Below, piece by piece: positions 1-64,000 of a stretch of DNA of 64,000 nucleotides. This DNA comes from Clavaria fumosa (lineage: Eukaryota; Basidiomycota; Agaricomycetes; Agaricales; Clavariaceae): the NCBI GenBank assembly GCA_951802425.1, contig OX637800.1:1674001-1738000 (forward strand), read 5' to 3'. The notes below the pieces were generated by a model, which searched no databases, was not told the origin of the DNA, and saw only the letters and a program-made list of their open reading frames with translations. Position numbers and translations under genes: made by a program. The first letter of the stretch is position 1, and every line of letters starts with the position of its first letter.

Positions 1-2773
<2,773 letters not shown>

Positions 2774-3545
2774 TCATGTAATGCGACATATTTTAAACTC
2801 GCCCCACTCGTCGTTATCACGAAGATAAAGGGCGTCATCCGGAAAGGAGATGCCCATCAGGTTGGGGGACCCTTGAGCCCAGAGACCAGCTAGCCGCTTT
2901 TTTTCTGTTTGATAAGCTCCAGTTGTGCTTGTGCTCCCTCTCGGTAAGCCGAAACCGAACATGAAACCCATCCTTTGTAGCTTGGTCACAGCACCGAGTG
3001 CTATCGACAGACCCTCAGGATTCTGTGGCAGATCATCACCAATGGCGAAGATTCCAGAGGGCACGGGCATCACTCACGAGGTCAATTCTGTCATCACGGG
3101 TGAAGAAGACAATGAGACTGAGTTCGGGAAAGTTGTGTGCCACGGAGCTCAGAATTTTCGACATGCTCATCTGGTCGGAAAGACTCTCCACAAAAATTCC
3201 AAGCGAGTGGGGAGAAGACGGGGCGCGGACCGACCATGTGGTGTAGAATTTCTGGATAGGGTCTGCGTTCCAGCTTGTCACGCCATTAACAATAGGAGAA
3301 AACACTGGGAATACGGCCAGGTTGATGTCCTAACAAGATTAAGTGATGCGTTGTACTTGGAAAATAGGTCACTTGTACCGTTTCTTTCGCAGCCGTTCGC
3401 GCTCCCGATATGCTGGGTTTCTGAGGAATATTGGTCAGAAGTTCGGTCTAGGGTAAAATGGGAGCTTACTTTTCTGCCGTCTATGCCCACCTACCCTTTG
3501 TACAGTTTGCAGAAGCCATGAAAATATGGGCGAGGTTGAAGTGTG
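2774..3545 (-). pseudogene. Possible spliced or decayed host gene, unrecognised
   Basis: Minus-strand coding-like blocks can be joined by plausible splice sites. A block ending NLAHIFMASANCTKG (near 3500-3545) is followed by a GTAGGT donor. An acceptor precedes DINLAVFPVFSPIVNG at about 3330. A GTGAGT donor near 3084 and a CCACAG acceptor near 3030 would join DDRIDL to NPEGLSIALGAVTKL in frame. The last block ends NDEWGEFKICRIT with a stop at 2774. The style recalls the C-terminal part of the many F-box-like proteins of mushrooms, but no family motif is certain. The gap at 3330-3500 has no clear exon, so this may be a remnant. Confidence 0.3.
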
Positions 3546-4000
3546 GTTGGAATCGGTTAGGGGCACGTAGATGTTTAAAGGAGTTTTGATACACACATAC
3601 ACTTATGCACACATTACTGACCATGCAGCTCAAGTAGTTTGCTCTACAATTTGACCAAAACCTGCCTTCTTTTTAGTGTACATATCAACCAGGCTAGTTA
3701 TCTCTCCTCACAACTCCTGGCAGACACAGTAAACCCCAGGATAAGACGAGCTGAGGTATCTGCATAATTGGTTGCACGGTCAGTTGCACGGCTGACTGCA
3801 CGGCCCATTGCTGACCATGCAGCCAAAAAGATACACCGCAGAGCTAATTCCACCGTTGCTGGTTGCGAATGCCACAAGATGGTGGCATGGATTGCCATGG
3901 CTGGCATCGACGCGTTGACACTGATTGTCATGTGTAGGCTGGCTCGCTAGTAATCGATATCCAAAGTTCGCACTGCGCACGGCTTCAGTGCATCTTCAGC
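3546..4000. other. Intergenic, only short repeats seen
   Basis: Contains three close GGTTGCACGG-like repeats around 3770-3810 and nothing else that I recognise. It is the 5' flank of the KDZ gene; no terminal repeat of that element could be identified. Confidence 0.4.
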
Positions 4001-7000
4001 ATGTCTAAGAAACGTAAAGGCAACAACATTCACGCTATCATCACCCATCCACATCTTGCTCAAACTGCTAGTTCCTCTGTTCGTGCAATAACATTTCACC
4101 GTTCCAATGGCCGACTGCAAACCTCATGCTCAACTGTCCCACAAGAAGCATCCCTGCCAAGTGAAGATACCGATGGAATCTGTCCCTCAGATCCCAGATT
4201 TTATGAAGACTATCCAAGTGACACTCATCATAATCCTGCAAGCGAGGACAAGGTCTGCATCCTTGCATCCTTGACACGTTACAGATGAGCTAATAGTCTT
4301 CAAAAGGCTCCTGAATCCACACTGGTGGGTCAGTGAAAGCAGTTTCATCAAGAATATCTTGACGAATTACTCAGACATGATGGCCGTGTGGGTCAATCAC
4401 CATGTGCATCATGCGGTTCACTTGCTGCGCGATTCCAGTGTCGAGATTGTGTAGGGTGCTGCATTTACTGCTCTGCGTGTATTGTCCAATCGCACTCCCT
4501 ACTCCCTTTGCATCGAATTCTGGTCTGTCCTAATGTTACTAACATATTCCTGTTGTTCTCACTGCACCCTTTCACAGGAATGGACAGATTCTCACTTCAT
4601 ACCAACATCTTTGAAGAAACTCGGCCTGATTGTCCACCTTGGACATAGCGGTGCTCGTTGTCCATGCCCCAGTCCTCAATACTCTGATTTTACTATCGTC
4701 GACATCTCTGGCATTCACACCGTCTCGCTTTGCTTCTGCGAGTGCTACAGGCGGCCGGGAGATTCACAGCATCGCACCCAACTTCTCCGGTTTCGGTGGT
4801 TCCCAGCAACACCTCTCCATCCACAATCTGCATTCACATTCGACCTCCTCGAGACGTTCCACCTCCTCACTGTTCAAAGCAAAGTATCGGCCTATGATTA
4901 CTACCTTTCTCTCACACATCGAACCAACAACACCGGAAGTTTAAATGTCAGGGTAAGTATATTGTGCGCTTACTATTTCTAAAGGCTTATGCATACCATA
5001 GGCATGCTATGAGCAGTTTCTGCTCACTATCAGAATTTGGCGCCACCTGAAAATGCTGAAGCGCTCTGGACATGGCCACGATCCGTTGGGGGTTGATTCG
5101 ACAAGGAAAGGTGACTGTGTCGTGGAATGCCCTGCCTGTCCGCACCCTGGCCGGAACCTTCCGACAGACTGGCAGAAGGCGCCACCGCATGTTCAGTAAG
5201 TGTGGTATAGAGAGTTTGTGCAATGCTAACCATACCTGTATGTGGCTTTATTCATTGATATTGACAATCAATGCAAACTTCCGGCTCAAAAACAAGGAAC
5301 GCAACATCAAGTCTGATGTGCCGCTAGGAGCTGGGTGGGGTTATTGGGTGGACGAAGGCCCATATCAGGAACACATCACATTATGTGGACATGTCGAAGA
5401 GGTTAGATAAATTCAGTACATAGAGTTCCTCGTTGTTCTCAACACTTGCTTAGCCCAACCTCTGTGACTCCGAACTTCATGCTATTGACCATGCCAACAA
5501 AAATGTAAGAGGGTATCGCTCTAGCGGAGCAGGTGGGGTTCTTTGTGCTCGCCATTGTCTTGTGCGCAAGAACGGACTAGGGGACCTTCAAAAAGGAGAA
5601 AAGTATGTATCCTTCAGTCTTCTTGAGCATTGCTGATGAGTTGTAGATATGCAAACATGGATTTCATCGTGTTCTCTACTCTCATTAGCACGGCTTTTGT
5701 ACCGCTGGTTCTCTCATATGACATTATGTGTCAATGGTCTCGTAACCTAGCTTCACGGATGATGCTCCTCCCTCAACACATGCGGCTTCCCCCCGATCGC
5801 ATCGACAGCATCAAGAAGGTCATTCCGAAGCTCCATATTTATGGTCATGGAAAATCTTGTCAGACGAAATATTCGTTGAATTACCTCAAATACTCAGCAC
5901 GAACGAATGGAGAGGAGCCAGAACGATGGTGGGCTCACATAAACCCTGTAAGCATGAGCACACGAGAAATGGGGCCAGGCGCACGGCACGACACAATCGA
6001 TGATCACGCTGCCGCTTGGAATTGGCAAAAGATTGTTGGATTCGGTACATTATTTCAACAACCCAATAATGCCATCTAATAATATATCCTACTAGGTTCC
6101 TCGCTTCTTACTCAACTTCAGACAGCAGTTCGCATGCGCGCAAAGCACCAGGCATTATTCAACAAGCTTACAGCCCGGTTTCCTTTGGATACTATTACAG
6201 ATTGGGAGGCTGCGGCCCTGGCATGGGAAGCAAACCCCTCGTCAAGGGATCCATATCAAGAAGAAACTGGTATGCGTTGATCCCTTCCATTGTCTAGTAG
6301 TATTTCATTGATCTATTTGTAGGAACTACATTAAAACTTGTCCAAGCAGAGCTGGCCCGAGAGGACTTTGAGCATTCGCAATGGGGAGCACATTTACACA
6401 TGACTACCCCAAACAAGTTTCTATCAAGCGGAATGGATCTTGAAGAACAGCAGTGAGCACTTATCTTGCCATCCCTAGCCGGGATCTAGTGCTCACATCC
6501 CTGTAGGCGCATACTTGATCATCAAATTGCAAGGGCCACCAAGACATCTGGCACTCTACCGGCTGAAGTGTATGACAAGTGCACGTTGCTTCGACGCCGA
6601 ATTGAGACCTGGCAAATGGTTCAAGATGTCTACATGCCCGCTGTGTCTGAACTTCGAATTCCAGCAACTACAGATGCCACATCCTGCGCTCCAGAACTAA
6701 TACCGTTACATCTGCCATCCTCTTTACCCCACATGTTGGTACATGCAGTCCCAAACCTTCTTGAAATGGAGTGTCGCCTTCGCCTTGCACAAGCTGAGGA
6801 TTCCCTCAATGAACTTCGTCGCCTTCTCCGAATCACAATGGGTCTGTGGCAGTACAAATTCAAGCAAGTTGGCCCCAGCCAGCGTTCTGGCACCCGGACA
6901 CGGTCCCTTATTGAATGTTTTAAGGATAAGATTCACCGCACTGCAGAACGGTACTGTGCCTCATGGGCTGCACTCCTTGCCCTTAATCCTTCAGGTTCAT

Positions 7001-7595
7001 GGGTCACATACTTGCAGGAACTCAAGAATGAAGATGTTCGTGCTCCTGGCAAAGAAGATGGCGAACATGAAGGCGATCACCAACTTTCATGGATTTGGTT
7101 GGTATCATCTCATGGGACACCTGTACAGCAAGCTGCCAAGGGTGAGATTGATGCAAGTATGTCCCCTCTGTATCCTTTTCGGTTTCTTTTTCTAACCATG
7201 TCATAGGTCTACGGGTTGAGTGGATGAAGTCCCGTGCAAGAGCACAACGCTGGTCTGAAGAAGTGCTACTTGTAGCTGAGGAAATGAGATGTGTGCTAGC
7301 TTTCCTATTGTGGCGGGCCAGATGGTGGCTCAGCCAACAGGATTTACGTGCAGAAGTGTTGCCGGAACTTCATGAGGGGCTAACAGCTTATGCGTCCAAA
7401 CAGGCACAGATACTTCAGAATATGGCAGTATGCTTTGCACAAACTTGGGCTCCTACATTCGAGGGGTTTGGGATATCATGTTCAGACTGGCCAGGAGAGG
7501 TTGGGCCAGTGTCAAAGCAGAGTACAAGCCCAAATCCGCCTGAGTGTCTTGACATTGATGCAGGAGAAGATTTTGATGATGACATTCTTATATAA
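4001..7595 (+). CDS. KDZ (Kyakuja-Dileera-Zisupton) transposase, nearly complete
   Basis: Multi-exon transposase of the KDZ class. The first exon starts at 4001 (MSKKRKGNN); an intron at about 4252-4343 restores the frame into DELLRHDGR. A CxC2-like cysteine cluster follows (SPCASCGSLAARFQCRDC), then EWTDSHFIP, LVIHLGH-like and RFRWFPATPLHPQSAFTFD segments and the CPACPHPGRNLP block. The catalytic region includes NANFRLK (5270-5290), GHVEE, CDSELHAIDHAN, CARHCLVRKNG, LSYDIMCQWSRNL, GEEPERWWAHIN and EMGPGARHDTIDD. A C-terminal helical region ends at the stop at 7595. Two defects are seen. The usual Asp of the DxNF motif is Asn (AAT at 5270-5272). The intron before that block has a GTAAGT donor near 5195 and a GCTAAC branch-like site but no AG acceptor. 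It is probably inactive but young. Confidence 0.85.
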
Positions 7596-7977
7596 TAGTA
7601 GTGCTTCTTGGAATGTACACACCCATGCCTCAGTTATACATATGATAGTTTACTAGTCTCTCACCTACTGGCTTAATTATTTAACTGGCCATACATCTAC
7701 TTTCCATTGCTAGTCAACTAGTCTCTGCCAGTGCTCTCCAGCCAGCCACTATAGGTTAATCAGCCATCTACCATTTATCAGTGGTTAGCCTCCAGGAGCT
7801 AGCCTTCATTAGTTAAATAGTCACACATCTAGCTCACATTGCTAGTTAACTAGTATCACAGGCATCTACCAACTATCCTCTATTAGTTAACTAAATACAC
7901 ATCTAGCTTCCATTTCTAGTTAACTAGTATCATAGCCATCCCCCATTGATCTGCAGTTAGCCTCCATTAGATAACCA
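7596..7977. repeat. GTTAAC-rich 3' flank of the KDZ gene
   Basis: AT-rich DNA with many copies of the palindromic motif CTAGTTAACTAG and degenerate relatives, grading into the 63-bp array. These could be subterminal repeats of the KDZ element, but no matching set was found on its 5' side. Confidence 0.5.
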
Positions 7978-8418
7978 GCCAGTTAACCAGTATCACAGCC
8001 ATCCCCCATTTATCAGGGGCTAACCTCCATTAGTTAACTAGCCAGTTAACTAGTATCACAGCCATCCCCCATTTATCAGGGGTTATCCTCCATTAGTTAA
8101 CTAGCCAGTTAACTAGTATCACAGCCATCCCCCATTTATCAGGGGCTAACCTCCATTAGTTAACTAGCCAGTTAACTAGTATCACAGCCATCCCCCATTT
8201 ATCAGGGGTTATCCTCCATTAGTTAACTAGCCAGTTAATTAGTATCACAGCCATCCCCCATTTATTAGCAGTTAGCCTCCATTAGTTAACTAGCCAGTTA
8301 ACTAGTATCACAGCCATCCCTCATTTATCAGCAGTTAGCCTCCATTAGTTAACTAGCCAGTTAACTAGTATCACAGCCATCCCTCATTTATCAGCAGCTA
8401 GCCTCCATTAGTTAACTA
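7978..8418. repeat. 63-bp tandem array, seven copies
   Basis: Units start at 7978, 8041, 8104, 8167, 8230, 8293 and 8356, exactly 63 bp apart, each starting near CCAGTTAACTAGTATCACAG. Copies 1-4 alternate between GGGGCTAACC and GGGGTTATCC, showing growth of a 126-bp dimer. Copies 5-7 carry AGCAG in the same place. Confidence 0.9.
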
Positions 8419-8744
8419 GCTACACATCTAGCTTCCATCACTAGTTAACTAGCATTTCAGTAACCATCTGATATTAGTAAATAATATGCACACCAGTTAC
8501 CTCAACTAGTTAATCTCTTGAACAGTATCTCACTGTAACTAGTTAACTACATGATATCATTATATACATAATTTAGTTAACCAATATCCAGCCAGCAATT
8601 GCTGAGCTGAGTACAATAGTCATTTCCACTTGTTGCTGGCTTCTAGTCAAGTAATCTATCCTGTACTACTGAGGTGAGTCTGTAGATTTGCGGATAATCA
8701 AGGCTCCAGCCATCAAAAATCCGGGTGCAGTTTCTTGTTATTCA
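8419..8744. other. AT-rich spacer between KDZ repeats and copy 1A
   Basis: More scattered AGTTAAC motifs and no gene. The junction with the truncated retrotransposon is near 8745. Confidence 0.4.
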
Positions 8745-8877
8745 ATGTTTTGCAGACTGGGATTTGCTCTTTTGTTGGCACTATGATTCATTCTCCTGTG
8801 TTCAGATCGTTTAGAATGAGGTCCTGGGCCCCATGGGGATGATCGATTGTTTGAGAGCCGGTTAGCATAAAAAATGG

Positions 8878-11090
8878 TCATCCAACGAGAACCTCGCAGG
8901 GTAGCGTGTCTGCCACTTGCATTTGAACATGGAAAGTGCACGGACCGATCTGCAATGGAAAGTTCTTAATGAGTCCGAGCGTTGGAGCAATGGTGCCATG
9001 GGATGATTCCATATGGATTACTCGTTCAGAGTGCAGCGGATTGCCAAGCTTTTCCCAAATGTCTTGCCTCATTGCTACAATAGAGCTACCCTGGTTGAGA
9101 AGACACTCCGCGGCGATCCGACCATCCAATATGCCTTCTACGATGCGGAGCGGAGCAGCATCAACTGCCACAATGAGATCGGAGGTGTCTAGGGCTGTAA
9201 TATTTGTGTAGAGCGTATCCTGTACGACAGAAGTGGTGACCAGAACACGGCGGGCGGTAACCATATCCTTCATCTTTTTGCGGACATCTCCGGAAATGGC
9301 GAGTAGTTCACGAGGTGTCACACGGACTGGGATGTCGAGCACGCGATCAAAGACTTGTTGAACAGTTACTGGATTCTCAATGGGAGCTTGGTAATGATAC
9401 TGGACGTCGGGTCGTTCGATTCTTTCTGGCTTCGATGGGCGCGTGACCGGAGGCGGGGTAATGACAACGGCAGGCGGAGGAGGTAACCTAGATGGCTGTG
9501 GATCGTTATTCCGGGGTGTGGGCGCTTTCCTTTTGCCCTTGTCTATTTTCTTTGCCACATTGTTCGTGAAGGTGCGGGCCATATTTTCCAGGGCAATCCT
9601 CTTGCTATCTTCCTCATCGGAATTGTCTTCCATATCCACGGGGCCACTGGATGATCCGGTAGGCTGTGCCTCAAATACCACGGTAGTCGCCGGCTGTGTA
9701 TTTTGGGACTGGTAAGTGGCATAGTACTTATCAAAGCACTCTGATAGGTTGTTCCCCACAATGGTACCTGGCAAGTATCGTCTGGAAGGAAGGCAAATCC
9801 TGCCTTCGGTGTTCCGCATACATTTACCGGACTTGATGTATTCGAAGGCCTTCGGACAGGCGCTAACAAAATGACATAGTTCCAAACAGAAGTTACACAT
9901 CCGATTTGTAGGGGAATTTGTGGTCCGAGGGGCGGAACATTTTGCTGGTTCGAGAGATTGTGCTGATAAAATTGATTCCAGGCGAGCCATTGTAGAAGCA
10001 AATGTCGCCAAGGCTGCGGACATGTCAAGTTCTTCCTTCTTGATTACTGGTTTCGGTTCCCTCCTGGGGGCTGCGGATGCGAATCGGATGGGTCCGGAGA
10101 ATTGATCAGTTGTTACGGAGTGCGGGGACATTGAGGAGAGTAGGAACTCGGCTGCGGCATGTACCTCATTCATGGGGTATGGGTCCTCCGGATGGTGATT
10201 TGGAAGTATAATAGTGAGCCGGCTCTCGATCCGGCGCCTAGTATGATCCCCAAATCCGAGGATGTAAAGCCAGTTCCTATCATTGGTGGACATACGTTGT
10301 GAACTGATCAGATGCGAGGTGATCCGGAGAAAGTCCTGGTAGTACTCTCCGTGTTCTGCATGTGTGTAAACTCCTTTTTGGGCTGAGTCTGATATGAAAT
10401 GGTCCAAATCGGTGACAGAAAACAAACGGCCGCCATTGGAACCTGGATAAAGGTGTCGGACAGCCGCTTTGAAGGTATCCCAAGTCCATTCCAGGTGTGG
10501 GTCGGGTGTGAGAGTCTCCCAAAGAAGACATGTATCAGTGTCGAGGTAATGCTTTGCGTACTGAATTAAATCAGTTTCCGGAACATCTGGATTAATGCCG
10601 GTTAGTACGATGTCGATGTCCTCGAAGTACCAGTTAAGGTGCATTGGTACTCCGTCAAAGGCAGGGGCCCCATGAGCACCATGGAGCGGATATCTTGGTT
10701 GATTAGCCATTTGTATTGGTGCATAGGGTGATAGGTGAACTTCGTCTGGTGAGTTGTGAGGTGCTTCGGGTGGGAAGTGAAGGGTGCTCGATTCGAGGGG
10801 AAGTGGTGTAAGCAGTTCTTCGAAGATCTGTGGTAATGTGGTGACGGGAGTTGCAAAGCTCGTATGGGAGTATACAATGGATGAGATACTGGGGATGTCC
10901 GATGGAAGTAGGTGAGAAGTTTCAATTACTTCTCTGGTAAGTTCAGTATGCGGTGGTTCCGGAGTCGGATTCGGGTTTCGAGTTCTCAGGCATTCAGAGT
11001 GTTGAGGCTGGAAAGCGGAGGGGCCTCTTGGAATCCTTGAAGGCTGTAGTGAAGACGTTGTTACGACCCCCTCATGGTGGGCTCCAAAAT
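8878..11090 (-). pseudogene. gag-protease of copy 1A, inactivated
   Basis: The open frame runs from the LTR boundary to a TGA at 8878. Gag core begins around MANQPRYPLHGAHGAPAFDG (near 10710) with NPDVPETDLIQYAKHYLDTD. The zinc knuckle CNFCLELCHFVSACP has Cys where copy 1B has Gly. The retropepsin-like site reads LLNQGSSIVAM; copy 1B has LLDQGSSIVAM, so the catalytic Asp is lost here (C-GAC to C-AAC, a CpG transition). The terminal TGA follows EVLVG, where copy 1B has Arg (CGC) and reads on. Gag forms the particle and the protease matures it; this copy cannot encode an active protease. Confidence 0.85.
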
Positions 11091-11997
11091 TGTAGTAGGC
11101 TGTACTGGTGTTGGCTGCAAACAAGTGTTCATGGCCTGGTTCTTCAGGGGGTCTTGTTACACAATGTAGACACTAGACAGAACCTTGGAGGAAGTAGAGA
11201 CTGAGTATAAAATGTTCAGAGAATGAAAATATATGTTATCCGAAGTATCTGGTATCAGATCTGGTGGAGTCCAATGTTCGGATCGAAGGTTCGAGGGGCC
11301 AGTGACGACGAAGGCTAGCAGATCAATGGGTACGACGAAGGGTGAGCCTGCTAAAGATCCCAGTGCAATATGGGCATCCAGAAAGCTGGATTTCCATAGA
11401 GTCCAGTACATACTTATGTACAATTTTTCTAAGTACAGCAAATCTGATCCTATGGAAATCTCCGGAAGCTACAGAAGGCAATGCGGTATTGTGTACAGGG
11501 TCATATAAGGGCCATAATTCATAAGTGAGTCATGCGGTTCGGAGGGATGAAATGTCTGATAACTAGCATATGTCCGGACCGCTCATAAAATGAAGGAAAG
11601 TGTGGCTGGTACAGCAAAGGGGTACTAGGAACAATGGGCAAAGCACTGCAAAGGGTTGAAATGTTTAAATGATTGGATGGTTGAAAGGGATCACAATATG
11701 AAATTTACAGCATGGTATGTGAAATAAAGGAAGGGGGAATGAAATAGTGAGTATGTCGAGTGCTGACCATGTTGGAGTGATGAAATAGAGAGGTGTGGGT
11801 GGTGTGTATGACCTGCGGGCTGTGATCATCATGGCGGACTGGAGACCGGAGAGTCCGATATCGGATGTTTATCAGATGTCCTGGACGTTATCGGACAGTA
11901 TCGGACCGTTATCAGTCGCTGTTGCCTTTGATGCCTAAATATCCGGATAGTCGGTATCTGTGATGTTTCCTTGTCTAAACCGCATATCATCCTTACA
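11091..11997 (-). repeat. 5' LTR of copy 1A
   Basis: 907 bp; on the plus strand it begins TGTAGTAGGCTG and ends ATCCTTACA. It is homologous to the two 918-bp LTRs of copy 1B. The inner flank carries TGGAGCCCAC four bases from the LTR, a standard primer-binding-site start (complement of a tRNA CCA end). Confidence 0.85.
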
Positions 11998-14230
11998 CCG
12001 GCCTCACATGAAAGAATATCCTGTGGCTTTGGTTCGATGACTGCCAGTCCGCCTTCAACTCTCTAAAAACAGCGTTCTCCACTGCTCCGATCCTCTTGCA
12101 CTTCATCCCAGGAGCTCCGCTTATAGTCAAAACAGATGCCTCGGACTATGCTGTCGCCACGATACTCTCTACGGTCGCCTCCAACAGTGAAGTCCATCCT
12201 GTCGCTTTTCATTCCCACACCCTAGGCGTCTCTGAACTGAACTATGACACCCACGATAAGGAACTCCTTGCTATATTTGAGGTGTTTACCGCCTGGAGGC
12301 ACTATCTTGAAGGTTCTGAAATTCTGGTCGATGTTGTTACCAACCATAAGAACCTCGAGTACTTCTCCATGGTCTGCCTGCTCACCCGGCGTCAAGCCAG
12401 GTGGTCGGAGTTCCTTTCCCAGTTCAATTTCGTGATCTGATTCCACCCCAGGTGCCTCGGAATGAAACCCGATGCGTTGACTAGATGTTGGGATGTCTAT
12501 CCCAAAGAGGGGGATAGCAACTATGCCCACGTCAATCCGCAAAACCTCCAGCTGATGTTCTCCAGCGAACAATTGATATCGTCTCTCTGAGCTTCATCGC
12601 TTTATGCACCTGCACTCCGCACATCATTTGTGATTGACGATCATCAACTCTGAGAGGACATCCAGTCTGGACTCTTGCTCGATCCTAGAAGACCTCTGCT
12701 CGAACTCCATGGACCCTAAGTGGTCCATGGATGATGATGGACTTCTCTGCAAGCATGGACAGATTTATGTAACAGACATCAATGACCTCTGACTCTGCAT
12801 TTTACATGCAAGACATGATCACCCGCTTGCCAGACATTTCAGTTGGACCAAGACTATGGCCTTGGTCTTCAGGGATTATACCTGGCTGAAACTCCAAGGA
12901 TTTGTATCAGACTTTTGCAAATCCTGCACGACTTGTGGTAGGGCAAAAGCCCCTCGGCATAAGCCATATGGAACGCTCAAGCAGCTGCCCATACCCGAGA
13001 AACCATGGAATTCCATTTCAATGGATTTCATTGAGCAACTCCCTGAGAGCTCCGGTTTTACTACAATTCTAGTGGTTGTTGATAGGTTTACGAAGCAAGG
13101 GGTTTTCATCCCAACAACCAATGAAGTGAACTCCGCGGAGTTGGCTCGTCTGTTTGTACTCCATGTCTTTTCGAAACACGGAGTTCCGTCGCACGTCACC
13201 TCTGACCATGGCTCCGAGTTTGTCTCTCGCTTTTTCCGCTTGTTGGGCAAGGTCCTTGACAGGACCTTGCACTTCACCTCCGGATACCATCCGGAGGGTG
13301 ACGGACAGACAGAGTGAACAAATCAGACATTGGAACAGTACCTCTGTTGTTACTGCAATTACCAGCAGGACAACTGGTCTGAACTACTACCCCTAGCAGA
13401 GTTTGCCTATAACAATGCTGCGAGCGCCACTACTGGGGTCTCTTCGTTCTTTGTGAACAAGGGCTATCACCCGAATATATCAGTGTACCCGGAACGCGAA
13501 GTAACTTTGGTTCATGCCCGAATACTCGCTGTGGACTTGGATCAACTGCACCAAGAACTCTGTAACCAAATCGCCGAAGCGCAACATCACTATCAGGGTC
13601 TGGCAGACAACCATCAGACTCCAGCACCAGAGTTTAAGGTCGGAAACCGAGTCTACGTCAAGGCGAAGTACTTCCATACGACCAGACCCTCCCCAAAACT
13701 TGCCGAGAAGTTCCTTGGACCCTTCGAGATCATCGGAGAGGCCAGCTTGCACGCCTTCATACTCTGACTCCCTGAGGCCATGTGAGTGGTCCACCCTGTC
13801 TTCCACATTTCCATGCTGGAACCCATAACTCCGAACACAATTCTGAATTGTATAGTCCCTCTGCCTCCTCCAGTAGAGATCGACGGAGACCTAGAGCATG
13901 AAATCTCCGAAGTGCTCAACTCCAAGATCAACCAAGACTTTACACTGGTCCACCCATTCCAATGGACTCCACCGGACTCCTCAGACTCCAGTCAGACTCC
14001 TTGGACTCCAGTTGGAGTCCTCAGGACTCCACAGGACTCCGAACCAAGTCCCACTGGACTGTGATTGGACTGGGTCAGGACTATGATTGGACTCCACTGG
14101 ACTGTGTTAGGACTGTGATTGGACTCCACTGGACTGTGTCAGGACTGTGATTGGACTCACTGGACTTGATTGGAGTCCACTGGATTCCTCAGGAGTCTGC
14201 ACGGAGTCCACTGGAGTCCACTGGAGTCCG

Positions 14231-14390
14231 AGCATAATGGAAGAAAACAAATGTCACCAGCCAGAGTTGAACCCAAATCCTTGTGTCACTTGGAAATGCA
14301 GTTACCAGCTATGCCATGCAGCCACAGTTATCTTAGCCAATATAATCCCTATAGCCCTTGTCCTGAGCTCTGTGGAGTCCTTAGGAGTCC
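14231..14390 (-). repeat. tRNA-derived (SINE-like) unit, left copy
   Basis: Reverse complement of the unit at 15755-15893. Its B-box equivalent reads GGTTCAACTC, decayed relative to the right copy. See that entry for the promoter boxes. Confidence 0.45.
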
Positions 14391-15065
14391 TGAGGAGTCT
14401 GACTGGAGTCCTTAGGAGTCTGACTGGAGTCCTGAGGAGTCCAACTGGAGTCCTCAGGAGTCTGACTGGAGTCCTCAGGAGTCTGACTGGAGTCTTGAGG
14501 AGTCTGACTGGAGTCTTGAGGAGTCCAACTGGAGTCCTGAGGAGTCTGACTGGAGTCCTCAGGAGTCTGACTGGAGTCTTCAGGAGTCTGACTGGAGTCC
14601 TGAGGAGTCCAACTGGAGTCCTGAGGAGTCCGACTGGAGTCTTGAGGAGTCCAACTGGAGTCCTGAGGAGTCCAACTGGAGTCCTGAGGCACTGCACAGA
14701 GTCATGAAGTCAATTCTGACTGTAATAACTGACTGCAAATACTCCTTGAGACTTGGCCTGCAATCTGCATGGAGTCCTGAGGAGTCCAACTGGAGTCCTG
14801 AGGAGTCTGACTGAAGTCCTGAGGAGTCCAACTGAGTCCTGAGGAGTCTGACTGGAGTCCTGAGGAGTCCTTAGGAGTCTGACTGGAGTCCTCAGGAGTC
14901 TGGCTGGAGTCTGGCTGGAGTCCTCAGGAGTCCTTAGGAGTCTGGCTGGAGTCCTCAGGAGTCCTTAGGAGTCCAACTGGAGTCCTCAGGAGTCCTCAGG
15001 AGTCCAACTGGAGTCCTGAGGAGTCCGACTGGAGTCCTGAGGAGTCCAACTGGAGTCCTGAGGCA
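14375..15065. repeat. 21-bp GGAGTCC array, forward
   Basis: Repeats of roughly GGAGTCCTGA plus GGAGTCCAACT or GGAGTCTGACT (10 + 11 = 21 bp). The 21-bp period leaves several frames open, giving spurious reading frames of up to 186 codons. It is interrupted at about 14688-14775 by an 85-bp unit (CACTGCACAGAGTCATGAAG and following), which recurs at 15060-15150 and, inverted, at about 15210-15305 and 15390-15480. Confidence 0.9.
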
Positions 15066-15164
15066 CTGCACAGAGTCATGAAGTCAATTCTGACTGTAAT
15101 AACTGACTGCAAATACTCCTTGAGACTTTGCCTGCAATCTGCATGGAGTCCTTGAGGAGTCTGA

Positions 15165-15755
15165 GTGGAGTCCTCAGGACTCCAGTTGGACTCCTCAGGA
15201 CTTCAGTTGGACTCCTCAGGACTCCATGCAGATTGCAGGCCATGTCTCAAGGAGTATTTGCAGTCAGTTATTACAGTCAGAATTGACTTCATGACTCTGT
15301 GAAGTGCCTCAGGACTCCAGTCAGACTCCTGAAGACTCCAGTCAGACTCCTGAGGACTCCAGTCAGACTCCTGAGGACTCCAGTTGGACTCCTCAGGACT
15401 CCATGCAGATTGCAGGCCAAGTCTCAAGGAGTATTGGCAGTTAGTTATTACAGTCAGAATTGACTTCATGACTCTGTGAAGTGCCTCAGGACTCCAGTCA
15501 GACTCCTGAAGACTCCAGTCAGACTCCTGAAGACTCCAGTTGGACTCCTCAGGACTCCAGTCAGACTCCTGAAGACTCCAGTCAGACTCCTCAGGACTCC
15601 AGTTGGACTCCTCAGGACTCCAGTTGGACTCTTGAGGACTCCAGTCAGACTCCTAAGGACTCCTGAGGACTCCAGTTGGACTCCTAAGGACTCCAGTCGG
15701 ACTCCAGTCGGACTCCTGAGGACTCCTCAAGACTCCAGTCAGACTCCTAAGGACT
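15165..15755. repeat. 21-bp array, inverted orientation
   Basis: Same repeat family as 14375-15065 but reading GGACTCC on the plus strand. It forms the right arm of the fold-back element; the symmetry centre is near 15100-15150. Confidence 0.9.
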
Positions 15756-15893
15756 CCACAGAGCTCAGGACAAGGGCTATAGGGATTATATTGGCTAAGA
15801 TAACTGTGGCTGCATGGCATAGCTGGTAATTGCATTTCCAAGCGACACAAAGATCTGGGTTCGACTCCAGCTGGTGACATTTTCTTCAGCTGT
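15755..15893 (+). repeat. tRNA-derived (SINE-like) unit, right copy
   Basis: Contains a Pol III A box TGGCATAGCTGG (15815-15826) and B box GGTTCGACTCC (15858-15868) separated by 31 nt, as in a tRNA. An anticodon-arm-like hairpin TTGC...GCGA lies between them. The acceptor stem does not pair and the T stem lacks a base, so this is tRNA-derived repeat DNA rather than a tRNA gene. Confidence 0.45.
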
Positions 15894-16059
15894 GTTAGGA
15901 CTCCATTGGACTCCATGTGGACTCCAGTGGACTCCAATGGACTCCATGTGGACTCCAATGGGACTGCTCCAATGGACTCCAGTGGACTCCAGTCCATGGC
16001 TGGAGTCCACTGGAAGAAATTCCATTGGACTCCTGGCCAAGTCCGACAAAGTCCTTGCT

Positions 16060-16262
16060 GGCTCCAATGGAGTCCTTGTTGGCTCTGATAGAGTCCTTGC
16101 TGGCTCTGATAGATTCCTTGTTGGCTCCAATAGAGTCCTTGCTGGCTCCAATGGAGTCCTTGTTGGCTCCAATGGAGTCCTTGTTGGCTCCAATGGAGTC
16201 CTTGCTGGCTCCAATGGAGTCCTTGCTGGCTCCAATGGAGTCCTTGCTGGCTCCAATTGAGC
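16060..16262. repeat. Second 21-bp array (GGAGTCCTTGCTGGCTCCAAT)
   Basis: About nine tandem units in which GCTGGCTCC and GTTGGCTCC alternate. It sits near the right terminal repeat of the fold-back element and has no counterpart in the left arm. Confidence 0.85.
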
Positions 16263-16516
16263 TGGTTGGACTCCAATGGACTCCATTGGAGTCCAGTGGA
16301 GTCCATCGGAATGGGTGGCCGAGTGTAAAGTCCTCAGATCAACAAACACCGCAACTGCAAACTCCTTTATTTGGTGCAGTGGACCGGATATGAAGGGACC
16401 AAGGAGGAAACATCCTGGTTACCAGCTACAGACCTCGTACATGCCTCCAAGGCTGTTTTGGACTTCCATCATGCTTATCCGAACAAGCCCAGACCTCTCA
16501 ATTCCCTTTAGATTTA

Positions 16517-16892
16517 ACTCCACTTACTCCGATACCCCATTTTTATTTTATTTTATTTCCTTTCTATTCTATGTACATTCCTTCTATATAACTCCGTTCC
16601 CTTCGAAAAACAAAATAGAATTCTTAGTTATCCATCTCTTTTTCCTTGTTCCCTTACTCTGTTTGCTCTGAATCTCCGAAAAAACAATTCTCTCTTCTCT
16701 CTGTTCCCTTATTCTGCTTTCTCCAAAACTCTGAATCTCTTTCTTCGTTTTGTTTCTCTGTCTTGCCTTACTTATTTTTCCTTTCACTCTGCTTACTTTT
16801 CACTCAAGTTCAAAGATAAAAAACAAAAAAAATTATAAAAAAGAAAACAAAAAAGAAAACAATAAATACAATGTAGATAAATTTTTAATTTT
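16517..16892. other. T-rich downstream segment of family 3 pol
   Basis: Pyrimidine-rich sequence ending in an A-rich tract at about 16815-16870. No gene is seen. It separates pol from the convergent antisense gene and may hold terminators for both transcripts. Confidence 0.4.
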
Positions 16893-17864
16893 TTAGGTGG
16901 AGGGGGGCGAGCTGGGCAATGCCTGCAAAACTCCTTCAGGCTTGTCTAGCCTGGACTCCGCTCCCACCTCTCCGTCCTCCTCCTCTGCCACCTTCTCCGA
17001 TCTCTCCACCTCCTTCTCCGCCTCTACCTCCTTCACCTTTTCCTTTCCCTTCCCCGTCACCTCCACCACCATGTCCTCCGCCTCCGCTTTCTCCACCTCC
17101 GCCCTCAGAACCTCCGCCTTCTCCTTCCTCACCTCCTCCGCTACCTCCGCTGCCTCCGCCTTCTCCGCCACCTCCATCCTCCTCCCCCACTTCTCCAAAA
17201 TCCCATGGAGGATCCTCCGATCCTCTGCCGCAGCCTTCCACTCCACCGTGGCCTCCTTCCTCCACTCCTCTATTGTGACCACCCCCCTCAGGACCACACT
17301 ATGCATGGCCCACACCAAGTTCAAAACCTCCTCCTCTGGCCGCTGACCCCATGGCACCCACATCTCCACACTATCCTCCTCCGAGTCCGCATCCCCTTTG
17401 CCTGTTTCCGCTCCAGCTGCTCCGCCTCCCCACCTCCACACTTCTGCTTCGCCCCCGCACAGGCGTTGCAGGCCGTCCCCCACCCCCCACTCGGCCACAC
17501 ACAGGCCACCCCCAACCTACGGCATCGCGCACACTCCGCCTCCGTTTCCGGTGTCAGAGACCGCTTCCTCCCTACCCCTTGCTCCCATGCCACCTCCGCT
17601 GCCCTCCGCTTCGCCTCCACTGCCTTCGCCCTCTCCTGCTCCTCCCACCGCACCTTATCCGCTACCTCCCTCGCTTTCCGCTCTTCTTCCTCCCACCTCC
17701 GTCGCCTTTTTCTCCCTCAACACGTTGATCTTCTTTGTGAGGGCTGCGATCTTGGGGTCCTCGTCCTCCGTGCAAGGTTGCGTGGGGACGGCGACAACAG
17801 GTCATGGGCAAGGGCGGGAGGGGCGGCTGGGCCCGGGTCTGGGCGTCAATTGCATGTTGGACAT
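16893..17864 (-). pseudogene. Decayed antisense Zn2Cys6 gene of family 3
   Basis: Antisense to pol, between the chromodomain and the 3' LTR. It starts MSNMQLTPRPGPSRPS (17864), meets a TGA, then continues DEDPKIAALTKKINVLREK. A shift in an A-run leads into a charged coiled-coil-like stretch (RWEEEERKAREVADKVRWEE). Then comes the cluster CARCRRLGVACVWPSGGWGT followed by ACNACAGAKQKC, spacing C-x2-C-x6-C-x10-C-x2-C-x6-C, with basic residues as in Gal4-type Zn2Cys6 domains. After another frame change the C-terminus has a Glu/Lys-rich helix. At least two frame changes and one stop show it is broken. The layout parallels the intact gene at 27184-28773. Confidence 0.65.
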
Positions 17865-18090
17865 GATGTGTTTTTTTATAAAAAAAAAGAAGAATTGCCC
17901 ATGTTAGGGGCGAGTGGTGATAGTGATGAGTTAAGGAAGAAAAAAGCGGAGTGCGCTGCGCACAGTTGTTTTAACCCCCAATTTTTTTTTTGGACTCCGA
18001 TCAAAGCACCGCGAAACTCCGGTGCTAACTCGTTATGGACGACATGTGTTCACACAGAGTTTAGCCACAGGGTCTCAGGGGTTTGACCCT

Positions 18091-18100
18091 AAGAGGGGGA
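18091..18100 (+). promoter_or_regulatory. Polypurine tract of family 3
   Basis: AAGAGGGGGA followed by TAC and then the LTR start TGTTATGACC. It is the plus-strand priming site for reverse transcription. Confidence 0.75.
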
Positions 18101-18103
18101 TAC

Positions 18104-18825
18104 TGTTATGACCCCATCCGCTTGCATAAGCACGATCCCCGCTCTGGACTCCGAGCTCCGTACCAACTCCGATCCACTCCGCCGTAACTCTGTGCGCTCC
18201 ACTCTGCACCTTCATCAGACTTCACTCCGCCGGCCTTCAGACCATTCAGACTTTGTTCTAGAACCTTCTCCCTCCATCCCCTCATTCTGTTTACCATTGA
18301 GAGGATACCCTCGACCCATGGGAGTTATTTTTGTTGTTATTTCTTTGTTCCATGAAAACTGCACAGGCACTTGTGGTGAAACTCTCCTAGTAATTTGATA
18401 TGTACATTGTTTCACATTACTCCTATACTCTGTCCTTGCAGTATAAGTTTCCACCTGTATCTCCCTGCTCCTCAGTTCGAATATTAACGTCTCTTGATCC
18501 TAAACATCTCTGAGCTTTCATCCTCATCATCCTCGACATTCTCCACATCATCCAACCAACTCTGAGCAACTCCGGCAGACTCCGATCAACTTCGGAGTTT
18601 TGACTTACATTCTGATTCTCTCTTGGGTATTGTTTCTGTTTGATAAATAGGGACACGTATATACATGGTGGCACAACACATACGTTGAGGCCGCAGTCCC
18701 ATAAGTCTCCTCCTTCTCTACTTACTTCTCTGTTTCTCCGATATCGGACCCCAATCGGACTCTGATAAAACATCTCCACTCCACTCCGCTAACCCCTTTG
18801 CTACCAACCTGTTAGGACCGTGACA
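18104..18825 (+). repeat. 3' LTR of family 3
   Basis: 722 bp, from TGTTATGACC to GGACCGTGACA. Internal blocks (GTTGAGGCCGCAGTCCCATA and CAGTTCGAATATTAACG) are shared in diverged form with the family B LTRs, so the two families are related. Confidence 0.8.
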
Positions 18826-19546
18826 TTTTGTTCTATTCTTCTGTCCACTCTAGCCCACTTCTTCACAATTCCTTAGTAAAACATAGAAATTTTTTTCTTA
18901 AGATAAAAAATTCTTGTAGGAGGGGGGGGTGAGTGAACTTACAATAGGTCCTCACAGCCTCCCAGCATCTCCGACCTTTTCTGGCCTCCCCCTCCACACC
19001 TCCGCTCTGCACCTCCGCACCTCTGCTCCGCACCTCCATACCTCCGCACCTCTGCTCCGCTGCTCCGACTCCGCTACCTCCACTCCTACTCCGATTTTGC
19101 ACCTCCACACACCACTACCTCCACTCTTCTGCTCCGCTGCTCCAACTCTGACTCCACTACCTCCACTACTCCACTCTGCTACCTCTGCTCCTCCACTCCG
19201 CTACCTCTGCTCCTCCACTCCTCTGCACAAACTCCAATTCCACACCTCTGCAACTCCACTCCAAAACTCCGATTCTGCACCTCCACTCTGACTCCGATTC
19301 CTCACCTCCACACCTCTGCTCCAAAACTCCAAACCTCCAAAAACTTCAATTCTCTCAGCTCCACACCTCTGCTTCACATCTCTGACACCATCTGCACCAT
19401 GTCCGGCCTGCTCCAGACCTCCGACTCCAACTCCAGCTCCAGTCCCACCCTCTCTGACCTCACCTCCAGCTCCAACTCTCTCCAACCCACACAGTGAAAT
19501 ACAGTGACTTAAGGGTCTCGAGGGCTCGACCCTAAGAGGGGGATAC
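18826..19546 (+). mobile_element. Internal 3' part of a family B element
   Basis: Matches, in opposite orientation, the internal DNA at 41449-42240. It consists of a segment around TTACTAAGGAATTG on the opposite strand, a conserved block encoding RRCWEAVRTYCKFTHPP on the minus strand, then CTCCGCACCT-type repeats, then AAGAGGGGGATAC (polypurine tract). It starts exactly at the end of the family 3 LTR. Confidence 0.6.
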
Positions 19547-19610
19547 TGTCACAGCCCTATCCAGTCACCTAATCACCTCCGAAACACCTCCGAAACACCT
19601 CCGAAGCATA
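19547..19610 (+). repeat. Start of a family B LTR, truncated
   Basis: TGTCACAGCCCTATCCAGTC directly follows the polypurine tract and matches the reverse complement of 41380-41448. Homology fades after about 60 bp. Confidence 0.6.
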
Positions 19611-19701
19611 GTTACATGTTACAGTATTGATCAAGCAAAGTTAGGATGGATTAGAGGGGACTAGAGTACTAGGTGGCTTCGTTGGTTTTGTCGTTTTTTG
19701 T

Positions 19702-20400
19702 GTGTGTCGTAGTGGTTGCCTAGAAAGGAAGTCCTTGAAAACATCTTCTTTAATGGCCCATGTTCCTGTGATTGATCCAAGTCTCATTCAGTTGCCCCCT
19801 CAAGAAGACTGCAATGATGCTGAGAGAGCAAAAGTATCTGTGTCAGATGAGGAAGTGACCAATCTGGTGAGTAATATGTACCCTTCTCAAGCCCATTCAA
19901 TGATGTATATTCTATGGGATACTCTGCCCAAGCAAATCGCAAGGAAGAAGGCGAAAAGGACCCTCAATTCAGACCATGAAGACAGTAGTGTACGTCTTTC
20001 ATGTTGTAACATCTTCATGTTGTCTGAGAGCTTTTCAGGACGATAATCTGCAACCTCAGAAGCGCCAACTTACAGGTAATGACCGCCGTAAATCAAACGC
20101 CTCACTGCAGGGCAGGGTCTGGCGAGCATGGGCGAATCGATTCAGGAAGCGATGAAGACTCTTGCCAGTTCCATTGCGCTCGCTTCGGACAAGGGACCCA
20201 CAGATTTAGCATCCCGCAAGGCAGCTGCCATCGCAGCCATCGAAGATGGTGAAGGTCTATCTGGGGACGAATTTAATGAGGTGGTAGAGATGATTATGAG
20301 CAGTAGCGAAGCAGCTACTGTGTATCTTGCAATCAAGAAGCCTGCTGCGCATACTCGATTCCTCCAGTCTCAGCTCATCAAAGCTCGCAGTGTCATGTAG
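19702..20400 (+). pseudogene. Harbinger-like Myb/SANT-type accessory ORF, remnant
   Basis: Two blocks, one running MAHVPVIDPSLIQLPPQED to AKRTLNSDHED and one running MGESIQEAMKTLASSIALAS to LQSQLIKARSVM. The second resembles the C-terminal region of Myb/SANT-like proteins that accompany PIF/Harbinger transposases (a GDEFNEVVEMI...AATVYLAIKKP...TRFLQ pattern). Splice sites between the blocks are uncertain. The identification is by resemblance only. Confidence 0.4.
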
Positions 20401-20456
20401 AATAATACCATTCATGTAGAATAACGCCATTCAAATTTTGTGAATACAAATCATCG

Positions 20457-20660
20457 ATGCTGCTGTGCCTGATAATCCATCCACATGGCCTTCGCAATAA
20501 TATCTCTTCGCGCAGTTGCCCGGACTCACTCCTCAGCTGTGATATGGTTCTGCAGCCTGCCATGAGGCTCTAGGTCGTGATCTAGATTATGATCTTCATC
20601 AGCAGCATCAAGGTCCTCAGGCAGGTCTTCAGGATCATAGATACTATCAGGACCCATTCA
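20457..20660 (-). pseudogene. 3' end of a Harbinger-type transposase, remnant
   Basis: The minus strand reads DPEDLPEDLDAADEDHNLD, then GRLQNHITAEE, a TGA, then RRDIIAKAMWMDYQ. This resembles the C-terminal tail of fungal DDE_4 (HARBI1-like) transposases. It converges with the accessory ORF at 19702-20400, as in Harbinger elements. The catalytic domain is not present. Confidence 0.4.
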
Positions 20661-21183
20661 TTTTTCCCTTACTCAAGCCGACTTTACCAACACCTACAAA
20701 CCTCCCAATGACCTGTTAGGGCCTGTCCCATCTTGTAAGTAATACCAAAGGTCAACTTGTTGGTGACCAGTCTTGGAAACTCGCTAAGACCAATCAACTG
20801 TTGAGCACAGTCGATAATGCTTGGTCCCAGAAGGTTGTGAGGATGTCTGAGAAGATGTGAGAATGAGGAGAGACAAGTAGAGAGGAGGGAGACATCGCTG
20901 AGAAGGTCGCAAAGTTGGTAGACAAAGTGTAGAGAGGGAAAAGGACGAGTTGAAAGAAATAGGTAACGCTGAAAAGGTCGTGAAGTCGACTGATGAAGCA
21001 TGAAGGAAGAAATAGATGAGGAGGGAGAAATAGACGATATTGAGAGAGTTGCAGTAGTTGTGACAATGTCGAGAGGTGTGTCAGTGAAGGCAATGACTTT
21101 GCCAACTGACGAGAGAACCTGTGGGGTTCGAAGGAATCAGTATCAAGATGAATAGGTGTTAAGATCTGATTCCTTCGAATATA
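20661..21183 (-). mobile_element. Leader region of a minus-strand family B element, truncated
   Basis: The inner flank of the LTR at 21184 reads (minus) GTATATTCGAAGG, as does the flank of the LTR at 43857 (GTATATTCAAAC). This part is therefore the leader next to a 5' LTR. The rest is repeats of the type AGAAGGTCG...AAAGT with no coding potential that I trust. Confidence 0.45.
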
Positions 21184-22015
21184 CTGTTAAGATCTGATTC
21201 TTTACTTCAAAGCAGGAGTAGGAGGGGTAGTGTAGAGGAGACCAAAAAGGAGGGTGGCAAAGGTGAAGCCGGAGCGGAGCGGAGTCCGGTCAGAGTCCAG
21301 ATCAGAGTTGTGCGAGGACTTCTCCTCTACACAAAAGGAAAGAACTAGAAGGAGGTCAAAGGGTTGGGACTATGGCCTCAACTTATGGGTTGTGCCACCG
21401 CGTGTATACGTGTCCCAATTTAACCTTGCTGGTACTTTGCTTTCCAGGACAAGGAAGGACGAAGTCCGAGGGGAAATCTCCCAGAGTCCATCGGAGTCTG
21501 CCGGAGTTTTGCGGAACTCGTCAGGACTGTCGAGAACAGTGAGGACCAAGTCCCTTAACGCATGGACCAAGTGGCAAGGACCAGAAATAACATTAATATT
21601 CGAACTGAGGATCATGGAGATACATGGGGGCTTATATGCTACTAGGGTAGGGCATAGGGCAGACTGTGAAACATGAATATATCAAATATCTACAATAATT
21701 TCACCTGAGGAGTGAGAAAGGCATAGATGATACATGTAAGGCAAAGAATAAGTTCCCATGGGTAGTGGGCATCGTCCCAATGGTTACTAACCATGGATCA
21801 GCACCAAGGAACATGCTAGAAACAAAGTCCATTTGGTCCGAAGGACCAATATCAAAGTCCGACGAAAGTCCGGACCGGAGCTTCGGAGTTGGAGCTGGAG
21901 CGGAGATGGAGTGGAGCGGAGTTTGGGCGGAACTGTGTCGGAGATGCCGGAGATGCTTCGGAGGTGCTTCAGAGGTGTTTCGGAGGTGATTAGGTGACTG
22001 GATAGGACCGTGACA
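21184..22015 (-). repeat. Family B LTR (5' LTR of a truncated element)
   Basis: 832 bp on the plus strand from TGTTAAGATCTG to GGACCGTGACA. It closely matches 40647-41448. Its outer edge (22016) shows no target duplication with the inner edge, consistent with truncation on the left. Confidence 0.75.
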
Positions 22016-22499
22016 ATAGGAGAGAATACTTAAGCGCATGAGTTTATACAAGCACAGAGAATGAGATAGAAGTGTCTTGACGATCTTGAGGTCACCAAGA
22101 GAGACAAGACCTATCAATTATGATGGTTCCAAGCTCAAAGGGTGTCATGGCCTCAAGCTTAAACCAAAAGTGCGTCAATATCAAGTCTACAGTATTGTAT
22201 GTACATGTGAGACTTATATATGTGCATACAGAGAGTATGACAGAAAAGGAAAAGTACAGAGGTTGCCAAGCAACAGAACTATAGTAGTACAGGGTATGTT
22301 TAGTCATAAAGTGACTAGGTGTGTGTTCTACTAAGGTCGCGAGGGGTTAGGAATGCATAGGTAAGGTTGCAAAGATGACCTGTCACGGGTCGCGACCTAG
22401 TTAAATAAGTATATACGTAACTATAGGTTCCTGTAAGTAACAGGGCACTTCACCTGTGAATGAATTGTTGAAAAAATATGACAGAATCAATACAGAGAA
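22016..22499. other. No gene seen
   Basis: AT-rich DNA with no recognised coding or repeat unit; GTCGCGA-containing motifs occur near 22337 and 22390. Confidence 0.4.
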
Positions 22500-24780
22500 T
22501 TGCTCTGTGTCTCTCGGCAATGGAGGAATCTCTTAGCATTGAAGAGATTTGGCTTTGGGCATGATGGAAGACACCCCAACAATGGGACCTTACACTATTC
22601 TGTCCTGCTTGTCCTCAGCCTGGGGTTAATTTGCCAGCAGTAGGGGACAGTAATTGGTGAGCATTGGAGGTTTTTTTTTGCAGAAGCATTGGTATGGGCC
22701 AAAGCTTTTCACCATATTCTTCATCTGGGCCATGACATGTTTTGTAAAGCTTTGGTTGAAGTGAGACCAGATATCCTCAGTCACAAGTGCGTTAGAACCC
22801 TGTTTATAGCAGTAGTTATGCAGTTGTAGTGACAGTAGTAGGATAAGTGTGGCTGATTAGCTAAGCATCCAGGGAAGCCCCTTCACCCCTAGGGTGGACC
22901 CTTACATGTTTTCTTGGCTTGGCCCAGTGACACTTGGGAGAGAATGATTATCCTGGCCATACAACTGATTATTTTGGCTTGGCCCAGTGCCACTTCAGCC
23001 AGAGCAATTGATGGCTAAACTCAGCTTCATCCACTGTGGCTGGCGAATGGGCCAAGCATGTGTTTGAAATTCATATAATTGACAATTATTCAACAGGCTT
23101 TTGCTCACTCGCTCCCTTGTGGTGGATGGAAACTTCCATGCTGATCACATCTGAATGAAGAAACCCAGTGATGACGTCTGGCTAACAGATGGGTTAGGCT
23201 ATATGGTTGCCAAAGATTCATATCAACAACACCTCCATGCAGCAACAGACATATCCGAGGCATGAAATCTAATCTCAGTTCTGACTTGCCAAATTAATTA
23301 GTGTCTCTCAGAAATCAACATGTCATAATTATAGGGCGAACAACAAGCCATCATCCACTCAAAAGGATCTCGAGTCCACTGGGATAGGGGCTTGTGCTTG
23401 TTCAAGGCATGGTTGCTTTGTTCCTCACAGTGTCATGGATTTTCAAAAGGGAGAGAAGTACACAGTCTGTTGTACCATCTTCTATGGGTTCTAATGATGA
23501 TGTTCATTAGGCATATGAACATGGACTACAGCATATGCCAGGCACTTCAATACTGAACAGATGGTCTCCACCATGCCTTGGTAATCTATGATATTGCCTG
23601 TCAATTCTTTCAAAATTTCTCCACATGTGTGGAGCACAACAGCTTATTGAGACTTGGAGAATGGCAGGAGTTTATTCCAGCCATTGGCAAGTGGCATCTT
23701 AGTGCTCATATCCCCAGCTGTTTTGCAAGGTACAGCTTGAATTTCATTGAAGGTGGTCAACAAGATGGTGAAATCCTGGAGACTTTATGGGCAGAATTTA
23801 ACAAGATCTCAACAAGTGCAAGAGCAATGAGCAAGGCCCATCGTGCAGAGGTGTATGATGACCATATGCGAGATTCAAACTGGAAGAAACTTGTTGGTAT
23901 GAGTATGTGCTAGTTGACCCACTTTCTGCATGAAAAGATTGAACTGACATGGGTTCAACCACTGCACTACAGAAAAAGCTCAGTGTGGCCCAATCACAAC
24001 ATAAAGAGACCAAAGAGGCCTATGAAAGTTTGATGATATCAGTGTCACCTGATCAGATCTAAAAATGGTTGGCTCAAGAAAATGAAGCCATGGCCAGAAG
24101 AGGAGATGCACAATATGCAGATACAAAAAGGTTAGGACTCTTCAAGTACCCCACCTTATTTTTGGGCTCAAGTTTGTCATGCAGCTCCAACACAAGCAGA
24201 GATTCTGCTTTTACTGGAGGAAAGGGACAAGGCTGATGGCTTTTCACATTCCTCTCTGGCTTGGCTTAATGAAGGCCTATGCATTGAACAAGTCCAGTAG
24301 GTTTGTGAATGTCAGGACATTCACAAAACTGAAATATGTTATCAGGAGCACCCTTAGATCTGATATTCACAAATTGTCCAAACATGCATCATCAGATGAG
24401 CAGCTTGCAATTCAAGAATGGTGGCACAGACTTATGAAACAAATTGATGCCTTCCATGAGAAGGCCTCTCTATTTGGATTGGGAGAAAGGTCACTGTGCA
24501 GCAACCTGGTTCTTGTTTCAGTAGTTGAACATGAAAGCCAATCAGACCGAAGTGAGGTGGGTGATGACACCCATGACAGTGAAGATGAAGATGGGAAACA
24601 GATGGACACAACACCAGAGAATGCTGTTATTCAATTGCCATCATCACTCAAGCCTGGTACATTGGAGACTGGGGGCTTCCTGGTGCTTGCAAAGCAGGAG
24701 CTTGAGCTTCAGAAAGGCCCAGGCAAATGACATTCTTGAAAGACTTCGACTTCTCCCAGGGCACAAGGCCATACTATTCT
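22500..24780 (+). pseudogene. Second KDZ transposase copy, decayed
   Basis: Ordered KDZ blocks with many breaks: FCPACPQPGVNLP (about 22600), VVDGNFHADHI (about 23120, DxNF Asp kept) followed by TGA at 23152, TDGLGYMVAKDSYQQHL, STGIGACACSRHGC, DFQKGE, VIYDIACQFFQNFS (23578), RYSLNFIEGGQQDGEILETL, then ARAMSKAHRAEVYDDHM and a C-terminal part to 24730 with an acidic tail. It belongs to a different KDZ subfamily (DGNF type) from the copy at 4001-7595. It is non-functional through stops and frame changes. Confidence 0.75.
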
Positions 24781-24862
24781 GAACAGATGTATGTAATGCC
24801 CCTGCTCTAACATATAATATGCTTATCATACCAATAGGTCAGACATGCATGTGGCATGAAGA

Positions 24863-25165
24863 TATCAGACTGGGTCTCACAATCACACAGCTTAATGTAA
24901 GGTCAATGATGATGATACTAACATAAGGGGAAAACGGTACAAGTAGGAAAAAGACGTAGTATATATAGTGGGAACCCCAGGAGTTGCCGGTGTTCCCACG
25001 CTCGGACCCCGTGAGTCACGTGATGCGCCCAGGCCTGGGTCATGTGACTTTCACATTACATAATCCGCCACCCGTCCGGGTCACGTGACTTTCCTGCAAT
25101 CTTCCCACATCTCTTTTGCAACCCTCCCTCTCGCTTCTCTGGTGCTTATGTAAGCAGTCCTGACA
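24863..25165 (-). repeat. 3' LTR of copy 2A
   Basis: 303 bp, TATCAGACTGGG to GCAGTCCTGACA on the plus strand. It is followed by the family's polypurine tract (CCCCCCTCTTAAG on the plus strand). It contains ATACTAACAT (24915-24924), the proposed self-primer. Confidence 0.85.
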
Positions 25166-25176
25166 TCACCCCCCTC

Positions 25177-26110
25177 TTAAGGCTGGGCGTCTCGACCAGC
25201 CAATTTTGCTTTGTCAGGGTGTTGCTGGAAGAAGTCCCAGAGCAGCAGAGTCACATTGGTGAGGTTCCGGCGAGGTTCCCAAGTGTTCTCCTCCACCGGA
25301 TACCCCAACCATTTCACCAAGTACTTCACCCCACATCCCACCTTTTTGACATCAAGGATGGCCTTGACATCATACTCCAAGTGGTCATCATCAATTGTGG
25401 GAGGGGGGGGCAGAGGTAGGCTCTGAGAAGGGAAAGAGGGAGCAACATATGGAGTGAGCAACACCTCATTGAACACCTGGTGTATCCGCCACACTCAGGG
25501 GAGCTTGAGCTGGTAGGCAGCTGGTCCAACCTTTTCTTCAACAGCAAAGGGCCCTGCTCACTTGTTGTCAAGTTTTTTGGAGGGTCAGTCCATTTTTAAA
25601 TTCCGTGTGTCCAACCAGACTAAGTCTCCCTTCAAGTATTCCCAACTCGGCTGCTTTCCCTTATCATAGCTGGCCTTCATTGCATCTGCTGCTTTCCCCA
25701 TTGCTTCCCTGGCTGCTCTTTGAGACTCTGTGAGCTTGGCCATCCACTCATCTGCCACAGGGTTCACTTCTGAGGGTGGCCGAATTCCACCATTCCATGG
25801 GTGCTGGCCATACTCTAGGTAGAAGGGCATGAATCCAGTGGCTGAATGTTCTTGGTTATTGAGTGCAAACTCAGCAGTAGACAGCCATTCTGCCCAGTCA
25901 TCCTGTAGGTGGTCCACATAGGCCCGGAGGTACACCTTGACCTCCTGGTTGACCCGTTCCATCTGTCCATCTGTCTGGGGGTGGAAGGCTGTACTCAGGT
26001 TTGCCTTAACCCCAATCATCCTGTAAAACTCCTTCATGAACCTAGACACAAACTGGGTGCCCCAGTCACTCACAACTTTCTGCAGAACTCCATGGTCACA
26101 GAAGACCTGG
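25177..26110 (-). pseudogene. Integrase C-terminal part and chromodomain of copy 2A
   Basis: Blocks QFVSRFMKEFYRMIGVKA, STAFHPQTDGQMERVNQE, EWLSTAEFALNNQEHSATG, a GPFAVEEKVG-like linker, then the chromodomain YDVKAILDVKKVGCGVKYLV followed by KWLGYPVEENTWEPRR. A frame change near 25490-25585 separates the linker. Homologous to the same region of copy 2C. Confidence 0.8.
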
Positions 26111-27028
26111 TGTAGTAGGCTGTACAGGTGTTGGCTGCAAATAGATGTTCGTGGCCGGGTTCTTCAGGGGGTCTTATTACACAACGGGTACACTAGACAG
26201 AACCTTGGAGGATGTAGAGGTTGAGTGCAAAAGGTTCAGAGAGTGAAAATATACGTTGTCCGGAGTATCTGGTATCGGATCCGATAGAGTCCGATGTTTG
26301 GATCGAAGGTTCGAGGGGCCGGTGACGACGAAGGCCAGTGGATCAATAGGTACGACGAAGGGTGAGCTTGCTAAAAATCACAGCACGATGTGGGCGTTCA
26401 AAAAGCTGGATTACCATAGAACCTGGTACATACTTAAGTACATTTTCGTAAGTACAGCAAATCCAGTTCTACGGAAATGTCCGGAAAACATATGGAACAG
26501 CGCCATGTCATGTGAAGGGTTATATGGAGGAGTTATATCACAAGGGAATTGAGTAGCTCGGAGGAATGAAATGTCTGATGAGTAGCGCATGTCCGGACCG
26601 CTCGTAAACTGAAGGAAAGTGGGGCTGGTACAGCAAAGGGGGTACTAGGAACAATGGGCAAAGTACTGCAAAGGGTTTGAAACGTTCAAATGATTGAATG
26701 GTTGAAAGGGATCACAATATGAAATTTACAGCATGTTATATGAAATAAAGGAATGGGAATGGAATAGTGAGTATGTCGAGCGCTGACCATGCTGGAGTGA
26801 TGAAATAGAAAGGCGTGGGCAGTGTGTGAGACCTGCGGGCTGTGATCGTCACGGGGGATTGAAGACCAGGGAGTCCGATATCGGATATATATCGGATGCT
26901 ATCGGACGTTATCGGACGGTGTCGGATGGTTATCGGATCGTATCGCACGTAATTGCCTTGGATCGCAAAATATCCGGATAGTCGGTTTCTGTCATATTTC
27001 CGTGTTTAGACCACATATAATCCTTACA
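26111..27028 (-). repeat. 3' LTR of copy 1B
   Basis: 918 bp, TGTAGTAGGCTG to ATCCTTACA on the plus strand. The inner flank on the minus strand is CCCGGGAGAA, the polypurine tract. It differs from the right LTR mainly by CpG transitions. Confidence 0.9.
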
Positions 27029-27183
27029 TTCTCCCGGGGGCTGAAAATGCAACCGCCCTCAGTTGCAACCAAACGAGGTCAAATAACCGTTTGTTGATTG
27101 TGAAGTACGCGTCGTATCCATGTACACAGGTCCAAACACATACTTGTGCTTTCTTCTTCTTCCATTGTCACGGGTCATCGAAT
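27029..27183 (+). promoter_or_regulatory. Putative promoter and leader of the antisense gene
   Basis: 155 bp between the 3' LTR and the ATG at 27184. A pyrimidine tract CTTTCTTCTTCTTCC (about 27158-27172) lies just before the start, as is common at fungal transcription starts. The LTR may supply further promoter elements on this strand. Confidence 0.4.
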
Positions 27184-28773
27184 ATGGAAAACTTCGACGC
27201 TGTAATCTTTCAGAACGTGGTTCAGGCCATGGTGGAAGCACAGGCCGTGGCTCCGGAGAATGTTCTGCCTGAGTCAGGCCAAGATGCTGAATATGCGGAG
27301 TGGGTACGGGGGTACGGAACGGATGCGGTGCGCGACAGTATTTTTCGTTCGTGGTGTTGAGCTGACATATATTCTTTTTAGGATGATTTTCTTGCAGGAT
27401 TTGTGGCTGCGATTGAGGAGGATGTAGAGGTAGATGAGGGGCTCGTGGCCGTCGCGCAAAGACTGAAGAGGTGGAAGAAGCAGCGTGGTGAAGTGTGGGC
27501 CGCCGAGCTGGCGAAGAAAAACAAGGAGGCCGAAGCCGAAAAACAGTGCGAGAGCGAGGAGAGGGCGGCCACCGAGCGGGCCATCGCGGAGGCGGAGGCG
27601 GAGGAGAGAAGAACGGAGGCGGCGAAGGTTGCTGAGAAGAGGGCACGTCTTGCCCGGGCGCGCCTGATCGTTGTTAGTGACAGCGAGGACGATGGCGGGG
27701 CGGCAGCGGCAACAGCAACAACAACGACAGGGGCGGCGGAGTCTGGTGCAACGGCAGCGGCGACGATGACGGTATCGCCGGACGCCGCGGAGCTGCGTGG
27801 GGACGAGGTAGCGACTGCGGAGGTGGAGACAGGAAAGGTACGGGTGGCAGCGGCGGAAGATCGGGACGGTCATCGGACCGTGTGGGGAACCGACGGGGTG
27901 ACGCCCGTCGGTGTTATCGAAGCGGCAGCCGTGGGTGCGGTGGCCGTGGGGGGGCAGCAGACGGTGGAGGTGCCCCTCACGTTGGAGGCTCGGGTGGGCG
28001 GGCGGATGACGGCGACTCCGGTGTGGGTGGAGATGGCGAGGCGGAAGGCGGCGGAGTGGGGGCGAGGGAGGAGGAGCGGAGCGGGGGCGGACATAAAGTC
28101 CCGGGCTGCGCGGCAGCCTGGAGATAAGGTGAGTGATCGATTAGAATGTGTGAGGGTTTTAGATATCTGATCTGATGAGTAGGAACACGATCCGGTTTGT
28201 GAGGAGTGTGCCCGGAAGCGGCGGGCGTGTTACGGAGTGGAGGGGGTAGCGTGCCGGTGGTGCCGGACCTACAAGGTGTCGTGTAGTCTGTCAGCTGTAC
28301 GAGGTAAGTGGTATTCTTTTTATTTCTTGATGAACCAATCTGAAAGGTGTGTTTCAGGAGTGAAAGCCGAGAAGGTCGCAGTGTCCAGTGCTGGAGGTAA
28401 GTCAAGAGAGTACCGGATCTGTATCGGCTAACATAGCGGAGTAGGTCCGAAGGTGGCGGAAGCGACCCCGAGCAAAAGGCCGAGGCAAGGTGCAACGCGG
28501 GCACCGGTCCGTGAGGAGACGACACCGGAGGAGGAAGAGGAGGATGAAATTGAGGACGACGATAGCGTGGAGTTGGTGGAGCCGCCAGCGAAGAGGAGGA
28601 AGGCGGAGGCGGGTCCCAGCCAAAAGGGAAAGGAGCGGGAGATGGAGCCAGGAGTGTCCGGAAGGGAGGCGCTGGAGAGAGCGCTGGAGATGATGGAGAG
28701 GGGGGTGGATCAGGTGAAGGCTGGGGCGGAGCTTCTCCGGATGCTCCTTCTCGGCAGGTCATCGGCTAAATAA
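27184..28773 (+). CDS. Antisense Zn2Cys6 (Gal4-type) protein carried by retrotransposon copy 1B
   Basis: Five exons, 27184-27303, 27382-28128, 28183-28303, 28358-28396 and 28445-28773, sum to 1356 nt (451 aa plus stop) in one frame. All introns have GT-AG ends, and branch-like CTGAC and CTAAC occur in the first and last. Residues 41-130 are Lys/Glu/Ala-rich (coiled coil likely); 150-290 are Ala/Thr/Gly-rich. Residues 295-323 carry C295, C298, C305, C313, C316 and C323, spacing C-x2-C-x6-C-x7-C-x2-C-x6-C with basic ARKRR between, the fungal Zn2Cys6 DNA-binding pattern. An acidic run (EEEEEDEIEDDDSVELVE), a basic PAKRRK patch and a leucine-rich helix follow. It lies opposite to gag-pol, between integrase and 3' LTR. 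A role as a nuclear regulator of the element or host is inference. No decay is visible. Confidence 0.8.
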
Positions 28774-29156
28774 ACAGAATATTTCTTTCTTTTGTTTTTA
28801 ACTTTATATATTTTGTTTCTGAGTGGAAAAATAGGTGAGAAGTGTGGGACTGAGGTGTGAGGTGGGGAACATCGGGTATAAAGTGTGGACTTGTCCGAAA
28901 TTTCAAATTTCAAATTTTAAATTTTTTTTTTTTTTTGGGCTGGAAAAGCCGATATATGAGGTAGGAAAAATGGAGTATGATAGTGGAGCAGTGCTTAATG
29001 GCGGGGCCAGAGCTTCCAGATTCCTTCGGAGCGTTTCAAATGGTTATCGGGCATATCGGAATCAGTAGTGTCGCTATTGGATTCGTCGGATTGTGCAGTA
29101 GCTTTTTCAGGATTGTCCTCGGCATCGGTGACGTTGTTGGATTCATCGGAATGTGC
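28774..29156. other. Convergent spacer between the antisense gene and pol
   Basis: T-rich and A-rich runs (28785-28815 and a T-run at about 28920-28936) suited to transcript 3' ends of both convergent genes. No other feature is seen. Confidence 0.4.
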
Positions 29157-32100
29157 TCATGATTCATCGGGCTTGTCCTCGGCTGCGATCGTGTTCTCGG
29201 GTTGGTCGTCTACATGTTGTTCCTCGTTTGGATCGATGATAGAGGTGACCAGAATCGATGTTTGCGATCGCGGATAGTAGGGAATGATGCGGAAAGCTGC
29301 ATAGTGGATCTTTGAGATGGCGCCGTCGAGTTCCGAGAGAATATATGCGCCGTATTGAGTTCGGCGGACGACGATCATCGGTCCAAAGAATCGCGGTTTT
29401 GTTTTCTGATTTAATTCCATTTCAACGGCCGAATTGCGGATCAATACCAACGATCCGGGTTGGAAGTCGTAATCGATAATAGACTTGCGGTGTGCGTCGA
29501 TGAACTGCTTGACGGATTGTTTGCGGGCAGCGAGCACTTTATCAGCGATTGTTGCAAGATCTTCTTCTCGTTTTTGCAGTTGGCGGGCACAAAGGGCTAT
29601 CAGTTCCAGAGTGGTCATCGGGGCATCGGCGGTCGGAATTAGATATGTTGCTTCGGATATGTCGAAAGGGAAAAGCGGTTCGATGCCGTGTGCGATGTAA
29701 AACGGAGAGTGACCGGTGGATCGTTGGATTGTGGTTCGTTCTGCCCAAATGACTGAGGGTAAAACATCTGGCCATTTCGATTCATCTCCGTCTGCTGCTT
29801 TGATTAACAACTCGCGGACCGACCGGTGGGCACATTCGATGACGCCGTTAGCACGGGAATTATATCTGGAAATACGGATGTGATGGATTCCATACCGCTT
29901 CTTGAGGAAATCGAGAGCTTTGATAAATGGGGCACCGTTATCCGTAATGATCTCTTCTACTGCTCCCCATCGGCACAGTATGTCTTCAAATATGAAGGTT
30001 CCGAGAAGTCGGGCGGTCTCATTTCGTAGCGGTCTTGCTTCCGGATATGCGGATAATGAGCATCGGGCGTGGACAAGAAGTCGGAAACCGCGGGTTCTGG
30101 GTAGGAACATGGTATCTATATGCACTCGACGGAAAAGACCGGCCGGTGTGGCGACCGTTGGTGGAATGAAAATCTTCCGGATTTGCCGAGTCTGGCATTG
30201 GTGACAAGTTCGGACAAACCATTTTACATCTTGATCCAACACCGGCCACCAGAACTGATTTAGAATACGTGTTCGGATAATGTAAATGCCTTTGTGGCCG
30301 AGTGAATCGTGTGCCTCTGTGATAATTGCGAGCCGTTTGTGGTCCAGAGGCACTACCTGGTGGCATCCGTTAGGTCGGCGACGCCATAGCTTGTCATCTA
30401 GAATGAAGAACTGGGATGCGGAGCGGACTAATCGTCAGAACTGGTTTGTGTCGATGCCGGAAGGACGGATCGGGTTTTGAAGGAAAGATTCGATTTTGTG
30501 GATCTGTTCTTCCCTTTTCTTTGCTGTGTCGGGTCGCGGTATAAGGATGGTGGAGGATTCATTCGGAGCCAGTGAATCATTGGATGGTACCGTCGAATTG
30601 AGTAGCATCGATCCTGTGTAAGCTTTGAAGCAAGAATGGGTGATGCCGGCGAGTGGCATCTCGGATGGGTAGGAAGCGTCCGGTGCTTGATTCATGTGTT
30701 CCATGGCGAATACATAGCTCCGATCGATCCAGTCTTCGTGATCTTTGGACTTGGTGTCTTCTTCACCATCTGCGGCACGTCGGCGTGATAGTCCGTCGGC
30801 TCCGGTGTGTTTATCTGCGGGAATATGAACAAGGTCGAAATCGAAGAGTAGTATACCGGCAATCCATCGATTCATTGCAGTGTTTGGTTGAACGTCCGGA
30901 TTGTTTAGCATACCCTTAATGAACTTCGCGTCCATTTCAACGGTGAATTTCGGAAGGCCGATAAGGTAAATCCGGTACGACCGAAGTGCGCGGAAGAGTC
31001 CGTATAATTCGATTTTTGCTTGAGAGTATCGGGCCTCGCGTTCATTCCAGGTAATTGAGCCGAATCTGGATGGGTATCGGATTCCATCTTGTCCGATTTG
31101 AAATAGCGCGAAGCCGACAGCGATGTTGGACGAGTCGACGGCCATAATTACAGGCCGTCCAGAGCGGTAATTGATCGGTCGAATGGCGGATGAGTTGACT
31201 ATTGCGTGTTTGAGTCAGTCCATCGAATTTTGCTCTTCTTCTTCGAACCTGAATGGGACGTCCTTACAAGTTAGGCTGACAAGTGGTCGGGCAAGTACGG
31301 CGTAGTTTTTGATGAATATCCGGAGCAGTCCGCAGATGCCTAAAAATGATCGTACATCTGTGAGTGTTTCGCACGGAGGCCAGTCTCGAATGTGCTGAAC
31401 ATTGGAAGCGTCCGGAACTCGCCCTTCATATGTGCATGTGTGTCCGGTAACGATTGTTTCGGGGGTGCAAATTGTCGTTTTCTTGCCATTAAAGGTTCCT
31501 CCAACTATTTTGACTCGTTGGAGCACCCGGTTGACGTTATTCAAATGCTCCCAAACGAACCGCCATATTTGCGGATTCTTCGGGATCGTCTCGTAAGTGC
31601 CGTCTGGAAGCTTGTATCGGGTTTCCGGGCCCTTAATCGCTACATCGTCTACGAATGGGATGGTTACGTGCGGAATTTCGTCTTGTAGTATATGCGTGAC
31701 GTCTCCATGCATAATCTGCATTGCGTTGGTGTATCCCATTGGGACGCAAGTGAGCCGTTTGGCTCCGAGAGGGGTTTGAAATGTGGTAAGGTCTCGACTT
31801 CGCTCGTCGAGAGACCGTTGATCGAAGGAGACGAATAAGTCGAGCGTTCTGTAGCATCCGCGTCCGGTGAATGATTCTGCAAAAACTTCCATTATCGGGG
31901 GAACCGCGGAGTCGCCGATGGTGACTTTGTTTAATGGCTGGAGGTTATGGACAAGTCGGAGAGACTTTCCGTCCTTCTTTAACACGCAAAACCACTGGGA
32001 CCGATAGGAGGAGTTGGACTCTTCATAGACTCCGGCCGCTATCTTGTCCCGGATAACCTTCAGAACTTCGTCGTAGATGCCGGGAGGAATCGGTATATTT

Positions 32101-32987
32101 TTGAAGATCCAAGGGACATGTTTGACTGTCGGGATGATAATGGGATCGAAGTATTTTGCATCGAATTGTCCTTTTTCGGTCTCCGTCCAAGCGAAGGCAT
32201 CTTCCTGGGCTTTAATAAGATAATGAATGAGTTTTTCTTCCTCTGGCCATAAAAATCCGGTGGGATTTGCGTTATGCGCTTCTTTCCGGTCTTGAGTATA
32301 TCGGAGACTGGGGGTGAAATCGGGGGGGTGTGTTGGAAGAGTGGGGATATTGGAGAGGGGATCGGGGTGTTGTCGTCGGACAATCTGAAATTCTTCGGGT
32401 AGAGTTGCTTTGATCAGGTTGACACGGTTTGCGACTTTCTTGTATTTCTTTCCAAGGTAAACTGGCATAACGATGTCCGGAGACGGTGTATTGGTTTCTG
32501 AGTTATTGGGGTACATTATGTGTGTGGTATCGTGGTACACCGGTGTGTATCCGGCGCTGACCAAGGCTTCATATGAAGTGCCCGAAATATCGGCAAAAGG
32601 AAGGGGATCGACAGGAACTAAATTTTCAAGAGAAGGAGATAAGAGATTGTGAACAGAAGTAGATAGAATAGCTGGAGACTCGTGTTTGTGTATAGCTTCC
32701 GTGTCCGCTTTGATTGGAAATGGCTCCGGAATGTTGCGGTGATCTGGGGCTCCAGCTACTAAAAATATGGATGCATTTTCTGAAGTTTGAGGTTTTTCCA
32801 GATCAGGATTCACTCCTTTGTCGGTACGATGATCCTTTCTCCAGTGTTCGGATCGTTCAGGATCAGGTCTTGGGCACCATGAGGATGGTCGATAGTTTGG
32901 GAGCTGGTAAGCATAAAGAACAGGCGTCCGACGAGGACCTCGCAAGGTAGGGTATCGGCGACCTGCATTTGGACATGAAACGTGCAT
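29157..32987 (-). pseudogene. pol (RT, RNase H, integrase) of copy 1B with two nonsense codons
   Basis: The RT part begins in the region overlapping gag-protease; motifs are AAGVYEESNSSYRSQWFCVL, LRLVHNLQPLN, QTPLGAKRLTCVPMGYTN and the catalytic box IPFVDDVAIKG. RNase H: AVDSSNIAVGFALFQ, EREARYSQAKIELYGLFRAL and ADKHTGADGLSRRR. Integrase: HDSLGHKGIYI, FVRTCHQCQTRQ, IITDNGAPF and ANGVIECAHRSVRE, ending at 29157. The frame is open from 32987 to 29157 except for TGA at 31215-31217 and 30435-30437, both where Arg would fit (CGA to TGA). Otherwise all catalytic residues are visible. It is in the -1 frame relative to gag-protease. Confidence 0.85.
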
Positions 32988-34918
32988 GGACTGATCTGCA
33001 AGGGAAAGTTCTTTATCAGTCCGAGCGTCGGGGCGATGGTACCGTGTGAGGACTCCATATGAATTACGCGCTCGGAGTGCAGCAGATTACCGAGCTTCTC
33101 CCAAACGTCTCTTCGCATTGCCACGATCGAGCTGCCTTGGTCGAGCAAGCACTCCGCGGTGATCCGGCTATCCAATATGCCTTCTACGATGCGGAGCAGA
33201 GCGGCATCGACAGCTACGACAAGATCGGAGGTGTCCGGGGTTGTAACGTTTGTGTAGAGCATATCCTGTACGACAGACATGGTGACCGGAACTTGGCGGG
33301 CGGTAACCATATCCTTCATCTTTTTGTGGATGTCTCCGGAAATGGCGAGTAATTCACGGGGTGTCACACGGACCGGAATGTCGAGTGCGCGATCGAAAAC
33401 TTGTTGAACGGTTACCGGATTTTCTATTGGAGCTTGGTAATGATACTGGACGTCAGATCGTTCGATTCTTTCCGGCTTCAATGGGCGCATGACCAGAGGC
33501 GAGGTAATGACAACAGCGGGCGGAGGAGGTAACCTAGATGGCTGTGGATCATTATTCCTGGGTGTGGGCGCTTTCCTTTTGCCCTTATCTACTTTCTTTG
33601 CCACATCGTTTGCAAAGGTGCGGACCATGTTTTCCAATGCAGTCGTCTCATTATCTTCTTCTTCTGATTCGTCTTCCATGTCCAGGGGGTGAGCGGATGG
33701 TCCGATCAGCTGTGCTTCAAATACCGCGGTTGTCACCGGTTGCGTATTCTGGGATTGGTAGGTGGCGTAGTACTTGTCAAAGCGCTCTGATAGGTTATTT
33801 CCCACAATAGTGCCTGGCAAGTATCGTCCGGAGGGAAGGCAAATTCTGCCTTCGGTGTTCCGTATACATTTACCGGACTTGATGTATTCGAGGGCCTTCG
33901 GACAGGCACTAACAAAATGACCTGGTTCCGAACAGAAATTACACATCCGATTTGTAGGGGAATTTGTGGTCCGAGGGGCGGAACATTTTGCTGGTTCGAG
34001 AGATTGTGCTGATAAAATTGATTCCAGGCGAGCCATTGTAGAAGCAAATGTCGCCAAGGCTGCGGACATGTTGAGTTCTTCCTTCTTGATTACTGGTTTC
34101 GGTTCCCTCCTGGGGGCTGCGGATGCGAAGCGGATAGGTCCGGAGAATTGATCGGTTGTTACGGAGTGCGGGGACATTGAGGAGAGTAGAGATTCGGCTG
34201 CGGCGTGAACCTCATTCATCGGGTATGGGTCCTCCGGATGGTGATTAGGTAGTATAATCGTGAGCCGGCTCTCGATCCGGCGCCTAGTATGATCCCCAAA
34301 TCCGAGGATGTAAAGCTGGTTTCTGTCATTTGTGGACATACGTTGGGAGGTGATCAAGTGTGAAGTGATCCGGAGAAAGTCCCGGTAATATTCTCCGTGT
34401 TCTGCACGCATGTAAACCCCTTTTTGGGCCGAGTCTGATATGAAATGGTCCAAATCGGCGACAGAAAACAAACGACCGCCATCAGAGCCTGGATAAAGGC
34501 GTCGGACAGCCTCTTTGAAGGTTTCCCAGGTCCATACCGGGTCCGGGGCTGGTGTGAGGGTCTTCCAGAGGAGACATGTGTCTGTGTCGAGGTAGTGCTT
34601 TGCGTACCGAATTAAATCGGCTTCCGGAACATCTGGATTAATGCCGGTGAGTACAATGTTGATGTCCTCGAAATACCGGTTGAGATGGGTTGGTACTCCG
34701 TCAAAGGCGGGGGCCCCGTGAGCGCCACGGAGCGGATATCTCAGTTGGTTGGCCATTGGTATTGCTGCGTGAGGAAGTTCTTGTATGGCATCGAGAGGAT
34801 TCTGTGGTTTGTCAGTTGGAAATTGTAAGGTGTTCAGTTCGAGGGGTAGTGGTGTGAGCGGTGAGTGTGGTTCTTCGAAGATCTGTGGTAATGAGGTAAC
34901 CGGGGTGGCGAAGCTCAT
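32810..34918 (-). CDS. gag-protease of copy 1B
   Basis: Intact frame of up to 702 codons. The likely Gag core starts at MANQLRYPLRGAHGAPAFDG. It has NPDVPEADLIRYAKHYLDTD, a zinc knuckle CNFCSEPGHFVSACP (C-x2-C-x4-H-x4-C), an acidic linker and a retropepsin-like site LLDQGSSIVAMRRDVWEKLG with the Asp kept. It ends RIIVPTKE at 32810, overlapping pol by about 178 nt. Family knowledge: this gag-protease plus separate pol layout is common in mushroom Ty3/gypsy elements. The start codon choice is uncertain (34918 or the internal Met near 34756). Confidence 0.85.
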   Translation of the reverse strand: MSFATPVTSLPQIFEEPHSPLTPLPLELNTLQFPTDKPQNPLDAIQELPHAAIPMANQLRYPLRGAHGAPAFDGVPTHLNRYFEDINIVLTGINPDVPEADLIRYAKHYLDTDTCLLWKTLTPAPDPVWTWETFKEAVRRLYPGSDGGRLFSVADLDHFISDSAQKGVYMRAEHGEYYRDFLRITSHLITSQRMSTNDRNQLYILGFGDHTRRRIESRLTIILPNHHPEDPYPMNEVHAAAESLLSSMSPHSVTTDQFSGPIRFASAAPRREPKPVIKKEELNMSAALATFASTMARLESILSAQSLEPAKCSAPRTTNSPTNRMCNFCSEPGHFVSACPKALEYIKSGKCIRNTEGRICLPSGRYLPGTIVGNNLSERFDKYYATYQSQNTQPVTTAVFEAQLIGPSAHPLDMEDESEEEDNETTALENMVRTFANDVAKKVDKGKRKAPTPRNNDPQPSRLPPPPAVVITSPLVMRPLKPERIERSDVQYHYQAPIENPVTVQQVFDRALDIPVRVTPRELLAISGDIHKKMKDMVTARQVPVTMSVVQDMLYTNVTTPDTSDLVVAVDAALLRIVEGILDSRITAECLLDQGSSIVAMRRDVWEKLGNLLHSERVIHMESSHGTIAPTLGLIKNFPLQISPCTFHVQMQVADTLPCEVLVGRLFFMLTSSQTIDHPHGAQDLILNDPNTGERIIVPTKE

Positions 34919-35145
34919 GTGGGAGTAAACAATGGATGAAATACTGGGAATGTCTGATGGAAGAAAGTGGGAAGTTTCAATTACTTCTCCAGGAGGTTCG
35001 GAGTGCAGTGGTTCTGTGATTCGATCCGGGTTTCGACTTCTCAGACGTTCGGAGCGTCGAGGCTGGAAAGCGGAGGAGCCTCTGGGAATCCTTGAAGGCT
35101 GTAGTGAAGACGTTGTTATGACCGCCTCGCAGTGGGCTCCAAAAT

Positions 35146-36382
35146 TGTAGTAGGCTGTACAGGTGTTGGCTGCAAATAGATGTTCACAGCCGGGTTCTTC
35201 AGGGGGTCTTATTACACAATGGGTACACTAGACAGAACCTTGGAGGATGTAGAGGTTGAGTGCAAAAGGTTCAGAGAGTGAAAATATACGTTGTCCGGAG
35301 TATCTGGTATCGGATCCGATAGAGTCCGATGTTTGGATCGAAGGTTCGAGGGGCCGGCGACGACGAAGGCCAGCGGATCAATAGGTACGACGAAGGGTGA
35401 GCTTGCTAAAAATCACAGCATGATGTGGGCGTTCAAAAAGCTGGATTACCATAGAACCTGGAACATACTTAAGTACATTTTCGTAAGTACAGCAAATCCG
35501 GTTCTACGGAAATGTCCGGAAAACATATGGAACAGCGCCATGTCACGTGAAGGGTTATATGGAGGAGTTATATCACAAGGGAATTGAGTAGCTCGGAGGA
35601 ATGAAATGTCCGATGAGTAGCGCATGTCCGGACCGCTCGTAAACTGAAGGAAAGTGGGGCTGGTACAGCAAAGGGGGTACTAGGAACAATGGGCAAAGTA
35701 CTGCAAAGGGTTTGAAACGTTCAAATGATTGAATGGTTGAAAGGGATCACAATATGAAATTTACAGCATGTTATATGAAATAAAGGAATGGGAATGGAAT
35801 AGTGAGTATGTCGAGCGCTGACCATTAGTGAACTGCACGGGTAACCCGCGGGTATTTTTTGCTGTACCCGTACCCAGGGCGGGTTTTACCCGTAACCCGC
35901 GGGTTTTACCCGTCAAAATAAGCCCTAGATCATCCAAATCGGTCAAGTATTGAGTGAGTTATGATTAAAACAATCTAGTTGACCATAATATTCATAACTC
36001 ACTCAATTCTTATCCGTTTTGGATGATCTAGGGACCGTTTAAAAGCTCACGGGTACGAGAATCCGTATCCGTACCCAACCCGCATGCGAAACCCGTCCAA
36101 AACCCGTGGGTATACCTGTACCCTTGCATTTCACTACTGACCATGCTGGAGTGATGAAATAGAAAGGCGTGGGCGGTGTGTGAGACCTGCGGGCTGTGAT
36201 CGTCACGGGGGATTGAAGACTGGGGAGTCCGATATCAGATATATATCGGATGCTATCGGACGTTATTGGACGGTGTCGGATGGTTATCGGATCGTATCGC
36301 GCGTAATTGCCTTGGATCGCAAAATATCCGGATAGTCGGTTTCTGTCATATTTCCGTGTTTAGACCACATATAATCCTTACA
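35146..36382 (-). repeat. 5' LTR of copy 1B (with MITE inside)
   Basis: 918 bp of LTR plus a 311-bp MITE and its 8-bp duplication. The inner flank on the minus strand is ATTTTGGAGCCCACTGCGAG, with a TGG-starting primer site four bases from the LTR. It ends at the copy 2A junction after ATCCTTACA. Confidence 0.9.
35826..36136. mobile_element. hAT-type MITE, 311 bp
   Basis: Flanked by the 8-bp duplication CTGACCAT (35818-35825 and 36137-36144); the other LTR has a single empty site. Termini TAGTGAACTGCACGGGTA and (reverse complement of the right end) TAGTGAAATGCAAGGGTA. The interior is a fold-back around CTAGATCATCCAAA and its complement. The TSD length and TAGTG start fit the hAT superfamily. 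It has no coding capacity. Confidence 0.9.
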
Positions 36383-38940
36383 CCGGTCTCAGAGGATATG
36401 AGCAGCACCAAGTCCAGTGAGGTCAAGACTGATAGCCTCGATGAGGTTCTGCTTTGTGAACTTGTCCACAATGACCAGGATTGCATTGTGCCCATGGGAG
36501 AGTGGGAAAGGGCCCACAATGTCCCAAGAGATCACTGCCCAGGGCCCTTCAGACATGGGGTGAGGGTGGAGTGGAGCGGCGCACCTAGTGCAGTTGGTCT
36601 TCACCTTCTGGCACATCTGACACCCTCCTGCATACCAATTTGAATCCTTCACCATCCCCACCCACCAGTAGGACCTCAGCAGCGCTGCTCTCAGCCTCTG
36701 TGGCCCTGGGTGCCCCACAATGGGAAGGTCATGCTCAAAGGTGAGCACTGCCTCACATGCCTCTGGGGGTACCCAGGTGATTTTGGCCTTCTGCCAGAGT
36801 CCCATCTGATCTCTTGTCCACTCATCATCCAGCTCTTCTGGCTTCTGCATGTGTACCACGCTATTTTTCTGGAGTAGCATCTCCACCTTCGTGTTCGACT
36901 TTCCAGTGCAGTACTTTATTTCAAAGTCAAAGCACTGGAGCTCCCCAACTCACCGGACCTGCCTCGGTTTCAACTTCTGGGGCTTCCAGAAGTACTGGAG
37001 GTTAGCATGGTCCATCCAGATTTTGATGGTTTCTTCCACCCCAATCAGGTAAGCCCACCACTTGTGTAGTGCCCGGATTACAGCCAGGAACTCCTTGTCG
37101 TACACATCATAATTCTTCTCAGCTGCAGTGAGGGCCTTGGAGATATAGTCTACAACTTTCCAAGTCCCATCCACCTGCTGCTGCAAGAGAACTCCTCCAG
37201 TTGCCAAGTTGCTTGTGTCCATTTCTACCTTCCATCTCCCTTTGTCTTGTGGTAGGGCCAAGACAGGGGCCGATATGAGTGCCAGGCGAAGATCCTGGAA
37301 GGCTGCTTCCTCCTCCTCCTCCCATTTCCATGGAACCTTCCCTGTCAGCCGGAATAGGGGTTTGGCACAGGCCGAGAGGTTTGGAATGTGATGGCAGAGG
37401 TAGTTTAACATCCCATTAAACTTCTGTACATCCTTCACATTCCTTGGCTGTGGCCAGTTGTGGATTGCAGCACCTTTAGCTGGGTCATGTTCCAGACAGT
37501 TGTGGGAAATCTTCATACCCAGGAAGAGGATCTCACTCTTCTCAAACTCACATTTACTGAGTCTGAGGCACAGCCCATTCTCCCCAAACTTCCTCAAGAC
37601 CCAATCCATCCAGTAGCAGTGTGTTGCCAAGTCCTCAGCAAACACAATCACATCCACATATGCTCTGACATGCCCTCCCACAATCTCTTCCTGCAGCACA
37701 TGGTTCATGAAGCGTTGGAAGGTCACAGGTGCATTCTGCAAACCACATGACAGCCAGTTCGAAGAGTCCACAAGGCGTAAGGAAGGCACAACAATGTTGG
37801 TGTTCTGCCCAGATCTTCATAGATGGAAACCCTCCTTTTGCATCAATCTTTGAGTAGACATTAGCCCCCTTGAGCACATCCACCATGTCACAGATATGGG
37901 GGAGGGGGTATTTGTCCCTGATTAGTCAATAATCGGCCACAGCTTGTCCTTCTCACATTTGAAGAAGAAGGGGCTGGCATACAGGGATCTCGAAGGCTGG
38001 ATTCGCCCAGAAGCCAACTGCTCATCCACCCATCAGTTTATCTCCACCATTTCTTCTCGTGTGAGTGAGGAGAGCTTGGAGGAGAGGTGTCCAGGGTCAG
38101 TTTTGAACTCAATCTTAATATCAAAGTCTGGGTGGGAGTGGGGAAGCTCATCCCACTTTGCTTCACTAAAGACTGAGGGGTAGAGGCTGGGCCAATCTGG
38201 AGTGGGGCCAGTGTTGGGGAAACAGGTGTCCAGGATACTGGCCAAGGCCAGGGTACTCGCTTTTGGTGGAACTGGGGGTCAGGCAGGGGGCTGGTGGCTG
38301 TGTGGGGAAGAGGCACAGGTGTTGGGGCAGCGGGTGAGCCTTATTTTAGCTTTCACCCAGTCAATCTCTGGGTTATGACGCTTTAGCCAATCATGCCCAA
38401 GGATCACCATGTGGGACTGGGTCTTCCCTAGCAGGAAGTGAATCTGCTCCTGGTGGTCACCAACCATCACAAGCAGCTCCATCCCATACCAGATCTTACC
38501 ATCCCTGTTCTGTGTCCCATCCACATTGTACATTGTGATTGGGGACAGCAGGGGGGATGGCTCCAGTCCCACCTTTTTCGCCCACTCCAGGTCCATAAAG
38601 CAGTTGGTGCAGCCTGAGTCGACAAGGGCTTTTATAGTTGCCCCCTTGCCAGTGCTGAGAGCCTCCAGGTGCACCCGGATGAAGAGCTCTCGGGGCACGT
38701 ATCAGGGAGTCTTTCAGCACCTCCACAAGGCACTTAATCAGCTCTGCTTTCCTGCTAGCCACCCTTTCCTTTTGCAGCATTTCATTATCAGCAGTTTCTG
38801 TTCCCACTTTGTCCTTCTCCTCAACCCCAATCTGGGTGTGTCTCTGCTGCAAGATAGTGTATTTGGGAGTACTAGCTGCAGACACAGGGATGGGAGGGGG
38901 GCTGGGATATCTACTCCCAAGGCGCCAGTTCGGACTCACT
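36383..38940 (-). pseudogene. Protease, RT, RNase H and integrase N-part of copy 2A
   Basis: Retropepsin KALVDSGCTNCFMDLEWAK, RT block with a damaged active site reading RAYVDVIVFAEDL (copy 2C: RAYVDDVIVFAEDL), RNase H VEMDTSNLATGGVLLQQQ, integrase zinc end HDLPIVGHPGPQRLRAAL then CQMCQKVKTNCTRC, core ISWDIVGPFPLSHGHN. Several frameshifts (near 37750, 37900, 38280 and 38700) break the frame. The lost Asp is an exact 3-bp deletion at about 37647-37655. Confidence 0.85.
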
Positions 38941-39940
38941 GGGCCTCGTCTCCAAAATCCGGCTCCTCAACAGGAGCCCTCTTCTCTCTCTCAAGCAACT
39001 CTACACAGCCTTGGAGCAACGCAATCTCATTCTTGTAGTCTTCGGCACTTCATGCCTGGCTTTCCATGGCATGGACCTGCGGCCTTGGGATCTGTGGGTG
39101 TGTGTCTGGGAGGAGGCAGTCTCTCACCATGTGGCCAGCTTGGCCACATCGGAAACAGGCACATCCTACTCCAGGAGCATGGGCACAATTGACCAACATG
39201 GCATCACCAGCACTGGCAGGACGTGGCATGATGGGAGGGGCAGGGGTGCGGGCCTGTGGCTGGGCCAGGAAGGGGCGAGGAGCTGGGGTGAAGCAGGTTT
39301 GTTGGGGGAGGGGTCAACTGGCTATAGGCAGAGCTGGGCACACAGAGTCCTGCTGTGCAATGACTCCATCAAAGCGGCGCTGCTGGGCATCAAGCTTCTC
39401 TGCAAGTGCCTTCCATTCTACATAAGTCTCTGGCATCAGTGAGACACCATAGACCTTTCCCACTAGCCTCCTGCTCAAGTTCATCTCCAGCCAATGGACC
39501 AGGATGTCCGAATCAGCCACTTCTGTCATCCCTGCTCTTCGGAACATTGTTTCGAACTTCGTGAAGAACTCAGGTGCCATCATGACACCCTGTTTTAACC
39601 TTGCAATGTCTGCAAGGGCAGTTGCATGGTCGTCCGGGTCATTGAACACTCACTTCATCTCCTCCACAAATTCTGCCCAGGTTCCAACCTCGTTGTTACC
39701 CAGTATTTCCTCTCCCTCCATATTTGCCCATTCTGCAGCAAATCCATCTCCAGCAATTTTGCTGAGGGTGTAGAGGACCTTTGCCAGGTCCATGGCATAG
39801 ATTGTCAGATTCGCCATAAACAGGAGGCAGAGTGACTGGAGGAATGTACAGAAATTTCTTTTTTGCCCATCAAATGGGGTAACAGCTAAATCCAGCCTCG
39901 TGGCATGGACTTCAGGTGGGGCGATGTGGTCAGCCATCAC
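38941..39940 (-). pseudogene. gag of copy 2A
   Basis: N-terminus MMADHIAPPEVHATRLDLAV, TPFDGQKRNFCTFLQSLCLL, AEFVEEMK, then (after a frame break at 39650) DIARLKQGVMMAPEFFTKFE, NLSRRLVGKVYGVSLMPETY and LDAQQRRFDGV. The C-terminal zinc-knuckle part at 39000-39250 is degenerate. Homologous to gag of copy 2C. Confidence 0.75.
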
Positions 39941-40646
39941 AGACCCTGGTGGTGGTGATGGTGTTTTGGGGACGTCAGTAACGGGGGAATCGGGGGGAGC
40001 TGGGCTCGACCTGGTCTCGGTTGTAGATGCTGTAAATAAAATTCTGGGCCTTGGGCACTCAGGATTTCTTCAATCTCTTAGCAGTCCTGTCCTCTCAGGC
40101 TGCTCTCTATGTACTTATGTACTTATAGAACTCTTATTCTATAAAACTGTTGCTAGCGTGGGGCCCAAATGGTGTCCCAGGTGGTCGCTGCACAACTCCT
40201 AATGAGTTGCCCATGTGCCCTTCTGACAATGGTCACAGAGCAAGGGCCCTGTCCACTGGACCAGGAAACTACTAGAAGGACTATGTAGAGGGCCTTTCCT
40301 TGCCCTGTACCCACACAATTCACTGGTACATAGCTGTAAAACAAAGTTCCAGGCCTTGGGCACTCAGTATCACTTGGGGAGGGTCACAGTAGACTTCCTC
40401 TGGGTCTGGTCATATGTATCTACACACAGTAAAAATTTCATGCAGTTCTGTTACACACCGCAGGCAGGGTAAAGGAGAAGAGGATGATAGGGGCTGAGCT
40501 GTGACAGTGTGTCACAGTTTGAGATTAAGGGTCCAGGCTAGCCGGGTTAGGACATGGGGCTAGGGCGGACAGGATTGATGTTAGTATTGTATCAGACTGG
40601 GTCTCACAATCACACAGCTTAATGTAAGGTCAATGATGATGATACT
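39941..40646 (-). mobile_element. Leader and 5' LTR stub of copy 2A
   Basis: Leader homologous to 52281-52850. The sequence next to the LTR (plus strand ATGTTAGTAT, 40578-40587) complements the LTR. LTR bases 40590-40646 end where a family B LTR begins at 40647, so that insertion broke the 5' LTR. Confidence 0.75.
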
Positions 40647-41448
40647 TGTTAAGATCTGATTCTTTGCTTCAAAGTGGGGTAGGGGTAGTGTAGAGGAGAC
40701 CAAAAAAGGTGGCAAAGGTGAAGCTGGAGCAGAGTGGAGTCCAGTCGGATTCCGGATTAGAGTTGTGTGAGGACTTCTCCTCTACACAAAGGAAAAGAAC
40801 TAGAAGGAGGGGGTCGAAGGGGGTGGGACTGTGGCCTCAACTTATGGGTTGTGCTACCACGTGTATATGTGTCCCAATTTAACCTTGCTGGTACTTTGCT
40901 TTCCAGGACAAGGAAGGACGAAGTCCAAAGGGAAATTGCCCAGAGTCCATCAGAGTCTGCTGGAGTTTTGCGGAACTTGTCGGGACTGTCAAGAACAGTG
41001 AGGACGAAGTCCCTTAATGCATGGACCAAGTGGCAAGGACCAGAAATAACGTTAATATTCGAACTGAGGATCATGGAGATACATAGGGGGTTTATATGCT
41101 ACTAGGGTAGGGCATAGGGCAGACTGTGAAACATGAGTATATCAAATATCTACAATAATTTCACCTGAGGAGTGGGAAAGGCATAGATGATACATGTAAG
41201 GCAAAGAATAAGTTCCCATGGATGGTGGGCATTGTCCCAATGGTTACTAACCATGGACTAGCACCAAGGAACATGCTAGAAACAAAGTCCATTCAGTCCG
41301 AAGGACCGATATCGAAGTCCGACGAAAGTCCAGACCAGAGCAGAGGTGCCAGAGTTGGAGCAGAGATGTGCTGGAGATGTATTGGAGGTATTTCAGAGGT
41401 ATTTGAAGGTAATTAGGGGTGGTCTGGGTGACTGGATAGGACGTGACA
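40647..41448 (-). repeat. 3' LTR of family B element
   Basis: 802 bp, TGTTAAGATCTG to GGACGTGACA on the plus strand; close to 21184-22015. Confidence 0.8.
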
Positions 41449-43856
41449 GTATCCCCCTCTTAGGGTCGAGCCCTCGAGACCCTTAAGTGACAGTATTTCA
41501 CTATGTGGGTTGGAGAGAGTTGGAGTTGGAGGTGGGTTGAGGAAGGTGGAACAAGGACTGGAGCTGGAGTTGGAGTCGGAGGTCTGGAGCAGGTCAGAGA
41601 TAGTGCAGATGTGTCGGAAGGTGTCAGAGATGTAGAGCAGAGGTGTGGAATTGAAGTTTCGGAGTTTTGGAGTGGAGGTGCAGAGGTGCAGAATCAGAGT
41701 TGGGGCGGAGGAGCGGAGGTAGTGGAATTGGAGTCGGAGTTTTGGAGTGGAGGTGCAGAGGTGCAGAATCAGAGTTGGGGCAGAGGAGCGGAGGTAGTGG
41801 AATTGGAGTCGGAGTAGAGGTGTGGAGGTGCGGAGGGGTGGAATTGGAGTCAGAGTGGAGGTGGTGGAGTCAGAGTCAGAGTAGAGGAGTAGAGGAGCAG
41901 AGGTAGCAGTAGCAGAGTTGGAGCAGCAGAGCAGAGGAGCAGAGGTAGTGTAGTGTGGAGGGAGGAATCAGAGAGAAGCAGAGGTATGGAATTGGGGTTT
42001 CGGAGTTTTGGAGCAGAGGCACAGAAATGGAGTCAGAGCACGGAGTTGCGGAGCAGAGGTGCGGAGGTGCAGAGCGGAGGTGCAGAGGTAGCAGAGTGTG
42101 GAGGGGGGGTGCCAGAAAAGGTCGGAGATGCTGGGAGGCTGTGAGGACCTATTGTAAGTTCACTCACCCCCCCTCCCACAAAAAAATTTTTTCTTAAAAA
42201 AAATTTCCATGTTTTACTAAGGAATTGTCAAGAAGTGGGTTAGAGTGGACAGAAGAGTAGAACAAAAACAGGAAACAAGAAGTGTTGGAGTTGTACAAAG
42301 GGCAACATTGTATGGAACAAGATTTCGGAGTTTTGTAAAGTCAAGAAAAGTGAGGAAATCAAAAGTATCAAAAATATGAAAAAACAGAGTTTTGGAGATT
42401 CAGAATTCATGGGGATTGGAGTAACAGGAAACATAAGGACATAGGAAGCATAACAATGTAGCAAAGGAACATAATTTTGGAATTTCGGAGTTTTTGGAGC
42501 ATCGGAGGAGGGCAGAATCTTGGTGTTTCGGAGATGCAGAGTCCGAGAATGTGAGTGTGGAGTGGTCCAGAGCTGTGCAGAGATGTGGCATGGAGGTCCA
42601 AGACCATGTCAGAGGAGTTCAGAGTAGTTCAGAGTAGCAAGGATTGCATGAGCAACCTTGCTGGACAGATGTGTTCACAAGATAGCAATCCTGAGAACTG
42701 GTGATGCAACCACAGTGGGCAGCATCCAGAATCGGGTCCAGATTCGGACTCGCTGCAGCAAGGATAGAATTGGAGTCCCAGAGTCGGAGTTCCGGAGTAG
42801 GTCCAGAGTATGCACTGGCCAAGCACCCATTGGAGTCCGTGCCCAGATCGGATCGGAGTTTCGGAGTCAAATTTCTGCAAGTGCAGGAGTCCTTGAATTG
42901 TTAGGCTTGTACACTGGACAATCAGCAGATTGTATATGGTACAGCCAGGTGTCCAAAGGACCAAGTCACACAAGGGGACAAGATCAGAGTTCAGAGGGCC
43001 ATGTTGAGACAAGACAGTGGGCCATGAAGCAAGACAAAGTGTCTGGAGTTCAGAGTTCCAGATTTTGGAGTTCTGGAGTTTGACAATCCAGAGTTTGGAA
43101 GTCTGAGGTTTGGAACTACAGAGCTCAGAGTTTGGCATTTCCCGTCTCAGAGTTTCACAACATGGTAATCCACAAAGGAAACGAGCACAAGGAAAGCTCA
43201 AAAAGGAGCAATATCGGAGTTCTGGAGTTTAGAGATTCGGAGTTTTGGGGGTCTGGAGCTTGGAGTTTGGCATTTCCCATCTCGGAGTTTCACAACATGG
43301 TAATCCATGAAGGAAATGAGCACAGGGAAAGCACAAACAAGAGCTGGAGACAGGATATCCAGCATTCCCCATCTCAGAGTGGCCAGAGACAGAGTTTGGA
43401 TATCTGGAGTTTGGAGTTTCCCATCTCAGAGCCTTGCAACATGGGATATGAAGGAGGCAAGCCAGGGAGAACCCAGGAACAGGGGGCCAGAGTTCAGAAG
43501 TCCAGCATTCGGTGTTTTCCTGCCTCAAATCTCTCAATATGATACATGAAGGAGATGAGCTAAGGAGCACAATGAATTGTTGGCTGGAGTTCAGAAAATA
43601 TCCTGATTTGTATCACCGTGGACAGACAGCTTGTGGCAAGTCCAGGTCCAGAGCAAATGCACACAAGGTGTGCTCAAACAGACTGGAGTTTCGGAGTGGA
43701 GTTTCGGATCGGAGGTGCAGATTGGAGGTGTGGACCAGAGGTGTGGATCAGAGGTGCGGATTGGACCTTTGGCTTTTGCAGCAAGGAGCAAGGCAAGCAG
43801 CAGCACAAAGGGCAAGCAAAGGACCAGTTGTATACATGAGGTTGTTAGTTTGAATA
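41449..43856 (-). repeat. Purine-rich interior of family B element
   Basis: The plus strand is packed with GGAGGTGCAGAG, GGAGTTTCGGAG and GAGTTTGGAGT variants. The plus strand also encodes RRCWEAVRTYCKFTHPP at about 42117-42170, the same block as in 18826-19546. Long reading frames here are by-products of the repeats. Confidence 0.7.
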
Positions 43857-44010
43857 TACTGTTAAGATCTGATTCTTTGCTTCAAAGTGGGGTAGGGGTA
43901 GTGTAGAGGAGACCAAAAAAGGTGGCAAAGGCAAAGCCAGAGCAGAGCAGAGTCTGGTTGGAGTCCGGATCGGAGTTGCGCAAGGACTTCTCCTCTACAC
44001 AAAGGAAAAA
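43857..44010 (-). repeat. Partial 5' LTR of family B element
   Basis: TGTTAAGATCTGATTCTTTG to CTCCTCTACACAAAGGAAAA; homology with 40647-40800 ends exactly where the palindrome arm starts. Confidence 0.75.
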
Positions 44011-45433
44011 AAAACTCGAAATTGAGCAGCCCTGTGCCTGGTCCCTCAGGTACAGGTTACCAATCAGGCATAGCTGCTTTTGGTAAGCTGCTATGACTGT
44101 GGGAATTTTTTTGCATGGCTTGCAAAATATGACTTTTTATACACCAAAAAATTGGCAAAAATCAGGAGATTCCAAATCTGGACACCCCACATTTGTACCT
44201 GCCTTGGTTCAGTGTCAATTTGCAAAATACACAGAAAATATTCATTTTCCACAATTCTGCAGTACTCTGCAGTACTCTGGCTTGAAAATGGTTAGTGGAG
44301 GATACACACACTACCTGTGGACATATGAGGAGGGTGTAGATTAGTTTAACAACCCACCCACCATCTCTGTCACCTCCCTGGAATCCATTACTAGGAATTG
44401 GGGTTATTGGCCTGGGAGCATGGCTATTTGTTATATTGAAAATTCCAGCTATCAGACTACACCTTATGACATCTAATACAATCATACAAAAGCCCATAAT
44501 ATTTGGTGCAGAACTACAGATTCCCCATGTCCATTTTCCCAAAAATCTCAAAATCTCTCCCCAGACAGTCCCCTTTGTCAAATCACATATTCCTGTGGTC
44601 TGATAGCTGACAAGGTATGCATGAATATAAGTTCAAAGTTTGGTGAAGTTAGGCCAAGTTCTCAGGAAGATAGCCCAGAATGTGTCTTTTGGAGGACAGT
44701 TTAAAGTGAAGGCAACAACACAGGCAAGGATAAGCAACACCTTGACTGTCTTCAAAAACACACATTCTGAGCTATCTTCCTGAGAACTTGGCCTAACTTC
44801 ACCAAACTTTGAACTTATATTCATGCATACCTTGTCAGCTATCAGACCACAGGAATATGTGATTTGACAAAGGGGACTGTCTGGGGAGAGATTTTGAGAT
44901 TTTTGGGAAAATGGACATGGGGAATCTGTAGTTCTGCACCAAATATTATGGGCTTTTGTATGATTGTATTAGATGTCATAAGGTGTAGTCTGATAGCTGG
45001 AATTTTCAATATAACAAATAGCCATGCTCCCAGGCCAATAACCCCAATTCCTAGTAATGGATTCCAGGGAGGTGACAGAGATGGTGGGTGGGTTGTTAAA
45101 CTAATCTACACCCTCCTCATATGTCCACAGGTAGTGTGTGTATCCTCCACTAACCATTTTCAAGCCAGAGTACTGCAGAGTACTGCAGAATTGTGGAAAA
45201 TGAATATGTTCTGTGTATTTTGCAAATTGACACTGAACCAAGGCAGGTACAAATGTGGGGTGTCCAGATTTGGAATCTCCTGATTTTTGCCGATTTTTTG
45301 GTGTATAAAAAGTTATATTTTGCAAGCTGTGCAAAAAAATTCCCAGTCATAGCAGCTTACCAAAAGCAGCTATGCCTGATTGGTAACCTGTACCTGAGGG
45401 ACCAGGCACAGGGCTGCTCAATTTCGAGTTTTT
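44010..45433. mobile_element. 1.4-kb near-perfect palindrome
   Basis: Left arm from 44010 and right arm to 45433 match as inverted repeats of roughly 660-670 bp at about 97-98 percent identity, centred near 44721, with an unpaired loop of about 85 bp that itself has ACAGT/ACTGT ends. Termini read AAAAACTCGAAATTGAGCAG. Arm differences are mostly CG against TG or CA, plus a 2-bp indel. It encodes the same meaningless 139-codon frame on both strands. It interrupts a family B LTR; no clear target duplication is seen. Confidence 0.85.
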
Positions 45434-45699
45434 GTTTTTATTTTTAGCATATTTTGTTTGCCATTGTTTGACCAGCATTCCTATTCTGGCTTACTGGCTG
45501 AGTGCACAGGGCAGGCCTGAAAGGGACATGTATTGTAATATATTGCATGGCTATTGTCCACTTTGGGACAAGTGCATCACAGTTGTCACAGAGGCTGTAT
45601 TGTCATGTCTTGCAATACACTTACAGTCATCTCTTGCAATAGCTATTTATTGTAATTACAATACTCTATTGCAAGGAATTCACATCATTGACTGCCACA
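45434..45699. other. Spacer, nothing recognised
   Basis: AT-rich sequence between the palindrome and the trinucleotide repeats. It contains no recognisable 5' exon of the CHS7 gene. Confidence 0.4.
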
Positions 45700-45837
45700 G
45701 CAGCAGCAGCAGCAGCAGCAGCAGTGATGAGGGCACAGTGGCGGCAATGGTGGTGGCAGCAGCAGCAGGACCAGTGGTGACGATGACAGTGGCAGCAGCA
45801 GCAAGACCAGCAGTGGTGACAGTGGCGGTGGCGAGAG
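45700..45837. repeat. CAG/GGC trinucleotide repeat, left of CHS7
   Basis: Starts with about eight CAG units, then GTGGCAGCAGCAGCAGGACC-type degenerate repeats. A very similar degenerate repeat lies on the other side of the gene (46722-47165). Confidence 0.85.
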
Positions 45838-46680
45838 CATACTGCTGTCTCATCAACGGTTTCGTTGGCTTCCAGTTCGCAGAGGATGGAATGCCGCTGT
45901 CTTTATGGGTCAGTGATACTTTACACTTCTTTTCCACTCTCCCCTCCTCACATGGATGTTCCATAGCTCCTACGCTTATCCTGTCTTGCCGTATTCACCA
46001 TCGCCACATTCAAATCCTTCGCCGGCTTCTCCTTCTCAAAGCCGCTCGGGCTCTGGATTGTGTACATCCTCTGGCCGCTCGTATGCACCTCGATCTACAT
46101 CATCTCACAGCTCATTCTCGTCTTCCGCACGCTCGACGACTGGTGGCCAATCGGCAACATCATCTTTGGCACGGTGTTCTTCACGATCGCGCAGGTCCTG
46201 TTGTTTGCGTTCAGCGTCACGATCTGCGACGCCATCAAGCACTACATTGACGGGCTGTTCTTCTTCACGCTGTGCATTCTGCTGAGTGTCATGATGGTGT
46301 ACAAGTACTGGAACTCCATCACGGTGAGTCGCCATCCTATTCTTGCCTTCTGTACGCGCTAGGTGGCTCAACGAAATCCCCCCCCCCCGTCTGGGGTTCA
46401 TGTACCTGTGCAGAAAGAGGATCTGGAGTTCTCGGTCAGGTCGAAGGTTGCCGTGTGGGAGGTCAAGGACCCGCTGCTGGCGGCGAATGAGCACATGGAC
46501 TACCCAGAGGAGGAGTCGGCAAGCAACTACCACAGCGGCGTGCCTGCGAGTCTTGTTGGCGGGATCAGCGGCGGCCAAATGTATGGCGCCCCTACGCCGT
46601 CGCCGAGGCATCCCGGGTATCCCAGTCCTGGTGAATCGCTGATGGGAAGAGGGTACCCGCCGAGCAATGAGCGGTACTAG
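45838..46680 (+). pseudogene. CHS7: Chitin synthase export chaperone, 5'-truncated
   Basis: Exons 45838-45908, 45967-46323 and 46414-46680 join in frame (GT-AG). They encode YCCLINGFVGFQFAEDGMPL, then TIATFKSFAGFSF, IYIISQLILVFRTLDDWWPI, FAFSVTICDAIKHYIDGLFF, MMVYKYWNSIT and [20 protein letters not shown], ending PPSNERY. This is the C-terminal two thirds (about 230 of the usual 320-340 aa) of Chs7, the multi-pass ER membrane chaperone that exports chitin synthase. The first transmembrane segments are missing: upstream is trinucleotide repeat DNA and then transposons. The retained exons show no stop or frameshift. It is either a recently captured fragment or a gene cut by rearrangement; a full copy elsewhere is expected. 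Confidence 0.85.
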
Positions 46681-46721
46681 CAATGCTGCGGGATTTCTTT
46701 TGGTTGTTTCTTTTGTGGTGG

Positions 46722-47165
46722 CGGCGGCAGCAGCACTAGCAGCAGCGACAGCGGCAGCGGCAGCAGCACCAGCAGCGGTGGCAGCAGCACCAGCAGCAGC
46801 ACCAGCAGCGGCGGCAGCGCACCAGCGGCGGCAGCACACCAGCGGCAGTGACGGTGGCGGCAGCACACCAGCGGCGGTGATGGTGGCGGCAGCACACCAG
46901 CGGCGGTGACGGCGGCGGCAGCACACCAGCGGCGGTGATGGCAGCAGCAGCGCACCAGCGGAGGCAACACCGGCAGCGGTGGCAGCACTAGCGGCAGCAA
47001 CGGCGGTGGCGGCAGCAGGACCAGTGGTGGCGACAGCAGCGGCAGCAACGGCGGTGGCGTCAGCAGCGGCAGCGGCAATGGCGGTGGTGGCAGCGGCTAT
47101 GGCGGTGGCAGCGGCTATAGCAATGGTGGCAGCTATGGCAATGGCAGCGGCCATGGCAGTACAGC
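46722..47165. repeat. GGC/GCA trinucleotide repeat, right of CHS7
   Basis: Degenerate GGCAGC, GGTGGCGGCAGC and CACCAGCGGCGGTGA units. Reading frames here give poly-Ala or Arg/Cys-rich nonsense proteins on both strands. Confidence 0.9.
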
Positions 47166-47519
47166 ATTCCCTACTACTTGGTTAGAGTATCACATGACTT
47201 TGTTGCTTTATAAAACAAATACAAATATTGATTTAGTTGCAATTGTGCAGTTGAGCATAGTTTGGATGTAGTTGAGCATAGTTCGGATGTAGGACCTGCC
47301 ACTAGCTACATGTTTCTGTGTAGGACTCTGTAGCCTTATTCTAGACCTATGTAGTGCTGCAGTGGGTCATGTTCCCCTACAAAGCAATCATGCTGTGCTA
47401 CACAGTTCTACACATATCAGGAAGTTGTCTATGGCTTCTATGGCTCTACAGCTGTCTGTGCAGCACTGCCAAATTGCATATAGCCTGATTGCACTTTGCT
47501 GATGTTGTTCCTCATCCAA
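47166..47519. other. Intergenic, nothing recognised
   Basis: A 22-bp segment (GTTGAGCATAGTTTGGATGTA) is duplicated near 47252-47292. The end of this stretch, TCCAA (47515-47519), is the left target duplication of copy 2C. Confidence 0.5.
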
Positions 47520-47810
47520 TATCAGACTGGGTCTCACACAACTTAAGCATAAGGTCATGACGACAATACTAAGATAAGGGGAAAAGAGTACAAAAAAGGA
47601 AAAGCGAAAGTACTTATAGTGAACGCTTTGGCACTTGCCAGCGTTCCCACGCTCGGACCCTCGAATCACGTGATGCGCCCAGGCCCCAGGTCATGTGATC
47701 TTACATGATTACATAATCCGACCCAGCCACAGGTCATGTGACCTTCCAACAACCCTCCCCAGTTTCTCCACAACTGCACTTTGGGATGGCTTACATAAGC
47801 GATCCTAACA
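47520..47810 (-). repeat. 3' LTR of copy 2C
   Basis: 291 bp, TATCAGACTGGG to GCGATCCTAACA on the plus strand, followed by the polypurine complement CACCCCCCTCTTAAG. Confidence 0.95.
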
Positions 47811-47821
47811 TCACCCCCCTC

Positions 47822-50800
47822 TTAAGGCTGGGCATCCCGACCAGCTAGCTTGGCCTTGTCAGGGTGAGCAAGGAAGAAGTCCCAGAGAAGCAGTGCCACA
47901 TTGGTGAGGTTCCGTCGTGGCTCCCAAGTGTTCTCCTCTACAGGGTATCCCAACCACTTCACCAGGTATCTCACTCCACGCCCCACCTTCTTAACATCAA
48001 GGATTGCCTCCACATCATACTCCAGGTGGTCATCATCAATCGTAGGGGGCGGAGGGGGAGGCAGGTTCTGAGAAGGGAAGGAAGGGGGGTGGTATGGTGT
48101 CAACAGCAACTCATTGAAGACCCAATGGATGCGCCAGGCCCGAGGGAGCTTGAGGCAATACCCAGCAGGTCCCACCTTCTCCTCAACTGCAAAGGGGCCT
48201 GCTCTCTTGTTGTCAAGCTTTTTACAGGGCCGGTCCATCTTCAAGTTTCTAGTATCCAGCCAGACCAGATCTCCCTCAGAGTACTCCCGACTTGGGCGTT
48301 TCCCCTTATCGTAGCTCTTCTTCATCGCTGCCACTGCTTTCTCCATTGCCTCCTTGGCTGCTCTTCGGGACTCCGTGAGCTTAGCCATCCACTCGTCCGC
48401 CGCCGGGTTCACCTCAGAAGGTGGCCGGAGCCCCCCATTCCATGGGTGTTGTCCATAATCGAGGAAGAAAGGTGTCTGTCCTGTCGCTGAGTGCTCACGA
48501 TTATTAAGAGCAAACTCCGCAGTGGACAACCATTCAGCCCAGTCATCCTGGAGATGGTCCATGTAAGCCCGGAGATAGATCTCCATCTCCTGGTTCGCCT
48601 GTTCCGTCTGTCCATCAGTCTGCGGATGAAAGGCAGTACTTGGATTTGCCTTTACCCGGATCATGGAGTAGAACTCCTTCATGAAGCGGGACACGAACTG
48701 GGACCCCCGGTCACTCACAACCTTGTGAGGGACTCCATGGTCACGAAACACTCGATCCCGGAGGAGACGCGCCGCTCCAAGTCCTGTGAGGTCGAGCCCG
48801 ATCGCTTCGAGCAGTGTCCGATTCGTGAATTTGTCGACAATAGCAAGGATGGCATTATGTCCACGGGAGAGGGGGAGGGGACCGACTATGTCCCATGAGA
48901 TCACCGACCAGGGACCATCGGGCACCAGATGGGGGTGCAGTGGGGCAGCACGCTTGGTACAGTCAGGCTTCGTCTGCTGGCATGTCTCACACCCCTGGGC
49001 ATACCGATCCACATCTTTTACCATGTCCGGCCACCAATAACCCTTCACTAGTGCTGCTCTCAACTTCCGGGGCCCAGGGTGTCCAGCAGCGGGGAGGTCA
49101 TGCTCAAACTCGAGAACGGCCTCACGAGCTCCTAGGGGGACCCAAGTGACTATCCCCTTTCGCCAGAGTCCAGCACGATCTCGTGTCCACTCATCATCAA
49201 GCTCCTCCGGCTTCTGTATGTGTACTGCGCTATTTTTCTGGAGTAGCGTCTCCATTTCCGATGTGAATGACACACGGACTTCTGTTTCCGGGAAAACCTG
49301 CACTGGTGCATCCTCCTCCACCATCTCTCCATAGTCCGGTCTCCGGGAGAGTGCATCTGCCTTTGTATTTGACTTGCCAGTGCGATACTTTATCTCAAAG
49401 TCAAAGCACTGGAGCTCTCCAACCCAACGAACCTGCCTCGGCTTCAACTTCTGGGGCTTCCGGAAGTACTGGAGGTTTGCATGGTCTGTCCAGATCTCGA
49501 TCGTCTCCTCTGCTCCAATGAGGTATGCTCGCCACTCGCGAAGTGCCCGAATCACAGCCAAGAACTCCTTGTCATACACATCGTAGTTCTTCTCAGCTGC
49601 AGTGAGGGCCTTGGAGATATAGTCAACAACTCTCCAGGTTCCATCTGTCTGCTGCTGCGAGAGCACTCCACCAGTTGCCAGGTTGCTTGCATCTGTCTCT
49701 ACCTTCCATCTCCCTTTGTCCTGAGGCAGAGCCAAGACCGGGGCCGATACAAGTGCCTGGCAGAGATCTCGGAAGGCTGCTTCCTCCTCCTCCTCCCATT
49801 TCCACGGAACATTCCCAGTCAGCTGGAAGAGTGGCTTTGCCCGGGCAGAAAGATTCGGGATGTGCCGGCGGAGGTAGTTCAGCATCCCATTGAACCTCTG
49901 GACATCCTTCACATTCTTAGGATGTGGCCAATCTCGGACTGCCGCACCCTTGGCCGGATCATGCTCTAGTCTGTTGTGGGAGATCTTCATCCCCAGGAAG
50001 ATGATCTCACTCTTCTCAAACTCGCATTTACTGAGTTTGAGACACAACCCATTCTCTCCAAACTTCCTCAAGACCCGATCCATCCAGTACCGGTGTGTAG
50101 CCAAGTCCTCTGCAAACACAATGACATCATCCACATAGGCCCTCACATGTCCTCCTGCAATCTCCTCCCTCAACACATGATTCATGAAGTGTTGGAAGGT
50201 GGCAGGGGCATTCTGCAGTCCAAACCACATGACAGCTGGTTCGAAGAGTCCATGGGGTGTCAGGAAGGCGCAGCGGTGCTGGTGCTCGGGCCAGACCTGC
50301 ATAGATGGGAAACCTCCCTTTGCATCAATCTTAGAGTAGATCGACGCTCCTTTAAGCACATCCACTGTGTCTCGGATGTGGGGGAGGGGGTACTTGTCCT
50401 TGATCAGGTGTGCATTCAGCCTCGAGTAGTCAATGATTGGCCGCAGTTTGTCCTTCTCATGTTTGAAGAAGAAGGGGCTGGCATACAGGGATTTCGAGGG
50501 CCAGATTCGTCCAGAAGCAAGCTGCTCATCCACCCAACGGTTCATCTCCACCATCTCCTGCCGTGTCAAAGAATACAGCTTGGAGGAGAGGTGCTCAGGG
50601 TCCTTTTTGAACTCAATCTTAATATCGAAGTCTGGTCGGGAGTGGGGAAGTTCATCCCACTTTGCTTCACTAAACACCAAAGGGTAGTGGCTGGGCCAAT
50701 CGGGGGTAGGGCCAGAGTTGGGAAAACGGGTGTCCAGAATACTCGTGGATGCGAGGGTACTTGTTTTCAGGGGTGCAGGGGCTCGAGGGGATGGGGAACA

Positions 50801-51277
50801 CTGTGGGGGGCAGCGGGTAAGGCTCAGCTCTGCCTTCTGCCAGTTGATATCCGGGTTATGCTGCTTGAGCCAGTCATGCCCAAGGATGACCTTGTGGGAC
50901 TGGGTTTTTCCCAGCAGAAAGTGGATCTGCTCCTGGTGGTCACCAACTCTCACCAGCACCTCTATCCCATACCGGACCTTTCCATTCCTGTTCTGTGTCC
51001 CATCCACATTATACATGGTGATTGGGTTCAGCAGGAGAGATGGCTCCAGTCCCACTCCTTTCGCCCACTCCAAATCCATGAAGCAGTTGGTGCACCCTGA
51101 GTCGACAAGGGCCTTCATTGTGGTCCCTTTGCCAGTGCTGAAAGCCTCCAAGTGCACCTGGATGGCTAGCTCTCGTGGCAAATGTTTCCGCACTTCTGGC
51201 CGCACTCTGGTTAGGCACTCTGCCAGTCTCACTTCCTCCTTCACCTCAGCCCCAATTCGGGTATGTCTCTGCTGCAA
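47822..51277 (-). CDS. Protease-RT-RNase H-integrase-chromodomain polyprotein of copy 2C
   Basis: Uninterrupted 1151-codon frame. Retropepsin ALVDSGCTNCFMDLEWAK (about residues 50-70); RT from PSKSLYASPFFFKHEKDKLR through IDYSRLNAHL to the active site RAYVDDVIVFAEDL (about 385); RNase H VETDASNLATGGVL and VYDKEFLAVIRALREWRAYL; integrase HHCC HDLPAAGHPGPRKLRAALVK with CETCQQTKPDC (about 735-790), core SWDIVGPLP, VSDRGSQF and HPQTDGQTEQANQ. The C-terminal chromodomain is YDVEAILDVKKVGRGVRYLV then KWLGYPVEENTWEPRR (about 1085-1130), which in chromoviruses targets integration to marked chromatin. All catalytic residues are present. It is in frame with the gag C-terminal part, separated by a TGA at 51287-51289, so the first Met is only the first available one. 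Confidence 0.92.
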   Translation of the reverse strand: MQQRHTRIGAEVKEEVRLAECLTRVRPEVRKHLPRELAIQVHLEAFSTGKGTTMKALVDSGCTNCFMDLEWAKGVGLEPSLLLNPITMYNVDGTQNRNGKVRYGIEVLVRVGDHQEQIHFLLGKTQSHKVILGHDWLKQHNPDINWQKAELSLTRCPPQCSPSPRAPAPLKTSTLASTSILDTRFPNSGPTPDWPSHYPLVFSEAKWDELPHSRPDFDIKIEFKKDPEHLSSKLYSLTRQEMVEMNRWVDEQLASGRIWPSKSLYASPFFFKHEKDKLRPIIDYSRLNAHLIKDKYPLPHIRDTVDVLKGASIYSKIDAKGGFPSMQVWPEHQHRCAFLTPHGLFEPAVMWFGLQNAPATFQHFMNHVLREEIAGGHVRAYVDDVIVFAEDLATHRYWMDRVLRKFGENGLCLKLSKCEFEKSEIIFLGMKISHNRLEHDPAKGAAVRDWPHPKNVKDVQRFNGMLNYLRRHIPNLSARAKPLFQLTGNVPWKWEEEEEAAFRDLCQALVSAPVLALPQDKGRWKVETDASNLATGGVLSQQQTDGTWRVVDYISKALTAAEKNYDVYDKEFLAVIRALREWRAYLIGAEETIEIWTDHANLQYFRKPQKLKPRQVRWVGELQCFDFEIKYRTGKSNTKADALSRRPDYGEMVEEDAPVQVFPETEVRVSFTSEMETLLQKNSAVHIQKPEELDDEWTRDRAGLWRKGIVTWVPLGAREAVLEFEHDLPAAGHPGPRKLRAALVKGYWWPDMVKDVDRYAQGCETCQQTKPDCTKRAAPLHPHLVPDGPWSVISWDIVGPLPLSRGHNAILAIVDKFTNRTLLEAIGLDLTGLGAARLLRDRVFRDHGVPHKVVSDRGSQFVSRFMKEFYSMIRVKANPSTAFHPQTDGQTEQANQEMEIYLRAYMDHLQDDWAEWLSTAEFALNNREHSATGQTPFFLDYGQHPWNGGLRPPSEVNPAADEWMAKLTESRRAAKEAMEKAVAAMKKSYDKGKRPSREYSEGDLVWLDTRNLKMDRPCKKLDNKRAGPFAVEEKVGPAGYCLKLPRAWRIHWVFNELLLTPYHPPSFPSQNLPPPPPPTIDDDHLEYDVEAILDVKKVGRGVRYLVKWLGYPVEENTWEPRRNLTNVALLLWDFFLAHPDKAKLAGRDAQP

Positions 51278-51286
51278 GATAGTATA

Positions 51287-52280
51287 TCAGGGTATACTTG
51301 CAGCAGGCACAGGGACGGAAAGGGGGCTGGCACACTTCTTCTCCCCAGTGGGAGTCCTCCTCTCTCTCTCACACAGCTCTATGCAGGCTCGGAGCCATGC
51401 AATCTCTTTCTCATATCCCTCCGCCATTTGGGGGGCACATGGTGCTGCCCGGGTTTGGGCCCTTGGGACCTGCAGACGCATATCAGGCAGGGGGCAGAAA
51501 TGGACAGCATGGCCAGTCTGGTGGCATTGGAAACAACATCTCTCATCAGCAGGGGCCCATCCTCGGGCCATGGCCACATCTGGAGTACACAGCAGAGGGG
51601 TCACAAGAGGTTGCGAAACGGTCACGGCAGGTCGCGGTAGGGTCGCGGTGGGTCGCGCGGGGGTCACAGTGGGTCACAGTGTCCGTTCTGTGAGTATCCC
51701 ATCCAGTCACCTTTGCTGGGCATCAAGCCTCTCAGCCAGCACCTTCCATTCTCCATATGTCTCTGGCATTGGGGAGACACCATAGATTCTCTCCACCAAC
51801 CTCCTACCTCCTACTCAGGTTCAACTCCAGCCAATGGACTAGGATTCCTGAGTCCTTCTCTGCACTCAACTTCGCCTGTCGGAACAGTGTCTCGAATTTC
51901 ACGAAGAACTCTGGTGCTGTCATGGCACCCTGTTTCAGCCCTGCAATATCGGCAAGGGCAGTCACACGGTCATTTGGGTCATCGAATGCGCACTTCATCT
52001 CCTCCACAAACTCTGCCCAGGTTCCGGCCTTGCCACTACCCAGGATCTCTTCCGCCTTCATATTCGCCCACTCTGCAGCGAATCCTTCTCCAGTAATTTT
52101 GCTCAGAGCAAAAAGGACCTTCACCAGGTCCACAGCATAGACAGTCGGGTTCGCCATAAACAGGAGGCAAAGGGATCGGAGGAACGTACGGAAGTTCCTT
52201 TTCTGCCCATCAAAGGGGGCAACAGATAGGTCAAGCCTCATAGGTTGGGCTACAGGCGGGGTGACATGGTCTGCCATCAC
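51287..52280 (-). pseudogene. gag of copy 2C, frameshifted
   Basis: The N-terminal part MMADHVTPPVAQPMRLDLSV to WLELNLSRR (52280-51804) ends because a 7-bp tandem duplication (CTCCTAC twice, 51801-51814) shifts the frame. The continuation (VSPMPETYGEWKVLAERLDA) meets TGA at 51707 and 51674, then a zinc-knuckle region CCFQCHQTGHAVHFCPLP and a TGA at 51287. Copy 2A keeps the unshifted reading through LSRRLVGKVYGVSLMPETY. The TGA codons sit where Arg would fit. Confidence 0.85.
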
Positions 52281-52850
52281 AGGCCCTGGATGCTGTAAAT
52301 AAAGTTCCAGGCCTTGGGCACTCAGGATTTCTTCGATCTCTTAACAGTCCTGTCCTCTTAGGCTGCTCTTCTGTGTACTTATGTACCTATAGAACTCTTA
52401 TTCTATGAAACTTTTGTTAACGTGGGGCCCAAATGGTGTCCCAGGTGGTCGCTCCACAACTCCTAATGAGTTGCCCGTGCGCCCTTCTGACACTGGTCAC
52501 AGAGCAAGGGCCCTGTCCACTGGACCAGGAAACTACAGAAAGACTATGTAGGGGCCTTTCCTTGCCCTGTACACTACACGATTCACTGGTATGTAGCTGT
52601 AAAACAAAGTTCCGGGCCTTGGGCACTTGGTATCACTTGGGGAGGGTCACAGTTGACTTCCTCCTGGTCTGGTCACGTGTATCTACACACAGTAAAAATT
52701 TTGTGTGGTTCTGTTACACCCGCAGGCAGGGTAAAGGAGAAGAGGATGATAGGGGCTGAGCTGTGACAACGTGTCACAGTTTGAAATTAAGGGTCCAGGC
52801 TAGCCAGGTTAGGACACAGGGCTAGGGCGGACAGGCAGATCTTAGTATTA
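52281..52850 (-). mobile_element. Leader of copy 2C with self-primer complement
   Basis: Non-coding leader, homologous to 39941-40589. The end next to the LTR carries ATCTTAGTATT on the plus strand (52839-52849), the exact complement of AATACTAAGAT inside the LTR (52896-52906). There is no TGG-type tRNA primer site. Confidence 0.7.
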
Positions 52851-53141
52851 TATCAGACTGGGTCTCACACAACTTAAGCGTAAGGTCATGACGACAATAC
52901 TAAGATAAGGGGAAAAGAGTACAAAAAAGGAAAAGCAAAAGTACTTATAGTGAACGCTTCGGCACTTGCCGGCGTTCCCACGCTCGGACCCTCGGATCAC
53001 GTGATGCGCCCAGGCCCCAGGTCATGTGATCTTACATGATTACATAATCTGACCCAGCCACAGGTCATGTGACCTTCCAACAACCCTCCCCAGTTTCTCC
53101 ACAACTGCACTTTGGGATGGCTTACATAAGCGATCCTAACA
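52851..53141 (-). repeat. 5' LTR of copy 2C
   Basis: 291 bp, same ends as the left LTR; the outer flank TCCAA completes the target duplication. Confidence 0.95.
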
Positions 53142-53146
53142 TCCAA

Positions 53147-53637
53147 CCATTCCCAAACTCAAATCCGAAAAATCTTCTCATCCCCACAACCGAGACATAC
53201 GCCATCTGCCAGTGGATGATGTTGGACTGAGTATGATAGAATCCGTGAGTTGTCAGTTGTGGTTTGGTGGTGAGCTAAGTCTTCAAGCGAACAGGTAGGT
53301 TTGGGTACAATGCCAAAGACAGCAATTAATACCACTCCACCTGATATAAGCATGGTGCTAATGATCATTTAAGGGGAAAACATGTTGCTGAGGAGAAGGC
53401 GGGCGAAGAAGGTGTTCCATAAGAGGGAGACAGTGCCTAGTGGTGCGAAAGGGTGGAGGTGGGAGGTAGCCATTGCAAAGACGCAGCATTGCATTGTGAG
53501 ATTATTGCATTGCACAAAGCCCCGAGCCGAGGTTCACACTGATCTTGTCAAGTCAGCTCATCGCATTTCTTCTGCACTCGTTCTACTGACTATCAGCGCT
53601 AAATTTATGCATCTTCAATCTCGTCTTCAGCCGCATT
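53147..53637. other. Spacer downstream of the hAT remnant
   Basis: No confident gene. A repeat of AAGGTG/GGTGGA type occurs near 53400-53460. It may be the 3' non-coding part of the hAT element. Confidence 0.35.
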
Positions 53638-54345
53638 CTACTCCGCATCCGCTTTTTCAGCATCAAGTATCTCAATAAACTCCTCCAAGAGAACCTCTTC
53701 TACCATGCTGCGAGGTCTGAGAGCGACCGCTTCCAGTCATGTTTAAGCATCTGAAGCTCCTCAAATCGATTTGCACCTAGGTGAGACCGGTGATCAGTGG
53801 CAGTTTGCTTGCCCTCCAAGAATAGGCGTTCACAGGGAACAGACGAGGCTTGGACTGGGAGAATGCCGAGTGCAATTCTTGCGAGGGTGGGATAGGTCTT
53901 CGTATGATTCTTGTGAGTTCATTAGCAATTTAGGTGATCAATATATAAATCAACAACATACCCCCCACCACTCCACAATATTGGTCTGTTGATTGTGTTG
54001 GAGTTGGAGCTGGGGTATCAAGAGAGTGCAGATTTAGGGCATGATATGTGCTCATCTGCATGAGCATAAGGCATGGCTCGGTGAAAGGCATGGATGTGTA
54101 ACATACCGCTTCCTCAACTATAGTTTCGGCCTCCGCATGCCAATTTTTTGCGTTCACATTGCCTGCAGCAATTTCAGCCTTTTGCTCTTCGGGTCTACCC
54201 CAGGCAAGCTTGATGTAGTCAAGCTTGTAATAGGGATGCAGTACTGTAATTGCATGAGCATTTCTGAATCATCCACAGAAAGGGACGAACCCAATGCTAG
54301 ATTATATGCGGGCTTCCCATTGAAGTGGTTGTAGTATTTCCCAAT
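53638..54345 (-). pseudogene. hAT transposase, C-terminal part, cut by copia-1
   Basis: Reading leftwards: GKYYNHFNGKPAYNLA, then VLHPYYKLDYIKLAWGRPEE, NVNAKNWHAEAETIVEEA, an intron with GTATGT donor, NIVEWWG, a 52-nt intron with CTAAT branch, then the hAT dimerisation domain YPTLARIALGILPVQASSVP then CERLFLEGKQTATDHRSHLG and FEELQMLKHDWKRSL. A frame change after DLAAW leads to VEEVLLEEFIEILDAEKADA with stop at 53638. The upstream end coincides with the copia-1 LTR at 54346, so the N-terminal half should lie beyond the right edge of the window. Family: DDE cut-and-paste transposase. Confidence 0.8.
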
Positions 54346-54633
54346 TGAGAGCACCAGGTATGGCAAATCACAACCGACTGGGAGGTGACAGGAGATGCTA
54401 TTCGTACTTTACTGTCCTTATATACATCCTCCGTAGTTATGTGCTTGTGTATGGTGATGCGACAGTGGTCGCGCTACAATGATGTGTACAATCCCTATGC
54501 TACAGTCGTTGCTTATCTAAGCATCTGTTCTACACTATCTCGTATGAACGCAACGTGCTATAAGTTAGTTACAGTTGCTAGTAGTACAAGTTATACATCG
54601 GACGGATCTTCGTAATCCTTGAATACTCCAACA
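54346..54633 (-). repeat. 3' LTR of copia-1
   Basis: 288 bp; on the plus strand TGAGAGCACCAGG to ATACTCCAACA. The inner flank on the minus strand, GAAGGGGGTA, is the polypurine tract. The left flank CCAAT (54341-54345) is the expected target duplication. Confidence 0.75.
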
Positions 54634-54641
54634 TACCCCCT

Positions 54642-55815
54642 TCAAGGTCCACGAAGTCCGAGTGCGCGTGCGAAATGCTTCGCCTTCAAGCTCGGTAACG
54701 CCTTCATCAGTGTATCGGCTACCATGTCATCTGTGGGGCAATAGATGAGTCTGATCTTGCCTTCTTGCACAGTGTAACATATGAAGTGGTAGCGAAGGTC
54801 GATATGCTTGGTTCGCGCATGGAACGAGCCGTCTGCATCGCTCGCGAGCGTGATTGCTGGGAGTGAGTCGCTCCAGATTGTTATCGGCTTGTTGAGTGGT
54901 CGGAATACCTCGCCGATGAACTGTCGAAGCCAGAGCGCCTCCTTCGCTGCGTGCGTCGCCGCTACGTACTCTGCTTCCGCCGTCGAAAGCATCACTAATT
55001 CTTGTTTCTTCGAGAGCCAGGATACCGCGCCGCCATCGATAAGGAACACATGACCAGAAATTGCGTGGCGGTGGCCTTGTGTGGCGCCATCTGCGTCGGT
55101 AAAACCCTCTAATCCTTTTCTCTCACCTCCGTAGGTTAGTTCCCAGTTCTTCATCCCTATAAGATACCTGAATATTCTCTTCACAGCTTCCCAATGCACT
55201 TGGCCAGGGTTGTCGACGAACCGGGCCAGCAGGGCAACGGGAAACGCGATGTCCGGTCGGGTCGCCACAGCGCAGTACATTAGCGATCCGACGGCTTCGC
55301 GGTAGGGTACGTTCTTCATTTCTGCTTTCTCTTTGATGTTTTGCGGGCACTGATCCTTTGTGTACCTCGCAGTGGGGTCCATCGGTATGGACAGCGGTTT
55401 ATCGTCTTCAAAATTGTACTTGCGCAGGATTGATTCGATGTATGCCATCTGCGACAGCGCGATCGTCCCTGCTTCGTAGTCCCTCGTTATCTTTATTCCT
55501 AGCAGCCATTTCGCAGGCCCCAGGTCTTTCAAGGTGAATCTCCGCCCCATTTCGGCCTTATAATGTTCAATTAACGCCTTTGAGTTTCCTGCGATGGTGC
55601 AGTCGTCGACGTGAACGGCCAGGACCAGCATGCTGTCCCCTCTATGCAGATAGAAGACTGCGGGGTCGCTCGCGCATCGGGTGAGTCCTATTTCCTTCAT
55701 CATCTCGTTCATGGTTTGATACCAACGTCGTCCGGCTTGCTTTAGGCTGTATATCGTCTTCCTCAGTCGTACGCAGTACTTGGTCAGGTCTGCTTCCTCA
55801 AATTCCTCAGGTAGC
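54642..55815 (-). pseudogene. RT C-terminal part and RNase H of copia-1
   Basis: Joins across copia-2 to 60840. KTIYSLKQAGRRWYQTM, active site VLAVHVDDCTIAGNS, LGIKITRDYEAGTIALSQMA, RNase H EGFTDADGATQGHRHAISGH, LSTAEAEYVAATHAAKEALW, IWSDSLPAITLASD, RTKHIDLRYHFI. It ends LGLRGP at 54642. The frame itself is open to the insertion point. Confidence 0.88.
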
Positions 55816-56183
55816 TGTTAAGGGGATGTCTGACGAGCCTAGATGGCTAATACGAAGACCAAGAGGCCTAGAGGGCTGATACACAGGGGTATGAACTCCA
55901 GGAGAGGTTTCATGACATACTGTTTTATTTATGTCTCATACTTATGTTTCACAACATTACTATAGTTACCACAGGCTGGTATAAGCCTTAGTATAGTCGT
56001 CCACACTCCTTAGCTTCGTCCAGAACTAAGGAGTGAGTACTTACTGTTCTGCTCTTCATTACTTTACTGATAGAGTTGCTAGTCTTACTCTATTCAGGTA
56101 TTTATTGAATATAACTTGTAGCTTCGTCCAGAACTAAGGATCTTACTCTATTCAGACTAATATCTACTCTATTGCTGCTAATA
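55816..56183 (+). repeat. 5' LTR of copia-2
   Basis: TGTTAAGGGGATGTCTGACG to ATTGCTGCTAATA. The segment AGCTTCGTCCAGAACTAAGG occurs twice inside, about 120 bp apart. Confidence 0.95.
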
Positions 56184-56197
56184 GATTATGAGACCCG
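56184..56197 (+). promoter_or_regulatory. Primer-binding site of copia-2
   Basis: GATTATGAGACCCG begins at the first base after the LTR. Its complement CGGGTCTCATAATC matches the anticodon arm of a tRNA-Met (CAT in the loop). The same 14 bases follow the copia-1 LTR. The proposed start codon of the ORF (56188) lies inside this site. Confidence 0.7.
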
Positions 56198-59100
56198 GCG
56201 CCTTAACCGACTCTGCCCTCCCCGGTTCGAATTCCATCTCTATTCCCAAGTTAGCCAATGATGGCTCCAATTGGGTTGACTACAAGACCAAGGTCTTGAT
56301 TGCAATGGGATCCCGAGGTCTGATGGGCCATGTCGAAGGCAGGGTGAATAGGCCGAACCCATATGCTGTTGTGGATGGCATAGTAGTCTCTGGAGATGGC
56401 AAGACACCTGCCACAGAAGACCAAATCGAAGCTAGGGAGAAACGGATTGAGGAATTCGACATGAAGGAGTACCTGGCTCGTCATATCATCATCAATTCTG
56501 TTTCCCTCAGCCTTGCTCAGAGCATAGGACGACTCACCTCTGCAAAGGACATGTGGGAAGCTGTTGCCAATGAGTGTGAAGGGAAGACTCTTCTCTATCA
56601 GGTCAATATGCGACGACAGCTTCAGGAAATGAAGTGCTCAGAGGGTGAGGACATCAAAACCCACCTTTCTGAGATGTGGAGGCGTCGTGAGGGACTAGCA
56701 GGCATGGGAGCAGCGATTAAAGACAAGGATTTCACCGCTATGATGGTTGGATCACTTCCAGAATCGTTTCGACCACTCCTTTCATCCCTCATGGTCATGG
56801 CAAAGGCTACCAAGACGAATCTAGACCCCAATGACCTCAAACAATACCTTCTTGAGGAGTATGAACACCGCATCATTCGTCAGCAAGCTGCCAAGGGTGA
56901 CAGTGCATTATTCTCAAAGCCTCAGAGAGGACAGAAGGGGAAATGGAAGCCCAAATCGATTTCCAAGTCAAATGTCGAATGCTGGAACTGCCATAAGATA
57001 GGACATACAAAGGAGGACTGTTGGCGACCTGGAGGAGGTGCTGAAGGTCAGGGACCTCACCAGAACAAAGGATCGAAGGGTTCTAGGCAGGGACCATCAG
57101 CAAACATTGCCGATTCGATCCCAGACTCCTCAGACAAGGAGTTTGCATTCACAGTAACCTGCACATCAACATTTGAAGATGTAGCAACTGCACTACACAC
57201 AGTCCCAGCGATTCGACGAGGTGCAATCATCGATTCTGGAGCCTCCAGCCACTTCTGTGCAGACAGAAACAAGTTCAGTTCCTTCAGACCAATCTCCCAG
57301 GCAATAAATGCAGCAGATGGACGCACTTTCCAAGCTCTTGGGATAGGAAACGTTGCTATTGAGCTACCCAATGGTTCAAAAATTACCAAAGTCACTCTCC
57401 GTGATGTCCTCTATGCTCCTGACGTTGCCTTCACTCTAATTTCGATGAGCCGCATCGTCAAAGCTGGATTTGCAGTTCAGTTTAAAGGCCCATGGTGCGA
57501 AATCTCGACAACCTCACCTATTTGCCAAGTCATTGCCAGGATCCCTGAAGTGAACGGGTTGTACAAGCTCACAGGGACCTCTTCTGCTGGTGCTACTGCG
57601 AATATTGCAACTGTGAAGATGTCTGTTGATGAATTGCATAGGAAAATGGGTCATATCTCACCAAAGGCTGTGGAGACGATGGTAAAGGATGGAAATGTTG
57701 AGGGAATTGAGCTGGAGAAAGGTTCAGCAACTCCCTTCTGTGTCGCATGCACAAAGGCAAAGCTCACCAAAGCACCAATCCCAAAGACAAGGTCAAACGA
57801 GCGAATAGTGACTGGACTGGGTGATCGCATCCATTCTGACATCTGGGGGCCTGCGCAGGTGCAAGCATTGACAGGAGAGAGCTATTTTGTGACGTTTACA
57901 GATGAGGCAAAGGCATGGAGCGAGGTTGAAGCACTAAAGACAAAGGATCAGACCTTCCAGGCATACAAGAATTTCGAGGCCTGGCTGGAGACGCAGTTTG
58001 GGGTGTCTGTGAAAGAGTTTCACTGTGATGGAGGTGGAGAATTCATTAATGGACCTTTCAACACTCACCTGAAGGCGAAGGGAACCAAGAGGACGATCAC
58101 CATCCATGATACACCTCAGCAGAACGGCATTTCTGAACGCCTGAACCGCACTATCCTTGAACATGCTCGTGCTATGCTCATAGCGGCTGAATTACCTCGA
58201 TTCCTGTGGGTAGAAGCTGTCTACCATGCTATATGGTTGAAGAACCGATCTCCTACTCGTGCTCTTGGTGGTAGGACTCCATTTGAAGTGATGGGCTTTG
58301 GAAAGCCTAACCTAGCGAACCTCCACGAATGGGGCTGCAATATATGGGTCAGGATTGAAGCAGGGAAGCTTGATGCGAAGGCAGTTAAGCTCAGGTTTGT
58401 TGGATATGATGCTGAGAGGAAGGGATTTCGAGTGTATTGGCCAGAGAAGCGAAGAGTGTCTGTTGAGAGGAATGTCAGGTTTGAGCCAGTTGAATTGACG
58501 ACCACAGAAGTGATTTGGGACAAGGGGGAGCGAAAGGAGGTGACTTGGGATGAGGGGGAGCAGCAGAGACTCACCATTCCAGCTTTTCCAACCGTTCCAA
58601 CCGCTCCTTCCACACTTCCAGATATTCCCTCTGCAGATATCATCCCAAGCACACCTGGCGAGGCAAGACACGCTGAAGACGAACCTCAGGAACCCACTAT
58701 TCCAAATAATACTCAACCTACACCTACCCGACCACCTGATGGCCTCGACCCAATAGTCCCTGGGACAGGACGCGGCCTGAGACCTAGGAAGGCTCCTGGA
58801 GACTATGCAAGGATGAATTCTGGTATGTCAGCATATATGGTGACAAAGACTGAACCAGAATTCGCACTTGCTCTGGGTAGCAATGATGATCCAAAGACAG
58901 TTGAAGAAGCCCTTGCTGGAGGAGAGTCTGAACAGTGGACTCAGGCGATGAAGACAGAGATTGAGCAATTAGAGCGGTTGAAGACATGGGAGCTGGTCCA
59001 TGCACCCCCTGATGCCAATATTATCAATTCAGGTTTCGTCTTAACTCGGAAACGCGATGCATCTGGTCAAGTCTCATCCTACAAGGCAAGATTCGTTGGG

Positions 59101-60453
59101 AAGGGCTATTCCCAAGTCTATGGAATCGATTACTACGAGACCTTTGCCCCAAGCGTCAAGATGTCATCCCAGAGGCTTGTCCTAAGCCATGCAGCTCGAG
59201 GGGACTGGGAATTACACCAAATAGATGTGAAGGGAGCTTACCTGAATGCAAGGCTGAATGAGACGATCTATATCAAGCCACCACACGGTTATTTGAAACC
59301 AGGAGATGAAGGAAAGGTTTGCAGGTTATTAAAGGGGCTATATGGAATCAAGCAAGCAGGACAACAGTGGTACATCGAATTATGCAACACTTTCGCCCAA
59401 CTCGACCTCCTACAATCCCATGCAGACCATAGTGTCTTCTACAGGCATGGAAACGATCCTATCATTGTGACTGTGTCTACTGATGACATGACACTTGCTG
59501 CAAAGTCTCTCAGGACGATTGAGAAGCTGAAGAATGACCTGCGACAGCGATATGAGATTTCTGACTTGGGGGAGCTCCATTGGCTCCTAGGGGTCGAAGT
59601 GAAGCGAGACAGGACAGCTCGAATCATTTCCTTGTCTCAGAGAGCTTACATTGAGACAGTACTCAAGGAATTCCATCTTGAGGATGCCAGCACACTTTCT
59701 ATTCCTGCAGAACCTGGAATGGTTCTAGGAGCGCATCAATGCCCCAAGACTGTCGCCGAATTCAAGGACATGGAGAATGTCCCTTATGCTCGTGGTGTGG
59801 GGAAGTTGATGTACTACTATGTTGCAACAGGTCCCCAGATTGGCTACATCATTCGCATTCTTGCTCAGTTCATGTCAAACCCTGGCAGAGCACATTGGGA
59901 AGCATTGAAGCGGGTTATGAGGTATATGAAGGGTGTAAAGGACGCATGGTTGGTATTGGGAAGTTCAGACGAGGGGCTAGAAGGGTTTACCGACTCAGAT
60001 TTCGCATCCCAGATCGATAGGCACTCAATTTCGGGCTATGCCTTTCGATTCCATGGAGGAGCCATATCCTGGTCATCTAAACGACAACCTCTCATTGCTC
60101 TCTCGACTACTGAAGCAGAATACATCGCTGGAACGCATGCAGCAAAGGAGGCGATCTGGCTTCGACTTCTAGTCACTGAAATCATCTCTCCTATCCTCCT
60201 TCCATTGCCCATCTTCTGTGACAACAATGGAGCGATCTCTCTTGCGAAGGACAACACTACATTCCATCCAAGGACTAAACACATCGATATCCGGTACCAT
60301 TTCATTCGGGAGAAAGTCCAGAATCGAAATATCACGGTTATTCGAGTTGGGACTCATGAGAACATTGCCGATATCTTTACGAAGGCCCTCCCTCGCTTGA
60401 AATTCGAAGGACTGTGCTGTTTGTTGGGAATTGGTATGTTGGGAGGCCATTAG
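56188..60453 (+). CDS. Gag-Pol polyprotein of copia-2
   Basis: 1421 aa, intact. Gag with NWVDYKTKVLIAMGSRGLMG; zinc knuckle CWNCHKIGHTKEDC (about 265); protease IIDSGASSHFCADRNKF (about 347); integrase zinc end HRKMGHISPKAVETM...CVACTKAKLTKAP (about 484-520), core HSDIWGPAQV, FHCDGGGEFING and NGISERLNRTILEHARAM; RT ARFVGKGYSQVYGIDYYETF, QIDVKGAYLNARL, LYGIKQAGQQWY; active site TVSTDDMTLAA (about 1094), with Ser-Thr in place of the usual Tyr-Val before the Asp pair; RNase H EGFTDSDFASQIDRHSISGY, LSTTEAEYIAGTHAAKEAIW, PIFCDNNGAISLAKD, RTKHIDIRYHFI. Order protease-integrase-RT-RNase H defines Ty1/copia. Start: the ATG at 56188 overlaps the primer site; a later Met is possible. Confidence 0.95.
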   Translation: MRPGALTDSALPGSNSISIPKLANDGSNWVDYKTKVLIAMGSRGLMGHVEGRVNRPNPYAVVDGIVVSGDGKTPATEDQIEAREKRIEEFDMKEYLARHIIINSVSLSLAQSIGRLTSAKDMWEAVANECEGKTLLYQVNMRRQLQEMKCSEGEDIKTHLSEMWRRREGLAGMGAAIKDKDFTAMMVGSLPESFRPLLSSLMVMAKATKTNLDPNDLKQYLLEEYEHRIIRQQAAKGDSALFSKPQRGQKGKWKPKSISKSNVECWNCHKIGHTKEDCWRPGGGAEGQGPHQNKGSKGSRQGPSANIADSIPDSSDKEFAFTVTCTSTFEDVATALHTVPAIRRGAIIDSGASSHFCADRNKFSSFRPISQAINAADGRTFQALGIGNVAIELPNGSKITKVTLRDVLYAPDVAFTLISMSRIVKAGFAVQFKGPWCEISTTSPICQVIARIPEVNGLYKLTGTSSAGATANIATVKMSVDELHRKMGHISPKAVETMVKDGNVEGIELEKGSATPFCVACTKAKLTKAPIPKTRSNERIVTGLGDRIHSDIWGPAQVQALTGESYFVTFTDEAKAWSEVEALKTKDQTFQAYKNFEAWLETQFGVSVKEFHCDGGGEFINGPFNTHLKAKGTKRTITIHDTPQQNGISERLNRTILEHARAMLIAAELPRFLWVEAVYHAIWLKNRSPTRALGGRTPFEVMGFGKPNLANLHEWGCNIWVRIEAGKLDAKAVKLRFVGYDAERKGFRVYWPEKRRVSVERNVRFEPVELTTTEVIWDKGERKEVTWDEGEQQRLTIPAFPTVPTAPSTLPDIPSADIIPSTPGEARHAEDEPQEPTIPNNTQPTPTRPPDGLDPIVPGTGRGLRPRKAPGDYARMNSGMSAYMVTKTEPEFALALGSNDDPKTVEEALAGGESEQWTQAMKTEIEQLERLKTWELVHAPPDANIINSGFVLTRKRDASGQVSSYKARFVGKGYSQVYGIDYYETFAPSVKMSSQRLVLSHAARGDWELHQIDVKGAYLNARLNETIYIKPPHGYLKPGDEGKVCRLLKGLYGIKQAGQQWYIELCNTFAQLDLLQSHADHSVFYRHGNDPIIVTVSTDDMTLAAKSLRTIEKLKNDLRQRYEISDLGELHWLLGVEVKRDRTARIISLSQRAYIETVLKEFHLEDASTLSIPAEPGMVLGAHQCPKTVAEFKDMENVPYARGVGKLMYYYVATGPQIGYIIRILAQFMSNPGRAHWEALKRVMRYMKGVKDAWLVLGSSDEGLEGFTDSDFASQIDRHSISGYAFRFHGGAISWSSKRQPLIALSTTEAEYIAGTHAAKEAIWLRLLVTEIISPILLPLPIFCDNNGAISLAKDNTTFHPRTKHIDIRYHFIREKVQNRNITVIRVGTHENIADIFTKALPRLKFEGLCCLLGIGMLGGH

Positions 60454-60466
60454 GCTTGAGGGGGAG

Positions 60467-60834
60467 TGTTAAGGGGATGTCTGACGAGCCTAGATGGCTA
60501 ATACGAAGACCAAGAGGCCTAGAGGGCTGATACACAGGGGTATGAACTCCAGGAGAGGTTTCATGACATACTGTTTTATTTATGTCTCATACTTATGTTT
60601 CACAACATTACTATAGTTACCACAGGCTGGTATAAGCCTTAGTATAGTCGTCCACACTCCTTAGCTTCGTCCAGAACTAAGGAGTGAGTACTTACTGTTC
60701 TGCTCTTCATTACTTTACTGATAGAGTTGCTAGTCTTACTCTATTCAGGTATTTATTGAATATAACTTGTAGCTTCGTCCAGAACTAAGGATCTTACTCT
60801 ATTCAGACTAATATCTACTCTATTGCTGCTAATA
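60467..60834 (+). repeat. 3' LTR of copia-2
   Basis: Preceded by the purine tract GAGGGGGAG (60458-60466); sequence as in the left LTR. Confidence 0.95.
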
Positions 60835-60839
60835 GTAGC

Positions 60840-63800
60840 TCCATGTAGATCTTCTCATTGTCATCGAGGATGCCATTTAGGAATGCGCTGTGGAAGTCGA
60901 ACATCTCGATTATCCATCCGTTTCGCCCAGCTATCGCCAGGATCGTTCGGATGGCGGCCAACTGCACGATGGGCGTGAACGTCTCATAGTAGTCTTCACC
61001 GTAGACTTGAGTATATCCCTTCGCCACTAGTCGCACCTTGTATCTTTCAATTTCGCCATTCTCATCCTTCTTTATTCGTAGTACCCATTTGCTCCCTACT
61101 ATGTTGCTGTCTTTCGGTCGTCGCACGACTTCCCAGGTCCCTGCTTGTTTCAAATTTTCTATTTCGGTTCATATCGCGTCGAGCCAGCGAGGCCAGTCGG
61201 GCCGGGTCTTGGCTTCTTTCAGGGACTGTGGGTCTAGACCTTCGGCATCGGCTACAGCAGCAACCATTGTGTGAATCTCTATTGTTTCCTCTGCGGTTGT
61301 GCCTGCCTCGTGTTCGTCTAGCGTTGACAGCCCTGGGATTCTTTGCATTCTTCCAACACATCTGTCAATCGTCCCTTCTCCGCTTTTCAGTCTTCTTATA
61401 TGCTGCGATGGTCTTCGCATTCTCTGCGGTCGTTCCGTTTCGATTCGTCCTTCGAAGTCTTCTCCTAGAGGGTCTCTCGTGAGTGGTTCTGGTTCGGAGT
61501 GGTCCTCTGCATGAGTTTCTCCTGTTCCAGGTGCGTTCCCGAGTTCTGGCGTCGATACTGGGTCTGATTCTCTTTCACCCCCGTTTTGTCCTGCCTGTAC
61601 AAGTTTGATACTGCCGATGTTGTCATTTTGAGTGTCGTGGAACTTGATGCTTCGCTCAATGCTGACGGTCTTTTTCTCAGGCCAGTAGATTCGGTGAGCG
61701 TTCATTTCTTCATCATATCCTAGCCACCTCGCCGGTACTCCTCGCGCCTGCAGCTTGTTATTGCCTGTAACGTGGACCCAAACCTTTTCTCCCCACTCGT
61801 GCACCCCCTTAAGCGTCGGCTTCGTCTTGTACAACATTTCATGCAGTGTTTTTCCTTCCGTTACTCCCTTCGTAGGTGTTCAATTCTTTAACCATATGAT
61901 ATGTCTGACTGCTTCGCCCCATAGGAAGCTGGGAAGTCCGCTCGCGTGAAGTACCACCCTCGTTCTCTCGATAACCGTTCTGTTTAGTCGTTCGGATACT
62001 CCGTTGTACTTGGGCGTATCATGTACGGTCAGGTAGTGTGCCATGCCTTGCTCTGCTAGGTAAGCTTGCAGTTCATCGCTCATGTACTCCCCTCCACGGT
62101 CGCTGATGAGCCCTTTGATCGTCTTGACGCCGTGTTGAGTTCGCATCCAGGCTGCGTATTGTTTGTAAGCGTCAAACGTTTCTCCTTTCTTCCTTAGCAG
62201 TGTTAATCGTGTCCACCTCATATAGTCGTCTGTGAATGACACGTAGTAGACTTTCTTTGTCCTTGTTTCGACTGGTGCTGGTCCCCACAGGTCGGAGTGG
62301 ACTAGTTCGCCGAACTTCTCCACTCGTGGTCTTTCGCGTATGGACTTTATTTCTTTTTGAGTCATCTTTGCGTGTTCACATGATTCGCAGATGATCGTTT
62401 CGTCCGTCGCACGTAATTTTATGCCCGTTATCCACCCCTTGTCCACTGCCTTCTTCGCTGCCGTGGGTGCTACGTGTCCTAGTCGTCGGTGAAGTTGATC
62501 TAGGGTGAGTGTCTTGTCATCCTCTGCTGCTGCCGCTGCGGTATTGACGTGGTTTACTCTATACAGCCCATTGTCAACTTCTATTCGTCCGATTACCTCT
62601 TTCTTTAGGTTGAATATGCGACACGTCATCCCTTGGAATATGACGGTGTAGCCGTCTTTGGCCAGCGCGGATATGGATACGAGTGTGGGGCCAATTCCAG
62701 GGCAATACAGTACGTCTTTCAGTGTTATTGCAGTTTGTTTTTCGCCGTTCGGGATGATGACCGTCATGTCACCTTTCCCAGTCGCTTGAAACGTTCGTTT
62801 GTCGGCCGCACGGATCGCTTTCGGTTGGATCTTCTCAAAGTTCTTGTAGCTTTGTCGTTGAGCGCTCATGTGTCGTGACGCTCCTGAGTCGTATAGGTCA
62901 GTGTCGTCCATGTACGCACTCATTCCTGATCCTTCCCCTTCTGCTAGCGCCGCTTGCTGTTCGTTGTCTCGTAAGGGTTCTTCTTTGTCATTGATGATCT
63001 GAGCTGAGAAAGCCTCTAGGTCGTCGTCATCGTCTTGGGCTGCGTTCCCGCCGTCGGTTCGCTTTCCACCCTTCCCTTTTGGACCTTGACCTTCTTTTCC
63101 GCCGCCTTTGGCCCAGCAGTCGGCTTTCTTGTGTCCGCGTTTATTGCAGTTGAAGCATTTCATTAGTTTCTTTTTCTTCTGCTTCTCTCCTGCCAATAAC
63201 GCTTCATCCATAGCGTTCTCCTTCTTTCCGGTCTCTTCTGATATCTGTCATCGATCGTACTCATCGCTAACGGACTGTATCAGGGCTTCCGGGTTTAAAG
63301 GTTGGCCTAGGACTCTCAATGCCGCCGTTATCGCTGACAAGAAGGTGCCGTACGTCTTCGGTAACGACCCTAAAAGCATTGCCGCGAACTCTTCGTCGTC
63401 GATCGTGACCCCGAGGGCCGCCAAGTCCTCTTTCAGAGCCTGCATAGTGGTGAAATGGGTACGTACGTCCCCTCCTTCCTCACATTGCGTCTCTTGAAGC
63501 TTCTTTCGCAGGTCGATGGTAAACATCTTCGAGCGTGTCTCGTATTGCGCTTTGAGTACGTCCCATGCCTGTTTCACCGTCGTCTTCGCTCTGATCTTTA
63601 GGTAGAGCGAGTCGGGTATCGTCGAGGCGATCTGCTGTAGCACGATCGCTTCTTCCAGCATCCAGTTGCGTAGTTCCTTTCTGTAGGCTTCCATAGTCAT
63701 GGACGGCACCGGTACTTCGCTCCCATCGATCGCCCTCGTCGGTTGAGGGGTCGTAGGGGCTACGGACGCTCCGGTGAGGTGTCCGTCAAGTCCGCGTGCT

Positions 63801-63913
63801 AACACTGACAGGCCAAGCCTATCTCTGTAGATAACCCAGTTCCGTCCATCGTCCGTGAGTCGAGGTACTCGAAAGAATTCGTCGCCGAGTTTGATGGATG
63901 TCGTGGTTGTCAT
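60840..63913 (-). pseudogene. gag, protease, integrase and RT N-part of copia-1
   Basis: Starts MTTTTSIKLGDEFFRVPRLT at 63913. Gag to YDR, TGA at 63248; zinc knuckle CFNCNKRGHKKADC (about 63150); protease DLYDSGASRHMSAQ; integrase HRRLGHVAPTAAKKA, CESCEHAKMTQKE, HSDLWGPAPVETR, LISDRGGEYMS and YNGVSERLNRTVIER; TGA at 61880 after IWLKN; then ARWLGYDEEMNAHRIYWPEK; TGA at 61169 after RWLDAI; RT LKQAGTWEVV, ERYKVRLVAKGYTQVYGEDY, FHSAFLNGIL, ending at the copia-2 insertion. All three stops are TGA at positions where Arg fits; no frameshift was found. Confidence 0.9.
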
Positions 63914-63980
63914 CGTTCCCTGTCTTCTTTATTGGTCTGTGATCTGTGTTTGGTAAGTTCTTTTCCTTAATGCACAAGAG

Positions 63981-63994
63981 CGGGTCTCATAATC
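63981..63994 (-). promoter_or_regulatory. Primer-binding site of copia-1
   Basis: GATTATGAGACCCG on the minus strand, directly next to the 5' LTR (63995 onward). Identical to that of copia-2 although the LTRs differ, which supports a functional primer site. Confidence 0.7.
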
Positions 63995-64000
63995 TGAGAG

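Follow-up and report, generated by a model that had tools for sequence, protein, structure and literature searches.

A conserved antisense gene with a Zn2Cys6-like cysteine cluster in a Ty3-type retrotransposon family of Clavaria fumosa, and a phased TCGGA array in its LTR

Introduction

Antisense genes located between pol and the 3' LTR are already known from Boty-like elements (brtn), Retand and Grande, with HBZ as the corresponding case in HTLV-1. HBZ is a spliced antisense gene that is read from the 3' LTR side and encodes a bZIP DNA-binding regulator. LTR elements of plants and fungi have long been described as carrying antisense accessory genes, whose function has stayed unknown (PMC7264820). 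Among fungi, the Boty-like elements of Botrytis and Sclerotinia carry the antisense gene brtn (Zhao et al. 2011, Virology; cited in PMC7264820, PMC8365987 and PMC4227169). Among plants, Retand encodes antisense ORFs, most with a predicted DNA-binding TRP28 domain (PMC11963269, which also mentions HBZ of HTLV-1), and gene23 of Grande has a nuclear product and an antisense promoter upstream of it (PMC7264820).

Here we analyse a 64,000-nucleotide stretch of the Clavaria fumosa genome (the window), in which an LTR retrotransposon carries a multi-exon gene, gene 1, antisense to gag-pol. Gene 1 resembles HBZ in being antisense, predicted to be spliced, read from the 3' LTR side and a putative DNA-binding regulator (its binding is predicted); HBZ differs in encoding a bZIP protein and not a zinc cluster, in belonging to a retrovirus of people, and in its far shorter splicing pattern. 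Like gene 1, brtn is an extra gene antisense to gag-pol in a fungal LTR element and is among the ORFs between pol and the 3' LTR, but the passages that cite it mention no cysteine cluster, introns or LTR site arrays. Retand shares an antisense ORF between pol and the 3' LTR, predicted DNA binding and a proposed regulatory role; it differs in that its domain is TRP28 (PF04195) whereas gene 1 has a six-cysteine cluster, in that the account leaves introns unmentioned (0 occurrences), and in that its tandem repeats lie between pol and the 3' LTR (PMC11963269). Grande gene23, RIRE2, PvRetro13 and other plant aORF-3R share position and orientation with gene 1, but in the relevant sections of PMC7264820 their products are without clear similarity to known proteins and no LTR site array is described. 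In the open full-text literature, which was covered mainly through titles and abstracts and leaves most subscription journals outside, we found no six-cysteine, multi-exon antisense LTR gene with a phased CGG array.

Results

The window element lies on the minus strand, and gene 1 is on the plus strand between the integrase and the 3' LTR (Table 1). Paired LTRs ending TG...CA and an RNase H placed before the integrase identify the element as Ty3-type, and its two LTRs are 98.4% alike over 680 nt and 97.6% alike over 246 nt. Within the 5' LTR, about 311 bp are inserted at 35826-36136 and the LTR pieces overlap by 8 bp; the inserted piece may be a small element flanked by an 8-bp target duplication. 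The flanks at 25144-26110 and 36383-40456 look like another retrotransposon, resembling one at 47789-52719, into which the element appears to have inserted, and no clean target-site duplication around the element was seen in the window flanks. Elsewhere the window holds an inverted repeat at 44100-45345 (601-nt arms, 99% complementary, 44 nt apart) and long tandem arrays at 14321-15667 (21-nt units, in both orientations) and 7855-8547 (63-nt units).

Table 1. Positions of the retrotransposon, gene 1 and related features in the window
Feature	Position	Strand	Remarks
Decayed gene 2 copy	16890..17864	-	Cys cluster at 17438-17533
3' LTR	26111..27028	-	
Candidate binding array	26881..26937	+	Six TCGGA at 11, 10, 10, 10, 11 bp, in 3' LTR
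Exon 1 of gene 1	27184..27303	+	ATG at 27184; 120 nt, same length in L068 and L079
Intron 1 of gene 1	27304..27381	+	GT-AG
Exon 2 of gene 1	27382..28128	+	Charged helical part and acidic low-complexity part
Intron 2 of gene 1	28129..28182	+	GT-AG
Exon 3 of gene 1	28183..28303	+	Contains six-cysteine cluster
C-x2-C-x6-C-x7-C-x2-C-x6-C	28198..28284	+	Residues 295-323 of gene 1
Intron 3 of gene 1	28304..28357	+	GT-AG; acceptor lost in L014 and L036
Exon 4 of gene 1	28358..28396	+	
Intron 4 of gene 1	28397..28444	+	GT-AG, acceptor 28444
Exon 5 of gene 1	28445..28773	+	Acidic run, KRRK patch, conserved leucine-rich end, stop
Integrase ORF	29157..30434	-	H2C2 above Pfam cut-off
RNase H ORF	30435..31214	-	Above Pfam cut-off
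RT-containing ORF	31215..33086	-	RVT_1 below cut-off
Gag/protease-like ORF	32810..35227	-	Zinc knuckle and aspartyl protease below cut-offs
5' LTR	35146..36382	-	Insertion of about 311 bp; 4 of 6 array TCGGA remain

For 78 of 100 integrase matches in the genome, a gene 1 match lies on the opposite strand no more than 4 kb past the integrase C-terminus; these integrase matches are the nearest relatives, as 99 of 1533 first-look candidates were scored. Two gene matches near integrase matches are exceptions, one lying on the same strand as the integrase and one on its other side; 22 of the 100 are without a gene among the matches listed (150 of 216), although some of them may have one. In 36 of 40 loci (L001-L040), the end of the LTR is present together with that of the integrase. 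The preliminary description had placed gene 1 opposite to gag-pol, between the integrase and the 3' LTR, and this placement holds both in the window and at these 36 loci. At the level of sequence comparison, gene 1 is a conserved antisense accessory gene that is part of the element family.

Gene 1 spans 27184-28773 on the plus strand, its five exons totalling 1356 nt, or 451 codons and a stop. The five-exon plus-strand gene first proposed is confirmed, the 452 codons given for it being 451 with the stop counted. As 39 GT-AG combinations keep the frame open in the window sequence alone, the window was insufficient to fix the model, and other copies decided. Across 40 loci of this genome, 313 out of the 315 splice dinucleotides that could be tested are intact, while 117 other GT/AG pairs in exon 2 are retained at a mean of 0.689; the introns, likewise part of the original claim, occupy conserved positions in the copies that were compared. 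An intron-4 acceptor at 28441 was rejected because its AG is lost from many copies (GTG, GAA), and the acceptor is thus 28444, where the AG is intact in every locus with letters there.

At the DNA level the source genome (48.8 Mb) holds at least 42 matches to gene 1, with 40 out of 158 candidates scored; at the protein level it holds 216, and the 150 of these that were listed occupy at least 92 places. A comparison of dN/dS between copies, proposed in the preliminary description, gave values of 0.18-0.47 relative to the window copy for each of 34 other full copies (excluding five loci that are partial or rearranged), which indicates purifying selection. In exon 2, the coding frame has a dN/dS of 0.36 and 9 stops in 35 copies; the other two plus frames have 1.32 and 0.94 with 254 and 227 stops, and the minus frames 1.25, 0.43 and 1.19 with 5, 64 and 150 stops. 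The minus frame at 0.43 is a shadow expected arithmetically, since its third codon positions are common with those of the coding frame. Minus-strand coding of the region was rejected, as the open minus frame has a dN/dS of 1.25. Distinct indels relative to the window copy, counted over the same 34 copies, come in multiples of three in 37 of 55 cases in exons vs 2 of 17 in introns.

Old copies of gene 1 are mostly damaged, with 11 of 36 open past 420 codons (four loci left out). L068, L069 and L070 are 99.5% identical across 3.5 kb, and their exons 1, 2, 3 and 5 are free of stops. When fully spliced, L068 and the far relative L079 (68% DNA) are open throughout; exons 1, 3 and 4 have the same lengths in both, and pairwise dN/dS is 0.19-0.28. 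The comparison of copies demonstrates a real, conserved protein-coding gene under purifying selection.

Distances from L001 conflict between introns and exons in L006-L007 and L031-L039. Exon dS is about 0.6 for L031-L033, yet introns 3 and 4 stand at 0.04; for L006, exon dS is 0.21, yet intron 3 stands at 0.28. Exon 2 also exists in two versions with exchangeable C-terminal parts. Given these conflicting distances and exchangeable versions, gene 1 looks mosaic, as from recombination between copies. In decayed copies (integrase matches; L004, L005 and L007), most stops are TGA, and TCGGA sites have turned into TCAGA or TTGGA, as expected from C-to-T change at CpG.

The cysteine motif that had been reported at residues 295-323 is present at 28198-28284. 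Across homologous loci of the same genome, even in decayed copies, each of its six cysteines is retained (40 of 40); the single cysteine of gene 1 outside the cluster is retained in 2 of 36. A six-frame scan of the window for C-x2-C-x6-C-x5..12-C-x2-C-x6..8-C returned two stop-free matches, the gene 1 cluster and one at 17438-17533 on the minus strand, whereas 20 block shuffles gave a mean of 0.0. The cluster thus has the cysteine spacing of the Zn2Cys6 pattern, as first described, but against the Pfam profile PF00172 exon 3 alone scores 12.1 bits, below the cut-off of 21, with zinc_ribbon_6 slightly above PF00172 at 14.7 of a 27 cut-off. Homologues of a second gene, gene 2 (below), score 16.5, 15.4 and 12.7 against 21. 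As the PF00172 gathering score is missed, we label the cluster Zn2Cys6-like, and not a member.

Zn2Cys6 domains have a PROSITE-type pattern with a basic signature between Cys 2 and 3, which gene 1 of the window fits and which L079 and gene 2 do not. In Foldseek searches against the PDB, 8 of 13 matches of the gene 1 exon-3 model and 6 of 6 matches of the gene 2 model are Zn2Cys6 domains (some of them proteins that we take to be Zn2Cys6 by name), and none is significant. The gene 1 protein is tentatively predicted to fold like a Zn2Cys6 DNA-binding domain. It shares with Gal4-type factors the six-cysteine spacing, helical parts that could dimerise and CGG-type repeats nearby; it differs in scoring below the Pfam cut-off, in that no regulatory mid-domain was detected by Pfam in the exons scanned, and in its cluster at residues 295-323 of 451, whereas that of Gal4 is near the N-terminus.

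The LTR upstream of gene 1 contains a TCGGA array, which is absent from the preliminary description. One helical turn corresponds to 10-11 bp, and the CGG triplet is the usual half-site of Zn2Cys6 factors. Three TCGGA at such spacing occur at a mean of 0.00 in 100 shuffles of the window. A TCGGA pair at 10-11 bp is found in 40 of 42 distinct segments upstream of gene 1, the exceptions being L002, with one TCGGA left, and L027, with a pair at 21 bp. Array length changes mostly by whole turns (10, 11, 20 and 31 bp), with some single-base gaps. Over 446 pairs of TCGG, the phase coherence at 10.4 bp is 0.83. L079 also keeps the phase (TCGG at 735, 746, 766, 776, 797 and 807), in an array region that blastn left unaligned to the window. 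CGG columns are better conserved (0.877) than array spacers (0.783) but less than the rest of the LTR end (0.899), which speaks against strong selection on the TCGGA sites.

An antisense six-cysteine gene, the intronless gene 2, and a separate 10-bp TCGGA array occur in a second, chromodomain-bearing lineage. Gene 2 has 150 matches in the genome, and comparison of the antisense gene sequences revealed no convincing similarity between gene 1 and gene 2. Counted over contig C1 and over C2 to 4.18 Mb, a perfect triple array lies on the same strand no more than 2.5 kb upstream at 12 of 27 gene-1 places and 8 of 34 gene-2 rows, one of the eight (L078) being the discovery case, found via its array. 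Random placement gave means of 0.19 for gene 1 and 0.30 for gene 2, with maxima of 2 and 3 in 1000 runs. The array is 241-252 bp from gene 1 in eleven places, and in the twelfth, where the copy carries an insertion, it is at 2412; for gene 2 the distance, measured to the Cys part, is 967-1024 bp. Downstream arrays occur at 1 of 27 gene-1 places and 0 of 34 gene-2 rows, and upstream entries on the opposite strand number 1 and 3, respectively.

Another LTR family, at 19578-19604 and 40647-44050, has TCGGAGGTG repeats in its LTR and shares the GTATCCCCCTCTTAGGG edge of the gene-2 lineage. Its internal part yielded no six-cysteine ORF, and the family may thus be non-autonomous.

Discussion

We consider it somewhat probable that the gene 1 protein binds the TCGGA array of its own LTR and is a likely transcriptional self-regulator of the element. 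The preliminary description proposed a transcription-factor-like accessory gene. The conserved, coding accessory gene stands; the DNA-binding regulator is a candidate made more likely by the invariant cysteines, the weak structural Zn2Cys6 matches of both genes and the phased TCGGA repeats. Antisense transcription would start in or beside the 3' LTR, and the RNA, judging from the conserved sites, is predicted to be spliced. The protein would then enter the nucleus and dimerise via its charged helical part, and its cluster may bind zinc and recognise CGG in the phased TCGGA sites. With the array present in both LTRs, the protein could target the gag-pol promoter as well as its own gene. The acidic run tips the balance slightly towards activation rather than repression.

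A rather unlikely alternative is that gene 1 encodes a nucleic-acid-binding accessory protein that aids replication or integration (through cDNA import into the nucleus, tethering at target sites or a chaperone role) and is no transcription regulator, the LTR array being a tandem repeat or a host-factor site. Conservation of the gene fits any accessory role, the array is only modestly conserved and slippage can produce a 10-bp tandem repeat; additionally, arrays occur without the gene, and the genome has further TCGGA-type repeat families. Such a helper is harder to reconcile with same-strand helical-turn arrays at near-constant distance upstream of both genes, in two lineages with dissimilar antisense genes. 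We hold it improbable that the host is the protein's main target, its transcription or silencing being altered in the element's favour, with the array as a by-product: HBZ of HTLV-1 acts on host factors and a DNA-binding fold would permit the same here, but the arrays sit in the element's own LTRs.

Readings that dispense with the protein fare worse. Non-coding antisense RNAs of retroelements are known (PMC7264820), and the antisense RNA could itself be functional, as double-stranded RNA or by interference with gag-pol transcription, the protein being incidental. Codon-level selection, multiple-of-three indels and the invariant cysteines and splice sites lead us to reject a pure RNA function and to see this reading as very improbable. 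That the model is a spurious by-product of G+C-rich open frames is scarcely credible: the 39 models open in the window alone, the long minus-strand ORFs overlapping gene 1 and the 5 stops of minus frame 0 of exon 2 in 35 copies would fit it, but that frame has a dN/dS of 1.25 and all comparative tests favour the plus-strand model, so that comparison of copies refutes it.

For binding of the element's own LTR by the gene 1 protein, the reading we prefer, the gene-2 lineage offers a parallel. Whether the two lineages each carry a self-control module, consisting of an antisense Zn2Cys6-like regulator gene and a matching phased TCGGA operator array, seems to us evenly balanced.

Gene 1 also shows how a four-intron gene can persist in an element copied through RNA, by being read antisense: its GT-AG introns would survive retrotransposition because on the opposite strand they are not introns in the genomic RNA. 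If the self-control modules are real, mobile elements would have acquired a fungal-style transcription factor with cognate promoter sites and spread them as a unit, and repeats that lack the gene but have the same arrays would be passengers that depend on this regulator. With an invariant metal-cluster-like motif and phased candidate sites in two lineages, the role of antisense retrotransposon genes becomes directly testable.
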